In this document: positions 1 through 64,000 of the stretch, piece after piece
Position numbering within the stretch: the stretch's first letter is position 1
How the letters are laid out: the number at the start of each line of letters is the position of its first letter
NCBI GenBank assembly: GCA_017461605.1
Contig: JAFTXN010000003.1
Span: 62,001-126,000, forward strand
Reading direction: 5' to 3'
DNA from: Bacteroidaceae bacterium
GTDB taxonomy: Bacteria > Bacteroidota > Bacteroidia > Bacteroidales > Bacteroidaceae
DNA: 64,000 nucleotides
Notes under the pieces: model-generated
Databases searched by the model: none
The model's input: only the letters and a program-made list of their open reading frames with translations
What the model was told of the DNA's origin: nothing
Program-made: the position numbers and the translations under genes

Positions 1-1506
1 CATACCTGCGGTCGAGGCCACGGTTTTTCCGGACCACTTCACCGAAATCACTGCCAGCAGCATCACGGGCACCAACGTGATGAGCAATCCATAGGCTATC
101 CACCACAAGGCGCGGGGTTGCATCACCGTTTCCACAAAGTCGGCACCGGCAGCCAAACCGAGACAGGCCAAATACATGGAAAGCCCAAGCGAGCGCAGCA
201 TCAGGTTGGCCGAAGTCGTGGTATAGGCCACCATGTGGAAGCGAGGCCCGAAGGCTCCGATGAGTATACCCATGATAATCGGGCCTCCCGCGAGGCCGAG
301 TCGCACCGGATAGCTGATGCCCGGAAACTCGATGGGCAGACAGCCAAGCACCAGACCGAGCACGATGCCTATGAAGATGGTAACCATGTTGGGCTCATCA
401 AGATGCTTCACGGCGTTTCCCAACTCCTTGGCCACGCGCTTCAGACTTTCCTGCTCGCCCACCACAGTGACGCGGTCGCCCACACGGAGCGTTAGCTGCG
501 GAGTGGCCACGAGCTGAATGCCGGCACGCTGCACACGACTCACATTCACACCATAGCGGTTGCGCAGATGGAGGTCGCCCAGGTGCTTGCCATTGATCGA
601 CGGGCGGGTAATGAGAATGCGCTGCGACACCAGCTTGCTGTCCAAAGCATTCCAGTCGATGTTGTGCTTGTTCCAATCGGTATCGTCAATGCTTCCGAAG
701 AAGATGGTCAGTTGCTCCACAAAACGCTGCTGCGTGATGACCAGCACGCGGTCGCCCTCTTCGATAACGGTATCGGCCGTGGGAAGTATCACCTTGCCGC
801 TGCGCCAAATGCGCGACACCACAAATTTGCTTTCGTCGAAGCCTGCCACTTCGTGCAGACTGCGGTGGAACACGGCCGGATTGCGTACCTGGAAGGAGGC
901 GATGAAGGCTTCTTTCTCCTTGCTGCGATCCACCTGCGGCTTCTCGCGCCGCGCCAACCATCCCTTCATGATGATGAAAGCCAGAATCACGCCGACCATT
1001 CCCAGCGGATAGGTTACGGCACAGCTGAGTGCCGCCACCGATTCGGGCTGCCCCAGTTGTTTGAGCGTTTGCTGCGCCGCACCGAGCGCCGGTGTGTTGG
1101 TGGTGGCTCCGCAGAGCACACCCATCATGTCGGGCAAGGCGGCATGACCGGTCCAGACGGGAATGAGCGCCATCAACGTGCCGAGCAGCACCACACCCAA
1201 CGAGAGCAAGGTGAGGTCGCGCCCACCGATGCGAAACGAACTGATGAAGCCGGGACCCACCTGCAGGCCGAGCGTATAGACGAACAGCACGAGGCCGAAG
1301 CTCTCGGCATAGCCCAACATCTTAGGGTCGAGGCTCAAACCCAGACTTCCCGCCAAAATTCCGATAAAAAAGACGAAGGTAACACCCAGCGTGATACCGC
1401 GAAAACGAATCTTGCCAAGGCTCAAACCTATGGCACATATCAAACAAATGATAATCACAGCCTGAATTGCGCTGTGCGAAAGAAAAGTATCTTGCAACCA
1501 GTTCAT
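1..1506 (-). CDS. YidE/AspT-type membrane transporter with TrkA_C domains (partial, C-terminus outside window)
   Basis: The minus-strand frame opens at an ATG at 1506 and stays open for 502 codons to the window edge, so the C-terminus is missing. The translation starts MNWLQDTFLSHSAIQAVIII and has several hydrophobic segments before residue 180. A soluble middle follows, with two RCK/TrkA_C-like stretches (around VIEEGDRVLVITQQR and RVGDRVTVVGEQE), then more membrane segments. This architecture is that of the aspartate:alanine exchanger/YidE-YbjL family, usually about 550 residues, so roughly 50 residues are missing. Substrate is unknown: AspT exchanges aspartate for alanine, but most Bacteroidetes members are uncharacterised. 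The upstream region carries tandem promoter repeats. Family call is firm, substrate is not. Confidence 0.85.
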   Translation of the reverse strand, partial: MNWLQDTFLSHSAIQAVIIICLICAIGLSLGKIRFRGITLGVTFVFFIGILAGSLGLSLDPKMLGYAESFGLVLFVYTLGLQVGPGFISSFRIGGRDLTLLSLGVVLLGTLMALIPVWTGHAALPDMMGVLCGATTNTPALGAAQQTLKQLGQPESVAALSCAVTYPLGMVGVILAFIIMKGWLARREKPQVDRSKEKEAFIASFQVRNPAVFHRSLHEVAGFDESKFVVSRIWRSGKVILPTADTVIEEGDRVLVITQQRFVEQLTIFFGSIDDTDWNKHNIDWNALDSKLVSQRILITRPSINGKHLGDLHLRNRYGVNVSRVQRAGIQLVATPQLTLRVGDRVTVVGEQESLKRVAKELGNAVKHLDEPNMVTIFIGIVLGLVLGCLPIEFPGISYPVRLGLAGGPIIMGILIGAFGPRFHMVAYTTTSANLMLRSLGLSMYLACLGLAAGADFVETVMQPRALWWIAYGLLITLVPVMLLAVISVKWSGKTVASTAGM

Positions 1507-1544
1507 AATAATTCCTGCGTCGTTGCTGTTTTTCTATTTTCGGA

Positions 1545-1740
1545 CAAAGGTAATGCAAGGTGAGTGGAGAACAAAGCGAAAACGAAGTTTTCAGCTTTTT
1601 ATCCCGAGCCGAAGCTTACCTTGGCACAGACAAAGGTAATGCAAGGTGAGTGGAAAGCCAAATTTATTTGAGCTTTTCCAAGCCGCAGCCAACCTTGGGC
1701 GAAGCGAAAGCGTAGCCAAAGAATGCAAGGTGAGAGCAAA
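1545..1740 (-). promoter_or_regulatory. Three tandem ~86-bp promoter-bearing repeats upstream of the YidE-type gene
   Basis: On the minus strand the -7 motif TACCTTTG occurs at 1552-1545 and again at 1638-1631, exactly 86 bp apart. A degenerate copy lies another 86 bp upstream near 1717-1724. The proximal copy has TTTG 19 nt before its TACCTTTG, matching the Bacteroidetes -33/-7 consensus. Each copy also has the flanking CACCTTGCAT text and a GGCTCGG-type stretch. The same unit occurs upstream of four other genes in this window. Confidence 0.7.
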
Positions 1741-1812
1741 GCAAAAGAAAAACAGAGAAAAACTGCGGAGTGACCCCTTGAAATTTTTCGGACGCTTTCT
1801 GCATAAACGAGA

Positions 1813-1861
1813 AAGGCGTTTAGAAAATTCTGCAGTGCTTGCAGAATTTTCTAAACGCCTT
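1813..1861. repeat. Dispersed modular palindrome, copy A (perfect 22-bp inverted repeat)
   Basis: Bases 1813-1834 and 1840-1861 are perfect reverse complements around the 5-nt centre GTGCT. The core is AAGGCGTTTAGAAAATTC and its mirror. Seven related copies occur elsewhere in the window, all intergenic. This one lies between the purL stop and the promoter repeats of the next minus-strand gene, so it could also terminate transcription, although no clean T-run follows. Confidence 0.85.
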
Positions 1862-1935
1862 GTAGATTTTCGCTCTTTGCACGGCTGAAATTCAGCTACA
1901 CACGACGCATCTTGCAAAGAGCCTTCGTGCGTCTG

Positions 1936-4900
1936 TTATGCCTTGTGTGCTTCCACCCAGCGGCGTGCGTTGACGAAGGCTTCCATCCACGGAGTTACGT
2001 CGTCGCCCTTGCGGTCGGCCGGATAGTGCGGATTCTGCCACGGGAAGAAGGCGCGCTCGAGGTGAGGCATCATGGCGAGATGTCTGCCGTCGGGGCTGGC
2101 AATTCCGGCTACAGAGTAGCGGCTTCCGTTGGGGTTGCCGGGATATTCGTCGTAGGAGTATTTCAGCACCACGTTGTATTTGTCTTCTGCCAAGGGCAAG
2201 TCAAATTTTCCTTCACCGTGTGCCACCCAAATGCCGAGGCGGTCGCCACTGAGCGAACCGAACATCACACTGCGGTTGGCAGCCACCGTCACACCGACAA
2301 AGGCACTCTCAAACTTGTGGCTATCGTTGTGAAGCATGTGCGTGCGCTTGGTGTGTTCGGGGTTGATGAGTCCGAGTTCCACCATCAGCTGACAACCGTT
2401 GCAGACGCCGAGCGAGAGTGTGTCGGGGCGAGCATAGAAGCGGTCGAGGGCAGCCTTGGCCTTGGGGTTGAAGAGGAATGCTCCTGCCCAGCCTTTGGCC
2501 GAACCGAGCACGTCGCTGTTGGAGAAGCCGCCGCAGAACACAATCATGTTGATGTCGTCCAGCGTTTCGCGGCCGGTGATGAGGTCGGTCATCATCACGT
2601 CCTTCACATCGAAGCCGGCGAGATAGAGCGCGTAAGCCATTTCGCGCTCACCGTTGGTACCTTTCTCACGGATGATGGCGGCACGCACACCGCTCGGCGT
2701 GCGGCGCTCGGGCGTGATGCCGAGGCTCTCGAAGGTGCCCTTCCACTCGGGACGCAGATGGAATTCGAGGGGCTGCTGCTTGTAGTTCTCGAAGCGTTTC
2801 TTCGCGCAACCGTGGAAACTCTGCTTCGTGTCGAGCATGTAGGAAGTGGAGTACCATACATCGCGCAAGTGGTCGATGCCGAACTGATAGGTAGCCTCCT
2901 CTTTCTCCACCAGGATGTGGCGTTCGTCCGTGGGACGGCCCAACTTGATGTAGGCGATACCGGCTTCGTCGAGCACTTTCTTAAACTCGGCCTTCTTGCT
3001 GTCGGCCACCTGCACCACAACACCGGGATTTTCGGCGAAGAGGGCTTTCACGAGATCGGCTTTCTTGAATCCGTCGAGCGACACCTCAATACCGCCCTCG
3101 GTGTTGGCAAAACACATTTCCAACAGACAGGTGATGAGGCCGCCGGCGCTGATATCGTGACCGGCCAGCAGGAGACCGTCGCTCACGAGTTGTTGCACGG
3201 CGTTGAAGGCATCGCGGAAGTAATCGGGGTTCTGCACTTTGGGAACATCGCTGCCCACAAATCCGAGGCTTTGTGCGAAAGCCGAACCGCCGAGGCGCAA
3301 TTCGTCAAACGAGAAGTCGATGTGGTAGAAGCTGCTCTTGGGTTCGTTCACCGCAACGGGCGAAACCACCTTGCGAATGTCGCTCACTTCACCTCCCGAG
3401 CTGACAATCACGGTTCCCGGGGAGATAATCTTCTCACCGCCGGGATACTTTTGGGTCATCGACAGAGAGTCCTTACCGGTGGGTACGTTGATTTTCAGCG
3501 CACAACAGAAGTCGCTCAGCGCCTGGACGCCACGATAGAGACGGGCATCCTCGCCCTTCTGCGAGCGACAGGGCCACATCCAGTTGGCTGACAGGCTGAC
3601 ACTGTCCAAGCCCTCGGCCAGCGGTGCCCAAACGAGGTTGGTCAAACTCTCCGAAACGGCCAGTACGGAGCCGGCGGCGGGATCAGCCAAACCGGCCTGC
3701 GGAGCATGTCCGATGGCAGTGGCGATACCGGCACGGCCTCTATAATCGAGTGCCACCACGCCGCAGTCGGCCAAAGGCAGTTGCAACTCGCCCTGCGTCT
3801 GCTGGTGAGCCACCTTACCGGTCACGGAACGGTCCACCTTATTGGTGAGCCAATCCTTACATGCCACGGCTTCGAGCTGGAGCACATTGTTGACATATGT
3901 ATCTACGTGTGCCACATCGTACACCACGTCCTTATAGTTTCTCTCAACGCTTTCGTCCACCATCACCGTCTTGGGCGAGTGGCCGAACATCTGAGCCACA
4001 TCGAGGTCGAAAGGCTTGACGCCATCTCCCTGCCGGAAGGCAAAGTGTGCATCTCCTGTTGTTTCGCCCACCACATACATCGGGGCACGTTCGCGCTCGG
4101 CGATGCGACGCACGTGTTCCAAGTGTTCTTCCTGTATCAAGAGGCCCATGCGTTCCTGACTCTCATTGGCGATAATCTCCTTGGCGGAGAGCGTCGGGTC
4201 GCCCACAGGGAGCTGGGTCATATCAATGAGGCCGCCACACTCCTCCACCAGTTCGGAGAGGCAGTTCACGTGGCCGGCGCTGCCATGGTCGTGAATCGAA
4301 ACCACAGGATTGACGTCCTCTTCGCAAAGCGCACGCACCAGGTTGTTGGCACGCTTCTGCATTTCCGGGTTGGCACGTTGCACGGCGTTGAGTTCGATGC
4401 CGGAGCTGTAACGTCCCGTGTCGACGGACGACACTGAGCCACCGCCCAAACCGATGCGGTAGTTGTCGCCACCCACCATCACGACCTTGTTTCCCTTCTT
4501 GGGCTGTCCTTTCAGGCAGTCGCGTTTGGTGCCATATCCCACGCCACCGGCCAACATGATAACCTTGTCGTAGCCATACTTTTCACCGTTTTCCTGATGT
4601 TCGAAAGTGAGCACCGAACCGGTGATGAGAGGCTGACCGAATTTGTTACCGAAGTCGGAAGCACCGTTGGAGGCTTTGATAAGAATTTGCTCGGGTGTCT
4701 GATAGAGCCACTGACGCACGGGCAGGATGTCCTCCCAGTCGCGGCCACCATCCAGACGGGGATAGGAAGTCATATAGACGGCTGTTCCGGCGATGGGCCA
4801 TGAGCCTACGCCACCACCCATACGGTCGCGGATTTCGCCGCCGGTACCTGTGGATGCTCCGTTGAAGGGCTCAACTGTAGTGGGGAAGTTGTGCGTTTCG

Positions 4901-5637
4901 GCCTTCAGCGAGATGACGCTTTCGATGTCCTTGATTACGAAGTAGTCGCTGGTGGAGTGGTCTTTCGGAGCGAACTGCTCAACTACGGGACCGGCCGAGA
5001 AAGCCACGTTATCCTTGTAGGCCGAGAGTATGCGGTGCGGATTCTCCTGTGTAGTCTTCTTGATCATGGCGAAGAGCGAGGAGGGCATTTCCTCACCATC
5101 GATGATGAACGTTCCGCCAAATATCTTGTGACGGCAGTGCTCGGAGTTGATTTGTGCAAAACCGAACACTTCAGAGTCTGTAAGCTTTCGGCCGAGCTGC
5201 GCTTCCACTCCGTGCAGGTATTCGATCTCTGCGGGCGAGAGGGCCAGGCCTTCGGCTTCGTTGTAAGTCTCGAGGTCTTCAATGAACTCGATGGCTGCAG
5301 GTTGGAGGTTGATGGTGAAGATATCCTGGTCCAATCCTTCATACATACGCTGCAACATGGGGTCGTGCTCTGCCGAGCTGTCGGCTACGGGGAAATACTC
5401 CTCGATACGTGTGATGCCGTGCAGGTTCATGTTTTGCGTGATTTCAACGGCATTGGTGCTCCACGGGGTAATCATTTCGCGTCGCGGACCCACGAAGCAA
5501 CCTTCGAGCGTGGTTCCTTCCACCGGTTCGGCTTCGCCATAAAGCCAGCAAAGTTCGTTCACTTCGTCAGCGGAGAGCACATGGTCCACCTGTGTGGCGA
5601 TGATGCTCTTCTGCGGGGTTCTGAAGAATTGGATCAT
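1936..5637 (-). CDS. purL: Phosphoribosylformylglycinamidine synthase (large single-chain PurL)
   Basis: ATP- and glutamine-dependent conversion of FGAR to FGAM, step 4 of purine synthesis, in the cytoplasm. The start is set at the ATG at 5637 (MIQFFRTPQKSI), giving 1,233 residues, the usual length of the single-chain form; the frame stays open upstream for 94 more codons, but that text is repeat DNA. Visible motifs include ETHNFPTTVEPF and GTGGEIRDR in the first synthetase half, TGKDSLSM and AGHDISAGGL in the second half, and a C-terminal class I glutaminase domain with LGVCNGCQ (nucleophile near C1079) and HGEGKF. It is monocistronic, with its own promoter at 5726-5756. Very confident. Confidence 0.97.
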   Translation of the reverse strand: MIQFFRTPQKSIIATQVDHVLSADEVNELCWLYGEAEPVEGTTLEGCFVGPRREMITPWSTNAVEITQNMNLHGITRIEEYFPVADSSAEHDPMLQRMYEGLDQDIFTINLQPAAIEFIEDLETYNEAEGLALSPAEIEYLHGVEAQLGRKLTDSEVFGFAQINSEHCRHKIFGGTFIIDGEEMPSSLFAMIKKTTQENPHRILSAYKDNVAFSAGPVVEQFAPKDHSTSDYFVIKDIESVISLKAETHNFPTTVEPFNGASTGTGGEIRDRMGGGVGSWPIAGTAVYMTSYPRLDGGRDWEDILPVRQWLYQTPEQILIKASNGASDFGNKFGQPLITGSVLTFEHQENGEKYGYDKVIMLAGGVGYGTKRDCLKGQPKKGNKVVMVGGDNYRIGLGGGSVSSVDTGRYSSGIELNAVQRANPEMQKRANNLVRALCEEDVNPVVSIHDHGSAGHVNCLSELVEECGGLIDMTQLPVGDPTLSAKEIIANESQERMGLLIQEEHLEHVRRIAERERAPMYVVGETTGDAHFAFRQGDGVKPFDLDVAQMFGHSPKTVMVDESVERNYKDVVYDVAHVDTYVNNVLQLEAVACKDWLTNKVDRSVTGKVAHQQTQGELQLPLADCGVVALDYRGRAGIATAIGHAPQAGLADPAAGSVLAVSESLTNLVWAPLAEGLDSVSLSANWMWPCRSQKGEDARLYRGVQALSDFCCALKINVPTGKDSLSMTQKYPGGEKIISPGTVIVSSGGEVSDIRKVVSPVAVNEPKSSFYHIDFSFDELRLGGSAFAQSLGFVGSDVPKVQNPDYFRDAFNAVQQLVSDGLLLAGHDISAGGLITCLLEMCFANTEGGIEVSLDGFKKADLVKALFAENPGVVVQVADSKKAEFKKVLDEAGIAYIKLGRPTDERHILVEKEEATYQFGIDHLRDVWYSTSYMLDTKQSFHGCAKKRFENYKQQPLEFHLRPEWKGTFESLGITPERRTPSGVRAAIIREKGTNGEREMAYALYLAGFDVKDVMMTDLITGRETLDDINMIVFCGGFSNSDVLGSAKGWAGAFLFNPKAKAALDRFYARPDTLSLGVCNGCQLMVELGLINPEHTKRTHMLHNDSHKFESAFVGVTVAANRSVMFGSLSGDRLGIWVAHGEGKFDLPLAEDKYNVVLKYSYDEYPGNPNGSRYSVAGIASPDGRHLAMMPHLERAFFPWQNPHYPADRKGDDVTPWMEAFVNARRWVEAHKA

Positions 5638-5725
5638 ATCTTTTCTAAGGTTTTGTTTGTTTGTCTTCGGGAGTTGAATTTCGGGCCGGTCTTTTCGCTT
5701 TTTTCGACCTACTGCCCATTCTCTG

Positions 5726-5756
5726 CAAAAATACGACATTGGCACAGACAGACCAA
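5726..5756 (-). promoter_or_regulatory. Bacteroidetes-type promoter of purL
   Basis: Reading the minus strand, TTGG at 5756-5753 is followed after about 19 nt by TATTTTTG at 5733-5726, matching the -33/-7 consensus. It leaves a leader of roughly 85 nt before the purL ATG. Confidence 0.6.
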
Positions 5757-5850
5757 GTTTTAAGCCGAAAGAATTGCGCTTCCCCCAGTCAGAACAGCCC
5801 GACGGCGGTCGGCACAACACTCTCTGCTTCACGGGAAGCATTCCGCTAAA

Positions 5851-5916
5851 ATCCGGAAGCACTGCAGAATTTTCCGGAAGCACTGCAGAAAATTCTGCGG
5901 TGCTTGCAGAATTTTG
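5851..5916. repeat. Dispersed modular palindrome, copy B
   Basis: Two consecutive GGAAGCACTGCAGAA modules are followed by the mirror TGCGGTGCTTGCAGAAT. It lacks the AAGGCGTTTAG module of copy A, so the modules are used independently. Intergenic, upstream of the purL promoter. Confidence 0.75.
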
Positions 5917-6039
5917 CATCTCCGAGTGCTCTGTTTGAAGAAACTTTTCTCATCCGCTCATGAGGCTATCTCATTTGCTCATATTGGAACTTAGCAATCT
6001 GTAATCCGTAAGCTCCGGCTAAGTCCCTGAAGTGCCGGC

Positions 6040-6063
6040 ATCTCCCCTGAAAGGGGAAGAAGC
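6040..6063. repeat. 24-bp sequence repeated in inverse at 10429-10452
   Basis: The 24 bases around the hairpin CTCCCCTGAAAGGGG are found again, reverse-complemented, at 10429-10452. Both copies are intergenic. It may be a short REP-like hairpin. Confidence 0.6.
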
Positions 6064-6139
6064 CATCAGGCCGTTTCCCGATATATTTTTTCGGCGGACA
6101 CCCATAGAAAAAATCCGACAAAGGACGAGTATAAATGAC

Positions 6140-6176
6140 AAAAAAACATCCCCTCCGCGCTGAGCAAAGGGGATGT
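6140..6176 (-). terminator. Rho-independent terminator of the M16 protease gene
   Basis: ACATCCCC at 6146-6153 pairs with GGGGATGT at 6169-6176. On the minus strand the hairpin is followed by a run of seven T. It lies about 37 bp beyond the stop of the M16 gene. Confidence 0.8.
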
Positions 6177-6212
6177 GCGTAGGTATGGTTTCCGACATGC
6201 GTCGGCAGGCCA

Positions 6213-9029
6213 TCAATGGTTCTCTTCCAGGCTTTCGGGAAGCATGGTGACGGTGATGCGGTTGTGATGCTTGAGCAGCACGTTGCGAACGAAGTTTTGG
6301 ATGTCGGCCGAAGTGAGGTTGTTCACCACTTCTTCGTAACCTGTGTGTGCATCATAGCCCCAACGGGTCTGAGAGATGACAAGGCCCTGCCAATATCCGT
6401 TTTGGATTTGCTGGTTCGCATATTCCTTCAGTTCGTACTTCTTCACTTTGTCAAGCTCTTCGGCGGTGACACCACTCTTGGCGATGTCGTCGATGCCCTG
6501 CTGCATGAGCAGCAATGCCGAGTCGGCTTGTGCCGGCTTCACGGGGCAAACAATCTGCACGGCATACTCGTCGCGCACACCGGTATCAGCCTGTCCCATA
6601 GCCTGAACGGAGTAAGCCAAACCGCCATCCTCGCGAATGCTCTTCAGGTAGCGCTGTGTGAGGATCTGACCCAGTGCGTTGAGCACCACGGCATTCTTCA
6701 TGCTATAGTCGAGTTCGCCACTCCACACTTGGATGAGGTTGCCCTGCGGCACTTCCATTTCGCGCTTGAAGCGATTTTCCACGGTTCCGGTGCGGAAGTA
6801 GATTTTGTGGTTCACAAACTTCTCACGCTTCTTCTGCGCGGGGAGCGATGCGATGTAGGTCTCGGTGAATGCACGCAGAGAGTCGACATCGAAGTTTCCG
6901 GTGAAATAGAAGTCGAAGTCGCCGGCAGTTGCGAAGCGCTCGGAGTAGATGCGCTTGATGGCGGCATAGTCGGCCTCGGCAAGGTCCTCAAGCTTCAAGC
7001 CCTTGACACGCGGATGGTTGTTGTAGAGGGTGGTACGAATAGAGTCGCTGAATGCTGTCGAGGGATCCTTTTCGGCATTGGCCAACTGCGTTTTCAGCAA
7101 GTTGATGATGTTGTCGTAAGCAGCCTGGTCGTCTGCCGGTTTCTGGAAGTGCAGATAGATCAGTTCGAACAGTGTGCGCAGATCCTTCGGTGTGGAGCTA
7201 CCGGACAAGTTGTCGGTGTTCTGTCCGAGCGACACCTGCACGGAGGCCTGTTTGCCGGCGAGCTTCTTCTCCAGTTCCACAGAGCTGAAGTTACCCCATC
7301 CGGTGCTGTTCATCACGATGCCCAGCAGGGTGGCGTTCAGCAGGTCGCTCTCCGGCAGCAAGCTCTGTCCGCCAAAGCTGCGTGCAGAGAAGAGCACTTG
7401 GCTCTCGTTGAAGTCGGTCTTGCGGAAGTACACGCGTGCACCGTTGCTCAGTGTCCATTCGGTGTAACCGAAGGGAGCGGCTTTCTCCTTCTTGATTTTT
7501 CCGGCGGCAGGCACTTCGGGCACCAGCGGCTCGTTCTTCACATTGTCTACATAGGCTGTGAGTTCGGCAGCCTTGGCAGCCATCACAGCAGCCTTGAGTT
7601 CGTCGGCGGTGGGAACGCTGAAGCCTTCCTTGTCAGGATACATGGCAAGCAGCACAAAGTTGGTGTCGACACTGGCCACGCTCTGCGCAAACACCTGGTT
7701 GTAAGCCTCAACCGGCAACTGCGGAGCCAGTGCCTTGTAGAGGTTGTATTCGGTGGAGAGGTCGGGGATGGGGTCTCCCTCCAGGAAGTGACGAACATAC
7801 TGCGGAATGTAGAAGTTGTGTTTCTGCTTGTCGCGGTTGTCGTAGATGCTCTCCAGCTGACTCATAAACTCTTCGCGAGCACGTATCACCTCGGTGGCAG
7901 TGAGTCCGAAACGAGCTGCACGCTCCACCTCCTGCATCACGGCCTGCACAGCTGCGGCATCCTGTCCCTGCTTGGGCACAATCTGAATGCCGACGGCTTC
8001 CATCGTTTTGCTGACCAGATAGTCGCCATAGTAAACTCCTGCGCCGACAAAGGGGCAATCGGGTTTCTGACTCAGCTCGTTGAGGCGTGAGTTCACCACA
8101 GAAGTCATGATTCCGGTGATCAGGTTCTGAGCAAGGAACACGGGCGTGTTCTTATATTCGGCCGGCATCGGCTCGTTCTTGAACTGAATCATGATGACGG
8201 GCTGTGCCTGCTCCTTGTCCTTATCAACGATGTAGATAGCCTCGGGATTGGCGGGAACGGGATAGTGCTCGTAGGCTGCGGGGTTCTTCGGCATCTGAAT
8301 ATCGGCAAAGAGACTCTTGATTTTTGCCTCTACTGCATCCACGTCGATGTCACCCACCACGATGATACCTTGCAGGTCGGGACGATACCACTTCTCGTAG
8401 TAAGCACGCAGCGCTTCGGGCTTGAAGTTGTCGATGACGCTCATCAATCCGATGGGGAAGCGGTGACCGTAACGCGAACCCGGATAGAGGGTCGGCAGGT
8501 TGCGCTCATAGATGCGCATCGTGGCGCTCGAACGCATGCGCCATTCTTCGTGAATCACACCGCGTTCCTTGTCGATTTCCTTCGGGTCGAGGGTCAATCC
8601 GTCGGACCAGTCGCGCAGAATGAGCAGACAGCTATCGATGTTGAGGTCGCTCACCGGCACATCGTCGATGTTGTACACAGTTTCGTCGGTCGAAGTGTAA
8701 GCATTGAGGTTCACACCGAATTTCACACCGATACGCTCGCAGAACTTCACGATTCCGTTGCCGGGGAAGTGCTTGGTACCGTTGAAACACATGTGTTCGA
8801 GGAAGTGGGCCAGTCCGCGCTGTTCCTCTTCTTCCTGCACCGAACCCACCTTTTGCGCGATGTAGAAGTTCACACGCTCCTTGGGCAGTGCGTTATGACG
8901 CACATAGTAAGTGAGTCCGTTGGGCAACTTACCGTAGCGCACAGCTGTGTCCATCGGTAGCTGCTGAGCTATGGCCGGCATGCAGAAGAGCACGACCAAA
9001 AGCATGATGAGGGATTTGAAATTTTTCAT
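6213..9029 (-). CDS. Secreted M16 family zinc metalloprotease (insulinase/PqqL-like)
   Basis: A 938-residue protein with an N-terminal signal peptide (MKNFKSLIMLLVVLFCMPAIA), so periplasmic or outer-membrane associated. The inverted zinc motif HFLEH is at residues 75-79, with the conserved downstream ERGVIHEEW supplying the third ligand. The length fits a two-lobe M16 clam-shell with an active N-terminal half and an inactive C-terminal half (second half from about residue 520, FGYTEWTLSNGARVYFRK). Such enzymes degrade peptides; the natural substrate here is unknown. It stands alone, divergent from cutC, with its own promoter and terminator. Confidence 0.93.
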   Translation of the reverse strand: MKNFKSLIMLLVVLFCMPAIAQQLPMDTAVRYGKLPNGLTYYVRHNALPKERVNFYIAQKVGSVQEEEEQRGLAHFLEHMCFNGTKHFPGNGIVKFCERIGVKFGVNLNAYTSTDETVYNIDDVPVSDLNIDSCLLILRDWSDGLTLDPKEIDKERGVIHEEWRMRSSATMRIYERNLPTLYPGSRYGHRFPIGLMSVIDNFKPEALRAYYEKWYRPDLQGIIVVGDIDVDAVEAKIKSLFADIQMPKNPAAYEHYPVPANPEAIYIVDKDKEQAQPVIMIQFKNEPMPAEYKNTPVFLAQNLITGIMTSVVNSRLNELSQKPDCPFVGAGVYYGDYLVSKTMEAVGIQIVPKQGQDAAAVQAVMQEVERAARFGLTATEVIRAREEFMSQLESIYDNRDKQKHNFYIPQYVRHFLEGDPIPDLSTEYNLYKALAPQLPVEAYNQVFAQSVASVDTNFVLLAMYPDKEGFSVPTADELKAAVMAAKAAELTAYVDNVKNEPLVPEVPAAGKIKKEKAAPFGYTEWTLSNGARVYFRKTDFNESQVLFSARSFGGQSLLPESDLLNATLLGIVMNSTGWGNFSSVELEKKLAGKQASVQVSLGQNTDNLSGSSTPKDLRTLFELIYLHFQKPADDQAAYDNIINLLKTQLANAEKDPSTAFSDSIRTTLYNNHPRVKGLKLEDLAEADYAAIKRIYSERFATAGDFDFYFTGNFDVDSLRAFTETYIASLPAQKKREKFVNHKIYFRTGTVENRFKREMEVPQGNLIQVWSGELDYSMKNAVVLNALGQILTQRYLKSIREDGGLAYSVQAMGQADTGVRDEYAVQIVCPVKPAQADSALLLMQQGIDDIAKSGVTAEELDKVKKYELKEYANQQIQNGYWQGLVISQTRWGYDAHTGYEEVVNNLTSADIQNFVRNVLLKHHNRITVTMLPESLEENH

Positions 9030-9128
9030 ATCGTTATTGAATGATTTGTGTTGTCTGTCTGATTTTCGTCGCGGTTTTTGTGTGCTTTATAATATCACCA
9101 ACGTGTTTTGCACATGGGTGCACGGCTG

Positions 9129-9136
9129 CAAATGTA
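9129..9136 (-). promoter_or_regulatory. -7 box of the M16 protease promoter
   Basis: The minus strand reads TACATTTG, a perfect TAnnTTTG box, about 100 nt before the M16 start. No good -33 TTTG is seen at 19-21 nt, hence moderate confidence. Confidence 0.45.
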
Positions 9137-9209
9137 CTGTTTTTTTCTCACCGATGATTGTTTTTTGCAATTTTACGAGGCTCACAGGTGTCATTTTGCT
9201 GCTTTGGTG

Positions 9210-9217
9210 TAATTTTG
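9210..9217 (+). promoter_or_regulatory. -7 box of the cutC promoter
   Basis: TAATTTTG matches TAnnTTTG and lies 50 nt before the cutC ATG. TTTTG also occurs at 9194-9198, but too close to be the matching -33 box. Confidence 0.4.
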
Positions 9218-9267
9218 CTCACAAAGGAAACCTGTAATATTCACGTTCAACATACATCCGAAATCCT

Positions 9268-10011
9268 ATGCCTATCCTCGAAATCTGTACCGGCAGCATG
9301 GCCGGAGCATTTGCGGCTCGCGAAGGTGGGGCCCGGCGCATCGAACTGTGCGCTGCGCTCGAAGTGGGCGGCATCACACCGTCGGCCGGTCTCATTGCCG
9401 CCGTGCGCGAAATCAGCGGTCTGCAACTGCACGTGCTCATCCGTCCACGTGGGGGCGACTTCCTCTACGATGAATACGAAGCCAAGTGTATGGAGCACGA
9501 CATACGGCTTTGCCACAAACTGGGAGTGGATGGTGTGGTCATCGGTGCACTTACGGCCGAGGGCGATATCGATGTAGCGATGTGCCGACGCCTTGTTGGG
9601 GCTGCCGAGGGTATGAGCATCACTTTCCACCGGGCTTTTGACATGTGCCGCAACCCCGAACAAGCACTGGAGGACCTCATCGAACTCGGCTGCCACCGTC
9701 TCCTCACCTCCGGACAAGCAGCCACAGCCCTTGGTGGCGCAACACTGATACGCCGACTGGTGCAACAAGCCGCAGGACGCATCATCCTGATGCCGGGATG
9801 TGGCGTAAACAGCACCAACGCCGCCGAGATTCTGGAGGCTACCGGAGCCGCCGAGATACACGCTTCGGCTCGCCGCGATGTGGGTAGCGGCATGCTGTTT
9901 CGTCACGGAGGTGTCAACATGGGCAACAAGGACCTCGACGAATATGCTCGCAAAGAGACTTGTGCCGAGGAGGTTCGCGCCATCTTCAAGGCCATCCACG
10001 GCTTTGAGTAG
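9268..10011 (+). CDS. cutC: CutC family protein (copper homeostasis protein homologue)
   Basis: A 247-residue TIM-barrel protein, full length for the family. The signature is plain: LEICTGSMAGAFAAREGGA at the N-terminus, then RIELCAALEVGGITPS, LIRPRGGDFLY, TFHRAFDMC, LLTSGQAATALGG and MPGCGVNS. CutC was named for copper tolerance in E. coli, but that role is disputed and the catalytic activity is not established. Cytoplasmic, single gene. The family assignment is secure, the function is not. Confidence 0.93.
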   Translation: MPILEICTGSMAGAFAAREGGARRIELCAALEVGGITPSAGLIAAVREISGLQLHVLIRPRGGDFLYDEYEAKCMEHDIRLCHKLGVDGVVIGALTAEGDIDVAMCRRLVGAAEGMSITFHRAFDMCRNPEQALEDLIELGCHRLLTSGQAATALGGATLIRRLVQQAAGRIILMPGCGVNSTNAAEILEATGAAEIHASARRDVGSGMLFRHGGVNMGNKDLDEYARKETCAEEVRAIFKAIHGFE

Positions 10012-10276
10012 GCACGCATTCTGCATCCCTCGTTCGCATATATACTATATACATATATTTATATAGCAGCCTCCGACAGTATTCCTACCCCACGGCATCC
10101 GACTGGAAGCGCCAGGCGGAGGTTTCTCATGAGATTATCTCATCTGCTCATACCCCCTCCGCTACGCTCGTACCCCTAAGGGGAGGTCCCGGCACGGGTG
10201 AGGATATGCACAAACAGCAGAGTTATTTCAACAGATTAAACAGAGAAAACGACCTGAAGGGCCGGCAAGCCCTCAG

Positions 10277-10452
10277 CTCGGGGCAGCGCCCCGAGTATAT
10301 GTGACGACGAAGAATGCGCCCTGCAGGGGCAAAAGCAGTATTCCCGAGGTGGTTTACATAGGCTTTTGCCCCTGCAGGGCGCATGGCGAATATGCTTTCC
10401 TTTCTTAGGGCGTTGCCCTAAGCTGAGAGCTTCTTCCCCTTTCAGGGGAGAT
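10277..10452. repeat. Pair of inverted REP-like elements between cutC and the transglutaminase gene
   Basis: The 490-bp gap between two convergent genes is packed with palindromes. CTCGGGGC (10277-10284) pairs with GCCCCGAG (10288-10295). A perfect 21-bp inverted repeat lies at 10316-10336 and 10362-10382 (core CCCTGCAGGGGCAAAAGC). TAGGGCG/TGCCCTA follows at about 10407-10420. The layout is two elements in opposite orientation, like a bacterial interspersed mosaic element. Their GCGCCCTG...GGGCAAAAGC end also bounds the arrays flanking the transposase at 22.4 kb. Confidence 0.75.
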
Positions 10453-10501
10453 ACCGGGTGGGTATGGAAATCCGGAGCGAACTTGCAGCATGAGACTTAT
10501 C

Positions 10502-13135
10502 TCATTCGCTCAGTTGCTTGATGACCTTTACCAATTGTTCACCCAAACCGATGGAGTAGCCCTGCGATGCGAACACCACGCGATTGAACGTATCGGCCAC
10601 AAGGATGATGGGGCGGTTGGGGTTGACAAGTTTCATGTTGGTCACTATCTCGTTGTAGAGTGTGTCATCGATGTCCGTTCCCCATACGATGGTGTTGGGC
10701 AAATCGGGGAAGTCGTTGGAGAAGCGCTGCGCTTCGTCCTTGTCACGGAACAGGAGCACCATCTTCTGCCCCCACTCCTCGAACGCAGCCTTATAGGGCA
10801 TCACGTCGCGCAGGAAGTGGTTGGTAGGTTCGTTGCCCGGTGCCACAAGAGCGATGATGTAATAACCGCGACCGGTGGCCGAGAGCAGAGAACGCGTGCC
10901 GCCTGTCGAGAGGTCGTGGAAAAGGTTTTCGCTGTTGAACGATCCAATCACCTGCAACCGCTCGCTGCTTTCGCGCTGCACATATTGTCGCTGACACCGG
11001 CTATCGGCATCCACGCTGAAGAAGTCGAGATGCGCCATCACACCACCATCGGCCATGCGCGTGCCGGTCACCATGAGGTATTGACCGGCATCCACTGCCG
11101 TGCCGTCCCTGAGCAAACTCTGCCATGTGGCATCTTCGGGATAATTCTGAAGGACCAAACGGCCATCGGCAATGCGCGACAGCGAGAAGTGAGAATAGTA
11201 TTTCGGATTGTCGATAAAGCGATTCGGGGTATAGGCAGCCGACAGCGTGCCCTGCGGAGCGTTGTCCTTCTGCTCGGCCTCGAAGTGTACATCCACCCAA
11301 GTGGCATTGTCAGTCAAATACTGCGTTTTGCCCGTCACCTCGTCGATGCGTGCCGCAATGCCCATGCTGCGTGCACCGGCCACAAAGAAGATGTTGCGCG
11401 AATGAACATCGCAGACACGCAGGTTCCACACACCTTCGGGCGACATGCACAGCGATTGCGGATTCCACTCCCGATCGATACGAATGTGGCGACGACACCA
11501 CTCCACCCACTTTGCCGGCTGAGCAGCAAAGGATTTCATCTTTCGCGGACTGAAGGCAGAGCGGAAGAAAGCCTTATAGGGGGTCAACATCTCGTTGCTC
11601 ACGCGCGGATTAAGCACATAGGCCACGTGCAGATGCTTATCCACTTGCACGGCCGGCGTGTGCTGCAAATGGTCGCGCAACACATCGATTTCGACATCTC
11701 GAAGATCCTTCTCGGCTACTGCGCACAACAGACTGAGCGCCGTGGGCAACTGCTGGCGAGGCACCTCGGTGAGAAACGTCTCAATGGTGGCATGGTTGCC
11801 ACGCGACTTGCGGAAAATCTCCACCACCCCTTTCTCATCAGCCCCGATGCGTCGTGCCACTTCGGCAGCTCGTTCGGGAGTGATAAACGTTGCAATATAG
11901 GCATTGCGAATGGAGTCTTCCTGTGCAAAACGGCGCTGATTTTCGGCCCTTTGTGCCGGCGTAACTTCCGGAACGGTGTTGCGCTCTGCCGGCGGTGTGA
12001 TGTCCACATCGAACGAGGCCGCATAGTCGGCATCCTTGTTAAGAACGATGGTCACCGTGTCGTCGCGACCGGCCAGACACTCGGCAAAGCCAAACTTACC
12101 CTCCTTCTCAGCCCACACCAACAGACTGCCCCGACCGGTGGAGAGCGTGGCATATCCGTCGGCATTGCAGGTGCGTCGCGCAGCCGTGAAGAACTCGGCA
12201 TAGTTGTATATCTTAAATTCCACTACGGCAGGAACAGGATTTCCGGCCTCATCCTCTACCCTCACCACGACGGGAGCCACCGGAGCATAGTTGGCCGTCA
12301 CGTTGATCTCGGTGAAGCAGGCATTTTGGCCCACCACTTCCTCAGGACCGTCATAGTGACCAAACACCTTGGTGTGCATGAGCATGCCACGCGAAGCCGG
12401 CGCATTGAACCACGCAAGGTCGAGCACGGGCTCGGGCTCACAAGCTCCCAGGAAGTGCCAACGACCATCGACCCAGGCTTCCACCCATGCATGATTGTCG
12501 TCGGTGTGTGCCCATCGAGGGGTATAGACCTGACGCGCCGGGATGCCCACAGCACGCAGTGCGGCGACGGCAAACGTTGACTCTTCACCGCATCGGCCAT
12601 AGGCCGTACGCACCGAGGCCAGCGGCGAACTGGTACGAGCGTCGCTGGGAGTGTAAGTAACCTTCTCGTGGCACCAATGGTTCACCTCAAGCACTGCTTC
12701 GCGCATCGTGAGGTGGCGCACGCGGTCCTTCAGCTCTTCGTAGAACACCACGCGACTGCTGTCCATATTTTCATTATTCACACGCACCGGCAGCACAAAG
12801 TGCAGGAATTCACGCTCCGGCACTTGCGCTCCCCACGGCATTTCGCGGCGAGCCTTCAGGGCATAGTCCACATTCTGCAGAAAAAACTCTGCCGAATAAT
12901 CGGCCACATCGGGCAAAGGCATATAGGCATAGAGAAACTGCATGGCCTGCAGACGCTCTCCCGTCAGCCGGTCATCAAAAATGCGGAAGTAACGCTCGTC
13001 ATTCACCAAAGCACGACGCTGCCGAAAATCATTGGCGATCTCAGCATCACGCTCCACAAACACCTGTCCGGAACGGGCTTCGACCTGCGCCAAAGCCAAC
13101 AAAGCAAAAAGCCCAAAGGCTACCATTTTTTTCAT
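10502..13135 (-). CDS. Secreted protein with transglutaminase-like (papain-fold) domain
   Basis: An 877-residue protein with signal peptide MKKMVAFGLFALLALAQVEA. The transglutaminase core is at about residues 150-245: YGRCGEES gives the candidate nucleophile C182, TDDNHAW gives H215, and WVDGRWHFLGACEPEP follows with an acidic residue in place of the usual Asp. A long C-terminal part follows, including an Ig/carboxypeptidase-regulatory-like stretch (about 285-345) and a final thioredoxin-like region around residue 770-870. Such proteins may cleave or crosslink peptides or glycopeptides in the envelope; the substrate is unknown. Transcribed alone from the promoter at 13154-13185. Confidence 0.85.
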   Translation of the reverse strand: MKKMVAFGLFALLALAQVEARSGQVFVERDAEIANDFRQRRALVNDERYFRIFDDRLTGERLQAMQFLYAYMPLPDVADYSAEFFLQNVDYALKARREMPWGAQVPEREFLHFVLPVRVNNENMDSSRVVFYEELKDRVRHLTMREAVLEVNHWCHEKVTYTPSDARTSSPLASVRTAYGRCGEESTFAVAALRAVGIPARQVYTPRWAHTDDNHAWVEAWVDGRWHFLGACEPEPVLDLAWFNAPASRGMLMHTKVFGHYDGPEEVVGQNACFTEINVTANYAPVAPVVVRVEDEAGNPVPAVVEFKIYNYAEFFTAARRTCNADGYATLSTGRGSLLVWAEKEGKFGFAECLAGRDDTVTIVLNKDADYAASFDVDITPPAERNTVPEVTPAQRAENQRRFAQEDSIRNAYIATFITPERAAEVARRIGADEKGVVEIFRKSRGNHATIETFLTEVPRQQLPTALSLLCAVAEKDLRDVEIDVLRDHLQHTPAVQVDKHLHVAYVLNPRVSNEMLTPYKAFFRSAFSPRKMKSFAAQPAKWVEWCRRHIRIDREWNPQSLCMSPEGVWNLRVCDVHSRNIFFVAGARSMGIAARIDEVTGKTQYLTDNATWVDVHFEAEQKDNAPQGTLSAAYTPNRFIDNPKYYSHFSLSRIADGRLVLQNYPEDATWQSLLRDGTAVDAGQYLMVTGTRMADGGVMAHLDFFSVDADSRCQRQYVQRESSERLQVIGSFNSENLFHDLSTGGTRSLLSATGRGYYIIALVAPGNEPTNHFLRDVMPYKAAFEEWGQKMVLLFRDKDEAQRFSNDFPDLPNTIVWGTDIDDTLYNEIVTNMKLVNPNRPIILVADTFNRVVFASQGYSIGLGEQLVKVIKQLSE

Positions 13136-13153
13136 AGTCGTAGATTTTTGCCG

Positions 13154-13185
13154 CTAAGTTAGTGCAAGGCGAGCGGAATGCCAAA
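13154..13185 (-). promoter_or_regulatory. Promoter repeat (single copy) of the transglutaminase-like gene
   Basis: On the minus strand TTTG (13185-13182) and TAACTTAG (13161-13154) are separated by 20 nt, and the text between them (CGCTCGCCTTGCAC) is the shared core of the 86-bp promoter repeat family. It sits 19 nt before the start codon. Confidence 0.65.
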
Positions 13186-13469
13186 TTTATTTGTGCATTC
13201 CCGAGCCACAGCATGCGAACAAGCCGGATGGGGCTTCGCCCCTAAGGTAGGGGAGATGCCCGAAGGGCAGAGGGGTATGAAGCCTACAAGAACGAACTTA
13301 CAGCCCCTCTCACCTGCTCCAACCCACGAAAAAGCCGCGTAAGAAAATTCCGAATACACATTTTTAGCCTTGGCATGCCACGAATATCAATGTAATTTGT
13401 ACTTTCGCCACGTTAACGGTCTGTTGCTCGAATGCAGCGACACTTTTTTAGGACATTAAACTATCCATC

Positions 13470-15059
13470 ATGATACGCAAGTTCGATTTTCTGATTATCG
13501 GCTCCGGCGTGGCAGGTATGAGCTACGCGCTGCAGGTGGCCGAATCGGGAAAAGGGAAAGTGGCCCTCGTGTGTAAAACCACTATCGAAGAAGCCAACAC
13601 AGCCAAAGCCCAAGGTGGCATTGCCAGCGTCACCGACATGCAGAAAGACGACTACCGCAAGCACATCAAAGACACCCTTGTGGCAGGTGACTACATCAGC
13701 GATCCACGGGCTGTGGAGCAGGTGGTAAAGGGCGGCCCCGCAGCCATCGACCGACTGGTGGCATGGGGCGTAAACTTCGACAAGAAGGAGGATGGTTCCT
13801 ACGACCTGCATCGTGAGGGTGGCCACAGCGAATTTCGCATACTGCACCATGCCGACGACACCGGATTCGAAATTCAGCGCGGCCTCATCGAAGCCGTGCG
13901 CAACCACCCGGCCATCACCATCTTCGAAAATCATTTTGCAGTCGAAATCATCACGCAGCACCACCTCGGCATTGAGGTGACGCGACGCACACCCGACATC
14001 GAGTGTTTCGGTGCTTACATCCTCGACCCCGACACACGCAAGATTGACACTTTCCTGTCGCGCGTAACGGTAATGGCCACAGGAGGTTGCGGTGCCGTAT
14101 ATGCCTCGACCACCAATCCCAACATCGCCACCGGCGACGGCATCGCCATGGCCTATCGTGCCAAAGCTACGGTCAAGGACATGGAGTTCGTACAGTTCCA
14201 CCCCACAGCCCTCTACCATTCCGGCGAAACACATCCGGCTTACCTCATCACCGAAGCCATGCGCGGATATGGTGGCATACTGCGACTGCCCAATGGAGCT
14301 GAATTCATGCAGAAATACGACAAACGCTTGTCGCTCGCACCCCGCGACATCGTGGCACGTGCCATCGACAAGGAGATGAAAATCCACGGCATCGACCACG
14401 TGTGTCTGGACGTTACGCACAAGGACGCAGAGGAAACCCGCCGACACTTCCCCAACATCTACGCCAAGTGCCTGAGCATCGGTATCGATATCACCAAGCA
14501 ATACATACCGGTAGCTCCCTGTGCACACTATCTCTGTGGCGGTATCCAGGTGGATCTCAATGCCTGTTCGAGCATCAAGCGACTGTATGCCGTGGGCGAA
14601 TGCTCCTGCACCGGACTGCACGGTGGCAACCGACTCGCATCCAACTCTCTGCTCGAGGCCGTGGTCTATGCTGAAGCCGCCGCGCGCCATTCGTTGCAAC
14701 ACTTGAGCGAATATGCCTTCAACGACAACGTGCCCGAATGGAACGATGAGGGAACACTCTCCAACGAAGAGAAAATTCTCATCGCACAAGATGCCAAGGA
14801 GGTGTGGCAAATCATGTCGAGCTATGTGGGCATTGTGCGCAGCGACCTGCGCCTGAAACGTGCTTGGACACGCCTCGACCTGCTCTACGAAGAAACTGAA
14901 GAACTCTTCAAACGTGTCAAGGCAACCCCCGACCTGTGCGAACTACGCAACATGATCAACGTGGGCTATCTCATCACGCGACAGGCCATCGAGCGCAAGG
15001 AGAGCCGCGGACTGCACTACACCATCGACTACCCCAAGCACGCTTACGACCAAAATTGA
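13470..15059 (+). CDS. nadB: L-aspartate oxidase
   Basis: FAD enzyme that oxidises L-aspartate to iminoaspartate, the first step of de novo NAD synthesis; in anaerobes fumarate serves as electron acceptor. 529 residues, full length. The dinucleotide motif IGSGVAGMSYALQVAE is at the N-terminus, followed by TAKAQGGIAS, the substrate loop HREGGHSEFRILH, and CGGIQVDLNACSSIKRLYAVGE with GGNRLASNSLLE near the C-terminal end of the FAD domain. These distinguish it from FrdA, also present here. nadA and nadC are not adjacent. An aquaporin gene follows after 51 bp. Confidence 0.95.
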   Translation: MIRKFDFLIIGSGVAGMSYALQVAESGKGKVALVCKTTIEEANTAKAQGGIASVTDMQKDDYRKHIKDTLVAGDYISDPRAVEQVVKGGPAAIDRLVAWGVNFDKKEDGSYDLHREGGHSEFRILHHADDTGFEIQRGLIEAVRNHPAITIFENHFAVEIITQHHLGIEVTRRTPDIECFGAYILDPDTRKIDTFLSRVTVMATGGCGAVYASTTNPNIATGDGIAMAYRAKATVKDMEFVQFHPTALYHSGETHPAYLITEAMRGYGGILRLPNGAEFMQKYDKRLSLAPRDIVARAIDKEMKIHGIDHVCLDVTHKDAEETRRHFPNIYAKCLSIGIDITKQYIPVAPCAHYLCGGIQVDLNACSSIKRLYAVGECSCTGLHGGNRLASNSLLEAVVYAEAAARHSLQHLSEYAFNDNVPEWNDEGTLSNEEKILIAQDAKEVWQIMSSYVGIVRSDLRLKRAWTRLDLLYEETEELFKRVKATPDLCELRNMINVGYLITRQAIERKESRGLHYTIDYPKHAYDQN

Positions 15060-15110
15060 TAACAAAACGAAAACATCTTTTTTTATTCACCTCATAAAAA
15101 AACAAACAAC

Positions 15111-15803
15111 ATGAAAAAGTATTTAGCAGAAATGGTAGGCACTATGGTGCTCGTGCTCATGGGTTGCGGCGCAGCTGTCAGCCTGGGTTGCACTTCGGAC
15201 GATCCGGCACTGGCCTCCACCGTGGTGGGCACTGCCATGGCTTTCGGTTTGGCGGTAGTGGCCATGGCCTACACCATCGGCAACATCAGTGGTTGCCACA
15301 TCAATCCGGCTATCACCTTGGGCTGCCTCATCACCGGCCGCATCGGTGGTAAAGACGCAGCCATGTACATGCTGTTCCAAACCATCGGTGGCATACTGGG
15401 CGCAGCCATCCTGTACCTCTGCACCTCCACTTCGGGCGAAGCCATTGTGGGAACAGGTGCCAATGCTTGCCAATCGGGAGTATCGGTAATGGGTGGTCTG
15501 GTGGCTGAAATCGTGTTCACCATGATCTTTGTGCTCGTGGTGCTCGGCACCACCGACAGCAAGAAGGGCGCCGGTGCATGGGCCGGTCTGGCCATCGGTC
15601 TGTCGCTTGTGCTCGTTCACCTCGTGTGCATTCGCTACACCGGAACATCAGTCAACCCCGCCCGGTCCATCGGTCCCGCCCTCTTCCAGGGTGGCGCAGC
15701 CTTGGAACAACTTTGGATCTTCATCGTTGGCCCGTTTGTAGGTGCTGTGCTCGCTGCCGGCATTTGGAAAGTGATTGGTTGCGATTGCAAGTGCGAGAAA
15801 TAA
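15111..15803 (+). CDS. aqpZ: Aquaporin Z-like water channel (MIP family)
   Basis: A 230-residue inner-membrane protein with six membrane segments and the two half-helix NPA motifs: GCHINPAITLG and GTSVNPARSIGPALFQGG. The Arg after the second NPA and the AMAFGLAVVAMAY stretch match water-selective AqpZ rather than glycerol facilitators, which have Asp-rich loops and are usually longer. It follows nadB by 51 bp, with an A/T-rich gap that might contain its own start site, and is closed by a terminator. Confidence 0.92.
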   Translation: MKKYLAEMVGTMVLVLMGCGAAVSLGCTSDDPALASTVVGTAMAFGLAVVAMAYTIGNISGCHINPAITLGCLITGRIGGKDAAMYMLFQTIGGILGAAILYLCTSTSGEAIVGTGANACQSGVSVMGGLVAEIVFTMIFVLVVLGTTDSKKGAGAWAGLAIGLSLVLVHLVCIRYTGTSVNPARSIGPALFQGGAALEQLWIFIVGPFVGAVLAAGIWKVIGCDCKCEK

Positions 15804-15835
15804 GAGTTTCTACACCGAAAGATAATTTCAACAAG

Positions 15836-15882
15836 CGACCTCCGGCAAGCAAACGATGCTCGTCGGAGGTCGTTCCTTTTTT
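15836..15882 (+). terminator. Rho-independent terminator after the aquaporin gene
   Basis: CGACCTCCG (15836-15844) pairs with CGGAGGTCG (15864-15872), followed by TTCCTTTTTT. Confidence 0.88.
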
Positions 15883-15994
15883 GTCTCCATCCGACACACC
15901 TGCCCCATCTCTTGTCCGGCACACCCAGGAACGCCTGAACTGTGGTAACAATAGTAACAGTAGACGAAGTGCAAGAGCACAAAAGATATCTCTG

Positions 15995-16135
15995 AACACA
16001 AATCGCACGAATTATCATCAACAGATTAAACAAGATTACACATGTCTGCACGAGCATTCGTGAGATTCGTGTTCTCCAAAATCTGTTTAATCTGTGTAAT
16101 CGCGTTGACAAAAGAGTGTAACCGCGTTGATAAAA
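15995..16135. repeat. Dispersed 'cacgaat' repeat, block 1
   Basis: A block of about 140 bp with CGCACGAAT, CAACAGATTAAACAAGATTAC, and later GATTCGTG and AATCTGTTTAATCTGTGTAA. The first and last parts are near reverse complements, so the block can fold into a long hairpin. Related blocks occur at 16361-16716 and 19611-19795. It lies between the aquaporin terminator and tRNA-Gln. Confidence 0.75.
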
Positions 16136-16242
16136 CCACGCATTCGCAAAAAAATCGTAGAAAATTTGTTGGAAACAAAAAACAACCTTATCTTTGCACC
16201 CGTAATTCAACGGGAGGGGCGCTCCCGATTACAAAAAGACCT

Positions 16243-16313
16243 TGGGGTATGGTGTAATGGTAACACTACAGATTCTGGTCCTGTCTTTCCTGGTTCGAGT
16301 CCGGGTACCCCAA
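16243..16313 (+). tRNA. tRNA-Gln (anticodon CTG)
   Basis: 71 nt with a complete cloverleaf: acceptor TGGGGTA (16243-16249) with TACCCCA (16306-16312), discriminator A at 16313, D-stem GTGT/ACAC, T-arm loop TTCGAGT closed by CCTGG/CCGGG. The anticodon loop TTCTGGT (16273-16279) puts CTG at 34-36, reading CAG (Gln). The last pair of the anticodon stem (A16272 with C16280) is a mismatch. CCA is not encoded. Confidence 0.93.
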
Positions 16314-16319
16314 CAAACA

Positions 16320-16352
16320 AAAGGCGTGTCAAGACAACTTGATGCGCTTTTT
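16320..16352 (+). terminator. Probable terminator of tRNA-Gln
   Basis: An imperfect stem (AAAGGCGTGTCAAG with CTTGATGCGCTTT) around a 4-nt loop, followed by a T-rich run, starting 7 nt after the tRNA. Confidence 0.6.
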
Positions 16353-16360
16353 GTTTTACT

Positions 16361-16716
16361 TTATCAACATGATTACGCAGATTAAACAGATTTTAGTGAA
16401 CACGAATTGCACGAATAAAACGAAATTTATATCAACAGATTGGGGGGGGACACGAATTTTACGAATAATCTATCAACAGATTAAACAAGAATACACATGT
16501 CTGCACAAGCATTCGTGCCATTCGTGAAATTCGTGTTCTCCAAAATCAAGTTTAATCTGTGTAATCATGTTGAAACAAAAACAGTCTGCACAAGCATTCG
16601 TGCCATTCGTGAAATTCGTGTTCTCCAAAATCAAGTTTAATCTGTGTAATCTGTTGACAAAACTATTCGTATACTCATTAATCTGTGTAATCGCGTTGAT
16701 AAAAAATCGTGTTCTA
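16361..16716. repeat. Dispersed 'cacgaat' repeat, block 2 (internally duplicated)
   Basis: About 350 bp upstream of the Big2 gene. It contains several GATTAAACAGA and CACGAAT units and two nearly identical 66-bp stretches at 16501-16566 and 16586-16651, 85 bp apart, each starting CTGCACAAGCATTCGTGCC. No protein is convincingly encoded. AT-rich relative to the rest of the window. Confidence 0.8.
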
Positions 16717-16802
16717 ACAACCCTCAATTGCCACGTCGAGACCTCATTATGGACGAATGGGGCTTTTTTTCGCATCATTCATAATAATTTCACGACACAC
16801 AT

Positions 16803-16833
16803 TTCTATATCTTAAAGAATAGGCCTACCTTTG
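16803..16833 (+). promoter_or_regulatory. Promoter of the Big2 secreted-protein gene
   Basis: TACCTTTG at 16826-16833 is a perfect -7 box; TTTC at 16803-16806 lies 19 nt upstream as a near-match -33 box. The leader would be about 60 nt. Confidence 0.55.
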
Positions 16834-16899
16834 CAGAGCATGTGAAGTCACAACACACTCATACGCTAATTATTCACTTAAAACATAAACAAAACAATT

Positions 16900-19335
16900 A
16901 TGAAGAAATTTTTACTTTCTATTTTATGCTGCCTCTTGGCTTGCGTTAGCATTCACGCAGAGGAGGTAACGTTTAACTTTAAAGATTTGTATGGTTCTAC
17001 AACATTGAATTCTATCGAATCAAAGACGGTTGGTGATATCACTATCTCTTATGCGAAAAATGATGCAGGCTCTGCACCTGCTTTTAACAAAGATGGTTCA
17101 TTAAGATTGTACTATAACGCAAGTGGTAATGGTGGTTCTGCAACATTTACTACTGATGGTACAAAGAAAATCACTGGTGCTGTGATTACTGCTATTTCAA
17201 CAAGCTACACTCCTGCAGTTAAATATAGTGTGGACGGTGGAAATTTGACTTCGGGAACATGGAATAGTAATACAATGACAATTTCTGGTATAAGTGCCTC
17301 TAACACACTAATGATCCAGAATGCAAATACCTCAAACACACAATTGCGTATTACGGAAATTGTTTTGACTGTTGAATCAAATTCTAGCGGAGCTACAAAA
17401 GAAACTCAAACTCTTGCATTTTCTGAAGACAACATAAGTATTAACGAAGGAGAAAGTTTCACTGCCCCCACGCTTACCGGCGCACAAACAACTGTTACTT
17501 ATAGCAGCAGCAACACCGGTGTCGCTACCGTAAACGAGAGCACCGGTGATGTTGCCATTGTAGGAGCTGGCACAACAATTATCACGGCTACTGCAGAAGC
17601 CACAAATGAGTATTACGAAGCTTCAGCACAATATACTTTAACGGTCATTGCTGATCCCGGCACTGGTGGAACCGTTACTTTTGATTTTACCAATCCTACA
17701 AGTTTAGGTTTGGTAGCCCCTGCCGCAAGTAATGGTACTAGCATCAATGGCGAAGTGGTTTCCGGAGCTGTGACAATGACTGCCACACATGGAGGCACCG
17801 ATACAAGAATCTGGAACTCAAACGGCAAAATGGACTTGCGTATCTACAAGGGTGGTTCTATTACGTTTTCTGTACCCGATGGATATAACATAACTAAAAT
17901 CACATATACTGGAGCTAAGAATGTACCAACCGTGTGGACCGGTTCAGAACAAAGTAAAACCACAGAAGTGGATGCAACCACCCAAATTTCCACAGCAACT
18001 ATCACCTATACCCAAGGAGCAGCTGTTACCAAGCAAGAACAGACACTCACTTTCAGTGGCACTGCATTTGCTATTGAAGAAGGAGAAAGTTTCACAGCTC
18101 CCACGCTTACCGGTGCACAAACAACTGTTACTTATAGCAGCAGTAATGAAGCAGTTGCCACTGTTGATGCTGCTACCGGTGAAGTTACTATTGTTGGCAT
18201 AGGTACAACCACCATCACGGCTAATGCTGCCGAAGATGAAACATATTATGCAGCTTCAGCATCTTACACCTTGACCGTTAATCCTAACATTGCCGGAGTT
18301 TCACTTCCTTACGTATTGGAAACAAAGGTAGGAGATGCAGATTTCGGTGGAAAGGCTAATTTGCCATCAAGTGCAACACAAAATGGATTAGGCAACGACT
18401 ATGCAGAAGGTCAGAATTATAACAATCGCATGAAATTTGATAGTACCGGAGACAACTTGGTGTTCAAACTCGCAGACAGTCCTGCAACGCTTTCATATAT
18501 CATTAAGTCCAATAGCTTTGCCGGAGGTACATTTATAGTTGAAACATCTGTTGACGGTAGTAGCTACACCACTCTTAAAACCTACAACACGGCAGTATTT
18601 GACGAGGCTGGCAGTGATATTATCAACGAAATCCACTTGCCTTTGAATGCTGACGTGCGTTACATCCGCTGGACTTATACAAACAAAGTTACCGGTAACA
18701 TCGGTCTTGGTTCTATCTATATCACCAAGCAAGGTGACGCCACCACTATGCCTCTGACCATCAGTGCAGCCAAGTATGCCACATTCTTCTCTGACAAGGC
18801 AATTGTGATGCCCGAAGGTGTCAGCGGAAACATTGTTACCATAGATGGCGCACAAGCCAATTTGACCGAAGAATATGTGGCCGGCGACATTGTTCCTGCC
18901 AACACTCCGCTATTGCTCAGCGCTGAAGCCGGAACTTATGATGCTCCTTTCACTGCTGCCACAAACACTCAAAATGCTGAGAACCTCCTCAAGGGTGCTC
19001 TCACCAACGACGTTATCACTGCTCCGGCCAACACGCTGCTCTATATCTTCGCTAACGACAGCGAAAGCGGACTCGGCTTCTACTGGCAGAAGGACAGCGG
19101 CAACGGACAGCAAGTGAAGAACATGGCCGGCAAGGCTTATCTGCAAGTGCCCACCACTTCGCCCGTTCAGGGCTTCCGCCTCAACCTGGGCGACACCACC
19201 GGTATCACTGCCGTGGAAAGCACCAATGCCAACGCTCCCGTTTACACCCTCAGCGGTGTGCGCGTGAATGGTAGCCTCAACAACTTGCCCGCCGGCATCT
19301 ACATCGTAGGTGGTAAGAAAGTTTATGTGAAATAA
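16900..19335 (+). CDS. Large secreted protein with two bacterial Ig-like (Big2) domains and C-terminal sorting-like tail
   Basis: An 811-residue protein with signal peptide MKKFLLSILCCLLACVSIHA. Two Big2-type Ig domains lie at about 165-250 (TVTYSSSNTGVATVNE) and 372-460 (TVTYSSSNEAVATVDA), separated by beta-rich regions. The C-terminus (ITAVESTNANAPVYTLSGV, then LPAGIYIVGGKKVYVK) resembles the short tails seen on many Prevotella secreted proteins, perhaps a secretion or anchoring signal. The first two thirds of the gene are AT-rich, while the last 400 bp return to the GC-rich style of the genome. A 54-codon gene follows after 39 bp. Probably surface exposed; function unknown. Confidence 0.85.
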   Translation: MKKFLLSILCCLLACVSIHAEEVTFNFKDLYGSTTLNSIESKTVGDITISYAKNDAGSAPAFNKDGSLRLYYNASGNGGSATFTTDGTKKITGAVITAISTSYTPAVKYSVDGGNLTSGTWNSNTMTISGISASNTLMIQNANTSNTQLRITEIVLTVESNSSGATKETQTLAFSEDNISINEGESFTAPTLTGAQTTVTYSSSNTGVATVNESTGDVAIVGAGTTIITATAEATNEYYEASAQYTLTVIADPGTGGTVTFDFTNPTSLGLVAPAASNGTSINGEVVSGAVTMTATHGGTDTRIWNSNGKMDLRIYKGGSITFSVPDGYNITKITYTGAKNVPTVWTGSEQSKTTEVDATTQISTATITYTQGAAVTKQEQTLTFSGTAFAIEEGESFTAPTLTGAQTTVTYSSSNEAVATVDAATGEVTIVGIGTTTITANAAEDETYYAASASYTLTVNPNIAGVSLPYVLETKVGDADFGGKANLPSSATQNGLGNDYAEGQNYNNRMKFDSTGDNLVFKLADSPATLSYIIKSNSFAGGTFIVETSVDGSSYTTLKTYNTAVFDEAGSDIINEIHLPLNADVRYIRWTYTNKVTGNIGLGSIYITKQGDATTMPLTISAAKYATFFSDKAIVMPEGVSGNIVTIDGAQANLTEEYVAGDIVPANTPLLLSAEAGTYDAPFTAATNTQNAENLLKGALTNDVITAPANTLLYIFANDSESGLGFYWQKDSGNGQQVKNMAGKAYLQVPTTSPVQGFRLNLGDTTGITAVESTNANAPVYTLSGVRVNGSLNNLPAGIYIVGGKKVYVK
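17447..17512 (+). repeat. Intragenic direct repeat within the Big2 gene (partner 18079-18144)
   Basis: About 66 bp starting GAAGGAGAAAGTTTCAC recur nearly unchanged 632 bp downstream at 18079-18144. They encode the same segment (EGESFTAPTLTGAQTTVTYS) of each Big2 domain. The match extends to silent positions, so the duplication is recent or maintained by conversion. Confidence 0.85.
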
Positions 19336-19374
19336 TCAACACAAAGACACAAACTCTTAAAACGAACAACTATT

Positions 19375-19539
19375 ATGAAGAAATATATTCAACCTGCTTG
19401 CGTAAGCATTGAGTTCAGCGGCGAAACGCTGATGAACAATTTCAGTTTGGTAAACGAAGAAACCAACGCAGACGCTCTCACTCACAAGAGAAAGAGCGGA
19501 TGGAGCAGCGACCTCTGGACAAGCTACGACGAAGAGTAA
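19375..19539 (+). CDS. 54-residue peptide downstream of the Big2 protein
   Basis: ATG at 19375, stop TAA at 19537-19539. The peptide begins MKKYIQPACVSIEFSGETLM and continues to an acidic and Trp-containing end (KSGWSSDLWTSYDEE). No signal peptide or membrane segment is visible. Small Bacteroidales proteins starting MKKxYxxP with a short Ser/Asn-rich tail are common next to secreted-protein or peptide-export genes, but I know of no assigned function. It sits 39 bp after the 811-residue gene and just before a strong terminator, so it is very likely co-transcribed and real. It contains one cysteine (C9). Confidence 0.7.
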   Translation: MKKYIQPACVSIEFSGETLMNNFSLVNEETNADALTHKRKSGWSSDLWTSYDEE

Positions 19540-19563
19540 TCGCTCCACGTCATCCATCATACA

Positions 19564-19604
19564 GCAGGGAGGCAACCGCCAAGGTTGTCTCCCTGCTTCT
19601 TCTT
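19564..19604 (+). terminator. Rho-independent terminator of the Big2/small-peptide unit
   Basis: GCAGGGAG (19564-19571) with CTCCCTGC (19589-19596), extended by CAAC/GTTG, followed by TTCTTCTT. Confidence 0.85.
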
Positions 19605-19610
19605 GATGCA

Positions 19611-19795
19611 ACACGATTACACTCTTTTATCAACGTGATTACACAGATTGAACAGATTTTTGAGAACACGAATAACACGAATGGCACGAATATTCGTGCA
19701 AACATGTGTAATCCGTTTAATCTGTTGATAAAAATTCGTGTTCTTCAAAAATCTGTTCAATCTGTGTAATCATGTTGATATAAATTTCATGTTCC
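19611..19795. repeat. Dispersed 'cacgaat' repeat, block 3
   Basis: GATTACACAGATTGAACAG, AACACGAATAACACGAAT and the mirrored CTGTTCAATCTGTGTAATC give an inverted layout like block 1. It closes the AT-rich cassette on its right side, directly after the terminator. Confidence 0.8.
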
Positions 19796-19811
19796 AACAT
19801 TCACCTTTCAC

Positions 19812-19994
19812 TACCTTTGGCTACGCCCAAGGTAGGCTGCGGCTCGGGATAAAAAGCTGAAAACGGAGTTTTCGCTTTGTTCTCCGCTCGCCTTGCACTA
19901 CCTTTTAATAAGATAGGATGCGGTTCGGAAGTGATATAGTAAAAATCCTGCGGCTTTTCACTTTACACTTCACTCACCTTTCACTACCTTTGCA
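19812..19994 (+). promoter_or_regulatory. Three tandem ~87-bp promoter repeats upstream of typA
   Basis: -7 boxes lie at 19812-19819 (TACCTTTG), 19899-19906 (TACCTTTT) and 19987-19994 (TACCTTTG), 87 and 88 bp apart. The middle copy has TTTG at 19876-19879, exactly 19 nt before its -7 box. The last copy lies 18 nt before the typA ATG. Same family as the repeats at 1.5, 13.2, 40.9 and 49.1 kb. Confidence 0.7.
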
Positions 19995-20012
19995 CAAACA
20001 AAATAAATAAAT

Positions 20013-21812
20013 ATGCAAAACATACGCAACATCGCGATCATAGCACACGTCGACCATGGTAAAACGACACTTGTTGACAAGATGCTTTATGCCGGAAACC
20101 TGTTCCGCGCCAATCAGCAGACCACCGACCTGATGCTCGACAATAACGACCTGGAGCGTGAAAGAGGTATCACCATTCTTTCGAAAAACGTTTCCATCGA
20201 TTACAAAGGCACAAAGATCAACATTATTGATACTCCGGGACACTCCGACTTCGGTGGAGAGGTGGAACGCGTGCTCAATATGGCCGATGGCTGCATTCTG
20301 CTGGTGGATGCCTTCGAAGGACCAATGCCGCAGACGCGCTTTGTTTTGCAAAAAGCATTGCAGATCGGACTGAAGCCCATCGTGGTGGTCAACAAGGTGG
20401 ACAAACCGAACTGCCGACCCGAAGAAGTGTATGAAATGGTGTTCGACCTGATGTGCGACCTCGATGCCTCGGAGGACCAACTGGACTTCCCCGTGGTGTA
20501 TGGCTCAGCCAAAAACGGATGGATGGGTGAGGACTACAACACACCCACCGAAGACATCACTTATCTGCTCGACAAAATCGTTGAGGTGATTCCTGCCCCC
20601 GAGCAGAAAGAGGGTACACCGCAATTGCTCATCACATCGCTCGACTACAGCAACTACACGGGACGCATCGCCGTGGGACGCGTGCATCGTGGCACCATCA
20701 CCAAGGGTATGAACTGCACCATTGCCCACCGCGACGGCTCTTTCGAAAAAACCAAAATCAAGGAGGTGCACACTTTTGAAGGCATGGGACGTAAGGAGAC
20801 GGAGACCGTGTGTTGTGGCGACATCTGCGCTGTGATTGGTCTTGAAAACTTCGAAATCGGTGATACCATCTGCGATTTCGAGAATCCCGAACCGCTTCCC
20901 ACCATCGCCATCGACGAACCCACAATGTCGATGCTCTTCACCATCAACGATTCACCCTTCTTCGGCAAAGAGGGAAAATTCTGCACCTCGCGCCACATCA
21001 ACGACCGTCTTGAGAAAGAACTCGAAAAGGACCTTGCGCTGCGTGTGGAGAAGACCGAAGGTGCCGACCGCTGGGTGGTTTCGGGACGTGGTGTGTTGCA
21101 CCTGAGTGTGCTCATCGAGACCATGCGTCGTGAGGGATACGAACTGCAAGTGGGACAACCGCAAGTGATCTACAAAGAAATCGATGGTGAACGCCACGAA
21201 CCCATCGAAGAACTGACCATCAATGTGCCCGAAGAATTTGCCTCGAAAATGATCGACATGGTGACACGTCGCAAGGGCGAAATGACCTCGATGCAGAGCC
21301 TTGGCGACCGCGTGGACATCGATTTCGACATCCCCTCGCGTGGCATCATCGGTCTCCGCACCAATGTGCTCACCGCGAGCCAGGGAGAAGCCATCATGGC
21401 ACATCGCTTCAAAGCCTATCAGCCCTACAAGGGCGACATCACTCGCCGACAGAACGGTTCGATGGTGGCGCTCGAGAGCGGAACAGCCTTTGCATACGCC
21501 ATCGACCACCTGCAGGACCGAGGAAAATTCTTCATCTCACCACAAGAGGACGTATATGCCGGACAGGTGGTGGGCGAACACGTGCACGACAACGACTTGG
21601 TCATCAACGTGACAAAAGCCAAACAACTCACCAACATGCGAGCCAGCGGTGCCGACGACAAAGCACGCATCATTCCGCCCATCGTGTTCTCCCTGGAAGA
21701 GGCTTTGGAATACATCAAAGAAGACGAATACGTTGAGGTGACTCCCAAATCAATGCGTATGCGCAAAGTGATACTCGACCACTTGGCGCGCAAACGTGCC
21801 AACCGCGAATAA
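20013..21812 (+). CDS. typA: Ribosome-associated GTPase TypA/BipA
   Basis: A 599-residue translational GTPase that binds the 70S ribosome and acts in 50S assembly and stress adaptation. G motifs: [13 protein letters not shown] (G1), RGITILSKN (G2), [11 protein letters not shown] (G3), NKVDKPNC (G4). EF-G-like domains III and V follow, and the TypA-specific C-terminal domain includes [18 protein letters not shown] and [14 protein letters not shown]. Full length, monocistronic, driven by tandem promoter repeats and ended by a strong terminator. Confidence 0.97.
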
Positions 21813-21835
21813 ACGGAAACGGATATAAAAAAACG

Positions 21836-21886
21836 AAACTACCCAAGATGTAACATCTATTGATGTTTTGTCTCGGGTAGTTTTTT
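21836..21886 (+). terminator. Rho-independent terminator of typA
   Basis: AAACTACCC (21836-21844) pairs with GGGTAGTTT (21875-21883), running into TTTTTT. Confidence 0.9.
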
Positions 21887-21967
21887 ATGTGTCCGAACGC
21901 AGAGCGGCAGCACCACCCCAAAATCATATTGCATTCTCAAATGCAACAGCAAGCCGTGTTCCTTTTT

Positions 21968-22361
21968 GCTTTTGCCCCTACAGGGCGACCATGCAGTATC
22001 CATTCTTCCCGGGGTGCCGCTCCTTTCGTCGCTTTGCCCCGGGCTAAGTGCTGTTGCCCCGTTGGGGCGTACCATACGGTATAATCGTTCTATTTTGCTA
22101 ACCCTTCCGGACGGCTACGGCCTGAAAGGACAACCGGATTCCACTCTTCCCGGGGTGCCGCTCCTTTCGTCGCTTTGCCCCGGGCTAAGTGCTGTTGCCC
22201 CGTTGGGGCGTGCTACACGACATAATCGTTCTATTTTGCTAACCCTTCCGGACGGCTACGGCCTGAAAGGCCAACCAGCTCCAAGCCCGGGGTAGAGCGA
22301 TCCTGGGAGCGACACCCCGGGTAACCATACATACCACGTTGCGCCCTGAAAGGGCAAAAGC
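21968..22361. repeat. Left array of 141-bp palindrome-rich repeats (2 units) bounded by 20-bp inverted ends
   Basis: Starts GCTTTTGCCCCTACAGGGCG (21968-21987) and ends with the reciprocal GCGCCCTGAAAGGGCAAAAG C (22341-22361). Inside are two units of 141 bp (CTTCCCGGGGTGCCGC at 22005 and 22146). Each unit carries nested palindromes: CCCGGG, TTGCCCCGTTGGGGC and CGGACGGCTACGGCC. Because 141 is a multiple of three, spurious open frames run through it. No coding evidence. Confidence 0.88.
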
Positions 22362-22398
22362 AGAATACAATGCATATATTTATACTGCTCGCACCCTT

Positions 22399-22863
22399 CT
22401 AATCAGCAAAAACATATTGCTCATCATAATCTATATCATACATTCTCAACCACTGCAAATACTCATCCTTGAATGAAACTTTCTTATGATGCTCTTTCTG
22501 ATTGCCTACGTATACCACCGTTTTGTCAATAACGGACTGACTGACAGAGAATGCTGCATATCCGCCTTGCCATGCAAACCACTTATACCTTTCATCCAAT
22601 GTCTTTATCCAACGACTACTATTGCGCTTTAACTCCTCAACCAAATGAGCAATAGTGGTTTCTCTTGATAAAGTGCAAACCACATGCACATGATCCGATA
22701 TGCCACCCACTCGGATGACCTTACAACCTGCATTATTCACAAGTTGACCTATGTAACTATACACACGTTCCAAATGTTCTTCATCTATCTTTGGACTCGT
22801 GGTTTTGACATGGAATATAATGTGTAGATACACTTTACATAAAGATTGCGCCATAGTTCGCAA
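22399..22863 (-). CDS. IS200-like/RAYT-type Y1 HUH transposase
   Basis: A 154-residue Y1 transposase. The HUH metal motif is H58-V-H60 (GISDHVHVV) and the probable nucleophile is Y118 in VVYVGNQKEHHKK, which matches the YxxNQxxHH form of this family. An internal Met (MAQSLCKVYLHIIFH) is an equally good start. The gene lies between two arrays of the same palindromic repeat, the arrangement seen for REP-associated tyrosine transposases, which act on single-stranded hairpin DNA. No TnpB partner is present. The frame is intact, so it may be active. Confidence 0.88.
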   Translation of the reverse strand: MRTMAQSLCKVYLHIIFHVKTTSPKIDEEHLERVYSYIGQLVNNAGCKVIRVGGISDHVHVVCTLSRETTIAHLVEELKRNSSRWIKTLDERYKWFAWQGGYAAFSVSQSVIDKTVVYVGNQKEHHKKVSFKDEYLQWLRMYDIDYDEQYVFAD

Positions 22864-22888
22864 ATTGCTGTTTGTATAATGATATTTT

Positions 22889-23422
22889 GCTTTTGCCCTT
22901 ACAGGGCGACCTTGCGGTGTCCATTCTTCCCAGGGTGCCGCTCCTTTCGTCGCTTTGCCCCGGGCTAAGTGCTGTTGCCCCGTTGGGGCGTACCATACGG
23001 TATGATCGTTCTATTTTGCTAACCCTTCCGGACAGCTACGGCCTGAAAGGACAACCGGATTCCATTCTTCCCGGGGTGCCGCTCCTTTCGTCGCTTTGCC
23101 CCGGGCTAAGTGCTGCTGCCCCGTTGGGGCGTACCATACGGTATAATCGTTCTATTTTGCTAACCCTTCCGGACGGCTACGGCCTGAAAGGACAACCAGA
23201 TTCCACTCTTCCCGGGGTGCCGCTCCTTTCGTCGCTTTGCCCCGGGCTAAGTGCTGCTGCCCCGTTAGGGCGTGCTACACGCATAATCGTTCTATTTTGC
23301 TAACCCTTCCGGACGGCTACGGCCTGAAAGGCCAACCGGCTCCAAGCCCGGGGTAGAGCGACCCTGGGAGCGACACCCCGGGTAACCATACATACAACGT
23401 CGCGCCCTGAAAGGGCAAAAGC
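22889..23422. repeat. Right array of 141-bp palindrome-rich repeats (3 units) bounded by 20-bp inverted ends
   Basis: Same build as the array at 21968-22361: start GCTTTTGCCCTTACAGGGCG, end GCGCCCTGAAAGGGCAAAAG, with three units beginning at 22926, 23067 and 23208. It is 140 bp longer than the left array, i.e. one extra unit. It ends 22 bp before the stop of dacB. Confidence 0.88.
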
Positions 23423-23443
23423 AGAATGCAGCACAAGTCTTCC

Positions 23444-24676
23444 TCAAGGCCGCGTCAACGCCACGCACACACGATCTTGAAAATTGCGCCCCTCGGAGGA
23501 GCGACCCAAGCCCTGATTCATAATGGAAAAGCACAATATATGGCCATTGGGAGCGGTGGCATATCCCGACAGCGTGCTTACACCGGTCACGGTACCGGTC
23601 TTGGCCTTCACATTATTGGCGGCCGAAGTGTCGTGCATTCGTTTCGACAGTGTTCCGTCCACGCCGGCAATGGGCATCGAGGGCAGTAGGTGCTGATAGA
23701 TGCTCTTGTGGCGATAAGCATATCGCAAAAGCGACACCAGAAGTTCGGGCGACAGATAATTGTAGAGCGAAAGGCCACTGCCGTCGGCTATACGATAACG
23801 CTCAGGCGAAAGGCCGGCTTTCCGAATCAACTTCTCAATATGCGACACGGCCTCCTTACGACCGGCATAGGCTTTTCCGCGCTTTGCTGCCACGTGATAG
23901 AACAATGTTTCGGCAAAGAGGTTATCGCTACGCTTCATCGTGGGATTCAGAATTTGGTCGATGCCATGCTCGCACACCGCCACCAGTCGTGCACCGGCCG
24001 GCAGAGCGGCGCTCTTCACCTTGCCCTCCAGCACAACTCCCTCAGAGCGCAAAGCCTTCTGCAAGGCCACAGCCAGGCCGGGACAACCGTTGACCAACGC
24101 AGGATCGAGCACACTGTTGTCGTCATCCCAACACCATCCCAAACCATACTTATCCGTATCTTTCATCGTTTTGTCGCACAGCAAATTGCCCTCCACACGC
24201 TTGATGCCGGCTTGCGCAAAAGCACGGGCCAACTGCCGCACATCGTCGGTGTCGAGCAAGGGATCGAAAGCGGCTTTCACACAAATGTCACCGCGCAGCA
24301 CACCATCCTCCACACTGCCCGTAACATACACACCGGTGGTGTATTTATAATCACACCCCAGCACGTCGAGTGCCGCGATGGCCGTCACCACTTTCTGATT
24401 GCTGGCAGGACGCATGGTCTGCCGGTGGTTGTGCGTATAGACCACGCGACCGGACGTGAGGTCGTAAACCATCAGTCCCAACTGCGTGCGCTGCAACAGC
24501 GTGTCGGTGAGCAAAGCATCAAGACGCGAGGCAATCAGCGCATGAGTACTGTCGGTGGGGGCACTGACTTCTGTCTGATGCTTCTGCACCTGATGGGCAG
24601 CGGCCGACGGCAAGGCAAGTGCAAGGCTTATCACGGTAACAAACGAGAAGCAGAATGAACGAGTACGATAAAGCAT
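23444..24676 (-). CDS. dacB: D-alanyl-D-alanine carboxypeptidase/endopeptidase (PBP4, DacB family)
   Basis: Periplasmic penicillin-binding protein that trims or cleaves peptidoglycan peptides. Start chosen at 24676 (MLYRTRSFCF), which begins a good signal peptide (to about ALPSAAA, residue 27) and gives 410 residues; an ATG 30 bp upstream is possible. Active-site motifs are all present: S92-N-Q-K95, S250-D-N252 and K359-T-G361. It is shorter than E. coli PBP4 (about 470). The stop lies beside the right repeat array. Divergent from cysC. Confidence 0.93.
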   Translation of the reverse strand: MLYRTRSFCFSFVTVISLALALPSAAAHQVQKHQTEVSAPTDSTHALIASRLDALLTDTLLQRTQLGLMVYDLTSGRVVYTHNHRQTMRPASNQKVVTAIAALDVLGCDYKYTTGVYVTGSVEDGVLRGDICVKAAFDPLLDTDDVRQLARAFAQAGIKRVEGNLLCDKTMKDTDKYGLGWCWDDDNSVLDPALVNGCPGLAVALQKALRSEGVVLEGKVKSAALPAGARLVAVCEHGIDQILNPTMKRSDNLFAETLFYHVAAKRGKAYAGRKEAVSHIEKLIRKAGLSPERYRIADGSGLSLYNYLSPELLVSLLRYAYRHKSIYQHLLPSMPIAGVDGTLSKRMHDTSAANNVKAKTGTVTGVSTLSGYATAPNGHILCFSIMNQGLGRSSEGRNFQDRVCVALTRP

Positions 24677-24836
24677 ATTTCTAAATGTATTTAGTGGTAT
24701 AAACATGAGGCTACCCGATGGCCAAATCCGGCAAGGCGGATGCAGAATGGGGGAACACATACGAGGATTTTCGCTTTCGCTAAACTGAAAAAACGAAAAT
24801 GCACCCCGGAAGTCCTGCCAATCAGTGCAAAAATCG

Positions 24837-24844
24837 TAATTTTG
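24837..24844 (+). promoter_or_regulatory. -7 box upstream of cysC
   Basis: TAATTTTG matches TAnnTTTG and lies 21 nt before the cysC ATG. A clear -33 TTTG is not seen. Confidence 0.45.
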
Positions 24845-24865
24845 CCGAAAATACACTCCCCAATC

Positions 24866-25495
24866 ATGGAAAAAAAAGTTCAGCCGACATCGGCCGATAA
24901 CAACATATACCCCATCTTCGACCGCATGCTGTCGCGCGAGGACAAAGAGCAACTGCTCGGCCAACGTGGCGTGATGCTGTGGTTCACAGGCCTCAGCGGA
25001 TCGGGAAAAAGCACCGTAGCCATTGCGCTGGAGCGCGAGTTGCAACGTCGCGGTCGCTTGTGTCGCATCCTTGACGGCGACAACATTCGCACCGGCATCA
25101 ACGCCGGCCTTGGCTTTTCGCCCGAGGACCGTCGTGAGAACATCCGCCGTATTGCTGAAGTGGGAAAGCTCTTTGTCGACACAGGCATCATCACCCTGGC
25201 TGCCTTTGTCAGTCCCACCGAAGAAGTGCGACAGATGGCACGAGGCATCATTGGCGAGGACGATTTCAAAGAGATATTCATCTCCACCCCCTTGGAAGAA
25301 TGCGAAAGGCGAGACGTGAAGGGCCTCTATGCCCGTGCCCGCCGTGGTGAGGTGAAGGAATTTACCGGAATCTCGGCACCCTTTGAAGCTCCCGAACATC
25401 CGGCACTCGCACTCGACACTTCACGCCTGTCGCTCGAAGAAAGCGTACAACAGTTGCTCGAGTTGTTGGGCTTGGAGCCTACTCAAAAAGTATAA
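24866..25495 (+). CDS. cysC: Adenylyl-sulfate kinase
   Basis: Phosphorylates adenosine 5'-phosphosulfate (APS) to PAPS in sulfate activation. 209 residues from the ATG at 24866 (MEKKVQPTSAD). The frame is open further upstream, but that stretch includes the promoter. Walker A GLSGSGKST at residues 42-50, then DGDNIRTGINAGLGFSPEDR and the lid motif DVKGLYARARRGEVKEFTG are diagnostic. cysD follows after 18 bp, so the two form an operon. Confidence 0.96.
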   Translation: MEKKVQPTSADNNIYPIFDRMLSREDKEQLLGQRGVMLWFTGLSGSGKSTVAIALERELQRRGRLCRILDGDNIRTGINAGLGFSPEDRRENIRRIAEVGKLFVDTGIITLAAFVSPTEEVRQMARGIIGEDDFKEIFISTPLEECERRDVKGLYARARRGEVKEFTGISAPFEAPEHPALALDTSRLSLEESVQQLLELLGLEPTQKV

Positions 25496-25513
25496 AACAT
25501 AACATCTGAAAAT

Positions 25514-26425
25514 ATGACCGAAAACTACAATCTCAGCCATCTCAAAGAACTCGAAGCCGAGAGTATATACATCATTCGCGAAGTGGCCGCCGAATTTGAG
25601 AACCCCGTGATGCTCTATAGCATCGGCAAGGACTCAAGTGTCATGGTGCGCCTGGCCGAGAAGGCTTTTGCTCCGGGCAAAGTGCCTTTCCCCCTGATGC
25701 ACATCGACTCAAAATGGAAATTCCGCGAAATGATTGAGTTTCGCGACAACTACGCCAAGCAATTCGGTTGGAACCTCATCGTGGAGAGTAACGAGGAAGC
25801 ATTCAATGCCGGAGTGGGTCCCTTCACACACGGATCGAAGGTACACACCGACCTGATGAAGACACAGGCCCTGCTCGCAGCACTCGACAAACACAAATTT
25901 GACGCAGCCTTCGGCGGAGCACGACGCGACGAAGAGAAAAGCCGCGCCAAGGAACGCATCTTCTCTTTCCGCGACCGCTTCCACCAATGGGACCCCAAGA
26001 ACCAGCGACCCGAACTTTGGGACATCTACAACGCTCGCGTTCACAAGGGTGAGAGCATCCGCGTATTCCCTCTCTCCAACTGGACCGAGCTGGATATTTG
26101 GCAATACATCCGCCTGGAGAACATCCCCATCGTGCCCCTCTATTTCGCTAAGGAACGCCCCGTTATCAACATGGACGGACAACTTATCATGCCCGACGAC
26201 GAGCGCCTGCCCGAAGCCTATAAGGACAAGGCCGAAATGCGCAAAATCCGTTTCCGCACCCTGGGCTGCTGGCCACTCACCGGTGCCATCGAGAGCGAAG
26301 CCGATACCATCGAAAAGATTGTGGAGGAAATGATGACCACCACCAAGAGCGAACGCACCACACGCGTCATCGACTTCGACCAAGAAGCATCCATGGAGCA
26401 AAAGAAGCGCGAAGGATATTTCTAA
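25514..26425 (+). CDS. cysD: Sulfate adenylyltransferase subunit 2 (CysD)
   Basis: The PP-loop ATP pyrophosphatase subunit that forms APS from sulfate and ATP, normally together with the GTPase subunit CysN. 303 residues, full length. The PP-loop [10 protein letters not shown] is near residue 35; [21 protein letters not shown] and [12 protein letters not shown] are also typical. It follows cysC by 18 bp. Unusually, a strong terminator follows after 35 bp and there is no cysN in the window. Confidence 0.96.
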
Positions 26426-26460
26426 TCGGACATTCCAAAAGATTTACACATACATTCAAG

Positions 26461-26511
26461 AAACTCGCCCTGCCGGCCGTCATCAACGGACCTGCAGGGC
26501 GAGTTTCTTTT
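26461..26511 (+). terminator. Strong Rho-independent terminator after cysD
   Basis: AAACTCGCCCTGC (26461-26473) pairs perfectly over 13 bp with GCAGGGCGAGTTT (26494-26506), followed by CTTTTGTTG. This marks the true end of the cysCD transcript. Confidence 0.9.
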
Positions 26512-26584
26512 GTTGAAAAGGATTTCTTGCGATAGAGAAATAGAATCCGAGACAATGCCCAAGGATTCTCCACCGGCTGGGCTA

Positions 26585-27040
26585 TCAGATGGAGGATGCC
26601 GGCAACAAATACTCCAACACTGACGGCCAATCGGGGAACCTTTCTGAACCAAACTGAATCCATTCGCCTTCAAACTCGGCGGTACCATTCTTTCCCCGGT
26701 CGTCTATCAGAATGTCTCCCTTGCATAGGTTCTTGCAATGCGTAATCACCATGCGCTTATGGAAAACATCATCCAGATATTTCGTAATCCATAACACCTT
26801 GTCGCTCCAGGCCGAGGGATTTTTCCAAGGGGCTGTCGAAAGAATATAACAATCGTAGTGCTCGTTCAAGCGATGGACAGCATCGATCGCCCCGGGCATG
26901 GGACGCATCAACCCGAACAGACCGGGAATTTCGTCATAACGTCCTTCATACTCCTTGAGCGTTGCCTCTGTCTGCCGGGCCAATCCCGATTCAAAATCAA
27001 CGAGCACACCATCCATGTCAAAGTAGAGTCTCTTTTTCAT
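26585..27040 (-). CDS. 5'(3')-deoxyribonucleotidase-like HAD phosphatase (NT5C type)
   Basis: A 151-residue cytoplasmic HAD enzyme. Motif I is FDMDGVLVDF (nucleophile D8, acid D10); motif II is the Ser/Thr in YILSTAPWKNP; the Lys of motif III and the DDRGKNG acid pair follow. The STAPW and ILIDDRGKNG text matches the 5'-nucleotidase, deoxy (pyrimidine), C-type family, which removes the phosphate of deoxynucleotides. Single gene, convergent with cysCD. Confidence 0.88.
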   Translation of the reverse strand: MKKRLYFDMDGVLVDFESGLARQTEATLKEYEGRYDEIPGLFGLMRPMPGAIDAVHRLNEHYDCYILSTAPWKNPSAWSDKVLWITKYLDDVFHKRMVITHCKNLCKGDILIDDRGKNGTAEFEGEWIQFGSERFPDWPSVLEYLLPASSI

Positions 27041-27116
27041 TGCTATGGTATTCTATTATCTGTTTGCCGTTTCACTCATCTTTACTGATGCCTTCCATAT
27101 CAGTAACAGTTTATCG

Positions 27117-27147
27117 CAAAAATAGTGATTTTGTTCCATGTAACACA
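27117..27147 (-). promoter_or_regulatory. Probable promoter of the HAD nucleotidase gene
   Basis: The minus strand reads TATTTTTG at 27124-27117 (perfect -7) with TGTG 19 nt upstream as a weak -33 box; leader about 77 nt. Confidence 0.5.
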
Positions 27148-27343
27148 GAATATGATGGATGATTTGGCTATAAACGATGATTGCCATTCTCTTTCCTCGG
27201 GAGGCCTTTTCAGACTTTGACTTAGATGTTCTGATTGCATTTGTCAGAACTTCACACACGTTGTTTATTTTCCTGTTTTTACTGCCCTACTGCCATTTTC
27301 CCTTGTAATAATCTGTAAGACAAACGCTTGATTTATGGCAGCA

Positions 27344-27375
27344 ACTATGGCAGCAACTTTTTCTGCTGCCATAGT
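27344..27375. repeat. Perfect 11-bp hairpin in a low-GC intergenic stretch
   Basis: ACTATGGCAGC (27344-27354) and GCTGCCATAGT (27365-27375) are exact reverse complements; ATGGCAGCAACT also occurs as a direct repeat just upstream. It lies in the 27,041-27,528 gap, which is AT-richer than its surroundings and in which I find no convincing gene. Confidence 0.7.
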
Positions 27376-27451
27376 CTGCTTTTCGGGTCATTGAGATTGA
27401 AATCCGGAGTCTGAGCACTTGAAAGATGCATGTGCGAGTTTCCCAAAGCAC

Positions 27452-27490
27452 AAAAAATACTGCCGACTCTCCTTCGGGAAAATCGGCAGT
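27452..27490 (-). terminator. Rho-independent terminator of dsbD
   Basis: ACTGCCGA (27459-27466) pairs with TCGGCAGT (27483-27490), with further inner pairing; on the minus strand the hairpin is followed by TATTTTTTG. Confidence 0.85.
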
Positions 27491-27528
27491 GCTGATGTCT
27501 GTTATCAGGGTGCTATAAGCACTTGTGT

Positions 27529-29589
27529 TTACTTGTTTTGGTAGGCCTCCAAGCCCTCTTGCAAGAATTTGACATACTCATCGATGTCTTCATCATAAGA
27601 GCGACCACCGGTAAGGGGCTTTCCGTCGTTGTCCAACAGCACATAGAAAGGCTGTGCATTGGCACCAAACTTGGAGCGCTGCAAGTAGCTCCACAGGTCG
27701 CCCACGGTACGCAACTTGGTCTTTGCCCCGTTTTCTTCGGTAACCTCCATTGTTTCGGGCAACTTCTTCTTCTCGTCCACATAGAGCGAGATGAGCACAT
27801 AGTCCTGCGTCAACATCTTTTTCACAGTGGGGTCGTTCCACACGGCCAACTCCATCTTACGGCAGTTCACGCATCCGTGACCGGTGAAGTCCACCATCAC
27901 GGGCTTGCCCACCTGCTTGGCATAAGTCATACCGGCGTCGTAATCGCGGAACTTGGCTTCCACGGTGCTCTTGTCGAGATTGAAATCCTGTGTGGAGATG
28001 GGCGGAGCAAATGCACTCACAGCCTTGAGCGGTGCGCCCCAAAGTCCGGGAATCATGTATATGGCAAAGGCAAGCGAGCAAAGCGCTAAGAAGAAGCGCG
28101 GCACGCTGGTGTGAGTTTCGTCATCGTCATGCGGGAACTTGATGCCTCCCAGCAGGTAGATGCCCAGCAGACCGAAGATGGCGATCCACAGAGCAAGGAA
28201 TGTTTCGCGGTCGAGGATGTGCCAGCCGTAAGCCAAGTCGGCCACGGAGAGGAACTTCAAAGCAAATGCCAATTCCAAGAAACCGAGCACCACCTTCACC
28301 ACGTTGAGCCAGCCACCGCTCTTGGGAGCACTCTTAAGCCATGTGGGGAAAAGAGCAAACAGGGTGAAAGGCAGAGCCAATGCAAAAGCAAAGCCTAACA
28401 TACCGATGGTGGGAGCCAAAGCAGAACCACCGGAAGTGGATACCTCAACGAGCAAGAAACCGATGATGGGACCGGTGCACGAGAACGATACGAGCGAAAG
28501 CGTGAAAGCCATCAGGAAGATGCTGAGCAGACCGGTGGTTTTCTCAGCCTTACTGTCGACAGCTGCACCCCAAGAAGAGGGAAGCGTAATCTCGAAACCT
28601 CCGAAGAAGCTGGCGGCAAAGACCACCAACATCAGGAAGAACAGGATATTGAACACGGCATTCGTAGACAGGTCGTTCAATGCACTGGCACCAAAGATGG
28701 TGGTAATAATAAGACCGAGGGCCACGTAAATAACCACAATCGAGATGCCATAAATCACAGCGTCGCGGATACCCTTTCGCTTGTTGTCGGCACGCTTCAG
28801 GAAGAAGCTCACTGTCATCGGAATGATGGGCCACACACAAGGGGTAAACAAGGCCACAAGACCGCCCACAAATCCGAGGAAGAAGATGTACCACCAAGCC
28901 TTTCCGGCCACGTTGGCTTCTTCGTTTCCGAACTCTTGGAGTTCCTTGATAACGGGTGTCCACCACATCTTGGTGTCACCGCCCGATGCCACGATGGGAG
29001 CAACCTGGGTGGAATCGACCTCTGTTGCAGTTGCAGTGTCGGCCTGAAGTGCCTCGGGGGCTTCGGCAGTTGCAGCCGGTTCCTCCTTGGGAGCGGCCGG
29101 TGCTTCGGGCTCTTTCTTCTCGGGTTCTGCTACCTTGCCCGGGCCGTCTGTACCCTTCACCCGGCACTCCACATTGGTGGGCGGCAGGCAGTTCTGGTCA
29201 TTGCAAGCACCATAGTTAAGATAGCCTTCGAGTTCGTAATTTTGTTCCGTCAATTCGATGCGTTGTGTGAAGGTGCAAGAGTTCTCAAAATAAGACACTT
29301 GCATCTCAAAGATGGGGTCCATCGAACTCTTCACACCGGGGCCGGGTTTCAGCTTACCCACCGGCTTGGCACCCTTGGCCTTGTCGATATTGAAGGTGGC
29401 AGGGGTCGGTCCATCGGCCGGGATGTTGGTGGAATAGATATGCCATCCGGCATCGGCTTTTCCCTTGAAAATGATGTCCACGTGAGTCGGGTCGACACGC
29501 TTGTAGGACACAGAAAAACTTACCTGAGCTTGCAGGGCTGTACACACCATGAAACAGAGGGTGAGGAGCAGTAGGGTGATTTTCTTCAT
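27529..29589 (-). CDS. dsbD: Thiol:disulfide interchange protein DsbD
   Basis: Carries reducing power from cytoplasmic thioredoxin across the inner membrane to periplasmic thiol proteins. Start at 29589 (MKKITLLLLTLCFMVCTALQA, a signal peptide), 686 residues. The N-terminal domain has the Cys pair NYGACNDQNCLPP. A low-complexity Pro/Glu/Ala linker follows (about 160-200). The central eight-helix domain carries the redox pair in TPCVWPIIPMT and FSCTGPIIGF. The C-terminal thioredoxin domain has C573-V-N-C576. All six expected cysteines are present. Monocistronic. Confidence 0.95.
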   Translation of the reverse strand: MKKITLLLLTLCFMVCTALQAQVSFSVSYKRVDPTHVDIIFKGKADAGWHIYSTNIPADGPTPATFNIDKAKGAKPVGKLKPGPGVKSSMDPIFEMQVSYFENSCTFTQRIELTEQNYELEGYLNYGACNDQNCLPPTNVECRVKGTDGPGKVAEPEKKEPEAPAAPKEEPAATAEAPEALQADTATATEVDSTQVAPIVASGGDTKMWWTPVIKELQEFGNEEANVAGKAWWYIFFLGFVGGLVALFTPCVWPIIPMTVSFFLKRADNKRKGIRDAVIYGISIVVIYVALGLIITTIFGASALNDLSTNAVFNILFFLMLVVFAASFFGGFEITLPSSWGAAVDSKAEKTTGLLSIFLMAFTLSLVSFSCTGPIIGFLLVEVSTSGGSALAPTIGMLGFAFALALPFTLFALFPTWLKSAPKSGGWLNVVKVVLGFLELAFALKFLSVADLAYGWHILDRETFLALWIAIFGLLGIYLLGGIKFPHDDDETHTSVPRFFLALCSLAFAIYMIPGLWGAPLKAVSAFAPPISTQDFNLDKSTVEAKFRDYDAGMTYAKQVGKPVMVDFTGHGCVNCRKMELAVWNDPTVKKMLTQDYVLISLYVDEKKKLPETMEVTEENGAKTKLRTVGDLWSYLQRSKFGANAQPFYVLLDNDGKPLTGGRSYDEDIDEYVKFLQEGLEAYQNK

Positions 29590-29613
29590 GTTAGTTGATT
29601 GATTTTTCGGGCA

Positions 29614-29621
29614 CAAATGTA
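29614..29621 (-). promoter_or_regulatory. -7 box of the dsbD promoter
   Basis: The minus strand reads TACATTTG, 25 nt before the dsbD ATG; no clear -33 TTTG was found. Confidence 0.45.
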
Positions 29622-29732
29622 CACATTAATTCGCATTGGCATCCATTCTGCCCCCTATTTATTACAACCATGCATCCCGCTCCGCATCGTCCTGTTGCAT
29701 GAGCCATCCCAAGGCACGCACTGCCAAGAATT

Positions 29733-29796
29733 CTGCAAGGCGTTCAGAAAATTCTACAAGCACTGCAGAATTTTCTACAAGCACTGCAGATTTTCA
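29733..29796. repeat. Dispersed modular palindrome, copy C
   Basis: One GCAAGGCGTTCAGAAAATTC module followed by two ACAAGCACTGCAGAATTTTC-type modules. The same module order is seen in copy F (49037-49100). Between dsbD and the glycan operon. Confidence 0.8.
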
Positions 29797-29929
29797 CCGA
29801 AAGCACACCATCTCATCTGCATCAAAAAAAACGTCTGCCGAACGGCGGATTTCGCTACGCACACGTACCAACATCGAACAAGGAACTGCGTTTTGTCCGG
29901 CACACATGCGCCTTATGAAATTTTATACT

Positions 29930-29937
29930 TACCTTTG
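29930..29937 (+). promoter_or_regulatory. -7 box upstream of the glycan-decoration operon
   Basis: TACCTTTG lies 25 nt before the ATG of the IspD/LicD fusion. The -33 position is not convincing. Confidence 0.45.
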
Positions 29938-29962
29938 CCCTAATCACGAAGAGCAAAGACTC

Positions 29963-31498
29963 ATGAACAGAATAGCCAACATAGCCGTGGTACTGGCCGG
30001 AGGAAGCGGCCGACGTGCCGGTGGAGAGGTGCCCAAGCAATTTGTGGTGGTGGGCAGCCGACCCGTGATAGCCCACAGCATAGACGCATTTCAGCAAAAT
30101 GCCGGCATCGATGAAATTGCCGTGGTGGTGCATCCCGACCATGTGGAAAGAATCGAACAGATGCAACGCGAATATGGCTGGAGCAAATTGCGCCATGTGC
30201 TCACAGGAGGGGCAGAGCGCTATCACTCGAGCATGGCAGCCATCAAGGCTTATGCCGGTCGCGAGGTGAACCTCTTGCTACACGACGCCGCACGCCCCCT
30301 TGTTTCGCAAGAGATAATCAGCAGCGTATGCAGTGCTCTGACCGAGGCTGAAGCCGTAGGAGTGGCGGTCGACGCCATTGATACCATGGTGCAGGCCGAT
30401 GCCCACGTCCTGACACACCAACTCGACAGAGCCTCCCTGCGACGCATGCAGACACCACAGGCTTTCCGACTGTCGCTCATCGAGAAGGCATACGCCCGGG
30501 CACTGGACGACCCCGAATTTCAAGCCACCGACGACTGCGGAGTGGTGAAGAGATATATGCCCGAAGCCGAGATAACACTTGTGAAAGGCGATGAGGAGAA
30601 CATGAAGCTCACCTACGCAGGTGATATCCCGCTCTTGGAAAACATCCTGGCACGGCGCGAAAGGGCCAAAACCAACTTCGACAACACGAACCCAAACAGC
30701 CGACTCTCGGCCTATCAGAAGCGAAATCTGCGCAGGGCGCAACTGCGGATGCTCGACATCCTGAAAGCCATCCGCACGGTTTGCGACAACAACCATATCA
30801 CTTACTGGCTCGACAGCGGCACGCTGCTTGGCGCCGTACGCCATGGAGGGTTTATTCCTTGGGACGACGACATCGACATCTGCATCAGCCGACAGGACCT
30901 GCCGCGCTTTGTCGAAGCGGCACAGCGCGAACTGCCCCCCGAATTGTTCGTGCAAACGCCACAAACCGACCCAACGGTGCGAATGCCCATGTGCAAAGTC
31001 CGCGACCTGCAATCGCTGATTGTCGAAGGCAGCGACGACTTCTCAAAGCCCTATGCCAAAGGTCTGTATGTCGACATCTTCCCCATGGAGCCGTGGCCCG
31101 ACCTGCCCGATGCGCTTTCGCGACGCCTGGCACGCGGCTACTGCAAGGCCAACGCCATTCTGCACTGCCAGCACTACTACTCATGGCGTTCGGTGGCCGA
31201 ATTGTTCTATTTCGGAGCAAAACGCGCCGTCTGCCGAAGCCTTTGGGCGATATGCAAATGCGTCGTGCGAGGGCGCAGCTGGTACTCCAACATCCTGGAA
31301 AACAGCGGCAACGGCAACCGCCACCTTGCCACCACGATTTTCCCCGTGGGCAGCATCACCTTTGAGGGAGAAACATTCTCCGCACCGGCCAATCCCGACC
31401 GGTATCTACGCGACCTCTTTGGCGAATATGGTGCGCTGCCACCCGAGCACCAAAGAACCGGACACGCCGTGTTCTTCTGCACTGATCTAAATACATAA
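29963..31498 (+). CDS. Fusion of an IspD/TarI-type cytidylyltransferase and a LicD-type phosphotransferase
   Basis: 511 residues from the ATG at 29963 (MNRIANIAVVLAGGSGRR); the frame is open further upstream through repeat and promoter DNA. Residues 1-230 are a MEP/ribitol-phosphate cytidylyltransferase fold: LAGGSGRRAGGEVPKQF, LLHDAARPLVS, RRMQTPQAF. Residues about 260-490 are a LicD domain with DSGTLLGAVRHGG and WDDDIDI (acidic cluster D301-D305). LicD enzymes move phosphocholine or similar phospho-groups from CDP carriers onto glycans. The fusion suggests that one chain both makes the CDP donor and uses it. It could be the cell's IspD, but the fusion and neighbours argue for a glycan role. 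First gene of a four-gene operon. Confidence 0.88.
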   Translation: MNRIANIAVVLAGGSGRRAGGEVPKQFVVVGSRPVIAHSIDAFQQNAGIDEIAVVVHPDHVERIEQMQREYGWSKLRHVLTGGAERYHSSMAAIKAYAGREVNLLLHDAARPLVSQEIISSVCSALTEAEAVGVAVDAIDTMVQADAHVLTHQLDRASLRRMQTPQAFRLSLIEKAYARALDDPEFQATDDCGVVKRYMPEAEITLVKGDEENMKLTYAGDIPLLENILARRERAKTNFDNTNPNSRLSAYQKRNLRRAQLRMLDILKAIRTVCDNNHITYWLDSGTLLGAVRHGGFIPWDDDIDICISRQDLPRFVEAAQRELPPELFVQTPQTDPTVRMPMCKVRDLQSLIVEGSDDFSKPYAKGLYVDIFPMEPWPDLPDALSRRLARGYCKANAILHCQHYYSWRSVAELFYFGAKRAVCRSLWAICKCVVRGRSWYSNILENSGNGNRHLATTIFPVGSITFEGETFSAPANPDRYLRDLFGEYGALPPEHQRTGHAVFFCTDLNT

Positions 31499-31518
31499 CA
31501 TCTTCTTACAAAAACACT

Positions 31519-33327
31519 ATGCAAGCCATTATCCTTGCTGCCGGAATGGGCAAGCGCCTCGGCGAATATACCCGTAACAACACCAAATGCATGGTGCGCG
31601 TCAATGGTGAAACACTCATCGACCGCATGCTGACACAGTTGGCACAGCACCATCTGAGCCGTGTGGTCATCGTTGTGGGATATGAGGGAGAAAAATTGCG
31701 CAAGCACATCGGAAACCGCTACGACGACTGCCTGAACATCGAATTCGTTGAAAACCCCGTCTACGACAGAACCAACAACATCTACTCCCTGGCCTTGGCC
31801 AAAGAGAAAATGCAGGAGGATGACACACTGTTGCTGGAGAGCGACCTGATCTTTGATGGCGAACTCCTGAACCTCATCCTCGAAGACACACGCCCCAACC
31901 TGGCACTCGTGGCCAAATATCAGACGTGGATGGACGGCACGATGGTGCGCATAGACGACGATTGCAACATCGTGAACTTCGTGCCGAAAAAAGCCTTCAA
32001 GTACGCCGATGTTGCGCACTACTACAAGACGGTCAACATCTACAAGTTCAGCCGCGCATTCAGCACGCAGAAATACGTACCCTTCCTTGAGGCTTACTGC
32101 AAAGCACTGGGCAACAACGAATACTACGAGCAGGTGCTCCGCGTCATCACGTTCCTCGATGCGCAAGAACTCAAGGCACTCCCCATCGGCACGCGCCACT
32201 GGTACGAAATCGACGATGCACAGGACCTCGACATTGCCGAAACCATCTTCGCCGAGGGAGAAGAGAAGTGGAAGAAGTTCATGCAACGCTACGGCGGATA
32301 TTGGCGTTTCCCGGGTATGCTCGACTATTGCTACCTGGTGAACCCATACTTCCCCTCGCCACGCATGCTTGACGAGATGCGGGCTAACTTCAACACGTTG
32401 CTGACCGAATATCCCTCCGGCATGGGTGTAAACTCGCTACTCGCAGGAAAGTGTTTCGGCATCAAGAAGGAATATGTGGTGCCGGGCAACGGGGCGGCCG
32501 AACTCATCAAGAGCGTGATGGAGCATCTCGAGGGTAAACTCGGAGTTACCTACCCCACTTTCGAGGAATATCCCAACCGATTGCCCAAAGAGCGATTGGA
32601 AATTTTCCACCCCGCCACAGATTTTGCTTACACGGCCGATGACCTGATGGAACACTTCGCACAACACCCTGTGAGCACGTTGCTGCTGGTGAACCCCGAC
32701 AACCCGTCGGGCAACTTCATTCCGCGCACCGACATCGTGCGGTTGGCAGAATGGACTGCCGAGAGAGGTATGCACTTCATCGTTGACGAAAGTTTTGTGG
32801 ACTTCAGCGAAGGTTACGAACACAACTCGCTGCTTTCGGATGCCTTTCTGGAAAAATATCCACACGTGGCGGTGATGAAAAGCATCAGCAAAAGTTTTGG
32901 CGTACCGGGTCTGCGACTCGGCATCTTGGCTTCGGCCGATCCGATGATTGCTGCCGTGAAACGCGATGTGGCTATCTGGAATCTCAACAGCTTTGCCGAA
33001 TTCTTCATGCAGATTTTCAACAAATATACGGCCGAATATGCCGTTGCTTGCGAGAAGTTCCTGAAAGAGCGCAGACGTTTTGCCGCTGCCCTGGCCGAGG
33101 TGCCGCTCCTCCGCGTGCTTCCCAGCCAAGCCAACTATTTCCTCTGCGAGGTGCTACCGCCTGCCACCTCTCACGGGTTGGCGGTGGAGTTATTGCAGAA
33201 GCACGACATACTCATCAAGGATTGCAGCACAAAGAAGGGCTTCGACGGCAGAAACTTCGTGCGGCTCGCCATACGCGACCGAAAGGACAACGAACGCCTG
33301 GTGGAGGCACTGAAAGAATTCAACTGA
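31519..33327 (+). CDS. Fusion of a LicC/PntC-like nucleotidyltransferase and a class I/II PLP enzyme
   Basis: 602 residues. N-terminal part (1-245): LAAGMGKRLGEYTRN and the LicC/PntC signature RTNNIYSLALAK, with acidic SDL at 108-110, as in CTP:phosphocholine or phosphonate cytidylyltransferases. C-terminal part (255-602): fold-type I aminotransferase resembling HisC/CobD, with NPDNPSGNF (392-), IVDESFVDF (D423) and Schiff-base lysine K458 in SISKSFGVPGLRLG. Fusions of a cytidylyltransferase with a transaminase (PntC-AEPT) are known in phosphonate tailoring, but there the transaminase is a class V type; here the HisC/CobD look would also fit decarboxylation of a phospho-amino acid. 20 bp after the previous gene. 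Confidence 0.85.
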   Translation: MQAIILAAGMGKRLGEYTRNNTKCMVRVNGETLIDRMLTQLAQHHLSRVVIVVGYEGEKLRKHIGNRYDDCLNIEFVENPVYDRTNNIYSLALAKEKMQEDDTLLLESDLIFDGELLNLILEDTRPNLALVAKYQTWMDGTMVRIDDDCNIVNFVPKKAFKYADVAHYYKTVNIYKFSRAFSTQKYVPFLEAYCKALGNNEYYEQVLRVITFLDAQELKALPIGTRHWYEIDDAQDLDIAETIFAEGEEKWKKFMQRYGGYWRFPGMLDYCYLVNPYFPSPRMLDEMRANFNTLLTEYPSGMGVNSLLAGKCFGIKKEYVVPGNGAAELIKSVMEHLEGKLGVTYPTFEEYPNRLPKERLEIFHPATDFAYTADDLMEHFAQHPVSTLLLVNPDNPSGNFIPRTDIVRLAEWTAERGMHFIVDESFVDFSEGYEHNSLLSDAFLEKYPHVAVMKSISKSFGVPGLRLGILASADPMIAAVKRDVAIWNLNSFAEFFMQIFNKYTAEYAVACEKFLKERRRFAAALAEVPLLRVLPSQANYFLCEVLPPATSHGLAVELLQKHDILIKDCSTKKGFDGRNFVRLAIRDRKDNERLVEALKEFN

Positions 33328-33345
33328 CCAACAACGAACACAAGG

Positions 33346-34353
33346 ATGAATATCTGTATTTGCGGAGGAGGCTCTCTCGGGCATGTGTGCGCCGGTTTTC
33401 TGGCGGCACAACAAGGGGTGAAGGTTTCAATCCTCACACAGCGACCTGCGCTTTGGAAAAAGGTAATCACCATCACCGACCCCGAAAACCAAGTATTCAC
33501 GGGCAACTTGGCAACCATCACCTCTGATGCTGCGGAAGCCGTCAGAGGTTGTGACATTGTGTTGCTGTGTTTGCCCGGCTACCTCATAGAGAAAACGCTC
33601 CGGCAGATAGCACCACACATCAGCGCTTCGACCTTTGTCGGCAGCATTGTGGCAAGCACGGGCTTCTTTTTCTTTGCTCACTCGGTGCTTCCCGAGAGCC
33701 GCCTCTTCGGTTTCCAACGCGTGCCCTTCATCGCCCGTGTGCGCGAATATGGTTCGTCGGCTTCACTGTTGGGATACAAACCGCGCATATCCATCGCAGT
33801 AGAGAATGCTCCTGATGCAGAAGAGTTCCGACAGAGCATAGAAGAGCTGTTTCGCACTCCCACGGATTTGCTGAGCAGTTTCTATGAAGCAGCCCTCACC
33901 AACAGCAATCCCATACTGCATACCGGACGTCTCTACAGCATGTGGCATCATTGGGACGGCACACCCTACGACCACAACATCCTGTTTTATCGCGAATGGA
34001 CGGACGAGGCATCGCAATGCATCATTGACATGGATGCAGAGTTCATGCGTCTGTTGTCCCGACTCCCGGTCCGGAATGGCTGCATCCCGACGCTATTGGA
34101 CTACTACGAGAGCGCAGACGCTGCAGCGCTCACTAAGAAAATCAGCTCCATACCTGCATTTGTCGGCATACCATCGCCCATGAAGGAAACACCGGCCGGG
34201 TGGGTGCCCGACTTCTCCAGCCGTTATTTCACCGAGGACTTCCCCTTTGGGCTGCGCTTCATCGTAGAACAGGCCCAAAAGCACGGTGTTCCCACTCCCG
34301 TTATCGATGAAGTGTATCGCTGGGGAAAAAGCATGGCAGCACCGACCGAATGA
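33346..34353 (+). CDS. NAD(P)-dependent octopine/nopaline dehydrogenase-like protein
   Basis: 335 residues. An N-terminal Rossmann motif (ICGGGSLGHVCAGFLA) and an SDAAEAVRGCDIVLLCLPG strand are followed by an all-helical C-terminal half (from about residue 175, EAALTNSNPILHTGRLYSM), the form of opine dehydrogenases. The usual catalytic His may be the one in NPILHTGRLYS. Opine dehydrogenases reductively join an amino acid to a keto acid, so in this operon it might build the amino-containing group that is then activated. It starts 18 bp after the preceding fusion gene. Substrate unknown. Confidence 0.82.
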   Translation: MNICICGGGSLGHVCAGFLAAQQGVKVSILTQRPALWKKVITITDPENQVFTGNLATITSDAAEAVRGCDIVLLCLPGYLIEKTLRQIAPHISASTFVGSIVASTGFFFFAHSVLPESRLFGFQRVPFIARVREYGSSASLLGYKPRISIAVENAPDAEEFRQSIEELFRTPTDLLSSFYEAALTNSNPILHTGRLYSMWHHWDGTPYDHNILFYREWTDEASQCIIDMDAEFMRLLSRLPVRNGCIPTLLDYYESADAAALTKKISSIPAFVGIPSPMKETPAGWVPDFSSRYFTEDFPFGLRFIVEQAQKHGVPTPVIDEVYRWGKSMAAPTE

Positions 34354-34429
34354 CGCCACGACGTCTATCTTTTCACCGAAAGCGTCATCATCGAAAGAAA
34401 CCCATCGTCGAACATCACACAACAAGCTC

Positions 34430-35434
34430 ATGGTAAACGTTCCTGTCCTTATACTTTTCTTCAATCGCCCCGAAGCCTTGACAGCGGTATTCAACCAAGT
34501 GCGCAAGGCCCAACCCTCACATCTGTTCCTCTATCAAGACGGTCCGCGCAGCGAGCGCGATATGCCGGGCATCGAGGCCTGTCGTCGCATCGTGGAGAAC
34601 GTGGACTGGCCCTGCGAGGTACATCGCTTGTATCAGGAGAAGAATTACGGCTGCGACCCTTCCAACTACATGTCGCAGCGCTGGGCATTTGAGCATGTCG
34701 ACCGTTGCATCTTCTTCGAGGACGACGACGTCCCCTCCATCAGTTTCTTCGGTTTCTGCGCCGAACTCTTCGAGCGCTACGCCGACGACCCACGCATCTC
34801 GCTCATCACCGGCACCAACTACGACGAGTTTACTCCCGACATGCCATGCGACTACTTTTTTACCACGGCTTTCAACATCAATGGCTTTGGCACCTGGCGT
34901 CGCGTGTTCGAACAGTGGGAAGAGCACTACGAATTTCTGGACGATGCATACACCATGCGCCTGTTGCGCGACCATATCCGGAAATATCGGCACCAACAGG
35001 ACTTCATCGAGTTCTGCCGCTACCATCGCAGCACCGGCAAGGCCTATTACGAGACCTTGTTTCATGCCAACATTTTCCTCAATTCCGGACTCTCCATCGT
35101 GCCACGCGTCAACATGGTGAGCAACTTGGGAGCCTGCGGTGAGGGCACTCACTATTCAGGAAGCAATGCCGACCTGCCCCGTGCCATCCGGCGTATTTTC
35201 GAGATGGGACACCACGACTTACCCCTGCCTCTGAAGCACCCCAAATACATCATCGAGGATGTGGGCTACAAGGATCGGTTCTTCCGCACGCAGGGTTGGG
35301 GACATCCCTGGCTCAAGGTGGGACGCTCGCTGGAGGAGCTGTGGCTCAACCTGCGACATGGCAACTTCCGCCGCATCGGGCAAGCCATGAAAGCCCGCTT
35401 CCGCAAACTCACGGGGCGCGCCCGTTGGGACTGA
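34430..35434 (+). CDS. Glycosyltransferase (GT-A fold, GNT-I/family 2-like)
   Basis: 334 residues from the ATG at 34430 (MVNVPVLILFFNRPEAL); earlier in-frame starts overlap the upstream gene. The N-terminus reads as a nucleotide-sugar Rossmann half with FLYQDGPRS, and RCIFFEDDDVPS supplies the metal-binding acidic motif at about residues 97-108. No membrane segment is evident; a basic C-terminal end (MKARFRKLTGRARWD) could bind membrane. It follows the opine-dehydrogenase-like gene by 76 bp and closes the operon, so it likely adds a sugar to the same glycan. Confidence 0.82.
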   Translation: MVNVPVLILFFNRPEALTAVFNQVRKAQPSHLFLYQDGPRSERDMPGIEACRRIVENVDWPCEVHRLYQEKNYGCDPSNYMSQRWAFEHVDRCIFFEDDDVPSISFFGFCAELFERYADDPRISLITGTNYDEFTPDMPCDYFFTTAFNINGFGTWRRVFEQWEEHYEFLDDAYTMRLLRDHIRKYRHQQDFIEFCRYHRSTGKAYYETLFHANIFLNSGLSIVPRVNMVSNLGACGEGTHYSGSNADLPRAIRRIFEMGHHDLPLPLKHPKYIIEDVGYKDRFFRTQGWGHPWLKVGRSLEELWLNLRHGNFRRIGQAMKARFRKLTGRARWD

Positions 35435-35494
35435 ATCGGTTCGAAACAAAGCGTTCCTAAAATAGAGATTATTCAAACACCGATGAACGATTTT

Positions 35495-35557
35495 CTGCAA
35501 GGCGTTTAGAATTTTCTACAAGCACTGCAGAAATTTCTAAACGCCTTGCAGATTTTC
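35495..35557. repeat. Dispersed modular palindrome, copy D
   Basis: GCAAGGCGTTTAGAATTTTC, ACAAGCACTGCAGAAATTTC and the mirror TAAACGCCTTGCAG. It lies between the convergent glycan operon and the kinase gene. Confidence 0.82.
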
Positions 35558-35590
35558 CGAAAAAGGGTAACTCGATTTTCAATTGCCATC

Positions 35591-35634
35591 AAAGAAAACG
35601 GAGGCCGCTACCTGCTGACGGGTAGCGGCCTCCG
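35591..35634 (-). terminator. Rho-independent terminator of the kinase-containing minus-strand unit
   Basis: CGGAGGCCGCTACC (35599-35612) pairs over 14 bp with GGTAGCGGCCTCCG (35621-35634). On the minus strand it is followed by TTTTCTTT. It may also stop the convergent plus-strand operon. Confidence 0.88.
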
Positions 35635-35658
35635 GTGTTACTAAGCAAAGCCTCAACA

Positions 35659-37269
35659 CTACGGTTTCTGCAACGTAGCAAGGCAGGCTTTGTAGCGATT
35701 CATTTCCTCCGTGTATATAGGGTCGTCGGGCATACCCTCAAGCATTCGATAGGAGTCCTCAAAATAAATGTAAAGGCTCTTCTCCAAACTATCGACGCTG
35801 AACGAGAGTGCTGTGGGCGTGATGCCGGTAGCAGCCGCCAGCGAGTCAGCCTTGTGCGAAAGCACCACAGCCTCGTAGAAGGTGAATGCCGTGGCGTCGT
35901 CGGGCTTCCCGTGCAATCGACGCAACAAGCTGTCGCCTTGCTGATAGAGCACTTCGGCCTGCTGCATCCATTGCTGATAGTTCTGCTCGTCCTGCGGACT
36001 GACTTGAGCCGTCTGCGCCGACATATCCGGTGCTACAGGCTCATCGTCACTGCCGGTGCCAAAAATCAATACAGCAGCCAAAATCGCAACCACTGCTGCA
36101 CCAATAGCACCCCATGGGAGCCATTTCTTCGGTGCTCCCTTGGCGGTGGATTTTCCCGGTGCATCCTTTCCAGCCTGCTGCACCGATGGTTTTGCCTTCG
36201 CGCTGGGGCGCATCAGCCGAGTGCCCTCGTCGTTCGGAGCACCGGTTGAACGTTTCAGCGTAGTGTTTTCTTCGTCACGCGGACTGCGACGGTCGTGTTT
36301 CACAATGGGAGCAGTCTTGGCCGAAACGGCTTGTTCGACCTGCACTTCGACCTCTTCAGTTCCCAACAGAGCCAGGAAATCCCTGACAGTGGGCACGCGG
36401 TCCTTGCGACGCGGCTCCATGGCTTTTTTCACGGCCTCTATCACTCGTGCACTCACACCTCTGTCCTCCAACAACCCGAGGGGCAAACCATCGTTCAGCA
36501 CATCGGACGACTTGGGCGGCGTCTGCGCTGTCAGCATCTTGAAGAGCGTGGCTCCCAACGCATAGACGTCGAGCGTCGGCGAGAAGTCGCGCGAATTTTG
36601 GTCGTTGGCCTGTTCCAGGGGAGCATATCCCGGTGTTCCCAATCCCACGGCCGTGCTCGATTCCGGCTCTCCGCTCTCGTCATACTGCTTCGACAGTCCG
36701 AAATCAATGAGCAACAGAGCACCATCACTGCTCCGGCGCATCACGTTCTTCGGCTTGAGATCGAGGTGAAGCATTTTGCAATCGTGCATATAGGCCAAAG
36801 CATTACCTATGGAGCGAATACAGGCCACAGCTTCGGTTTCGGGCAGACCGCCACGGCTGCAAACATACTCGTCGAGCGACGTACCATCGATGTGCTCCAT
36901 TACATAATAATAGGTATTGTTGGCATCAATGAAGTCGAGCACCTTCACAATGTTGGGATGGCTCATGCGCGAGAGGTTGCGTGCTTCGGTGCGGAACTTC
37001 TGCGCATACTTATGCACCAGTCCGGAGTCCGAACTTTCGGAAATCGAGCCCGTGGCATCGCGCGTGCTGACTTCCTGCATGAAAAACTCCTTGATGGCCA
37101 CCCGGGCCTCGGTTTCGATTTCGCCCAACGGGCCGGCAACCTTCACAAAGCCCGTGGCCAAATACGTTACACCAAACGAACCATTCCCCAACACTCCGTC
37201 GATGCGGTAGCGATAGGTTTCTCCCTGCAACAGAGTGCCCGGAGCTAAAACATTAGTGGGTTGGGACAT
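35659..37269 (-). CDS. Membrane-anchored Hanks-type Ser/Thr protein kinase
   Basis: 536 residues. The cytoplasmic kinase domain (about 20-300) has the Gly loop GVLGNGSFGV, ATP lysine K60 (VAIK), catalytic loop HLDLKPKNVM (D170) and D189-F-G191. The catalytic loop has Leu where RD kinases have Arg, so it is a non-RD kinase. A basic, Ser/Pro-rich linker (310-382) leads to one membrane helix (WLPWGAIGAAVVAILAAVLI, about 383-406) and a periplasmic helical tail with no PASTA repeats. It follows the SUMF1-like gene by 72 bp on the same strand, after the cysQ-DASS pair. Targets unknown. Confidence 0.93.
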   Translation of the reverse strand: MSQPTNVLAPGTLLQGETYRYRIDGVLGNGSFGVTYLATGFVKVAGPLGEIETEARVAIKEFFMQEVSTRDATGSISESSDSGLVHKYAQKFRTEARNLSRMSHPNIVKVLDFIDANNTYYYVMEHIDGTSLDEYVCSRGGLPETEAVACIRSIGNALAYMHDCKMLHLDLKPKNVMRRSSDGALLLIDFGLSKQYDESGEPESSTAVGLGTPGYAPLEQANDQNSRDFSPTLDVYALGATLFKMLTAQTPPKSSDVLNDGLPLGLLEDRGVSARVIEAVKKAMEPRRKDRVPTVRDFLALLGTEEVEVQVEQAVSAKTAPIVKHDRRSPRDEENTTLKRSTGAPNDEGTRLMRPSAKAKPSVQQAGKDAPGKSTAKGAPKKWLPWGAIGAAVVAILAAVLIFGTGSDDEPVAPDMSAQTAQVSPQDEQNYQQWMQQAEVLYQQGDSLLRRLHGKPDDATAFTFYEAVVLSHKADSLAAATGITPTALSFSVDSLEKSLYIYFEDSYRMLEGMPDDPIYTEEMNRYKACLATLQKP

Positions 37270-37341
37270 TTTTCTTCTATACTAAAAAAGATGGGTAAGT
37301 TGTTTTCAAAAGAGCGGGACACCTTCTGAGGAAATCCACAC

Positions 37342-38418
37342 TCACATCACGAGCCGCAGACCCGTTTCGCTGTTCTTGTCGGCATCACCGGCACCGGGTC
37401 GATAGAGGGAGAAGCCGCAATAGGAAGCATCGCTGTGCCACGAGCCTCCACGGTAAGCGCGGATGCTTCCCGTCTCCGGACCTTGGGGATTGGTCTCACG
37501 AGTGGAAGGATAGGCGTAGATGTAGTTGGCACACCATTCGGCCACGTTGCCACCCATGTCGTAGAGCCCCAACTCATTGGGGGCTTTTCCGCCTACTGGA
37601 TGCGTGCTCCGCTCACTGTTCTCCAAAAACCAAGCCACCTCCTGCACATTGTTGCCACCGCAATAAGAGTGATTGAAAGTGCGATTGCCACCACGAGCGG
37701 CATATTCCCATTCAGCCTCAGTGGGCAGACGGAATTTCAAGCCCGTCATGGCATTAAGCCGCTCGATGAAAGCCTGACAATCGTTCCAGCTCACATTTTC
37801 CACCGGATAGTTGGCATATTTGTTGTTCGACTTCAGTTTTTTCTTGATGAAGCCCATCACCTTGTTGTCCTTAAACTCAGACGGGTTGTCGCCCATCACA
37901 GCCATCCAAAGTGCTTGTGTAACTTCGGTCTCGCCGATGTAATAGTCATCCGTCAGGGTGATGTGATGCCGCGCCGAACCATCCTCACCACTGCCTGCGA
38001 CAAAAGTGCCGGCCTCTACCTTGACCATAGTGAAACTCACTTCGCCAACATTGATGGTGCGCTTCTCAAGTTCTTTCTTCCGATTGCGAGCAGCCTGCGC
38101 GGCACTTACCGGCACATGCGGATTGGGTGCCGGCTGTGCAGAGGGCTGCGTGCTTTCTTCCTCGGAGGAGGTATCGGCCGCACGCGAAGGCTTGCGTTTT
38201 TTCTTAGCAGCAGCCTTACACTTCTTAATCCAGCCATTGATTTCGGTACGCTTCTCTCCAAACTTTCTCAGCATGACTGTGAAATGCTGCTCGGCCTGCT
38301 GATATTTTTGCGCCCGATAAAGGTTGACTCCCTTGCTCAGATATTCTTCGTACGACGATGTTTGCGCTCCGACCGGCAGAGCGAGAAGAAGCATGAGAGC
38401 GAGCAAAATTTTTTTCAT
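37342..38418 (-). CDS. Secreted SUMF1/FGE-fold protein with N-terminal TPR-like region
   Basis: 358 residues with signal peptide MKKILLALMLLLALPVGAQ. Residues 20-80 form a TPR-like helical pair (YLSKGVNLYRAQKYQQAEQHF); a Lys-rich and then Ser/Pro/Ala-rich linker follows. The formylglycine-generating-enzyme fold spans about 125-358: VEAGTFVAGSG, ETEVTQALWMAVMG, LPTEAEWEYAARGG, YDMGGNVAEW, RGGSWHSDASYC. In true FGE the last motif has two cysteines (CxxxxC); here the first is Ser, so copper-dependent sulfatase activation is unlikely. Genes of this fold often sit beside Ser/Thr kinases in Bacteroidetes; here the kinase follows by 72 bp. Confidence 0.88.
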   Translation of the reverse strand: MKKILLALMLLLALPVGAQTSSYEEYLSKGVNLYRAQKYQQAEQHFTVMLRKFGEKRTEINGWIKKCKAAAKKKRKPSRAADTSSEEESTQPSAQPAPNPHVPVSAAQAARNRKKELEKRTINVGEVSFTMVKVEAGTFVAGSGEDGSARHHITLTDDYYIGETEVTQALWMAVMGDNPSEFKDNKVMGFIKKKLKSNNKYANYPVENVSWNDCQAFIERLNAMTGLKFRLPTEAEWEYAARGGNRTFNHSYCGGNNVQEVAWFLENSERSTHPVGGKAPNELGLYDMGGNVAEWCANYIYAYPSTRETNPQGPETGSIRAYRGGSWHSDASYCGFSLYRPGAGDADKNSETGLRLVM

Positions 38419-38456
38419 GGTATCTTGATTTTTACAAAATGGATGTTCTTAACTAC

Positions 38457-40028
38457 TCAAAAAGGCCAGAAAATCGGGACCAGCAGGACGTCCATCACAC
38501 CTACTGCGATGTTAAGGGGCAAACCGATTCTGAAGAAATCGGAGAACTTGTAACCGCCCACACCCTGCACTATCAGGTTGGTCTGATAGCCGATGGGAGT
38601 ACAGAAACTGGCTGATGCAGCCACACAGATGGTAACGATGAACGGCATGGGACTGACGCCCAAATGTTGAGCCATCGACACAGCAATCGGGAAGACCAAT
38701 GCCGCGGCTGCATTGTTGGTCATGAGTTCGGTGAAAGTGCTGGATATAATAAAAACGATGGTCAACAGAAGATACGGACTCTGACCCTGACAAACATCAA
38801 CAGCCCAAGCACCAATGGCATCAGCCATGCCGGAATTCTGCATGGCTTTGCTGATGGCAAAAGCCGATGCTATGGTTACGAGAATGTCCCACGAAATAAA
38901 CTTCGTGTATTTCCGAGCCGGGAAGATGTTGCTCCAAGCCATGATGATGGTAGTCAGACAAACGAAGAAGAACATGTCGAACTTCATGCCGGGCACCACA
39001 TTTTGCATCGAGGGAAGTTCGCCTATGGTAGCTCCCAGGATCATCAAGCCAAGCAGCACCACGGTGAACCAACGCTTCTTGAGGCCCATCGGGCTTTGCT
39101 GGCGCGTATCGCTAACCATGAGGAAGAATGACGAGTCCGCCCAGTTGTCCATGAAGACCTCGTCGGCCAAAAGCACAAGCGTATCGCCCTCGCGGAAACG
39201 CTCCTTGCGCATGTCGTGCATCAGCAGGGTGGTACCTGCTCGGCGTATCTCGAGAAGCGTTGCGCCGTATTTCTGCTTGAAATCGAAGTGTTGTACCTGC
39301 TTGCCGATGGCCGGGAAACGTGCTCCGAGCACCACTTCAACTCTGAAGTTGCGCTCATCGTTCTCCTCGCTCACCATCTCGGCCGGCATTTCGCGCCGGT
39401 CGGGAAGCAGAAACTTCGAGAAGAGGAGTATATACAGGGAACAGAAGATGGCGATAGGCAATCCGACATACGCCAGTTCGAACATAGAGAGGCCGCGCAC
39501 ACCGCTCTCAGGATGCAAAGCGGCCTCGTCGAGCGCCATGCCGTGTACCACAAGGTTGGTGGAAGTGCCGATGAGTGTGCACATGCCGCCCACAATCGTG
39601 GCGTACGAGAGCGGAATGAGCAGCTTGGTGGCCGGCTGCTTCATCTTCTCGGCCCAACGCTTGAGCATCGGTGCAAAAATCACCACCACGGGAGTATTGT
39701 TGAGAAAGGCTGATATGAACGAAATGGCCGGCATCATGCGCAGTTGCACATTGCGTATGGAGGTACTTTTGCTCGGCAGGAGGCGATAGAGCAACTGCTC
39801 CAACAAACCCGAGCGACGCACTCCCTCGCTGATGAGGAAGAGCATGGCGACGGTGATCATGCCTTTGTTGGAAAAGCCCTCCAAGACCTCTTTTGGCGTA
39901 AGTATGCCTGCAACAAGGAAAACCACGGCTCCCGAAAGCAAAACCAGCCCGGGGCGAAGCATCTCCTTGATGAGGGCAACAAGCAACAGCAGAACAACGG
40001 CTGTTACGAACAATGCGGAAATTGACAT
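38457..40028 (-). CDS. DASS/SLC13-family sodium:anion symporter with RCK_C domains (probable sulfate importer)
   Basis: 523 residues with about a dozen membrane segments in two repeats. Signature loops: SAFLNNTPVVVIFAP and GTSTNLVVHG in the first half, TNNAAAALVFPIA and TPIGYQTNLIVQ in the second. A soluble insert between halves (about 210-300) with LLEIRRAGTTLLM and FREGDTLVLLA is the RCK_C pair seen in sulfate-type members. cysQ lies 53 bp upstream on the same strand, which supports sulfate as substrate. The downstream SUMF1-like gene starts 38 bp after the stop. Confidence 0.9.
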   Translation of the reverse strand: MSISALFVTAVVLLLLVALIKEMLRPGLVLLSGAVVFLVAGILTPKEVLEGFSNKGMITVAMLFLISEGVRRSGLLEQLLYRLLPSKSTSIRNVQLRMMPAISFISAFLNNTPVVVIFAPMLKRWAEKMKQPATKLLIPLSYATIVGGMCTLIGTSTNLVVHGMALDEAALHPESGVRGLSMFELAYVGLPIAIFCSLYILLFSKFLLPDRREMPAEMVSEENDERNFRVEVVLGARFPAIGKQVQHFDFKQKYGATLLEIRRAGTTLLMHDMRKERFREGDTLVLLADEVFMDNWADSSFFLMVSDTRQQSPMGLKKRWFTVVLLGLMILGATIGELPSMQNVVPGMKFDMFFFVCLTTIIMAWSNIFPARKYTKFISWDILVTIASAFAISKAMQNSGMADAIGAWAVDVCQGQSPYLLLTIVFIISSTFTELMTNNAAAALVFPIAVSMAQHLGVSPMPFIVTICVAASASFCTPIGYQTNLIVQGVGGYKFSDFFRIGLPLNIAVGVMDVLLVPIFWPF

Positions 40029-40081
40029 ATCGCAATCAGAGTTTGACGAGTCTTACATAGGAATATACAATCGCGTTCGGA

Positions 40082-40909
40082 CTACCTCCGTCCTCGCACG
40101 ATGAACCACGGATTCAGCAGCTCGGATTTGTTATATTGCAAAGGTGCATCCACATCCACCTGCCACACTTCGCCACCTGCCGCTCGCACGATGGCATGAC
40201 CGGCTGCAGTGTCCCATTCCATGGTGGGCGCGAAGCGCGGATAGATGTCGGCAGCTCCTTCGGCCACAAGGCATATCTTGAGAGAGCTTCCGGCCGAACG
40301 CAGTTCGAGCGCAGGATGCTCTGTACGCAATTCTTCGATGAAATCGGCCGTTTCGGGCGAGAGATGCGAGCGAGAAGCGACCACCGTATAGGGACGACCG
40401 GTTGCACTTAGGGGAAGTGATTGTGCCTGCGGCGCTATTTCGCTATAAGCATAAAGCCCGGGCTGCACTTGGTCCACCTTGCAGGCTTCTGCACTGCCAT
40501 CAGAACGACAGACGCCCCAATAGAGTGTACGGCTCACCGGCACAAAGATTACTCCCAATACGGGGGCGCCCTCGCGCACCAGCGCAATGTTAACCGTAAA
40601 CTCACCGTTGCGCTTCAGAAACTCCTTGGTACCATCCAATGGGTCGACCACCCAGAGTTCAGACCACTGCCGGCGACACTCATAGGCGGCATGCGCCCCC
40701 TCCTCACTCAGCAGGGGAATATCCAAGGATGAGAGGCGGGCTACGATGGCGGCATGCGCCTTCTTGTCGGCCAAGGTGAGCGGTGAATTGTCGGCCTTGC
40801 GCTCCACTTCCCAATCGGTTTCGGGCGACGTATATACTTGCATGATGGCTTCGCCGGCCTCGACGGCCGCGCAAACAGCCGCATCCAAAAGTGCTTCAGA
40901 TGTTTGCAT
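40082..40909 (-). CDS. cysQ: 3'(2'),5'-bisphosphate nucleotidase CysQ
   Basis: Hydrolyses 3'-phosphoadenosine 5'-phosphate to AMP, clearing the by-product of PAPS use. 275 residues, inositol-monophosphatase fold. Metal-binding motifs: PLLSEEGAH and WVVDPLDGTKEF, and the C-terminal MEWDTAAGHAIVRAAGG. First gene of a minus-strand unit with the DASS transporter. It has its own tandem promoter repeats at 40949-41128. Its pathway partners cysC and cysD lie 15 kb away in this window. Confidence 0.95.
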   Translation of the reverse strand: MQTSEALLDAAVCAAVEAGEAIMQVYTSPETDWEVERKADNSPLTLADKKAHAAIVARLSSLDIPLLSEEGAHAAYECRRQWSELWVVDPLDGTKEFLKRNGEFTVNIALVREGAPVLGVIFVPVSRTLYWGVCRSDGSAEACKVDQVQPGLYAYSEIAPQAQSLPLSATGRPYTVVASRSHLSPETADFIEELRTEHPALELRSAGSSLKICLVAEGAADIYPRFAPTMEWDTAAGHAIVRAAGGEVWQVDVDAPLQYNKSELLNPWFIVRGRR

Positions 40910-40948
40910 AATCGATAATGCGGATTATTAATAATCACTTGTTCTCTG

Positions 40949-41128
40949 CAAAGTTAGTGCAAGGCGAGAGAAAAGCCAAACTTGTTTGAGGTTTTCCGAG
41001 CCGAATCCTAACTTGGAAATGCAAATTCCATTTCAAAAGTTAGTGCAAGGCGAGCGCAGGACAAAAGAAAAACTTGTTTTTATTTTTCCATGCCTAACTG
41101 CAGTATGACCCGGGCTTGGCCAAATCAG
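40949..41128 (-). promoter_or_regulatory. Three tandem 86-bp promoter repeats upstream of cysQ
   Basis: On the minus strand the -7 boxes are TAACTTTG (40956-40949), TAACTTTT (41042-41035) and the degenerate CTGATTTG (41128-41121), each exactly 86 bp apart. Each is preceded by CTCGCCTTGCAC; the proximal copy has a TTTGGCTTTTC segment at the -33 position. The two intact copies are separated by a GGCTCGG-like stretch. Confidence 0.7.
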
Positions 41129-41302
41129 TGCAAGGCGAGAGAAAAACCAAGAATAGCCTGGACAAGCATCTACACCTATGCCAAACGGCTATTGGTCGAG
41201 GAAAAAGCTTTATAAATCGAGCACGTGTTAAACCTTGCGCCGTGCCGAAAGTCATAAGAGCAGATACTGAAAACATATTAACACACTTAAAACTTACAGG
41301 AC

Positions 41303-41806
41303 ATGAAACAGAAAATCTTTGTGCTGCTCATAGCCATGATGACAGCTTGCGGAACATTCGCACAGGCACCATCGAACGATGGCGACAACCGCTCGTCACG
41401 CCGCTTCAATCCCGAAAGAATGGCCAAGCAGATGGCCAACGAGCTGAAGCTTGACGACGAAACCACAGCTTGGTTCAAACCCATCTACATGGAGATGCTC
41501 GACACGCTGATGACCATTCGCAAAGAGGGACACTTGGACCGCGAACGCCGCAACAACCTGACCGACGACGAAGCCGCAGCCTGGGTGGAAGCATCGTTTG
41601 CCAACGAAATGCGCCTGGTGCTTGTGAAGCGTTCTTACTACGACCGCCTGAAGACTCGCCTCACTCCCAAACAACTGTTAGCCGTATTCACACAGCGCGG
41701 ATGGGAAGGCCGTCAGCGCCCCTCATGGCAGGGCAACCGTGACCAGCAGAGAGGTCCCGGAGGATGGCATCGCGGTGGTTTCCCCGGTGGCCACGGTCGC
41801 TTCTGA
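41303..41806 (+). CDS. Small periplasmic protein, Spy/CpxP-like
   Basis: 167 residues with signal peptide MKQKIFVLLIAMMTACGTFA. The mature part is helical and charged: MAKQMANELKLDDETTAWF, then VKRSYYDRLKTRLTPKQLLAVF, which resembles the LTxxQ motif of Spy/CpxP periplasmic chaperones. The last 35 residues are Gly/Arg/Trp-rich (GPGGWHRGGFPGGHGRF). The Cys at residue 16 could suggest a lipoprotein, but AQ cleavage after it is more likely. Stands alone, convergent with the ompH cluster. Function inferred only from shape. Confidence 0.65.
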   Translation: MKQKIFVLLIAMMTACGTFAQAPSNDGDNRSSRRFNPERMAKQMANELKLDDETTAWFKPIYMEMLDTLMTIRKEGHLDRERRNNLTDDEAAAWVEASFANEMRLVLVKRSYYDRLKTRLTPKQLLAVFTQRGWEGRQRPSWQGNRDQQRGPGGWHRGGFPGGHGRF

Positions 41807-41842
41807 TAAGGCACTGAAACCAACAGCCCCATCTTTCAAAAA

Positions 41843-41905
41843 TCTACAAGGCGTTTAGAATTTTCTGCAAGCACTGCAGAATTTTCTAAACGCCTTGCAT
41901 TTTTC
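41843..41905. repeat. Dispersed modular palindrome, copy E
   Basis: ACAAGGCGTTTAGAATTTTC, GCAAGCACTGCAGAATTTTC and the mirror TAAACGCCTTGCA, ending in TTTTTC. Between two convergent genes. Confidence 0.82.
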
Positions 41906-41979
41906 TCCCCCTCCCACTCCGACCCAACGACCTGCACCCCATAAGGTTCGGCAAACACTGACCGACATTTCACACCGAC

Positions 41980-42016
41980 ACAGAAAAAGGCGGCACCTCG
42001 CGTGAGATGCCGCCTT
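41980..42016 (-). terminator. Terminator of the bamA-ompH unit
   Basis: AAGGCGGCA (41987-41995) pairs with TGCCGCCTT (42008-42016); on the minus strand it is followed by TTTTTCTG. Confidence 0.85.
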
Positions 42017-42047
42017 CACATTATGTGTTCTCAGAAAAGGCTCGGGC

Positions 42048-42569
42048 TTAGCGCGCTGTGCTGATGCCGAGCTTCTGCATGATAGCCTTGGTGATGTCGG
42101 TGCTGAGCGCCTCGTTGAGATAGAGACCGTCGGTCGAGGGATTGCTGCGGTCGATGGCGTAGATATAGCTGCCCTCTTTCACCACGGCATTCACAGCCTC
42201 GGTAACCTTCAGGAGGATGGGCTGCATCTTGTTCTGACGAGCCTGCTGGAAGGCTTTCTGATTGTCTTCATAGGCCTGACGGATGCGAGCATCGAGTTCC
42301 TGCAATTCCTGCTGCTTGCGCTGCACGATGTTGTCGGGAGTAGAGTCGTTTACCTCGCGACGATATTTCTCCACCTTTGCTTCCAATTCCTTCTGCATCT
42401 CCTGCAAATCGGTTTCATACTTCTTACCCATCGCCTCGAGTTCGGTCATGGCTGTGGTGTAGGCAGGATAAACTTTGAGAATCTCATCGCTATTGAAGTG
42501 AGCGAACTTTTGAGCAAAGATGCTCAGAGGTGCCATAAAGAGCACCAGCATAAGGATTTTCTTCATCAT
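42048..42569 (-). CDS. OmpH/Skp-family periplasmic chaperone (second copy)
   Basis: 173 residues, signal peptide to about IFAQ (residue 20). The Skp fold is seen as an N-terminal strand (KFAHFNSDEILKVYP), a long charged coiled coil (about 45-125, with KYETDLQEMQKELEAKVEKY and RKQQELQELDARIRQAYED), and a C-terminal strand. It binds unfolded outer-membrane proteins for delivery to BamA. It is the last gene of the uppS-bamA-ompH-ompH unit, 55 bp after its paralogue, and is closed by a terminator. Two adjacent Met codons make the start uncertain by one residue. Confidence 0.92.
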   Translation of the reverse strand: MMKKILMLVLFMAPLSIFAQKFAHFNSDEILKVYPAYTTAMTELEAMGKKYETDLQEMQKELEAKVEKYRREVNDSTPDNIVQRKQQELQELDARIRQAYEDNQKAFQQARQNKMQPILLKVTEAVNAVVKEGSYIYAIDRSNPSTDGLYLNEALSTDITKAIMQKLGISTAR

Positions 42570-42624
42570 GTTTTATATATTTTTGGTTTGTTTCTTAGAA
42601 TTTCGCGCGGCGAAGGTAGCCTTT

Positions 42625-43140
42625 TTACTTGGAATAGCCTAATTTGGCCAGCACTTCGTTGCTGATATCAATGGTGGGCGAAGCAAAAATGATGCCTGCG
42701 TCGGAAGCTCTGTCAAGGACGAGCTGAAAGTTCTTGTTCTGCGCAATACCCTTGATGGCATTGTAGACTTCCTCCTGTATGGGTTCGATCAGAGCAATAC
42801 GCTTCTTGTAGAGTTCACCCTGCGGTGCGAAGTATTTCTTCTTGAGTTCGGCTGCCTCGCGCTCCTTGTCGATAATGGCTTGTTCGCGCTCCTTCTTTTG
42901 TGCTTCAGAGAGGAACACCATCTCGTTCTGATAGTTCTTATAGAGCGTGCGAGCCTCGTTCTCGAGCGCCTCAATCTCAGCCTGCCACTTGCGGCTCACC
43001 TGATTGAGCTGTTCGTTGGCACGTTCGTAGGCAGGAACATTGCTCATGATATATTCCATATCGACAAGCGCAAACTTCTGTGCATTTGCCTCAACGCCAA
43101 AGGCGCAAATCAGCAAGAGTGCTAAAAAAATCTTTTTCAT
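42625..43140 (-). CDS. OmpH/Skp-family periplasmic chaperone (first copy)
   Basis: 171 residues with signal peptide MKKIFLALLLICAFGVEANA. Same fold as the next gene: KFALVDMEYIMSNVPAY, then a coiled coil with KWQAEIEALENEARTLYKNY and REQAIIDKEREAAELKKKY, and a C-terminal VLDRASDAGIIFASP strand. It lies 48 bp after bamA. The two copies differ clearly, so they are old paralogues rather than a recent duplication. Two ompH genes after bamA is the normal Bacteroidales layout. Confidence 0.93.
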   Translation of the reverse strand: MKKIFLALLLICAFGVEANAQKFALVDMEYIMSNVPAYERANEQLNQVSRKWQAEIEALENEARTLYKNYQNEMVFLSEAQKKEREQAIIDKEREAAELKKKYFAPQGELYKKRIALIEPIQEEVYNAIKGIAQNKNFQLVLDRASDAGIIFASPTIDISNEVLAKLGYSK

Positions 43141-43188
43141 GTTGTCTTAAGTTTTTGGTTTCACTATACGAAGTCTTGAATTGGGGGC

Positions 43189-45888
43189 TTAGAATTCCTG
43201 ACCAATGATGAAGTGGAACTGACTGCCACCCACCTTCCGACCATTGATGGTCTTCTGGAAGCCATAAGCCCAGTCGATACCCATAAGTCCGACCATCGGC
43301 AGGAAGATGCGCACGCCAAGACCTGCAGAACGCTTGAGGTCGAACGGGTTGAACTTCTTGACATCTGTCCAAGCATTACCGGCTTCGACAAATGCAAGTG
43401 CATACATGCTGGTAGAGGTTTCGAGCATCAAGGGGTAGCGTAGCTCAAGCGTGAGGCGCGTATAGGCATAACCGTTGTCGCCGTTGGCACCGGCCAAAGC
43501 ACCATTGTCGTAACCACGCAAGCCTATGGTCTCTGTGGCATAGCCGGTGCTGTAACCCGACATACCGTCACCACCCACATAGAAGGTTTCGAAAGGCGAC
43601 TTCTTATAACGATTGTATGCACCCAACAAACCTACCTCTGCACGCGTCATGAGTACAGGACACTTCATCTTACCCGTGAGCGCGGTGAACGAGCGGAACT
43701 TCATCTTCCACTTGTGGTATTCAATCCAACGATACTTCTCCTGAGCCTCTGCCTGGTAGCTGGAACTCTGATAGTTCGTCGCCAAATTCTTGTAGTCCTT
43801 TCCATCCCACAGAGAATAGGGCGGCGTAGCACTTACAGAGAACGAGAACTCTGAACCACGGCTCGGGAAGAAACTCTGGTTGGTACTTGTACGATTGAGC
43901 GTCAGAGAGAGATTGATGTTGTTGCAATTTCCATCGGTAATCAAGAAGTATTGCCAGGATTTCAGCATGTATCGGGTGTATGACAACTCGGCCATGAAGG
44001 TAAAATAGTCGTCAGGCCAACGCATGCGCTTACCGAAGCCGACTGACAGACCAAACATCTTGACATACTTATCCGGGTCGTAGTAATTTGTATAGTTGTA
44101 GTAGCTACTGCTGTTGCCGTATCCGTAAATGTTGCTATACAACGAATTGTAGTAGTCCGTACCATAATAATTGCTGTTCACGTCGCTCTGCTTACTGTAG
44201 TAGAGCGATACGGAAAGCTGGTTGGGACGCTTCTTTCCGAACCAAGGATCGAGGAAAGAGATGGAATAACTCTGGAAGTACGTACCATTGGTCTGACCAC
44301 TGATAGAGAGCGTCTGGCCATCTCCCTGCGGGATGAAACCGGCTCGCTTATTGCCTTTACCAAAAAGGTTCTGCATTGAGAAGTTGGTAAACTTCAACCC
44401 TATGCGTCCCACAATACCGGTCTGTCCCCATCCGGCACTGAGCTCGATTTGGTCCGTTCCTTTCGTCACAAGTCCGTAGTCGATGTTCACTGTTCCGCTC
44501 AGTTCGTCGGGTTTTATCTGCAGGTCTCGCTGCAACGCCTCCGGGTCAAACTGATTCATACTGCTCAACTCGCGAATCGAACGCTTGATGGCATCCATGC
44601 TGAACAGGTCGCCGGGCTTTGTGCGAAGTTCACGGCGTATCACATCTTCGTAGACACGGTCGTTGCCACTGATACGAATTCTGTTCAGAGTGGCCTGCCG
44701 ACCTTCGGAGATGCGCATTTCGAGATCCACGGAGTCGTTGACGATATTCACCTCCACGGGGTCGAGTTGGTAGAACACGTATCCGTTGTCGTAATATTGG
44801 TTTCCGATGGCATCGTCGTCCACTTCAAGACGTTCCTGCAGCAAAGTCTGATTGTAGACATCGCCTTTCTTCATCTTCAACACGCGACTCAGAGCTTCCG
44901 ACTTATAGACGGTGTTGCCCACCCACTCGATGTTGCGAATGTAATACTTCTGTCCCTGATAAAGGTTAAGGTATATATCCACCTGAGATGTGCCTACTGA
45001 AGCTACGCTGTCGCTCAGCAACAATGCATCGCGGTAACCCCACTCGTTGAGACGGTCTATGAGAAATCCTTTGTCCTCTTCGTATTTTTCGGGAAGGAAT
45101 TTCTTCGATTTGAAGATGTTTACAAGACTCTTCTCACGCGTCTTTTTCATTGCACGCTTCAACTTCCCGACATACTTCTCGTCGACGCCGGAAATGTGGA
45201 TGCGGTGCACCTTAATCTTCTCGTTTTTGTTGATATTGATGTCCAAGAGTACGCGATTCTCTCCCGTAACGTCTTCTCTCTGGATGATTTCCACAGTTGC
45301 GTTCTTAAAGCCTTTCTCTTCGAAATAGCGCTTTATGATGGTCTTGGCGCGATCCACGATGTCGGGCGTGATGTTGCTACCGGTCTTCAATCCGAGGCGG
45401 GTTTCGAGATCCTCACGCTCAGACTTCTTGATGCCCGAATAGTTGATGCTGGCAACACGGGGCTGTGCTGTAAGCTTGATGCAGAGATATATCTTTCCGT
45501 CAACGATACTGTCGGCACTGATGGACACATTTGAGAACATCTTTTGTCGCCAGTAACGTCGCACGGCCTCACTTATTTCCGCACCCGGCACTTCGTAAGT
45601 CCGGCCTATCGTAAGTCCGGAAATGCTTTTGAGAAGTTGTTCATCAAAGTTTTCGCCACCCTCAATGGAGATTCCTCCCAAAACATAGGATGGGTGATCG
45701 GCCGTATAGGATATTTCGGGGCGTTGCGAGGAGGGTTGCTCATTCTGCGCAGCCATCGGAAGGCTGGCAACCGCCATCAGAAGCACCAAGAGGGCGCCCC
45801 CGATTTTCTGAAAAGCCCTGGCATTCCACCATGTGCTCTGTTTGTTATTTTGCAAAGTATCTTTGTTCACCGGAAGTGTATGTTTCAT
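43189..45888 (-). CDS. bamA: Outer-membrane assembly factor BamA (Omp85)
   Basis: The core subunit of the outer-membrane protein insertase. 899 residues, longer than the E. coli protein (about 810). A signal region is at about 30-48 (GGALLVLLMAVASLPMAAQ), preceded by an unusual 29-residue polar N-terminal extension. Five POTRA domains follow to about 480, e.g. GLTIGRTYEVPGAEISEAV. The 16-strand barrel ends with FHFIIGQEF, a C-terminal aromatic as expected. The lid loop includes Tyr-rich stretches (about 600-640). It starts 5 bp after uppS and is followed by two ompH genes. Confidence 0.95.
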   Translation of the reverse strand: MKHTLPVNKDTLQNNKQSTWWNARAFQKIGGALLVLLMAVASLPMAAQNEQPSSQRPEISYTADHPSYVLGGISIEGGENFDEQLLKSISGLTIGRTYEVPGAEISEAVRRYWRQKMFSNVSISADSIVDGKIYLCIKLTAQPRVASINYSGIKKSEREDLETRLGLKTGSNITPDIVDRAKTIIKRYFEEKGFKNATVEIIQREDVTGENRVLLDININKNEKIKVHRIHISGVDEKYVGKLKRAMKKTREKSLVNIFKSKKFLPEKYEEDKGFLIDRLNEWGYRDALLLSDSVASVGTSQVDIYLNLYQGQKYYIRNIEWVGNTVYKSEALSRVLKMKKGDVYNQTLLQERLEVDDDAIGNQYYDNGYVFYQLDPVEVNIVNDSVDLEMRISEGRQATLNRIRISGNDRVYEDVIRRELRTKPGDLFSMDAIKRSIRELSSMNQFDPEALQRDLQIKPDELSGTVNIDYGLVTKGTDQIELSAGWGQTGIVGRIGLKFTNFSMQNLFGKGNKRAGFIPQGDGQTLSISGQTNGTYFQSYSISFLDPWFGKKRPNQLSVSLYYSKQSDVNSNYYGTDYYNSLYSNIYGYGNSSSYYNYTNYYDPDKYVKMFGLSVGFGKRMRWPDDYFTFMAELSYTRYMLKSWQYFLITDGNCNNINLSLTLNRTSTNQSFFPSRGSEFSFSVSATPPYSLWDGKDYKNLATNYQSSSYQAEAQEKYRWIEYHKWKMKFRSFTALTGKMKCPVLMTRAEVGLLGAYNRYKKSPFETFYVGGDGMSGYSTGYATETIGLRGYDNGALAGANGDNGYAYTRLTLELRYPLMLETSTSMYALAFVEAGNAWTDVKKFNPFDLKRSAGLGVRIFLPMVGLMGIDWAYGFQKTINGRKVGGSQFHFIIGQEF

Positions 45889-45893
45889 TGCCT

Positions 45894-46676
45894 TTATTCA
45901 GTCGTATGATTTTCCTCCACCTGTTCGCTGGTTTTCCCAAAGCGACGTTCACGGTTTTGATATTCGAGTATGGCTTGGCAGAGTGCTTCGGTATTGAAGT
46001 CCGGCCAATAGGTGTCACAGAAGTAGAACTCCGTGTAAGCGCACTGCCACAACAGATAATTGCTGAGTCGCAGTTCGCCACCTGTGCGTATGAGCAATTC
46101 GGGATCGGGCATGAATGCCGTGGCGAGCGACTGCGACACCAGTTCTTCGCTGATGCTTTCGGGCTTCAGACTGCCGTCTGCCACCTTTTGCGCAAGGTTT
46201 TTCACGGTTTCCGTCAGCTCCCAGCGCGATGAATAGCTCAGAGCCAACACCATGGTCATGCCGGTATTGCCGGCGGTACGTGCCATGCTGCCTTCGAGCG
46301 TGGTGCGCACAATTTCGGGCAGGCGCTGCATGTCTCCGATGATGCGGAGGCGCACATTGTTCTTCATAAACAGCTCATCCTCCAGCGACTCTATGATGAG
46401 TGCCATCAGTGCTGCCACTTCGTCGGCAGGGCGGTTCCAGTTTTCGGTGGAGAATGTATATAGTGTCAAGAAGCGCACGCCAAGATTGGAGGCTGCTTCC
46501 GTGATTTCCTTCACAGCCACCACACCTTGCTGATGGCCCATGCTGCGTTGCATGCCACGCTCCTTGGCCCATCGCCCGTTGCCGTCCATGATGATGGCAA
46601 TGTGTGCGGGAATGCGTTCGCGGTCGAGGGCTGCGAGGGCTGTGCCGGCGGTTGTTGTCTGATTGTCGTTGTGCAT
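45894..46676 (-). CDS. uppS: Isoprenyl transferase (undecaprenyl diphosphate synthase)
   Basis: Makes the C55 lipid carrier for peptidoglycan and surface glycans by cis-prenyl condensation. 260 residues. The start at 46676 is preferred to one 75 bp further upstream because GAAAGGAGAA, a rare strong Shine-Dalgarno for this genome, lies 6 nt before it. Catalytic motif [16 protein letters not shown] (D31), then [15 protein letters not shown] and [15 protein letters not shown]. It lies 50 bp after the DUF6089 gene and 5 bp before bamA, coupling lipid carrier and outer-membrane assembly. Confidence 0.95.
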
Positions 46677-46726
46677 ATTGGTTCTCCTTTCGGGGAATTT
46701 GGGGAGTGCTTTCTGAACTTTGCGCA

Positions 46727-47413
46727 TCAATCCTTGTTGCAAGTGGGACACTTCGGAGCAAGATCGTAAGTCAGTGTAAGCATTGTGAAACTGTAGTGGT
46801 CTTTATTCCGGAAGCCTCCCGACTTGATGAAGAGCGGTGCTTCGAGTCCCTCCAACTTGTCTGAAGGTGTGAGATGAATGCGCCATTCGAGACCGAGGTT
46901 CAGACGGCGCCCCACCTTATACTTGATGCCGACTCCCATGGGCAGGTTGACGGTGAACGCCTTGCCCGGTGTGCCATACGTAAGCCCGAAGCCCACCTGC
47001 AGATAGGGCACCAGGCGATGATTGCCCAAGTATCCGTCGGCATATCCATAGGGCAGGAAATGCAGCTCGTAGAGTGCGCTGAGGTCGCAGATGCCTCCGC
47101 TGTATTTGTAGTTCAGACGCTCGGTGGTGGTACCATCGATCGAGGGATAGAAATTCTCCACTCCCGAAACGTCGCCCACCGTTCGCGCATAACTGAAGGC
47201 TGTCTTCACAGCCATGCGTGCGTTGAGCGGAAAGCGGGCCACAAGGCCGCCACCGAGGTTGGTATTTCCGAAAAACTTGGAGTTGGCATCGTTCAGGCTG
47301 AATGCCGCCCCCACGCCTGCACCCAGTTCCAGACGATATTCCTCATCATCCTGCGCCATCAGGGGCAGGACGAAAACAAATGCCGTCAGTATGTAAACAA
47401 GGCGTTGCAGCAC
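46727..47413 (-). CDS. Outer-membrane beta-barrel protein, DUF6089-like
   Basis: 228 residues with signal peptide [21 protein letters not shown]. Alternating amphipathic strands ([53 protein letters not shown]) indicate an 8-stranded-type barrel. It ends in CPTCNKD, with two cysteines. A protein of this kind regularly precedes uppS-bamA in Bacteroidetes, suggesting a role in envelope biogenesis that remains undefined. 46 bp after the preceding gene. Confidence 0.82.
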
Positions 47414-47459
47414 GATTGGTTATCTTGATTGTTGATGCAAAATCCTACGATGCCCGGCA

Positions 47460-48803
47460 TTAGCGACTGACCCAACCCAAACGATTGAGGCGGCCACGCC
47501 ACACATCACCGCTACCACTGCAGACCACCCACACGAAGTTGTCGGCATCGGTCGTGGCAGCCACCATTGTTCCCGTCAGAGCCGTGGGGAATGCGATCGC
47601 GCCGGGAATCCATGTGCGGCCATTGTCCGAACTCTGATAAAGCATGTGGCGACCGTCGGCAGTGGTTCCGGCCAACAGACTGCCCTCGTCGTAAGTCATC
47701 AGGGCTGCATTCTGCAGATTGGGACAAGGATAGGGATTTTTGTCTTCCACAGGCAGGAAAAACCAACTGAAGTTTTCACGTCCGGTGAGGTCCACTACGC
47801 GTTTCCAAACCTTGGCTCCTCCCTCTGAGCTTCCCACCATCAATATGTTTTCGAGGTGCTTATCAGTGCGCGACAGTTGGTGAGCCGACACGAAGTTGCC
47901 GGTGGGCCACTCTGCCGGTTCGTCCACATCTTCGGCCACCCATTCCACACCGTCGGTCGATGCATAAATCGTTCCACCGCTCTGGGCATAGAGAGTTTGC
48001 GACCCGGCTGCCACAAGGGCTTCGGGGCGGAAGTCTGTTTCCACAAGGCTCCACACCATTCCATCAGCAGAACTCAGAAGCCCCTCGTTGCCAAGGGCAT
48101 AAAGCCGTTGTTCGATCTGCATCACGCTGCGAGGGTTCAAGCCCGTCGCACTCAGGTCGATGGTGTTCCATGTAGTCGGGTGAGCGACATCGGCCACAGC
48201 CACGCAGACATCGGCATCCATTCGGCCATACGCCAAGAGGCGAGTTCCCATTCGCACAAGGCGGGTATCGGTCAGCGCAGCCAATGCGGCTTCACCGCCA
48301 TGCACACGCGCCCATCTGAAAGAGTCGGCCTCTTCCCGATGCACGCGCAGATTGACGCTGTAAGTGCGCGAACCGATTCCGTCGTAGGCATATACCGTGA
48401 CGAAACGTTCGCGAGAGAAATCCAAGCTGTCGGCCAACGTTAACGTAGAGTCCTCGCCGGTGACCAGCGAACGGATGGCCAAACGTCCCGTTCCTGAGAA
48501 AGCTGAAAACACCGTCTTGTCCGTGCGAGTGCCCACAGGGAGCGAATCAGCGTTGTAGATGCGCCCGTTGATGTGGTCGATACTCAGGGGATAGTAATAG
48601 CCTTGCACGGTTACCGAATAGACGGTATCTTTTCCCTCCGATGTTTTCGTCTTTACGTCGCGTGTAAGTGTACCAATGCGCGCGGCAGTCACGATGCAAT
48701 CGCCATAATCCGACGCATCGACAACATCGTCGCTCGAACATGCCGACTGCATGCCCACGAATGCCACTGCCAGCAGGAAAAACAGGATACGGATGTACTT
48801 CAT
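47460..48803 (-). CDS. Lipoprotein with beta-propeller-like repeats (DUF6242-like)
   Basis: 447 residues from the ATG at 48803 (MKYIRILFFLLAVAFVGM). The lipobox is MQSAC-S-S-D, so it is lipidated. An N-terminal Ig-like part (YSVTVQGYYYPLSIDHINGR) is followed by about five kelch/sialidase-like blades with AYGRMDADV, LYALGNEGLLSSADGMVW, IYASTDGVEWV and LYQSSDNGRTWIPG (Asp-box-like SxDxGxTW). Probably an outer-membrane lipoprotein that binds a partner. First gene of the minus-strand unit leading to uppS-bamA. An in-frame start further upstream is less likely because it includes the promoter. Confidence 0.8.
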   Translation of the reverse strand: MKYIRILFFLLAVAFVGMQSACSSDDVVDASDYGDCIVTAARIGTLTRDVKTKTSEGKDTVYSVTVQGYYYPLSIDHINGRIYNADSLPVGTRTDKTVFSAFSGTGRLAIRSLVTGEDSTLTLADSLDFSRERFVTVYAYDGIGSRTYSVNLRVHREEADSFRWARVHGGEAALAALTDTRLVRMGTRLLAYGRMDADVCVAVADVAHPTTWNTIDLSATGLNPRSVMQIEQRLYALGNEGLLSSADGMVWSLVETDFRPEALVAAGSQTLYAQSGGTIYASTDGVEWVAEDVDEPAEWPTGNFVSAHQLSRTDKHLENILMVGSSEGGAKVWKRVVDLTGRENFSWFFLPVEDKNPYPCPNLQNAALMTYDEGSLLAGTTADGRHMLYQSSDNGRTWIPGAIAFPTALTGTMVAATTDADNFVWVVCSGSGDVWRGRLNRLGWVSR

Positions 48804-48843
48804 ATTTGGGTTGTTTCCGGTCAATGTGTAATAATACAAGATG

Positions 48844-48876
48844 CAAAGGTAGGCACATTTGAGCAAAAACGGAAAC
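48844..48876 (-). promoter_or_regulatory. Promoter of the DUF6242-DUF6089-uppS-bamA-ompH unit
   Basis: The minus strand reads TACCTTTG at 48851-48844, about 40 nt before the first ATG, with TTTC at the -33 position about 20 nt upstream. Confidence 0.5.
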
Positions 48877-49036
48877 CGAGCCGCCTTTTTTAGTATTATT
48901 TTAAGAATTTCGGGCTTGCATTTCAACCCATTTCACCGAAGTTTCCCCCATTTCAGGCCTCCCACCATAGCACACGAGAGAAGCGTGAAAACATCTCCAA
49001 AGAGCTACCCGACTCCGCACCGGGCAAGGCGGAAAA

Positions 49037-49100
49037 TCTGCAAGGCGTTTAGAAAATTCTACAAGCACTGCAGAAATTTCTACAAGCACTGCAGATTTTC
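49037..49100. repeat. Dispersed modular palindrome, copy F
   Basis: One GCAAGGCGTTTAGAAAATTC module, then two ACAAGCACTGCAGA modules. It runs straight into the first promoter repeat of the GH3 gene (CTCGCCTTGCACTAAC), the only place where the two repeat families touch. Confidence 0.82.
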
Positions 49101-49113
49101 TCTCGCCTTGCAC

Positions 49114-49205
49114 TAACTTTGCTTCGCCAAGTTAGGCTACGACTCGGCAGGGCAGAAGAAAAACCAGATTTCCTTTTGCCCTGCTCTCGCCTTGCACTAA
49201 CTTTG
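49114..49205 (+). promoter_or_regulatory. Two tandem promoter repeats upstream of the GH3-family gene
   Basis: -7 boxes TAACTTTG at 49114-49121 and 49198-49205, 84 bp apart, each preceded by CTCGCCTTGCAC. The second has TTTG at 49175-49178, exactly 19 nt before its -7 box, and a leader of 33 nt to the ATG. Confidence 0.75.
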
Positions 49206-49238
49206 CCCACTAAAACGACACAAGAAACAAAAACCTAT

Positions 49239-50744
49239 ATGAGCATCACACAACTGGCACGCCCCTTCTTGATGCGTCGTGCCAAGGAAATCGAAAAGCG
49301 CTCGCTCAACACTGAAGAAGTGCAACGCAGCGTGCTGTCGGCACTCGTGGCACGCGCCGAACAGACCCAATGGGGTCGGGAATATGGTTACGATTCGGTG
49401 GGTAGCTACGAAACTTTTTCCGGACGCGTGCCGGTGAATACTTATGAGGAGCTAAAAAATCACATCGACCTGATGCGACAAGGCGAAGCCGATGTGCTGT
49501 GGCCGGGTCGCGTGCGGTGGTACGCCAAAAGCTCGGGCACAACCAACGACAAGAGCAAATTCATCCCCGTATCGGCCGACGGATTGCGCGACACCCACTA
49601 CGCCGGCGGCAGAGACGCTGTGGCGCTCTACCTACGCAATCACCCGAAAAGCAAAATCTTTGACGGACGCGCCCTCATCCTCGGCGGAAGTCACGCGCCC
49701 AATTACAACTTGCCCCACTCACTGGTGGGCGACCTCAGCGCCATCCTCATCGAGAACATCAATCCCGTGGTCAATCTCATCCGCGTGCCGAAGAAAAGCA
49801 CAGCCTTGTTGGCCGATTTTGAGGAAAAACGCGACCGAATTGCCCGTGAGGCGCTCAACAAGAATGTTACCAACCTGAGCGGCGTACCCTCGTGGATGAT
49901 GTCTGTCATCAGCCGCGTGCTCGAACTCTCGGGCAAGGACACACTCGAGCAAGTGTGGCCCAACTTGGAAGTGTTCTTCCACGGAGGCGTGGCCTTCACG
50001 CCCTATCGTGAGCAATATCGCCGCATCATCCGCTCGCCCAAGATGAATTACATGGAGACCTACAACGCCAGCGAGGGCTTCTTCGGGCTGCAAAGCGATC
50101 CCGACGACAGTTCCATGCTCCTCATGACCGATTACGGCGTGTTCTACGAATTCATCCCTCTGGAGGAAGTAGGAAAACCCAACCCGCACGTGATACCTCT
50201 TTGGCAGGTTGAGTGTGGGCGCAACTACGCCATCGTGATTTCCACATCCAGTGGCCTGTGGCGTTATCAGATTGGCGACACCGTCCGCTTCACATCCACA
50301 CGTCCCTACAAGTTTGTCATCAGCGGCCGCACCAAGTGTTTCATCAATGCCTTCGGCGAGGAGCTGATTGTGGACAACGCGGAGCAGGGACTGCGACAAG
50401 CCTGCGAAGCCACAGGTGCCGTGGTGAAAGAATATACCGCCGCGCCGGTATTCATGAACGACGAGGGACATTGCCGCCACCAATGGGTCATCGAGTTCGA
50501 CACACCGCCGGCCGATCTCGAAGCCTTTGCCGACCGGCTGGACCAAGCGTTGCAAAACATCAACTCCGACTACGAAGCCAAGCGCTTCAAGAACCTCACG
50601 CTGCAACGCCTCGAGATTATTCCGGCACGCGCCGGTCTCTTCGACGACTGGTTGCGCAGCCGCGGAAAACTGGGCGGACAGCACAAGGTGCCGCGTCTGG
50701 CCAACAACAGAGACATCATCGAGCAAGTGCTCGCCCTGCGCTGA
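49239..50744 (+). CDS. GH3-family acyl-adenylating enzyme
   Basis: 501 residues from the ATG at 49239 (MSITQLARPFLMRRAKEIE). It belongs to the GH3 branch of the ANL adenylate-forming superfamily: the ATP motif YAKSSGTTNDKSKFIPVS at about 98-116, FHGGVAFTPYREQY, YNASEGFFGLQ, and the C-terminal hinge RTKCFINAFGEEL. Plant GH3 enzymes join amino acids to acyl acids; the bacterial substrate is unknown. It leads a co-directional run with an Ig-like lipoprotein (52 bp downstream), a DUF3108 protein and pdxB. Confidence 0.9.
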   Translation: MSITQLARPFLMRRAKEIEKRSLNTEEVQRSVLSALVARAEQTQWGREYGYDSVGSYETFSGRVPVNTYEELKNHIDLMRQGEADVLWPGRVRWYAKSSGTTNDKSKFIPVSADGLRDTHYAGGRDAVALYLRNHPKSKIFDGRALILGGSHAPNYNLPHSLVGDLSAILIENINPVVNLIRVPKKSTALLADFEEKRDRIAREALNKNVTNLSGVPSWMMSVISRVLELSGKDTLEQVWPNLEVFFHGGVAFTPYREQYRRIIRSPKMNYMETYNASEGFFGLQSDPDDSSMLLMTDYGVFYEFIPLEEVGKPNPHVIPLWQVECGRNYAIVISTSSGLWRYQIGDTVRFTSTRPYKFVISGRTKCFINAFGEELIVDNAEQGLRQACEATGAVVKEYTAAPVFMNDEGHCRHQWVIEFDTPPADLEAFADRLDQALQNINSDYEAKRFKNLTLQRLEIIPARAGLFDDWLRSRGKLGGQHKVPRLANNRDIIEQVLALR

Positions 50745-50796
50745 TTTCTGCATCGACACATCCCAAACACGCCGTTACATCTCCGAAAAATTGAAC

Positions 50797-52761
50797 ATGC
50801 TTTCCTATATATATAATAATGTATGCCGACACATCGGAAAGGCTTGCACCCTCATGCTACTGCTGATGGCTGCTTGCGCCAACCCCGGTGCCGGACCCGA
50901 CGGAGGCCCTTACGACGAAACGCCGCCGCATCTGCTCGGCACCTCACCGCAACTGGGAGGACGAAACATCGACGGAAAGAAAATCACCCTGATTTTCGAC
51001 GAAGCCGTACAGCTTGAGAACGCGGCCGAAAAGGTGATTGTTTCGCCGCCACAGGTCGAAATGCCCGAAATCAAGGTAAGCGGACGACGCATCACGGTAT
51101 CCCTGCTCGACAGCCTCAAGCCCGGAACCACCTACACGGTAGACTTCTCCGACGCCATCAAGGACGCAACCGAGGGAAACCCGATGGGAAATTTTACCTA
51201 TTACTTCTCAACCGGCGAGAGCGTAGACACAATGGAGGTGGCGGGACACGTGCTCGCGGCCGACAACCTTACACCCGTCAAAGGGATATTGGTGGGCTTG
51301 CACAATGTATTGGCAGACTCGGCATTCCGCACCCGGGCTTTCGATCGCGTGGCCCGAACCAACGCCGAGGGATTCTTCTCCATCAAGGGTGTTTCGCCGG
51401 GCAACTACCGTGCTTACGCATTGATGGACATGGATGGCGACTTTTGCTTCTCGGGAAAGGGAGAAATGATAGCTTTCTCTCAAGAAATCATCACACCGTC
51501 CTCGTTCCCCGACGTGCGACACGATACCTTGTGGGTGGACAGCGTGCGCTACGACTCCGTTCGCACCATCCCCTACACCCACTATATGCCCGACAACCTG
51601 GTGCTCCGAGCTTTCAAGGAAGCCAATCAACCTCGTGCACTGCTGAAGCTCATTCGCGACGTTCCCGAGAAGTTTACCGCCTACTTCACGGCGCCTTCGG
51701 CCGAAGCACCTGTGGTAAACGGCATCGGCTTTGACGCTTCGGCCGCCTTGATGGAAAGCCGTTCGCGCGGCAACGACACCATTACCTATTGGGTGTGCGA
51801 CACGGCTCTCATGGCGCGCGACACGCTGCATTTCACCTACACCTACGAAGCCACCGACGACAGCACCGGACTTGCCAGCCAGCGCACTGACACCTTCGAG
51901 TTGGTACCCAAACTCACCATGGCGCGACGCCTCAAGCAGAAGGCTGAAGCCATGGAACGATGGCAGAAACAGCAAGAACGATTGCGCAAACGTGGCAAAG
52001 CCGGCAACGAAGAGCCGCCACGCGACTATGTGAAGTTCAGCGGACGCATCAATTCGTCCATGGCCCCCGACCAAAACATCACATTCACGCTGTCCGAACC
52101 GGCAAGCATCGACACCGCCGGCATACACCTTCTGCTCACTGTCGACAGCATTCAGACGGCTTCGCCGTTCCGACTGGTGCGCGACAAGCACGACTTGCAA
52201 CGCTACACGCTGTATGGCGAATGGCGGCCGGGGCAACGCTATGAACTGAGAATCGACTCTGCAGCCGTCCGAAGCATCTACGACAATGTGAACAAGCCCT
52301 TCAACCAAACCTTCAGCATCTCCAAGAATGAGGAGTTTGCCGCCCTGTTTGTCCACTTGCCGCAAGCCGACACCTCCATGGTGGTCCAACTTCTCGTCTC
52401 CGATACGAAAGTCGAGCGGCAGGTGAGGGTGAAATCGGGGCGTGCCGACTTCTATTACATCGAACCGGGCACCTACTATCTGCGTGCCTTCCGCGATATC
52501 AACAACAACAGCCGGTGGGATAGCGGTCTCTTCGACGAAGGCCTGCAAGCCGAGACCGTTTACTATTATCCCAAGACGCTGAAGCTACGCGCCAACTGGG
52601 ACATCGAGGAGACATGGCAGCTCGACGCACTCCCGGCCGACAAGCAGAAGCCCACCGACCTGCAAAACAAGCAAAAGGAGAAGAAGCAAACCGGGCGCAG
52701 CAGGAACGCCGAACGAATGCGTGAGAAAGGGCAGCCAGGCAATGCGCGACTGAGGATGTAG
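50797..52761 (+). CDS. Lipoprotein with SbsA-type Ig-like (Big_5) domain
   Basis: 654 residues from the ATG at 50797. The lipobox is LLMAAC at about residues 22-27. A Big_5 Ig domain covers about 35-140 (PPHLLGTSPQLGGRNIDG, ITLIFDEAVQL, TYTVDFSDAIKDATEGN). A carboxypeptidase-regulatory-like domain follows (VAGHVLAADNLTPVKG), and a second one near the C-terminus (FRDINNNSRWDSGLFD). The C-terminal 45 residues are strongly basic (KQKEKKQTGRSRNAERMREK). Common in Bacteroidetes and probably on the outer membrane; role unknown. 52 bp after the GH3 gene. Confidence 0.85.
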   Translation: MLSYIYNNVCRHIGKACTLMLLLMAACANPGAGPDGGPYDETPPHLLGTSPQLGGRNIDGKKITLIFDEAVQLENAAEKVIVSPPQVEMPEIKVSGRRITVSLLDSLKPGTTYTVDFSDAIKDATEGNPMGNFTYYFSTGESVDTMEVAGHVLAADNLTPVKGILVGLHNVLADSAFRTRAFDRVARTNAEGFFSIKGVSPGNYRAYALMDMDGDFCFSGKGEMIAFSQEIITPSSFPDVRHDTLWVDSVRYDSVRTIPYTHYMPDNLVLRAFKEANQPRALLKLIRDVPEKFTAYFTAPSAEAPVVNGIGFDASAALMESRSRGNDTITYWVCDTALMARDTLHFTYTYEATDDSTGLASQRTDTFELVPKLTMARRLKQKAEAMERWQKQQERLRKRGKAGNEEPPRDYVKFSGRINSSMAPDQNITFTLSEPASIDTAGIHLLLTVDSIQTASPFRLVRDKHDLQRYTLYGEWRPGQRYELRIDSAAVRSIYDNVNKPFNQTFSISKNEEFAALFVHLPQADTSMVVQLLVSDTKVERQVRVKSGRADFYYIEPGTYYLRAFRDINNNSRWDSGLFDEGLQAETVYYYPKTLKLRANWDIEETWQLDALPADKQKPTDLQNKQKEKKQTGRSRNAERMREKGQPGNARLRM

Positions 52762-52793
52762 CCACCGAAAACAGCTGCCCCGCTTCCGCAAAA

Positions 52794-52857
52794 ATCTGCA
52801 GTGCTTGCAGAAATTTCCGCAGTGCTTGTAGATTTTTCTGCAAGCACTGCGGATTTT
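52794..52857. repeat. Dispersed modular palindrome, copy G
   Basis: Two GCAGTGCTTG modules in one orientation followed by GCAAGCACTGCGGATTTTC in the other. No AAGGCGTTTAG module. Between the lipoprotein and DUF3108 genes, so it lies inside a probable operon. Confidence 0.8.
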
Positions 52858-52930
52858 CATCCCAAGCCACCCCAATTTCTGCCAAGAGAAAAACATCCTC
52901 CGAAACACCTATCACCGAAGCACTCATCGT

Positions 52931-53752
52931 ATGAAAAACATCACACGCTTCATCACCCTCTGCCTGCTCACCGCCCTCATCGGTGCAAACCGGGTGCAGG
53001 CACAATGCTCCGCCGAGAACACGGCTTTCGACAGCGGCGAGACACTCATGTACGACCTCTACTTCAATTGGAAGTTCGTGTGGGTGAAAGCCGGTACAGC
53101 GTCGATGAGCATACGCAGCACCAAGCACAACGGCCGACCGGCCTACAAGGCTCACCTCATCACACGCGGTTCGACACGTGCCGACAAGTTTTTCGTGATG
53201 CGCGACACGCTCGTTGCCTACATCGGGCGCGACCTCGTCCCCTACCTCTACGAGAAACGCGCACTCGAAGGCCATCGCTACAGCATCGACCGAGCCGTCT
53301 ACAGCTACCCCTCCGGACAATGCCACGTAGAACTAAGTCGCAAGGTACGTGGCAAGGCCGATGCCACCGGCACCTACACCGGAAACGTCTGTGCCTACGA
53401 CATGCTCAGCATGATGCTTCGGGCACGCTCCTTCGACGCTTCCGGATTTAAGAAAGGACATCGCATCAAGTTCATGATGGCAGATGGAAAGAAGTGTGAG
53501 CAGAAGGTGATTGTCTATCGCGGGAAGAAAACATTCAAGATGGAGAACACAGGGACGAAATACCGATGCCTGGTCTTCTCCTTCCTTGAGACAGAAGACG
53601 GCAAGGAGAAAGAGATTGTCACCTTCTACATCACAGACGACAAGAACCACTTGCCGGTGCGCCTCGACATGAACCTGAATTTCGGAACGGCCAAGGCGTT
53701 CCTCACCGGCACTCGCGGCATACGCCATCCACAGACCTCCAAGTTGAACTAA
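52931..53752 (+). CDS. DUF3108 periplasmic protein
   Basis: 273 residues with signal peptide MKNITRFITLCLLTALIGANRVQA. The DUF3108 pattern is clear: FDSGETLMYDLYFNWKFVWVKAGTASMSI at the start of the mature protein, then DLVPYLYEKRALEG, VCAYDMLSMMLRAR and FYITDDKNHLPVRLDMNLNFGTAKAFL at the end. These proteins are thought to form an open beta structure that may handle lipids or LPS, but no activity is established. Its stop is 31 bp before pdxB. Confidence 0.88.
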   Translation: MKNITRFITLCLLTALIGANRVQAQCSAENTAFDSGETLMYDLYFNWKFVWVKAGTASMSIRSTKHNGRPAYKAHLITRGSTRADKFFVMRDTLVAYIGRDLVPYLYEKRALEGHRYSIDRAVYSYPSGQCHVELSRKVRGKADATGTYTGNVCAYDMLSMMLRARSFDASGFKKGHRIKFMMADGKKCEQKVIVYRGKKTFKMENTGTKYRCLVFSFLETEDGKEKEIVTFYITDDKNHLPVRLDMNLNFGTAKAFLTGTRGIRHPQTSKLN

Positions 53753-53783
53753 GCCTTCCGACTCCCTAACACCCCACACCGAT

Positions 53784-54857
53784 ATGCGCCTCATCATCGA
53801 CGACAAAATTCCCTACATACACGGACAAGCCGAACGCCTGGGCGAAGCCATCTACCTGCCCGGGGGCGAAATCACGGCCGACGACGTGCGCCACGCCGAC
53901 GCACTCATCATCCGCACACGCACACGCTGCAACCGCCAACTGTTGGAGGGGAGCAGCGTGAAGTTCGTCGCCACAGCCACCATCGGCTATGACCACATCG
54001 ACACCGCCTACCTCGCAAGTGCCGGTATCGGCTGGACCAACTGCCCCGGCTGCAACGCACGCAGCGTGGCACAGTATGTGGTGGCAGCCTTGTGGCGACT
54101 GCAAGCCGAAGGCCACATCACATTGCAGGGAAGCACGGTGGGCATCGTGGGAGTGGGCAACGTGGGCCGCGAAGTGAGTCGCGCTGTCAGCGCATTGGGC
54201 TGCCACACACTCCACTGCGACCCACCACGCGCCGAGCGCGAGGGCGATGCCGGATTTGTGCCACTCTCCACCTTGGTAAGCGAAGCCGACATCATCACCC
54301 TGCATGTGCCGCTCGCCACATCGGGAGCACACGCCACGCACCACATGGCCGACGACGCTTTCTTCCGCTCGCTGACACGCCGACCCATTTTCATCAATGC
54401 GGCACGCGGCGAAGTGATGCACACACAGGCTGTGAAAAATGCGCTGCGCGAAGGACACATCCGTGCAGCCGTCATCGACACTTGGGAGAACGAACCACAC
54501 ATCGACCGCGAACTGCTCTCGATGGTCAACATCGCAACCCCACACATCGCCGGATATTCCGCAGATGGCAAAGCCAATGGCACACGCATGGCGCTGCAAG
54601 CCGTGGCGCGCCACTTCGGGTTGACAAAAACCTTCAACGTATCGGCACCCCCACTATCGCCCTTGTACCCCGGCTACTTCGCAGACGTGATGGGCCGGAT
54701 GCCCGACATCGATACGCCCGAGCACTCCCCCCTGTTCTGCTACGACCCCATGGTCGACAACTTGCGACTCAAGCAGGCACCCGGGGCTTTCGAAATACTG
54801 CGCGGCAACTATCCGCTGCGGCGAGAAGACCGAGCAAAACCCGACGACCAGGAATAA
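53784..54857 (+). CDS. pdxB: Erythronate-4-phosphate dehydrogenase
   Basis: Oxidises 4-phosphoerythronate in the DXP-dependent route to pyridoxal phosphate. 357 residues, D-2-hydroxyacid dehydrogenase fold. The NAD motif VGIVGVGNVGREVSRA lies at about 118-134. Substrate residues include RTRTRCNRQLL, ATATIGYDHID, and INAARGEVMHTQAV. The PdxB-specific text NCPGCNARSVAQYV and the C-terminal dimerisation domain (from about 300) separate it from SerA. pdxJ and pdxA are not adjacent. Co-directional with DUF3108. Confidence 0.94.
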   Translation: MRLIIDDKIPYIHGQAERLGEAIYLPGGEITADDVRHADALIIRTRTRCNRQLLEGSSVKFVATATIGYDHIDTAYLASAGIGWTNCPGCNARSVAQYVVAALWRLQAEGHITLQGSTVGIVGVGNVGREVSRAVSALGCHTLHCDPPRAEREGDAGFVPLSTLVSEADIITLHVPLATSGAHATHHMADDAFFRSLTRRPIFINAARGEVMHTQAVKNALREGHIRAAVIDTWENEPHIDRELLSMVNIATPHIAGYSADGKANGTRMALQAVARHFGLTKTFNVSAPPLSPLYPGYFADVMGRMPDIDTPEHSPLFCYDPMVDNLRLKQAPGAFEILRGNYPLRREDRAKPDDQE

Positions 54858-54903
54858 ATCACACCATCGGGCAGGCCGACAACACAAAAACATTGCGGCA
54901 AAC

Positions 54904-54934
54904 TTTCGCCCCTTGGCTCTTTTCATTACTTTTG
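54904..54934 (+). promoter_or_regulatory. Promoter of cysS
   Basis: TTTC at 54904-54907, a 19-nt gap, then TACTTTTG at 54927-54934, a perfect TAnnTTTG box; leader 26 nt. Confidence 0.6.
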
Positions 54935-54959
54935 TACCAAAATCCAAAACAACCGACTT

Positions 54960-56441
54960 ATGGAACACAATCTCCAAATCTACAATACGCTGACACGCCG
55001 CAAGGAAGTTTTCAAACCCCTGAACCCCGGCCATGTCGGCATGTATGTGTGCGGCCCCACCGTCTACGGCGATGCCCACTTGGGCCACGCGCGTCCGGCC
55101 ATCACTTTCGATCTGCTGTTTCGCTACCTGAAACACCTGGGATACAAGGTGCGTTACGTGCGCAACATCACCGATGTCGGCCACTTGGAGCACGATGCTG
55201 ACGAAGGCGAGGACAAAATCGCCAAAAAGGCACGGCTCGAACAGTTGGAGCCTATGGAAGTGGCGCAATACTACACCAACCGTTTCAACGCCGCCATGGA
55301 GCAACTCGGAGTGCTTCGCCCGAGCATCGAACCGCACGCCACAGGGCACATCATCGAGCAGGAACAGCTGGTGAGCCAAATCCTGGAAAACGGCTATGCC
55401 TACGAGAGCAACGGCTCCGTCTACTTTGATGTCGAGAAGTACAACCAGAAACATCCCTACGGCATTCTCTCCGGTCGCAACCTGGAGGACGTGCGCGACG
55501 CCAGCCGTGAGCTTGACGGCGTAGGCGAGAAGAAAAATCAGGTCGACTTTGCGCTGTGGAAGAAAGCACAGCCCGAACACATCATGCGATGGCCCAGCCC
55601 CTGGAGCGAAGGTTTCCCCGGCTGGCACTGCGAGTGCACCGCCATGGGCCGCAAGTATCTCGGTGAGGAGTTCGACATCCACGGTGGCGGCATGGACCTC
55701 GTCTTCCCGCATCACGAGTGCGAAATTGCACAAGCCGTGGCCGCACAAGGCAAACCCATGGTGAAATACTGGATGCACAACAACATGATTACCATCAACG
55801 GTAAGAAAATGGGGAAATCGTACAACAATTTCATCACCTTGGACCAGTTCTTCACCGGAACACACGAGAAGCTTGAGCAGGCCTACACACCGATGACCAT
55901 CCGCTTCTTCATTCTTCAGGCACACTATCGCAGCACCGTGGACTTCTCCAACGAAGCCCTGCAAGCCTCGAAGAAGGGGCTCGACCGACTCATGGAAGCC
56001 CTGACAGCCCTGCAACGCATCGAAGCAGCCCCTGCCGGACTCACGGCCGACTATGCTGCCGAACTGGAACAGAAGTGCTATGAAGCCTTGGACGACGATA
56101 TGAATTCGCCCATCGCCATCAGCCACCTCTTCGATGCTTGCCGCACCATCAACCAGCTGGCCGACCACAAGCAGACCATCACGGCCGAAGGTCTGGAAGC
56201 CCTGCGCCGCGTGTTCAACACCTTCGTGTGCGACATCCTCGGCCTGCAAGCCGAAGCACAAGGCAATGCCGAACGTGAAGCCGCCTTTGGCGCAGCCGTC
56301 AACTTGCTGCTCGAAGTGCGCAGTCAGGCAAAAGCCGCCAAGGATTGGGCCACCAGCGACAAGATTCGCGACGAACTGGCCGCCCTCGGCTTCGAAGTGA
56401 AAGACACCAAGGACGGTGCCACTTGGCGACTCAACAAGTAA
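54960..56441 (+). CDS. cysS: Cysteine--tRNA ligase
   Basis: 493 residues, class I synthetase charging tRNA-Cys. Zinc ligand C31 in [11 protein letters not shown]; the HIGH motif appears as H40-L-G-H43; GWHCECTAM and [10 protein letters not shown] carry the other zinc ligands; the KMSKS loop reads KKMGKSYNN. The C-terminal anticodon-binding helices end with [20 protein letters not shown], a standard finish. Monocistronic, own promoter. Confidence 0.97.
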
Positions 56442-56532
56442 GAACACCGACCGCACCCGTCGCAACACACAGTGCTTTCATCGGTCTTTTGGATGCGTCA
56501 CGCAAAAAGGCGCAAGGCCTAAACATCTTTCC

Positions 56533-56587
56533 CGCAAGGCGTTTAGAAATTTCTGCAGTGCTTGTAAAAATTTCTAAACGCCTTGCT
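56533..56587. repeat. Dispersed modular palindrome, copy H
   Basis: GCAAGGCGTTTAGAAATTTC, TGCAGTGCTTG and the mirror TTTCTAAACGCCTTGC, followed by TCGTTTTCT. It lies 90 bp after cysS and could act as its terminator. Confidence 0.82.
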
Positions 56588-56735
56588 CGTTTTCTCCCCC
56601 TGCTTTGGCAAAAACATATACCCATTCTTCGTTTTCCGAAACACCAAGAACAGCCGAAAACACAAGGCCTGAAAGCTCGCTCACGCAAAGATGAAGCCCC
56701 CGAGAGGCTTGAAAAAATAAAAAAACACGCTTTTT

Positions 56736-56766
56736 TTTGTTGTATACAGGATTTGACTTATTTTTG
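56736..56766 (+). promoter_or_regulatory. Promoter of the frdCAB operon
   Basis: TTTG at 56736-56739, exactly 19 nt, then TATTTTTG at 56759-56766: a textbook Bacteroidetes promoter. Leader of about 95 nt. Confidence 0.78.
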
Positions 56767-56867
56767 CAGGACAAAGTATCCTCACAAATGAGGAGGGCAA
56801 CGACGCAAAGCGCCTCCGCATTTTCCCAAACCGAAACAACTTTTATACAAACTTAATTCTCAATCTT

Positions 56868-57569
56868 ATGTGGTTATGTAATTCATCCATTGGACGGAAA
56901 GTGATAATGTCCGTATCGGGCGTAGCGCTTATCTTGTTCCTGACTTTTCATGCTTGCATGAACGTTGTGGCTCTCTTCTCCGCAGAGGGATACAACATGA
57001 TCTGTGAGATGCTCGGCGCCAACTGGTATGCCGTAGCTGCAACCTTGGCGCTGGCTGCGCTGGTGGCCGTTCACTTCATCTACGCCATCATCCTGACGCT
57101 GCAGAACCGCAAGGCACGCGGTGCCAGCCGTTATGCCGTGAGCGACAAACCTGCCAAGGTGGAATGGGCTGCGCAGAACATGTTTGTGCTCGGCGTTATC
57201 GTAATTCTGGGCATGCTGTTGCACCTCTACAACTTCTGGTACAACATGATGTTCGCCGAGATGGCAAACGGCGGTTACGCTTATGTTAACGACCTCTCGG
57301 CTCACGATGGTTACGGCATGATTGCCTACACTTTCAGCAACCCCGTTTATTCGGTGCTCTACCTTGTGTGGCTTGTGGCATTGTGGTTCCACCTCACTCA
57401 CGGCTTCTGGAGCGCTTTCCAGACCCTTGGCTGGAGCGGCAAGATCTGGTTCAACCGCGTTAAGACCATCGGTTATGTTTATGCCACAGTGCTCATCCTG
57501 ATGTTCGCAGTGGTTGTGTTGAAGTTCGCTCTCTGCGGCGGTGCTTGCTGCACAGGCATTTGCGGTTAA
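56868..57569 (+). CDS. frdC: Fumarate reductase/succinate dehydrogenase cytochrome b subunit
   Basis: 233 residues, inner-membrane anchor with five membrane helices that binds two haems b and menaquinone. It opens [18 protein letters not shown]; candidate haem-ligand histidines lie in [30 protein letters not shown] and [10 protein letters not shown]. The Cys-rich tail ([11 protein letters not shown]) is unusual in look but ends at a clean stop. First gene of frdCAB, the order typical of Bacteroidetes B-type complexes, where fumarate reduction ends the anaerobic electron chain. Confidence 0.95.
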
Positions 57570-57606
57570 CCGATGCTATTCTCTAAATCCTAAAAACAAC
57601 AACATT

Positions 57607-59562
57607 ATGGCTACAATAGATTCTAAAATTCCTGCAGGCCCTATAGCTGAAAAATGGACCAACTATAAAGCCCACCAGAAGCTCGTAAACCCGAAGAACA
57701 AGCGTAAGCTCGATGTGATCGTGGTAGGTACAGGTTTGGCCGGTGCCAGCGCAGCCGCCTCTCTGGGTGAAATGGGTTTCAAAGTGAAGAACTTCTGTAT
57801 TCAGGACTCACCCCGTCGTGCTCACTCCATCGCTGCACAAGGTGGTATCAACGCTGCCAAGAACTATCAGAACGACGGCGACTCTGTGTACCGCCTCTTC
57901 TACGACACAGTGAAGGGTGGTGACTATCGTGCTCGCGAAGCCAACGTTTACCGCTTGGCCGAAGTGAGTGCCTCCATCATCGACCAGTGCGTTGCACAAG
58001 GCGTTCCTTTCGCTCGCGAATACGGCGGCATGTTGGCCAACCGCTCCTTCGGTGGTGCTCAGGTGAGCCGTACATTCTACGCCAAGGGACAGACCGGTCA
58101 GCAGCTCCTGCTCGGTGCTTACTCAGCCCTGATGTGCCAGGTGAATGCCGGCACTGTGGAACTCTACACTCGCTACGAAATGCTCGACGTGGTGATCATC
58201 GACGGCCGTGCCCGCGGTATCATCGCTCGCAACCTCGTTACCGGTAACATCGAACGCTTCGCCGCTCACGCCGTAGTCATCGGCACCGGCGGTTATGGCA
58301 ATGCATACTTCCTATCAACCAACGCCATGGGTTGCAACTGCTCTGCCGCAATGGCTTGCTACCGTAAGGGAGCTTACTTCGCCAACCCCTCATACGTGCA
58401 AATCCACCCCACATGTATCCCCGTACACGGCGACAAGCAGTCTAAGCTCACGCTGATGTCTGAGTCTCTGCGTAACGATGGTCGCATCTGGGTTCCCAAG
58501 AAACTGGAAGACGCCAAGAAACTTCAGGCCGGCGAAATTCAGGGTAAAGACATCCCCGAAGAAGATCGCGACTACTATCTCGAGCGTCGCTATCCCGCCT
58601 TCGGTAACCTCGTTCCGCGCGACGTGGCTTCACGTGCCGCTAAGGAGCGTTGCGACAAGGGCTTCGGCGTAAACAATACCGGCTTAGCCGTGTTCCTCGA
58701 CTTCTCACAAGCCATCAAGGACTTCGGACGCAAGGAAATCGAAGCACGCTACGGAAACCTCTTCGACATGTACGAAGAAATCACTGACGAGAGTCCGTAC
58801 GAAACACCCATGATGATCTATCCCGCCGTGCACTACACAATGGGCGGCATTTGGGTAGACTACGAACTGCAAACCTCGGTGAAAGGTCTCTTCGCAATCG
58901 GCGAATGTAACTTCTCCGACCACGGAGCCAACCGCCTCGGTGCATCTGCACTCATGCAGGGATTGGCAGACGGCTACTTCGTACTCCCGTACACCATCCA
59001 GAACTATCTCTCCGACCAAATCACCGTTCCCAGAATTTCAACCGACGAGAAGGTGAACCCCGAATTCAAGGTAGCCGAAGATGCAGTGAAGGCACGCATC
59101 CAGAAGCTCTTTGCCATTAAGGGTAAGCGCTCTGTTGACTCTATCCACAAGGAACTGGGACGCATCATGTGGGACTACGTAGGCATGGGACGCACCGCCG
59201 AAGGTTTGAAGGAAGGACTTGCAAAGCTCAAGAAGCTGCGTGAAGAATTCTACACCAACCTCTTCGTACCCGGCACTGCCGAGGGCGTAAACGTAGAGTT
59301 GGAGAAGGCCATCCGCCTCGAAGACTTCATCCTCATGGGCGAACTCGTGGCTAACGACGCTCTGACCCGCAACGAAAGCTGCGGCGGTCACTTCCGCGAG
59401 GAATACCAGACCGAAGAGGGCGAAGCCAAGCGCGATGATGAGAACTACTTCTACGTGGGTTGCTGGGAGTATCAGGGAAGCGACGACGTGGCTCCCGTGC
59501 TCTCCAAAGAGCCGCTCGTGTACGAGGCCATCAAGGTTCAAACTCGTAACTACAAGAACTAA
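57607..59562 (+). CDS. frdA: Fumarate reductase/succinate dehydrogenase flavoprotein subunit
   Basis: 651 residues from the ATG at 57607 ([17 protein letters not shown]), 37 bp after frdC. FAD-binding [19 protein letters not shown] near residue 40; the His for covalent FAD lies in [13 protein letters not shown]. Substrate-site text includes [23 protein letters not shown]-like [12 protein letters not shown] and [26 protein letters not shown]. The longer C-terminus with [19 protein letters not shown] is typical of the Bacteroidetes/Bacillus B-type subunit. Codon use is strongly biased, as expected for high expression. Confidence 0.96.
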
Positions 59563-59591
59563 TTTCGTGGAACCTAAAAAGAATTAACAAA

Positions 59592-60350
59592 ATGGCTAAG
59601 AATATTTCTTTCACTATAAAGTATTGGAAGCAGAACGGCCCGAAAGATGCCGGACACTTCGAGCAGCGCGAGATGCACAACATCCCCGATGACACATCGT
59701 TCTTGGAGATGCTCGATATCCTCAACGAAGAACTCATCAACGAGGGTAAAGAACCTTTCACATTCGACCACGACTGCCGCGAAGGCATTTGCGGAATGTG
59801 CTCACTCTATATCAACGGCACACCGCACGGTAAGACAGCCACCGGAGCTACTACCTGCCAGCTCTACATGCGTAAGTTCAACGATGGCGATGTGATCACT
59901 GTTGAGCCCTGGCGCTCGGCCGCATTCCCCGTTATCAAGGACTGCATGGTCGACCGCAGTGCATTCGACAAGATCCAGGCCGCCGGAGGTTACGTAACCG
60001 TTCGCACAGGTCAACCCCAGGACGCTAACGCCATCCTCATTCCCAAGCAGGATGCCGACGAAGCGATGGACTGCGCTACATGTATCGGTTGCGGAGCTTG
60101 CGTAGCCGCTTGTAAGAATGGTTCTGCTATGCTCTACGTTTCTTCCAAGGTTTCACAGTTTGCCCTCCTGCCGCAGGGTCGCCCCGAAGCCGCCAAGCGT
60201 GCCAAGGCAATGGTTGCCAAGATGGACGAACTCGGTTTCGGTAACTGCACCAACACTCGTGCTTGTGAGGCTGTGTGCCCGAAGAACGAAACCATCGCCA
60301 ACATCGCTCGTCTGAACCGCGAGTTCCTGAAAGCGAAATTGGCCGACTAA
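59592..60350 (+). CDS. frdB: Fumarate reductase/succinate dehydrogenase iron-sulfur subunit
   Basis: 252 residues, 29 bp after frdA. All three cluster motifs are present: CREGICGMCSLYIN with a later Cys for the 2Fe-2S cluster, CATCIGCGACVAAC for 4Fe-4S, and CTNTRACEAVCP for 3Fe-4S. It passes electrons between FrdC haems and the flavin of FrdA. Last gene of the operon, closed by a terminator. Confidence 0.96.
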   Translation: MAKNISFTIKYWKQNGPKDAGHFEQREMHNIPDDTSFLEMLDILNEELINEGKEPFTFDHDCREGICGMCSLYINGTPHGKTATGATTCQLYMRKFNDGDVITVEPWRSAAFPVIKDCMVDRSAFDKIQAAGGYVTVRTGQPQDANAILIPKQDADEAMDCATCIGCGACVAACKNGSAMLYVSSKVSQFALLPQGRPEAAKRAKAMVAKMDELGFGNCTNTRACEAVCPKNETIANIARLNREFLKAKLAD

Positions 60351-60379
60351 TCCGATCGACGTAGTTTGATTTTTATACA

Positions 60380-60425
60380 AGAAGTCCCCGATGCGCTTGT
60401 TCGTATCGGGGACTTCTGCTTTCCT
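60380..60425 (+). terminator. Rho-independent terminator of frdCAB
   Basis: AGAAGTCCCCGAT (60380-60392) pairs over 13 bp with ATCGGGGACTTCT (60405-60417); the T-run after it is short (GCTTTCC). Confidence 0.8.
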
Positions 60426-60517
60426 GCCGGCAAAAACGGCTACCGATGGAACGACATGCTCTGCCGGGAACAACTATCTGTCCGTCACTTTTCTCTTTCT
60501 TCAAAAGCCTACTCCAA

Positions 60518-61825
60518 ATGATGCACAAGCCACTGATACTTCTCTGCCTGCTTCTCGGATTCTTAACAATGCCGTCCGAAATCGTCGCCCAACCTTCCGC
60601 AACCTCCGCCCGGCCGGTGGCCGAAGCCGAGCGCGCTTTCGGATACCTCAAAGCCGCTCGCGGCGACAGCCTGCATGCCATGATGACACCGCAGATGCAG
60701 CGACAAATTTCGCCACTGCAATGCTCCCTGCTCTTCATGCAACTCACCACGCAGATGGGCAAGTTCGTGGAACGCGGCCCTTGGGAGGTCACGCAGCAGG
60801 AGGGCTACGATGTGGTTTCAGGCCGATTACACTTTTCTAAGGAAACCGTCGGGATGCGCCTGGTCTTCGATGCCGGAAAGCGGATTGCCGGCCTCTTCTT
60901 CGTGCCTGTCGAGGCGAAAAATGAGAAATCCGAGCCGCTACCGGCCGGAGCGGACAGCACATTTACGGAAACGGACACCGTCGTGCAGAATGGCGACATC
61001 CGCTTGCCGGCCACCTATTGCCGCCCGCAGGGCGCAAGTCCGGTGGCTTGCGTGGTACTGGTGCACGGCAGCGGTCCCAACGACCGCGATGAAACAATCG
61101 GTCCCAACAAGATGTTTCGCGACTTGGCACATCGCCTGGCCCAAGCCGGCATCGCCACGCTCCGTTATGACAAGCGCACCTACGTCTACCGCCAACGCAC
61201 ATCGGAGGTAAGCGGCGGTGTACTGAATTATGACACCGAGGCCGTGGACGACGCTGTCGCTGCAGTGCGTCTGGCCGCTTCGCTCCCCGGTGTCAATGCC
61301 CGGCGCGTCTTTGTGGCCGGTCACAGTCTGGGCGGCCTGCTCGCTCCACGCATTGCCCGACGATGCGAAGTGCCTCTGGCCGGCATGCTGAGTCTGTCGG
61401 GCGGTCCCATCCGCAGTTTCAAGGAAACGCTGCGCAGCCAGTTGCAATATATTGTCGGCTTGCAAGGTGGCACAGCGTCCGAGGTCGAAGCTGCCTATGC
61501 AAAGATGATTTCCACCCTTCCCGACGACTATCTCACTGCTGCCGAGGCCTACGATTTCGCAGCCGAGACAGCAGCCACCGATACCCCATTCCTGCTCCTG
61601 CAGGGCGGTTGCGACTATCAAATCACCACCGACGATTTCGCCCTGTGGCAGGCACTGCTCAAAGAGCGGCCTCACACCACTTGCATCGTGCTTCCACACT
61701 GCGACCACCTGCTGCGCCACACCGATACCATGGCCACACCGCAAAGCTACATGCGCCATCTGCCCTTGTCCGACGAAGCCGTGAAGTTGATTGTGGCATT
61801 TGTGCAAAATCCCAAGCACCACTAA
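60518..61825 (+). CDS. Secreted alpha/beta hydrolase with N-terminal DUF3887-like domain
   Basis: 435 residues from the ATG at 60518 (MMHKPLILLCLLLGFLTMPS, signal peptide). Residues about 35-135 match the small DUF3887-type domain (RAFGYLKAARGDSLHAMM). The hydrolase fold follows: VVLVHGSGPNDRDE, nucleophile elbow AGHSLGG, acid DYQITTDDF, and His in LPHCDHLLRH. Serine peptidase or esterase activity is likely; the substrate is unknown. Single gene between the frdB terminator and the ABC exporter. Confidence 0.87.
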   Translation: MMHKPLILLCLLLGFLTMPSEIVAQPSATSARPVAEAERAFGYLKAARGDSLHAMMTPQMQRQISPLQCSLLFMQLTTQMGKFVERGPWEVTQQEGYDVVSGRLHFSKETVGMRLVFDAGKRIAGLFFVPVEAKNEKSEPLPAGADSTFTETDTVVQNGDIRLPATYCRPQGASPVACVVLVHGSGPNDRDETIGPNKMFRDLAHRLAQAGIATLRYDKRTYVYRQRTSEVSGGVLNYDTEAVDDAVAAVRLAASLPGVNARRVFVAGHSLGGLLAPRIARRCEVPLAGMLSLSGGPIRSFKETLRSQLQYIVGLQGGTASEVEAAYAKMISTLPDDYLTAAEAYDFAAETAATDTPFLLLQGGCDYQITTDDFALWQALLKERPHTTCIVLPHCDHLLRHTDTMATPQSYMRHLPLSDEAVKLIVAFVQNPKHH

Positions 61826-61892
61826 AATCTCCTCCCCCGCTCCCGATGATTTTGCTCCCGTGCCTTCCGTTTTTCCACCCATTCTGCAAAAA

Positions 61893-61972
61893 GTGACAAG
61901 GCGTGCCAGAAAAGTGACAAGGCGTGCCAGAAAAGTGGCAAGGCGTGCCAGAAAAGTGGCAGGCCTTGCCAC
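61893..61972. repeat. 21-bp tandem repeat (nearly 4 copies)
   Basis: GTGACAAGGCGTGCCAGAAAA starts at 61893, 61914, 61935 (GTGGC variant) and 61956 (partial, ending GGCAGGCCTTGCCAC). Non-coding; its CAAGGCGT text recalls the core of the modular palindromes. Confidence 0.85.
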
Positions 61973-62038
61973 TCTTCCTATCAAGCCGGCGGAAATATGC
62001 CGAAAGCCACCACATAGAGTCAAAACAGCTTCTTAACA

Positions 62039-62069
62039 TTGCGGTAATGCTTAAAAAAGTATAACTTCG
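62039..62069 (+). promoter_or_regulatory. Probable promoter of the ABC exporter gene
   Basis: TTGC at 62039-62042, 19 nt, then TAACTTCG at 62062-62069; near-consensus. Leader about 65 nt. Confidence 0.5.
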
Positions 62070-62135
62070 CCCCGACAAAAGTCCGCACCGCCCTGAAGAG
62101 CGGCACACACTCACTCCTCATACCCCTATCCGGTC

Positions 62136-63971
62136 ATGAAAGAATTCATCAAAATGCTCCGGCAGTTTGCCGCGCCTTACAAGAGCTACCTGGCAGGTTC
62201 GCTCGTTTTCAACCTGCTTTCGGCAGTTCTCAACGTCTTCTCTTTCGTTTCGCTCATCCCGATGCTGCAAATGCTCTTCGGCATCGACACCACTCAATAC
62301 CAATTCATGGATTGGAACACCGCAGGCGTCGATACAAAGGACATCCTGGTGAACAACCTCTATTGGTACACCACCGAGCTGATAGCCACCTACGGAGCCT
62401 CGACCGCACTGCTCTTCATCGGCCTGTTCCTCATCACGGCCACCCTCCTGAAGACGAGTTGTTACTTTGCCTCGGTGGCCATCATGGTGCCCATGCGCAC
62501 CGGCATTGTGCGCGACATCCGTTCGCACGTCTACCGTAAAATCGTTTCGCTGCCCCTCTCCTTCTTTTCCGACGAGCGCAAGGGCGACATCATCGCGCGA
62601 ATGAGCGGCGACGTCAACGAGGTGGAAACCTCCATCACCGGATCGCTGGAAATGCTCATCAAGAACCCTATTTTGCTCATCTGTTATTTCGGAGTCCTCA
62701 TCTACACCAGCTGGCAGCTCACCCTGTTCACCATCGTGGTGTTGCCGCTCATGGGTTGGGCCATGGGACGCATCGGCCGCAAACTCAAGCGCAAATCGCT
62801 CGACGCCCAAAACAAGTGGAGCGAAACCATGTCACAACTTGAAGAAACGCTTGGCGGAATGCGCATCATCAAGGCCTTCCGAGCCGAGAACAAGATGTGC
62901 CAGCGCTTCGATGCCGGTGTCAACGATTTCCGCCAAGCCGCCGGACGTGTGGCCGTGCGCCAAGCTTCTGCACATCCTGTGAGCGAATTTCTCGGCACCT
63001 GCCTCATAGTCCTTGTGCTGTGGTACGGAGGCACGCTCATCTTCTCCGACAATTCGCCCATCGATGCGCCTACTTTCATCTTCTACATGGTGATTCTCTA
63101 CAGCATCATACAGCCGCTCAAGGACCTTTCGAAAGCCTCGTACAACATTCCCAAGGGCATGGCATCCATGGAGCGTATCAACAAAATCCTCCGTGCTGAA
63201 AATCCCATCCGTGAGCAGAAAGATGCAGTGCGTGTGGAACATCTCAAGGACAGTATCGAATTTCGCGACATCACTTTCAGTTACAACGGACAGACTCCCG
63301 TGCTTTCGGGCGTGAGTCTCACCGTGCGCCGAGGGCAAACCATCGCCCTGGTGGGGCAGAGCGGTTCGGGCAAGAGCACACTGGTGGATCTGTTGCCGCG
63401 TTTCCACGACACCACAGGCGGACAAATCCTGGTGGACGGCACCGACGTGAAGTCCATCCGCCTCTCCGACCTTCGCGCACTCATCGGCAATGTCAATCAG
63501 GAGGCCATCCTGTTCAACGACACCTTCTTCAACAACATCGCCTTCGGGGTGGAAAATGCCACCATGGACGAGGTGATTGCCGCTGCCAAGGTGGCCAACG
63601 CGCACGACTTTATCATGGAGAGCGAGAACGGGTACAACACAATGGTGGGCGACCGCGGATGCCGCCTCTCGGGAGGTCAACGACAGCGCATATCCATCGC
63701 ACGCGCCATCCTCAAGAACCCGGACATCCTCATCCTGGACGAAGCTACCTCCGCGCTCGACACCGAAAGCGAACGACTGGTGCAAGAAGCCTTGGAGCAT
63801 CTCATGAAGACGCGCACCACCATCGCCATTGCCCACAGGCTCTCCACCATCCGCAACGCCGACGAAATCTGCGTGCTGCACGAAGGTCGCATCGTCGAAC
63901 GCGGCACACACGAATCCCTCATTGCCTTGAACGGATATTACAAGCGCCTCAACGACATGCAACAACTCTAA
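62136..63971 (+). CDS. MsbA-like ABC exporter (fused permease and ATPase)
   Basis: 611 residues, half-transporter that works as a homodimer in the inner membrane. Six membrane helices in about 1-330 (e.g. ALLFIGLFLITATLLKTSCYF); Walker A GQSGSGKST, signature LSGGQRQR, Walker B ILILDEATSALD and switch His in TIAIAHRLST. The form is that of lipid A/multidrug exporters of the MsbA/Sav1866 type; substrate not deducible, lipid is the usual guess. Complete, ending 29 bp before the window edge. Confidence 0.92.
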   Translation: MKEFIKMLRQFAAPYKSYLAGSLVFNLLSAVLNVFSFVSLIPMLQMLFGIDTTQYQFMDWNTAGVDTKDILVNNLYWYTTELIATYGASTALLFIGLFLITATLLKTSCYFASVAIMVPMRTGIVRDIRSHVYRKIVSLPLSFFSDERKGDIIARMSGDVNEVETSITGSLEMLIKNPILLICYFGVLIYTSWQLTLFTIVVLPLMGWAMGRIGRKLKRKSLDAQNKWSETMSQLEETLGGMRIIKAFRAENKMCQRFDAGVNDFRQAAGRVAVRQASAHPVSEFLGTCLIVLVLWYGGTLIFSDNSPIDAPTFIFYMVILYSIIQPLKDLSKASYNIPKGMASMERINKILRAENPIREQKDAVRVEHLKDSIEFRDITFSYNGQTPVLSGVSLTVRRGQTIALVGQSGSGKSTLVDLLPRFHDTTGGQILVDGTDVKSIRLSDLRALIGNVNQEAILFNDTFFNNIAFGVENATMDEVIAAAKVANAHDFIMESENGYNTMVGDRGCRLSGGQRQRISIARAILKNPDILILDEATSALDTESERLVQEALEHLMKTRTTIAIAHRLSTIRNADEICVLHEGRIVERGTHESLIALNGYYKRLNDMQQL

Positions 63972-64000
63972 GCCCGACGGCCTCCGCCGCCCCTGCAGTT

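Follow-up and report, generated by a model that had tools for sequence, protein, structure and literature searches.

The window analyzed here is a stretch of 64,000 nucleotides from a Bacteroidaceae bacterium, and at its center lie four genes that an earlier note, made from the letters of the DNA, had described as co-directional and separated by short gaps. The open reading frames bear this description out: all four run in the same direction, with gaps of 20, 18, and 76 bp by ORF coordinates (Table 1), and the gene upstream of the operon (27529-29616) lies on the - strand. An Rfam scan of the window returned one tRNA as its sole match, and no riboswitch was found before the operon. A Bacteroidetes-type promoter motif occurs seven times in the window and not once before the operon of genes 1-4. 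A terminator-like hairpin at 35599-35634 scored on the - strand alone and was therefore assigned to the convergent gene.

Table 1. Positions in the window of the four genes and of the halves of the two fusion proteins, with the evidence behind each assignment.
Feature	Position	Strand	ORF length	Basis
Gene 1	29963-31498	+	511 aa	
IspD half of gene 1	29963-30664	+		PF01128, class-A clade, E. coli IspD residues
LicD half of gene 1	30665-31498	+		PF04991, single LicD in genome, LicD tree
Gene 2 (G2)	31519-33327	+	602 aa	
LicC/PntC-like cytidylyltransferase half of G2	31519-32253	+		NTP_transf_3, LicC 1jyk match
CobD-like fold-type I PLP half of G2, proposed serine-phosphate decarboxylase	32254-33327	+		Aminotran_1_2, TIGR01140, 6oux
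Gene 3 (ODH), opine dehydrogenase family imine reductase	33346-34353	+	335 aa	PF02317, 3iqd/3c7a match, invariant residues
Gene 4, glycosyltransferase-like protein, family without Pfam model	34430-35434	+	334 aa	EDD, weak family matches

The suggestion that gene 1 fuses an IspD/TarI-like cytidylyltransferase to LicD is confirmed by Pfam, which assigns residues 7-230 to IspD (PF01128, 166 bits against a cut-off of 27) and residues 274-487 to LicD (PF04991, 134.3 bits, above the curated cut-off of 22.6). The IspD half scores narrowly below the cut-off of the NCBIfam equivalog TIGR00453 (177.9 against 181.3 bits), and falls in the class-A IspD clade of its genus in a quick tree that kept L120 and L125, such that its 17 LicD-fused rows represent 16 distinct places. 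It matches E. coli IspD at all of R20, K27, R85, D106, R109, T140, R157, T189, K213, and T215, which we take to have catalytic roles, including residues 85 and 189, the positions where the second-copy class C differs. Its best solved-structure match is an IspD (5ddt), and it also matches, among others, 4cvh and ribitol-5-phosphate cytidylyltransferases such as 4jis. Because this is the one strong IspD in the source genome (81% complete), which keeps IspF and DXR, the IspD half is probably the housekeeping enzyme of the MEP pathway, possibly with dual use; it thus does not have to supply the glycan with a second donor, and the reading in which it does so is weakened by the single copy and the MEP evidence. 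Relatives fuse this IspD to LicD, SDR, kinase, or glycosyltransferase-like domains. The LicD half, in turn, is the only LicD found in the source genome, and its residues 269-314 match the fukutin-related protein 6kaj (E 1.9e-7). In the LicD tree, it clusters with IspD-linked LicDs, some of which come from genomes that lack G2 and stand beside an IspD-SDR.

G2 had been described as a LicC/PntC-like cytidylyltransferase fused to a fold-type I PLP enzyme, and both Pfam (NTP_transf_3 at residues 3-135, 56.7 bits; Aminotran_1_2 at residues 315-598, 116 bits) and solved structures agree with this. The structures closest to the N half are LicC 1jyk (67.5 bits), with which it has an NN-x-YSL-x-L-x-KE motif in common, and then PntC 6pd1. 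The best solved matches of the PLP half are 6oux (threonine-phosphate-decarboxylase-like), 3ftb, and 1lc5; it is nearer to 6oux and CobD than to HisC, and its C-terminal signature is the CobD-type A-x-R, not the T-x-G of HisC. Its best NCBIfam model is the CobD equivalog TIGR01140, at 178.4 bits against a cut-off of 290.6, and the PLP half could, by analogy with Cj1437, be an aminotransferase.

Full-length G2 is present in 33 of the 150 related genomes and was not found in phage records. LicD and PF04464 proteins are CDP-dependent phosphotransferases, and one or the other accompanies G2 in 65 of 80 named loci. For 62 of these, LicD is the neighbor within 3.5 kb (counted by HMM, which supersedes a BLAST count of 55/80), and PF04464 accounts for three more; the remaining 15 loci, several of them clipped at contig ends, have neither. 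At the level of whole genomes, LicD was found in 31 of the 33 with full-length G2 compared to 46 of the 117 without it (p = 6e-9).

The third gene, which the earlier note had called opine-dehydrogenase-like, is indeed an Octopine_DH by Pfam (PF02317, 117 bits), with octopine dehydrogenase (3iqd/3c7a) as its best solved match. His192, Arg293, and Asp298, the catalytic role and numbering of which we assume, are invariant in 18/18 aligned ODHs and align with octopine dehydrogenase. While gene 3 shares its family and these conserved residues with 3iqd, its genomic partner here is CDP-amine synthesis, in contrast to the opine energy metabolism or siderophore synthesis associated with octopine dehydrogenase and the OCD/mu-crystallin family.

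Among the 33 G2 genomes, 19 carry ODH, 12 carry OCD (an ornithine-cyclodeaminase-type reductase, unrelated to ODH), none carries both, and the two with neither are 56% and 63% complete. The mutual exclusivity is significant (p = 2.6e-7), as is the presence of one reductase or the other in 31/33 G2 genomes compared to 18/117 without full-length G2 (Fisher p = 3.6e-17); in four of the G2 genomes, the reductase lies on a contig other than that of G2. Both families reduce C=N bonds in imino acids. Close to G2, ODH or OCD is found within 3.5 kb in 69 of the 80 named loci, and the gene right after G2 is a reductase (53 ODH, 9 OCD) in 62 of the 74 loci whose sequence continues for 1.5 kb or more past G2. 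Single-ORF fusions also occur among the 80 loci, joining G2 to ODH in three and ODH to LicD in four. For a prediction set beforehand, a G2-type OCD (54-75% identity) was found beyond the examined locus in four of nine genomes without an adjacent reductase, and a search for OCD alone did not find it in the other five. The best NCBIfam models of three OCDs are SbnB, ornithine cyclodeaminase, and alanine dehydrogenase, all below cut-off.

The distribution of the two reductases was also followed on a G2 tree, labeling each of the 80 named loci by what lies within 3.5 kb of G2 and every other row by what its whole genome contains. Both this and the LicD tree, which has several long branches, were built with FastTree, excluding L120, L125, and L126, as these occupy the same places as L036, L037, and L038. 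The label changes between ODH and OCD 16 times, a count that leaves out 12 rows with neither reductase and one row with both, and 14 changes are forced by supported branches when OCD is set against all other rows, including those two kinds. OCD clusters on this tree no more strongly than do shuffled labels (172/500 shuffles as low), a result expected from frequent exchange, but also from noise in the labels or from G2 itself having been transferred. A phage- or plasmid-borne origin was rejected: neither full-length G2 nor ODH was found in phages, and plasmid ODHs are distant (23-33% identical in 50 records), with three plasmid neighborhoods (from Paraburkholderia, Burkholderia, and Serratia) proving to be unrelated clusters.

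Gene 4 gave no matches at E <= 0.001 in Pfam and NCBIfam, relaxing the Pfam threshold to E <= 1 added none, and a profile of its family found no useful match among solved structures. Across 17 aligned family members, an EDD motif is invariant, and there are weak matches to PF00535 in two (best E 0.0011) and to PF01755 in three (best E 0.023). That gene 4 is a GT-A glycosyltransferase, as had been proposed, is plausible but not established; the window protein itself has no profile match.

The four-gene order was surveyed in 20 loci from related genomes (some clipped at contig ends) and in the 80 named loci, and recurs in a single related genome (G019) and in 0/80 named loci; IspD lies within 3.5 kb of G2 in 5/80, and a gene-4 family member in 9/80. 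We therefore reject genes 1-4 as a single conserved operon. The refuting condition set in the earlier note gives a split outcome: gene 1 is indeed the only strong IspD, but the core of G2, the reductase, and a LicD-type phosphotransferase is conserved as a unit, and the earlier interpretation is thus supported in part. For genes 2 and 3, conservation across 80 named loci and the set of 150 genomes excludes a chance arrangement, and this module, in which G2 is nearly always accompanied by an imine reductase, is widespread in Bacteroidales. Genes 1-4 look like two joined modules, one comprising G2 and the reductase and the other the IspD-containing gene 1.

Taking these observations into account, we give roughly even weight for and against genes 2 and 3 making a CDP-activated, N-carboxyalkylated amino-alcohol phosphate that is transferred to a glycan. 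The CobD-like half of G2 would decarboxylate O-phospho-L-serine to phosphoethanolamine, which the LicC-like half would convert to CDP-ethanolamine. Before or after this activation, ODH, or an OCD-type reductase in its place in other species, would use NAD(P)H to condense the primary amine with an alpha-keto acid, most likely pyruvate or glyoxylate, giving, for example, N-(1-carboxyethyl)ethanolamine-P, and a LicD-family or PF04464 phosphotransferase would then move the phospho-group onto the glycan. In the source genome, the candidate for this last step is the IspD-fused LicD of gene 1, although this LicD may, given its grouping with IspD-linked LicDs, use an IspD-made donor instead of the G2 product. 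Gene 4 would probably add a sugar to the acceptor glycan, and the IspD half of gene 1 would mainly be the MEP enzyme of the cell, physically attached to the decoration machinery. What was observed directly are the genes present, their homologies and conserved residues, their conservation among relatives, the fusions, and the ODH/OCD exchange, whereas we infer all substrates, the order of activation and condensation, the keto acid, and the use of the G2 donor by the gene 1 LicD.

N-(1-Carboxyethyl)ethanolamine phosphate occurs in Proteus, in the O-antigen of P. mirabilis, and our literature search did not find a paper on its biosynthesis. N-[(R)-1-carboxyethyl]ethanolamine phosphate appears in a figure key for Klebsiella capsules and P. 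mirabilis O-polysaccharides (PMC9630907, in excerpt), and, compared as a structure rather than as a gene cluster, is exactly the kind of group expected from the four activities. There is also a capsule precedent for the first step, in that Cj1436 of Campylobacter jejuni makes ethanolamine-P from serine-P (excerpted text of PMC11800397). Compared by description rather than by sequence, Cj1436/Cj1437 are likewise PLP-dependent and supply a surface glycan with ethanolamine-P or serinol-P; the amine there becomes amide-linked to glucuronate and is dephosphorylated, whereas the fused cytidylyltransferase and the LicD of our locus point to phosphodiester transfer.

The locus has in common with Lic1 (LicA-LicB-LicC-LicD) a LicC-like cytidylyltransferase, a LicD-family transferase, and a putative CDP-activated small amine, but differs in the fused PLP decarboxylase proposed as the source of the amine phosphate, in the extra imine reductase, and in having no convincing choline kinase. 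This family reaches 22.8 bits in the source genome, below the cut-off of 29, and is barely above cut-off in 2/33 G2 genomes; the Lic1 phosphocholine reading is rejected for want of this kinase, as the earlier note had anticipated for plain phosphocholine. The note had also doubted a standard phosphonate, and rightly so: PntC (6pd1) resembles the N half of G2 and is similarly fused to a PLP enzyme, yet that enzyme is a class V transaminase where the PLP half of G2 is class I/II and CobD-like, and PEP mutase was found in 0/33 G2 genomes, in a search whose controls gave signals in 6/14 genomes, none above cut-off. On this count we reject a PntC-type phosphonate pathway as very unlikely. A reading in which the glycan receives unmodified phosphoethanolamine from G2, with the reductase a frequent neighbor that has some other metabolic job, would suit three loci (L098, L099, and L102) in which a divergent LicD is present and no reductase lies within about 10 kb. 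It is, however, improbable, since nearly every G2 genome has one, but not both, of the two unrelated reductases, sometimes on another contig, and since ODH is found fused to G2 as well as to LicD.

The amino alcohol itself could be another one, with the PLP half making serinol-phosphate (by transamination of dihydroxyacetone phosphate) or aminopropanol-phosphate (from threonine-phosphate), and the amine then being CDP-activated and N-carboxyalkylated. We consider this rather unlikely, as the C-terminal signature of the PLP half is not HisC-type and its closest solved relative is 6oux, which we take to be SMUL_1544. The latter has been proposed to make ethanolamine phosphate (PMC4585668, in excerpt), while on the other side the best NCBIfam model of the PLP half is a threonine-phosphate decarboxylase and (S)-serinol-P is made by Cj1437, whose gene belongs to the capsule locus that also encodes Cj1436 (PMC11800397, in excerpt). 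From sequence, neither the kinship with 6oux nor the CobD-type signature fixes the substrate of the PLP half.

A CDP-alditol system in this genus deserves more credence, although we lean against it: the IspD half would make CDP-ribitol or a similar donor, LicD would transfer the polyol phosphate, and the product of G2 and ODH would use another transferase. The models for this are the CDP-ribitol systems, human ISPD with FKTN/FKRP and bacterial TarI/Bcs1, which couple an IspD-type cytidylyltransferase to a LicD-family phosphotransferase, in gene 1 within one polypeptide. The matches to FKRP and to ribitol-5-phosphate cytidylyltransferases are in line with such a system, as are the IspD-SDR genes beside LicD in six genomes without full-length G2 (G013, G014, G016, G031, G037, and G056) and in a Parabacteroides distasonis plasmid, with which loci the window LicD groups in the LicD tree. 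Gene 1 differs, however, in that its IspD also appears to be the sole one in a cell retaining the MEP pathway, with the residues and the best solved match of an IspD; moreover, SDR is absent from the operon, and with no other LicD found in the genome (81% complete), the G2 product would be left without one.

Returning to the N-carboxyalkylated product, the present data suggest, tentatively and short of an even chance, that Bacteroidales have a widespread, undescribed CDP-linked opine pathway, in which an N-carboxyalkylated CDP-ethanolamine, or its equivalent from a related amino alcohol, would provide a zwitterionic or acidic group for surface glycans, two unrelated imine reductases are swapped freely at the key step, and one genus has its housekeeping IspD built into the same decoration proteins, where a single enzyme may serve isoprenoid and glycan synthesis alike. 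The recurrent swap of the two reductases constrains the chemistry unusually strongly for a purely genomic finding, and the IspD fusions pose a separate, testable question, namely whether glycan decoration draws on a housekeeping enzyme of isoprenoid synthesis. As the core of the enzyme set recurs in many relatives of this Prevotella-group gut bacterium, its product is testable. Zwitterionic groups on the surface can affect how bacteria are recognized by the immune system and attacked by phages, and the locus provides candidate biosynthesis genes for a chemically known surface group, N-(1-carboxyethyl)ethanolamine phosphate, predicting that a group of this kind would be found in common gut and rumen bacteria.

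The window operon has the layout described in the earlier note, with four plus-strand open reading frames separated by gaps of 20, 18 and 76 bp, and the domain calls made there also stood for genes 1–3, while gene 4, read as a glycosyltransferase, matched no model in our Pfam and NCBIfam scan. Weak glycosyltransferase matches were obtained for only some of 17 aligned members of the gene-4 family. The genome itself comprises ten contigs (2.06 Mb, 81% complete). Sulfate activation-like genes flank the operon, and no cysN-like ORF was noticed by eye in the window directly after cysD. We also note seven Bacteroidetes-type promoter motifs in the window against 0.63 expected, four of which have the core CTTGCA-Y-TA-M-CTTTG in common and perhaps form one regulon.

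Features of the window operon, its surroundings and two related loci (L089, L212)
Feature	Coordinates	Strand	Remark
Gene 1 (IspD–LicD)	29963-31498	+	ORF, domain content confirmed
Gene 2 (G2)	31519-33327	+	ORF, domain content confirmed
Gene 3 (ODH)	33346-34353	+	ORF, domain content confirmed
Gene 4 (glycosyltransferase-like)	34430-35434	+	ORF, no Pfam/NCBIfam model
Terminator-like hairpin	35599-35634	-	14 pairs; on strand of the convergent genes
Ser/Thr protein kinase-like and formylglycine-generating-enzyme-like genes	35659-38418	-	By eye; convergent to operon
Sulfate activation-like genes	24740-26425, 38457-40909		By eye: cysC, cysD; SLC13-type carrier, cysQ
Promoter motif sites (among seven)	1545-1662	-	
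	40949-40980	-	
	49175-49205	+	
L089, two reductases	L089:2183-4816		G2, adjoining OCD, divergent ODH (32%), LicD broken by contig end
L212 (genome G140), split G2	L212:4332-6507		G2 halves as separate neighbouring genes (34%, 36% identity)

Using a profile of G2 (the LicC-like cytidylyltransferase fused to a CobD-like PLP half) built from 18 sequences, we found a relative encoded in at least 545 of 593 pattern-matching stretches, of which 80 named loci were kept. These are labelled Bacteroidales or groups within that order, including Hoylesella timonensis and Xylanibacter rarus, with a Fibrobacter label on two (L085, L087). At 74 loci the sequence downstream of G2 extends for 1.5 kb or more; of these, 53 have an opine dehydrogenase (ODH) as the gene right after G2 and 9 have an ornithine-cyclodeaminase-type reductase of the OCD/mu-crystallin family (OCD). 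One or other reductase lies within 3.5 kb of G2 in 69 of the 80; G2 and ODH form a single ORF in L057, L061 and L065, as do ODH and LicD in L069, L080, L090 and L114. LicD lies within the same distance at 62 loci, and three further loci carry PF04464, another CDP-alcohol-dependent phosphotransferase family (L058, Pfam-checked; L059 and L112, by likeness to L058). Where at least 3.5 kb is available on both sides of G2 (n = 56), LicD is found at 44 loci, and LicD or PF04464 at 47. Within 3.5 kb, IspD occurs at 5/80 loci and the gene-4 family at 9/80. Only L089, among the 80, has ODH as well as OCD in the vicinity of G2, and L212 perhaps preserves an unfused state.

The two reductases exchange for one another across genomes. 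Full-length G2 is present in 33 of 150 related genomes, 19 with ODH, 12 with OCD, none with both and two, only 56% and 63% complete (G020, G038), with neither; ODH and OCD occur together in none of the 150. The 117 genomes without full-length G2 encode ODH in 8 cases and OCD in 10 (two below the family cut-off). The Fisher p values for the association of a reductase with G2 (33 vs 117 genomes, 3.6e-17) and for the mutual exclusion within the 33 (2.6e-7) are inflated by relatedness. Reductases on a different contig from G2 (OCD in G001, G041 and G047; ODH in G025) are of the G2-linked type (52-69% identity). In the nine genomes compared, out of the 18 that have a reductase and lack full-length G2, ODHs are only 21-26% identical in G059, G077, G091, G097 and G115, that of G123 has no BLAST match, and the OCD of G066 shows 27% identity; G055 (ODH, 61%) and G029 (OCD, 70%) have matching reductase types together with the PLP half of G2. 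A preset prediction, that a reductase lies elsewhere if none adjoins G2, was examined for OCD alone, with L075 and L084 as positive controls: OCD was present in 4 of 9 genomes (L041, L048, L053, L086; 54-75% identity to G2-linked OCDs; binomial p 0.005 against a base rate of 10/117) and absent in five. The ODH/OCD label switches 16 times along the G2 tree (FastTree). For OCD vs all other rows, supported branches require 14 switches or more, and OCD rows cluster no more tightly than shuffled ones do (172/500 as low). Repeated replacement is the simplest reading of these changes, with possible contributions from G2 transfer or label noise.

The ODH and OCD families have in common the reduction of a C=N bond in an imino acid. 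That one can stand in for the other next to G2 thus suggests that a keto acid N-alkylates an amine, a reaction that would come after the PLP step because a PLP enzyme requires the amine to be free. His192, Arg293 and Asp298, which we take to be the catalytic residues of ODH, are kept in 18/18 sequences aligned with octopine dehydrogenase. The three OCDs scanned matched models for ornithine cyclodeaminase, SbnB, alanine dehydrogenase and pyrroline-carboxylate reductase, in every case far below cut-off, with SbnB the best model in one. By profile, the solved structure ranking first for the G2 PLP half is 6oux (193 bits), presumably SMUL_1544, ahead of 3ftb (itself named histidinol-phosphate aminotransferase), CobD 1lc5 and 3fkd, with further HisC-named structures below 3fkd. 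The CobD-type C-terminal A-x-R signature is present in 17/18 G2 sequences (S-x-R in the remaining one), and HisC from L115 has T-x-G at this position. LicC is the closest match of the N half. SMUL_1544 is proposed to make ethanolamine phosphate (PMC4585668), and in the Campylobacter jejuni capsule Cj1436 converts serine phosphate to ethanolamine phosphate and the product of Cj1437 is serinol phosphate (PMC11800397); we liken these two enzymes to the G2 PLP half by their described function.

The chemistry of the pathway, most of which we infer, would thus run from phosphoserine to phosphoethanolamine, to CDP-ethanolamine, to an N-carboxyalkyl derivative and then to transfer. PEP mutase was matched in 0/33 G2 genomes, and choline kinase matches were weak (any match in 24/33, just above cut-off in 2/33). 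N-[(R)-1-carboxyethyl]ethanolamine phosphate is presumably a Proteus constituent. The compound stands in the key of a review figure on Klebsiella capsules and Proteus mirabilis O-polysaccharides (PMC9630907); beyond this review, literature that covered subscription journals thinly yielded a single, unrelated paper.

Gene 1 contains the sole strong IspD of the window's 81% complete genome (168.8 bits, next 29.8). Class A, to which it belongs, is a distinct clade (SH-aLRT 98, 52 rows) found across the window genus and separate from class B (other Bacteroidales) and from the second-copy group, class C, which is putatively TarI-like. Class-A rows are fused to LicD in 17 cases (16 distinct places), to SDR in nine (L137-L143, L155, L172; called by length and clade, library-checked for L137 and L142), to butyrate kinase in three (L144-L146; L145 library-checked) and to the gene-4 family in one (L154), the remainder being unfused. 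LicD comes next after the butyrate kinase–IspD fusion in L145 and L146. Class A replaces the usual Bacteroidales IspD in many genus members, and G034 (L157), of the same genus, keeps the usual type. The IspD half of gene 1 most likely serves isoprenoid synthesis, because it is single-copy, IspF and DXR are present and catalytic positions are kept. Eleven genomes of the same genus from which a class-A gene was retrieved (G006, G011, G012, G015, G027, G028, G030, G037, G042, G045, G056) gave exactly one IspD match each, and ten of them have IspF; where several matches occur, they were listed down to ~129 bits, and weaker second copies are possible. IspF is present in 43/50 genomes overall (22/22 of high quality) and DXR in 14/15 (10/10). 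All 51 class-A rows keep E. coli R20, K27, R85, D106, R109, T140, R157, K213 and T215, with T (49) or S (2) at T189; class C departs at 85 (G in 11/11) and 189. Separately, NZ_OL790811.1 and NZ_OL790812.1 are Proteus mirabilis entries of 4.1 Mb each that are classed as plasmids and resemble whole chromosomes; the latter encodes an IspD 41% identical to that of the window.

Whether the LicD half uses the G2 product can be argued both ways. Counting against such use, its clade comprises 29 LicDs that are IspD-linked or of the genus type, and some of these adjoin IspD–SDR in genomes without G2. For it count the window's own sub-clade, in which 11/12 rows are G2-adjacent, and G007, G022, G027 and G054, where G2 and IspD–LicD lie on separate contigs and no LicD other than the IspD-fused one was found. 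The same half is the only LicD found in the window's genome (81% complete).

In literature that covered subscription journals thinly, we found neither LicD combined with nopaline dehydrogenase nor LicD with octopine dehydrogenase and a cytidylyltransferase, and LicD was absent among the matches listed in a wider search; all of this is weak evidence of absence. The parts of the module are known families, and from them we infer a system for the decoration of glycans with CDP-activated small molecules, which would include an opine-type step.
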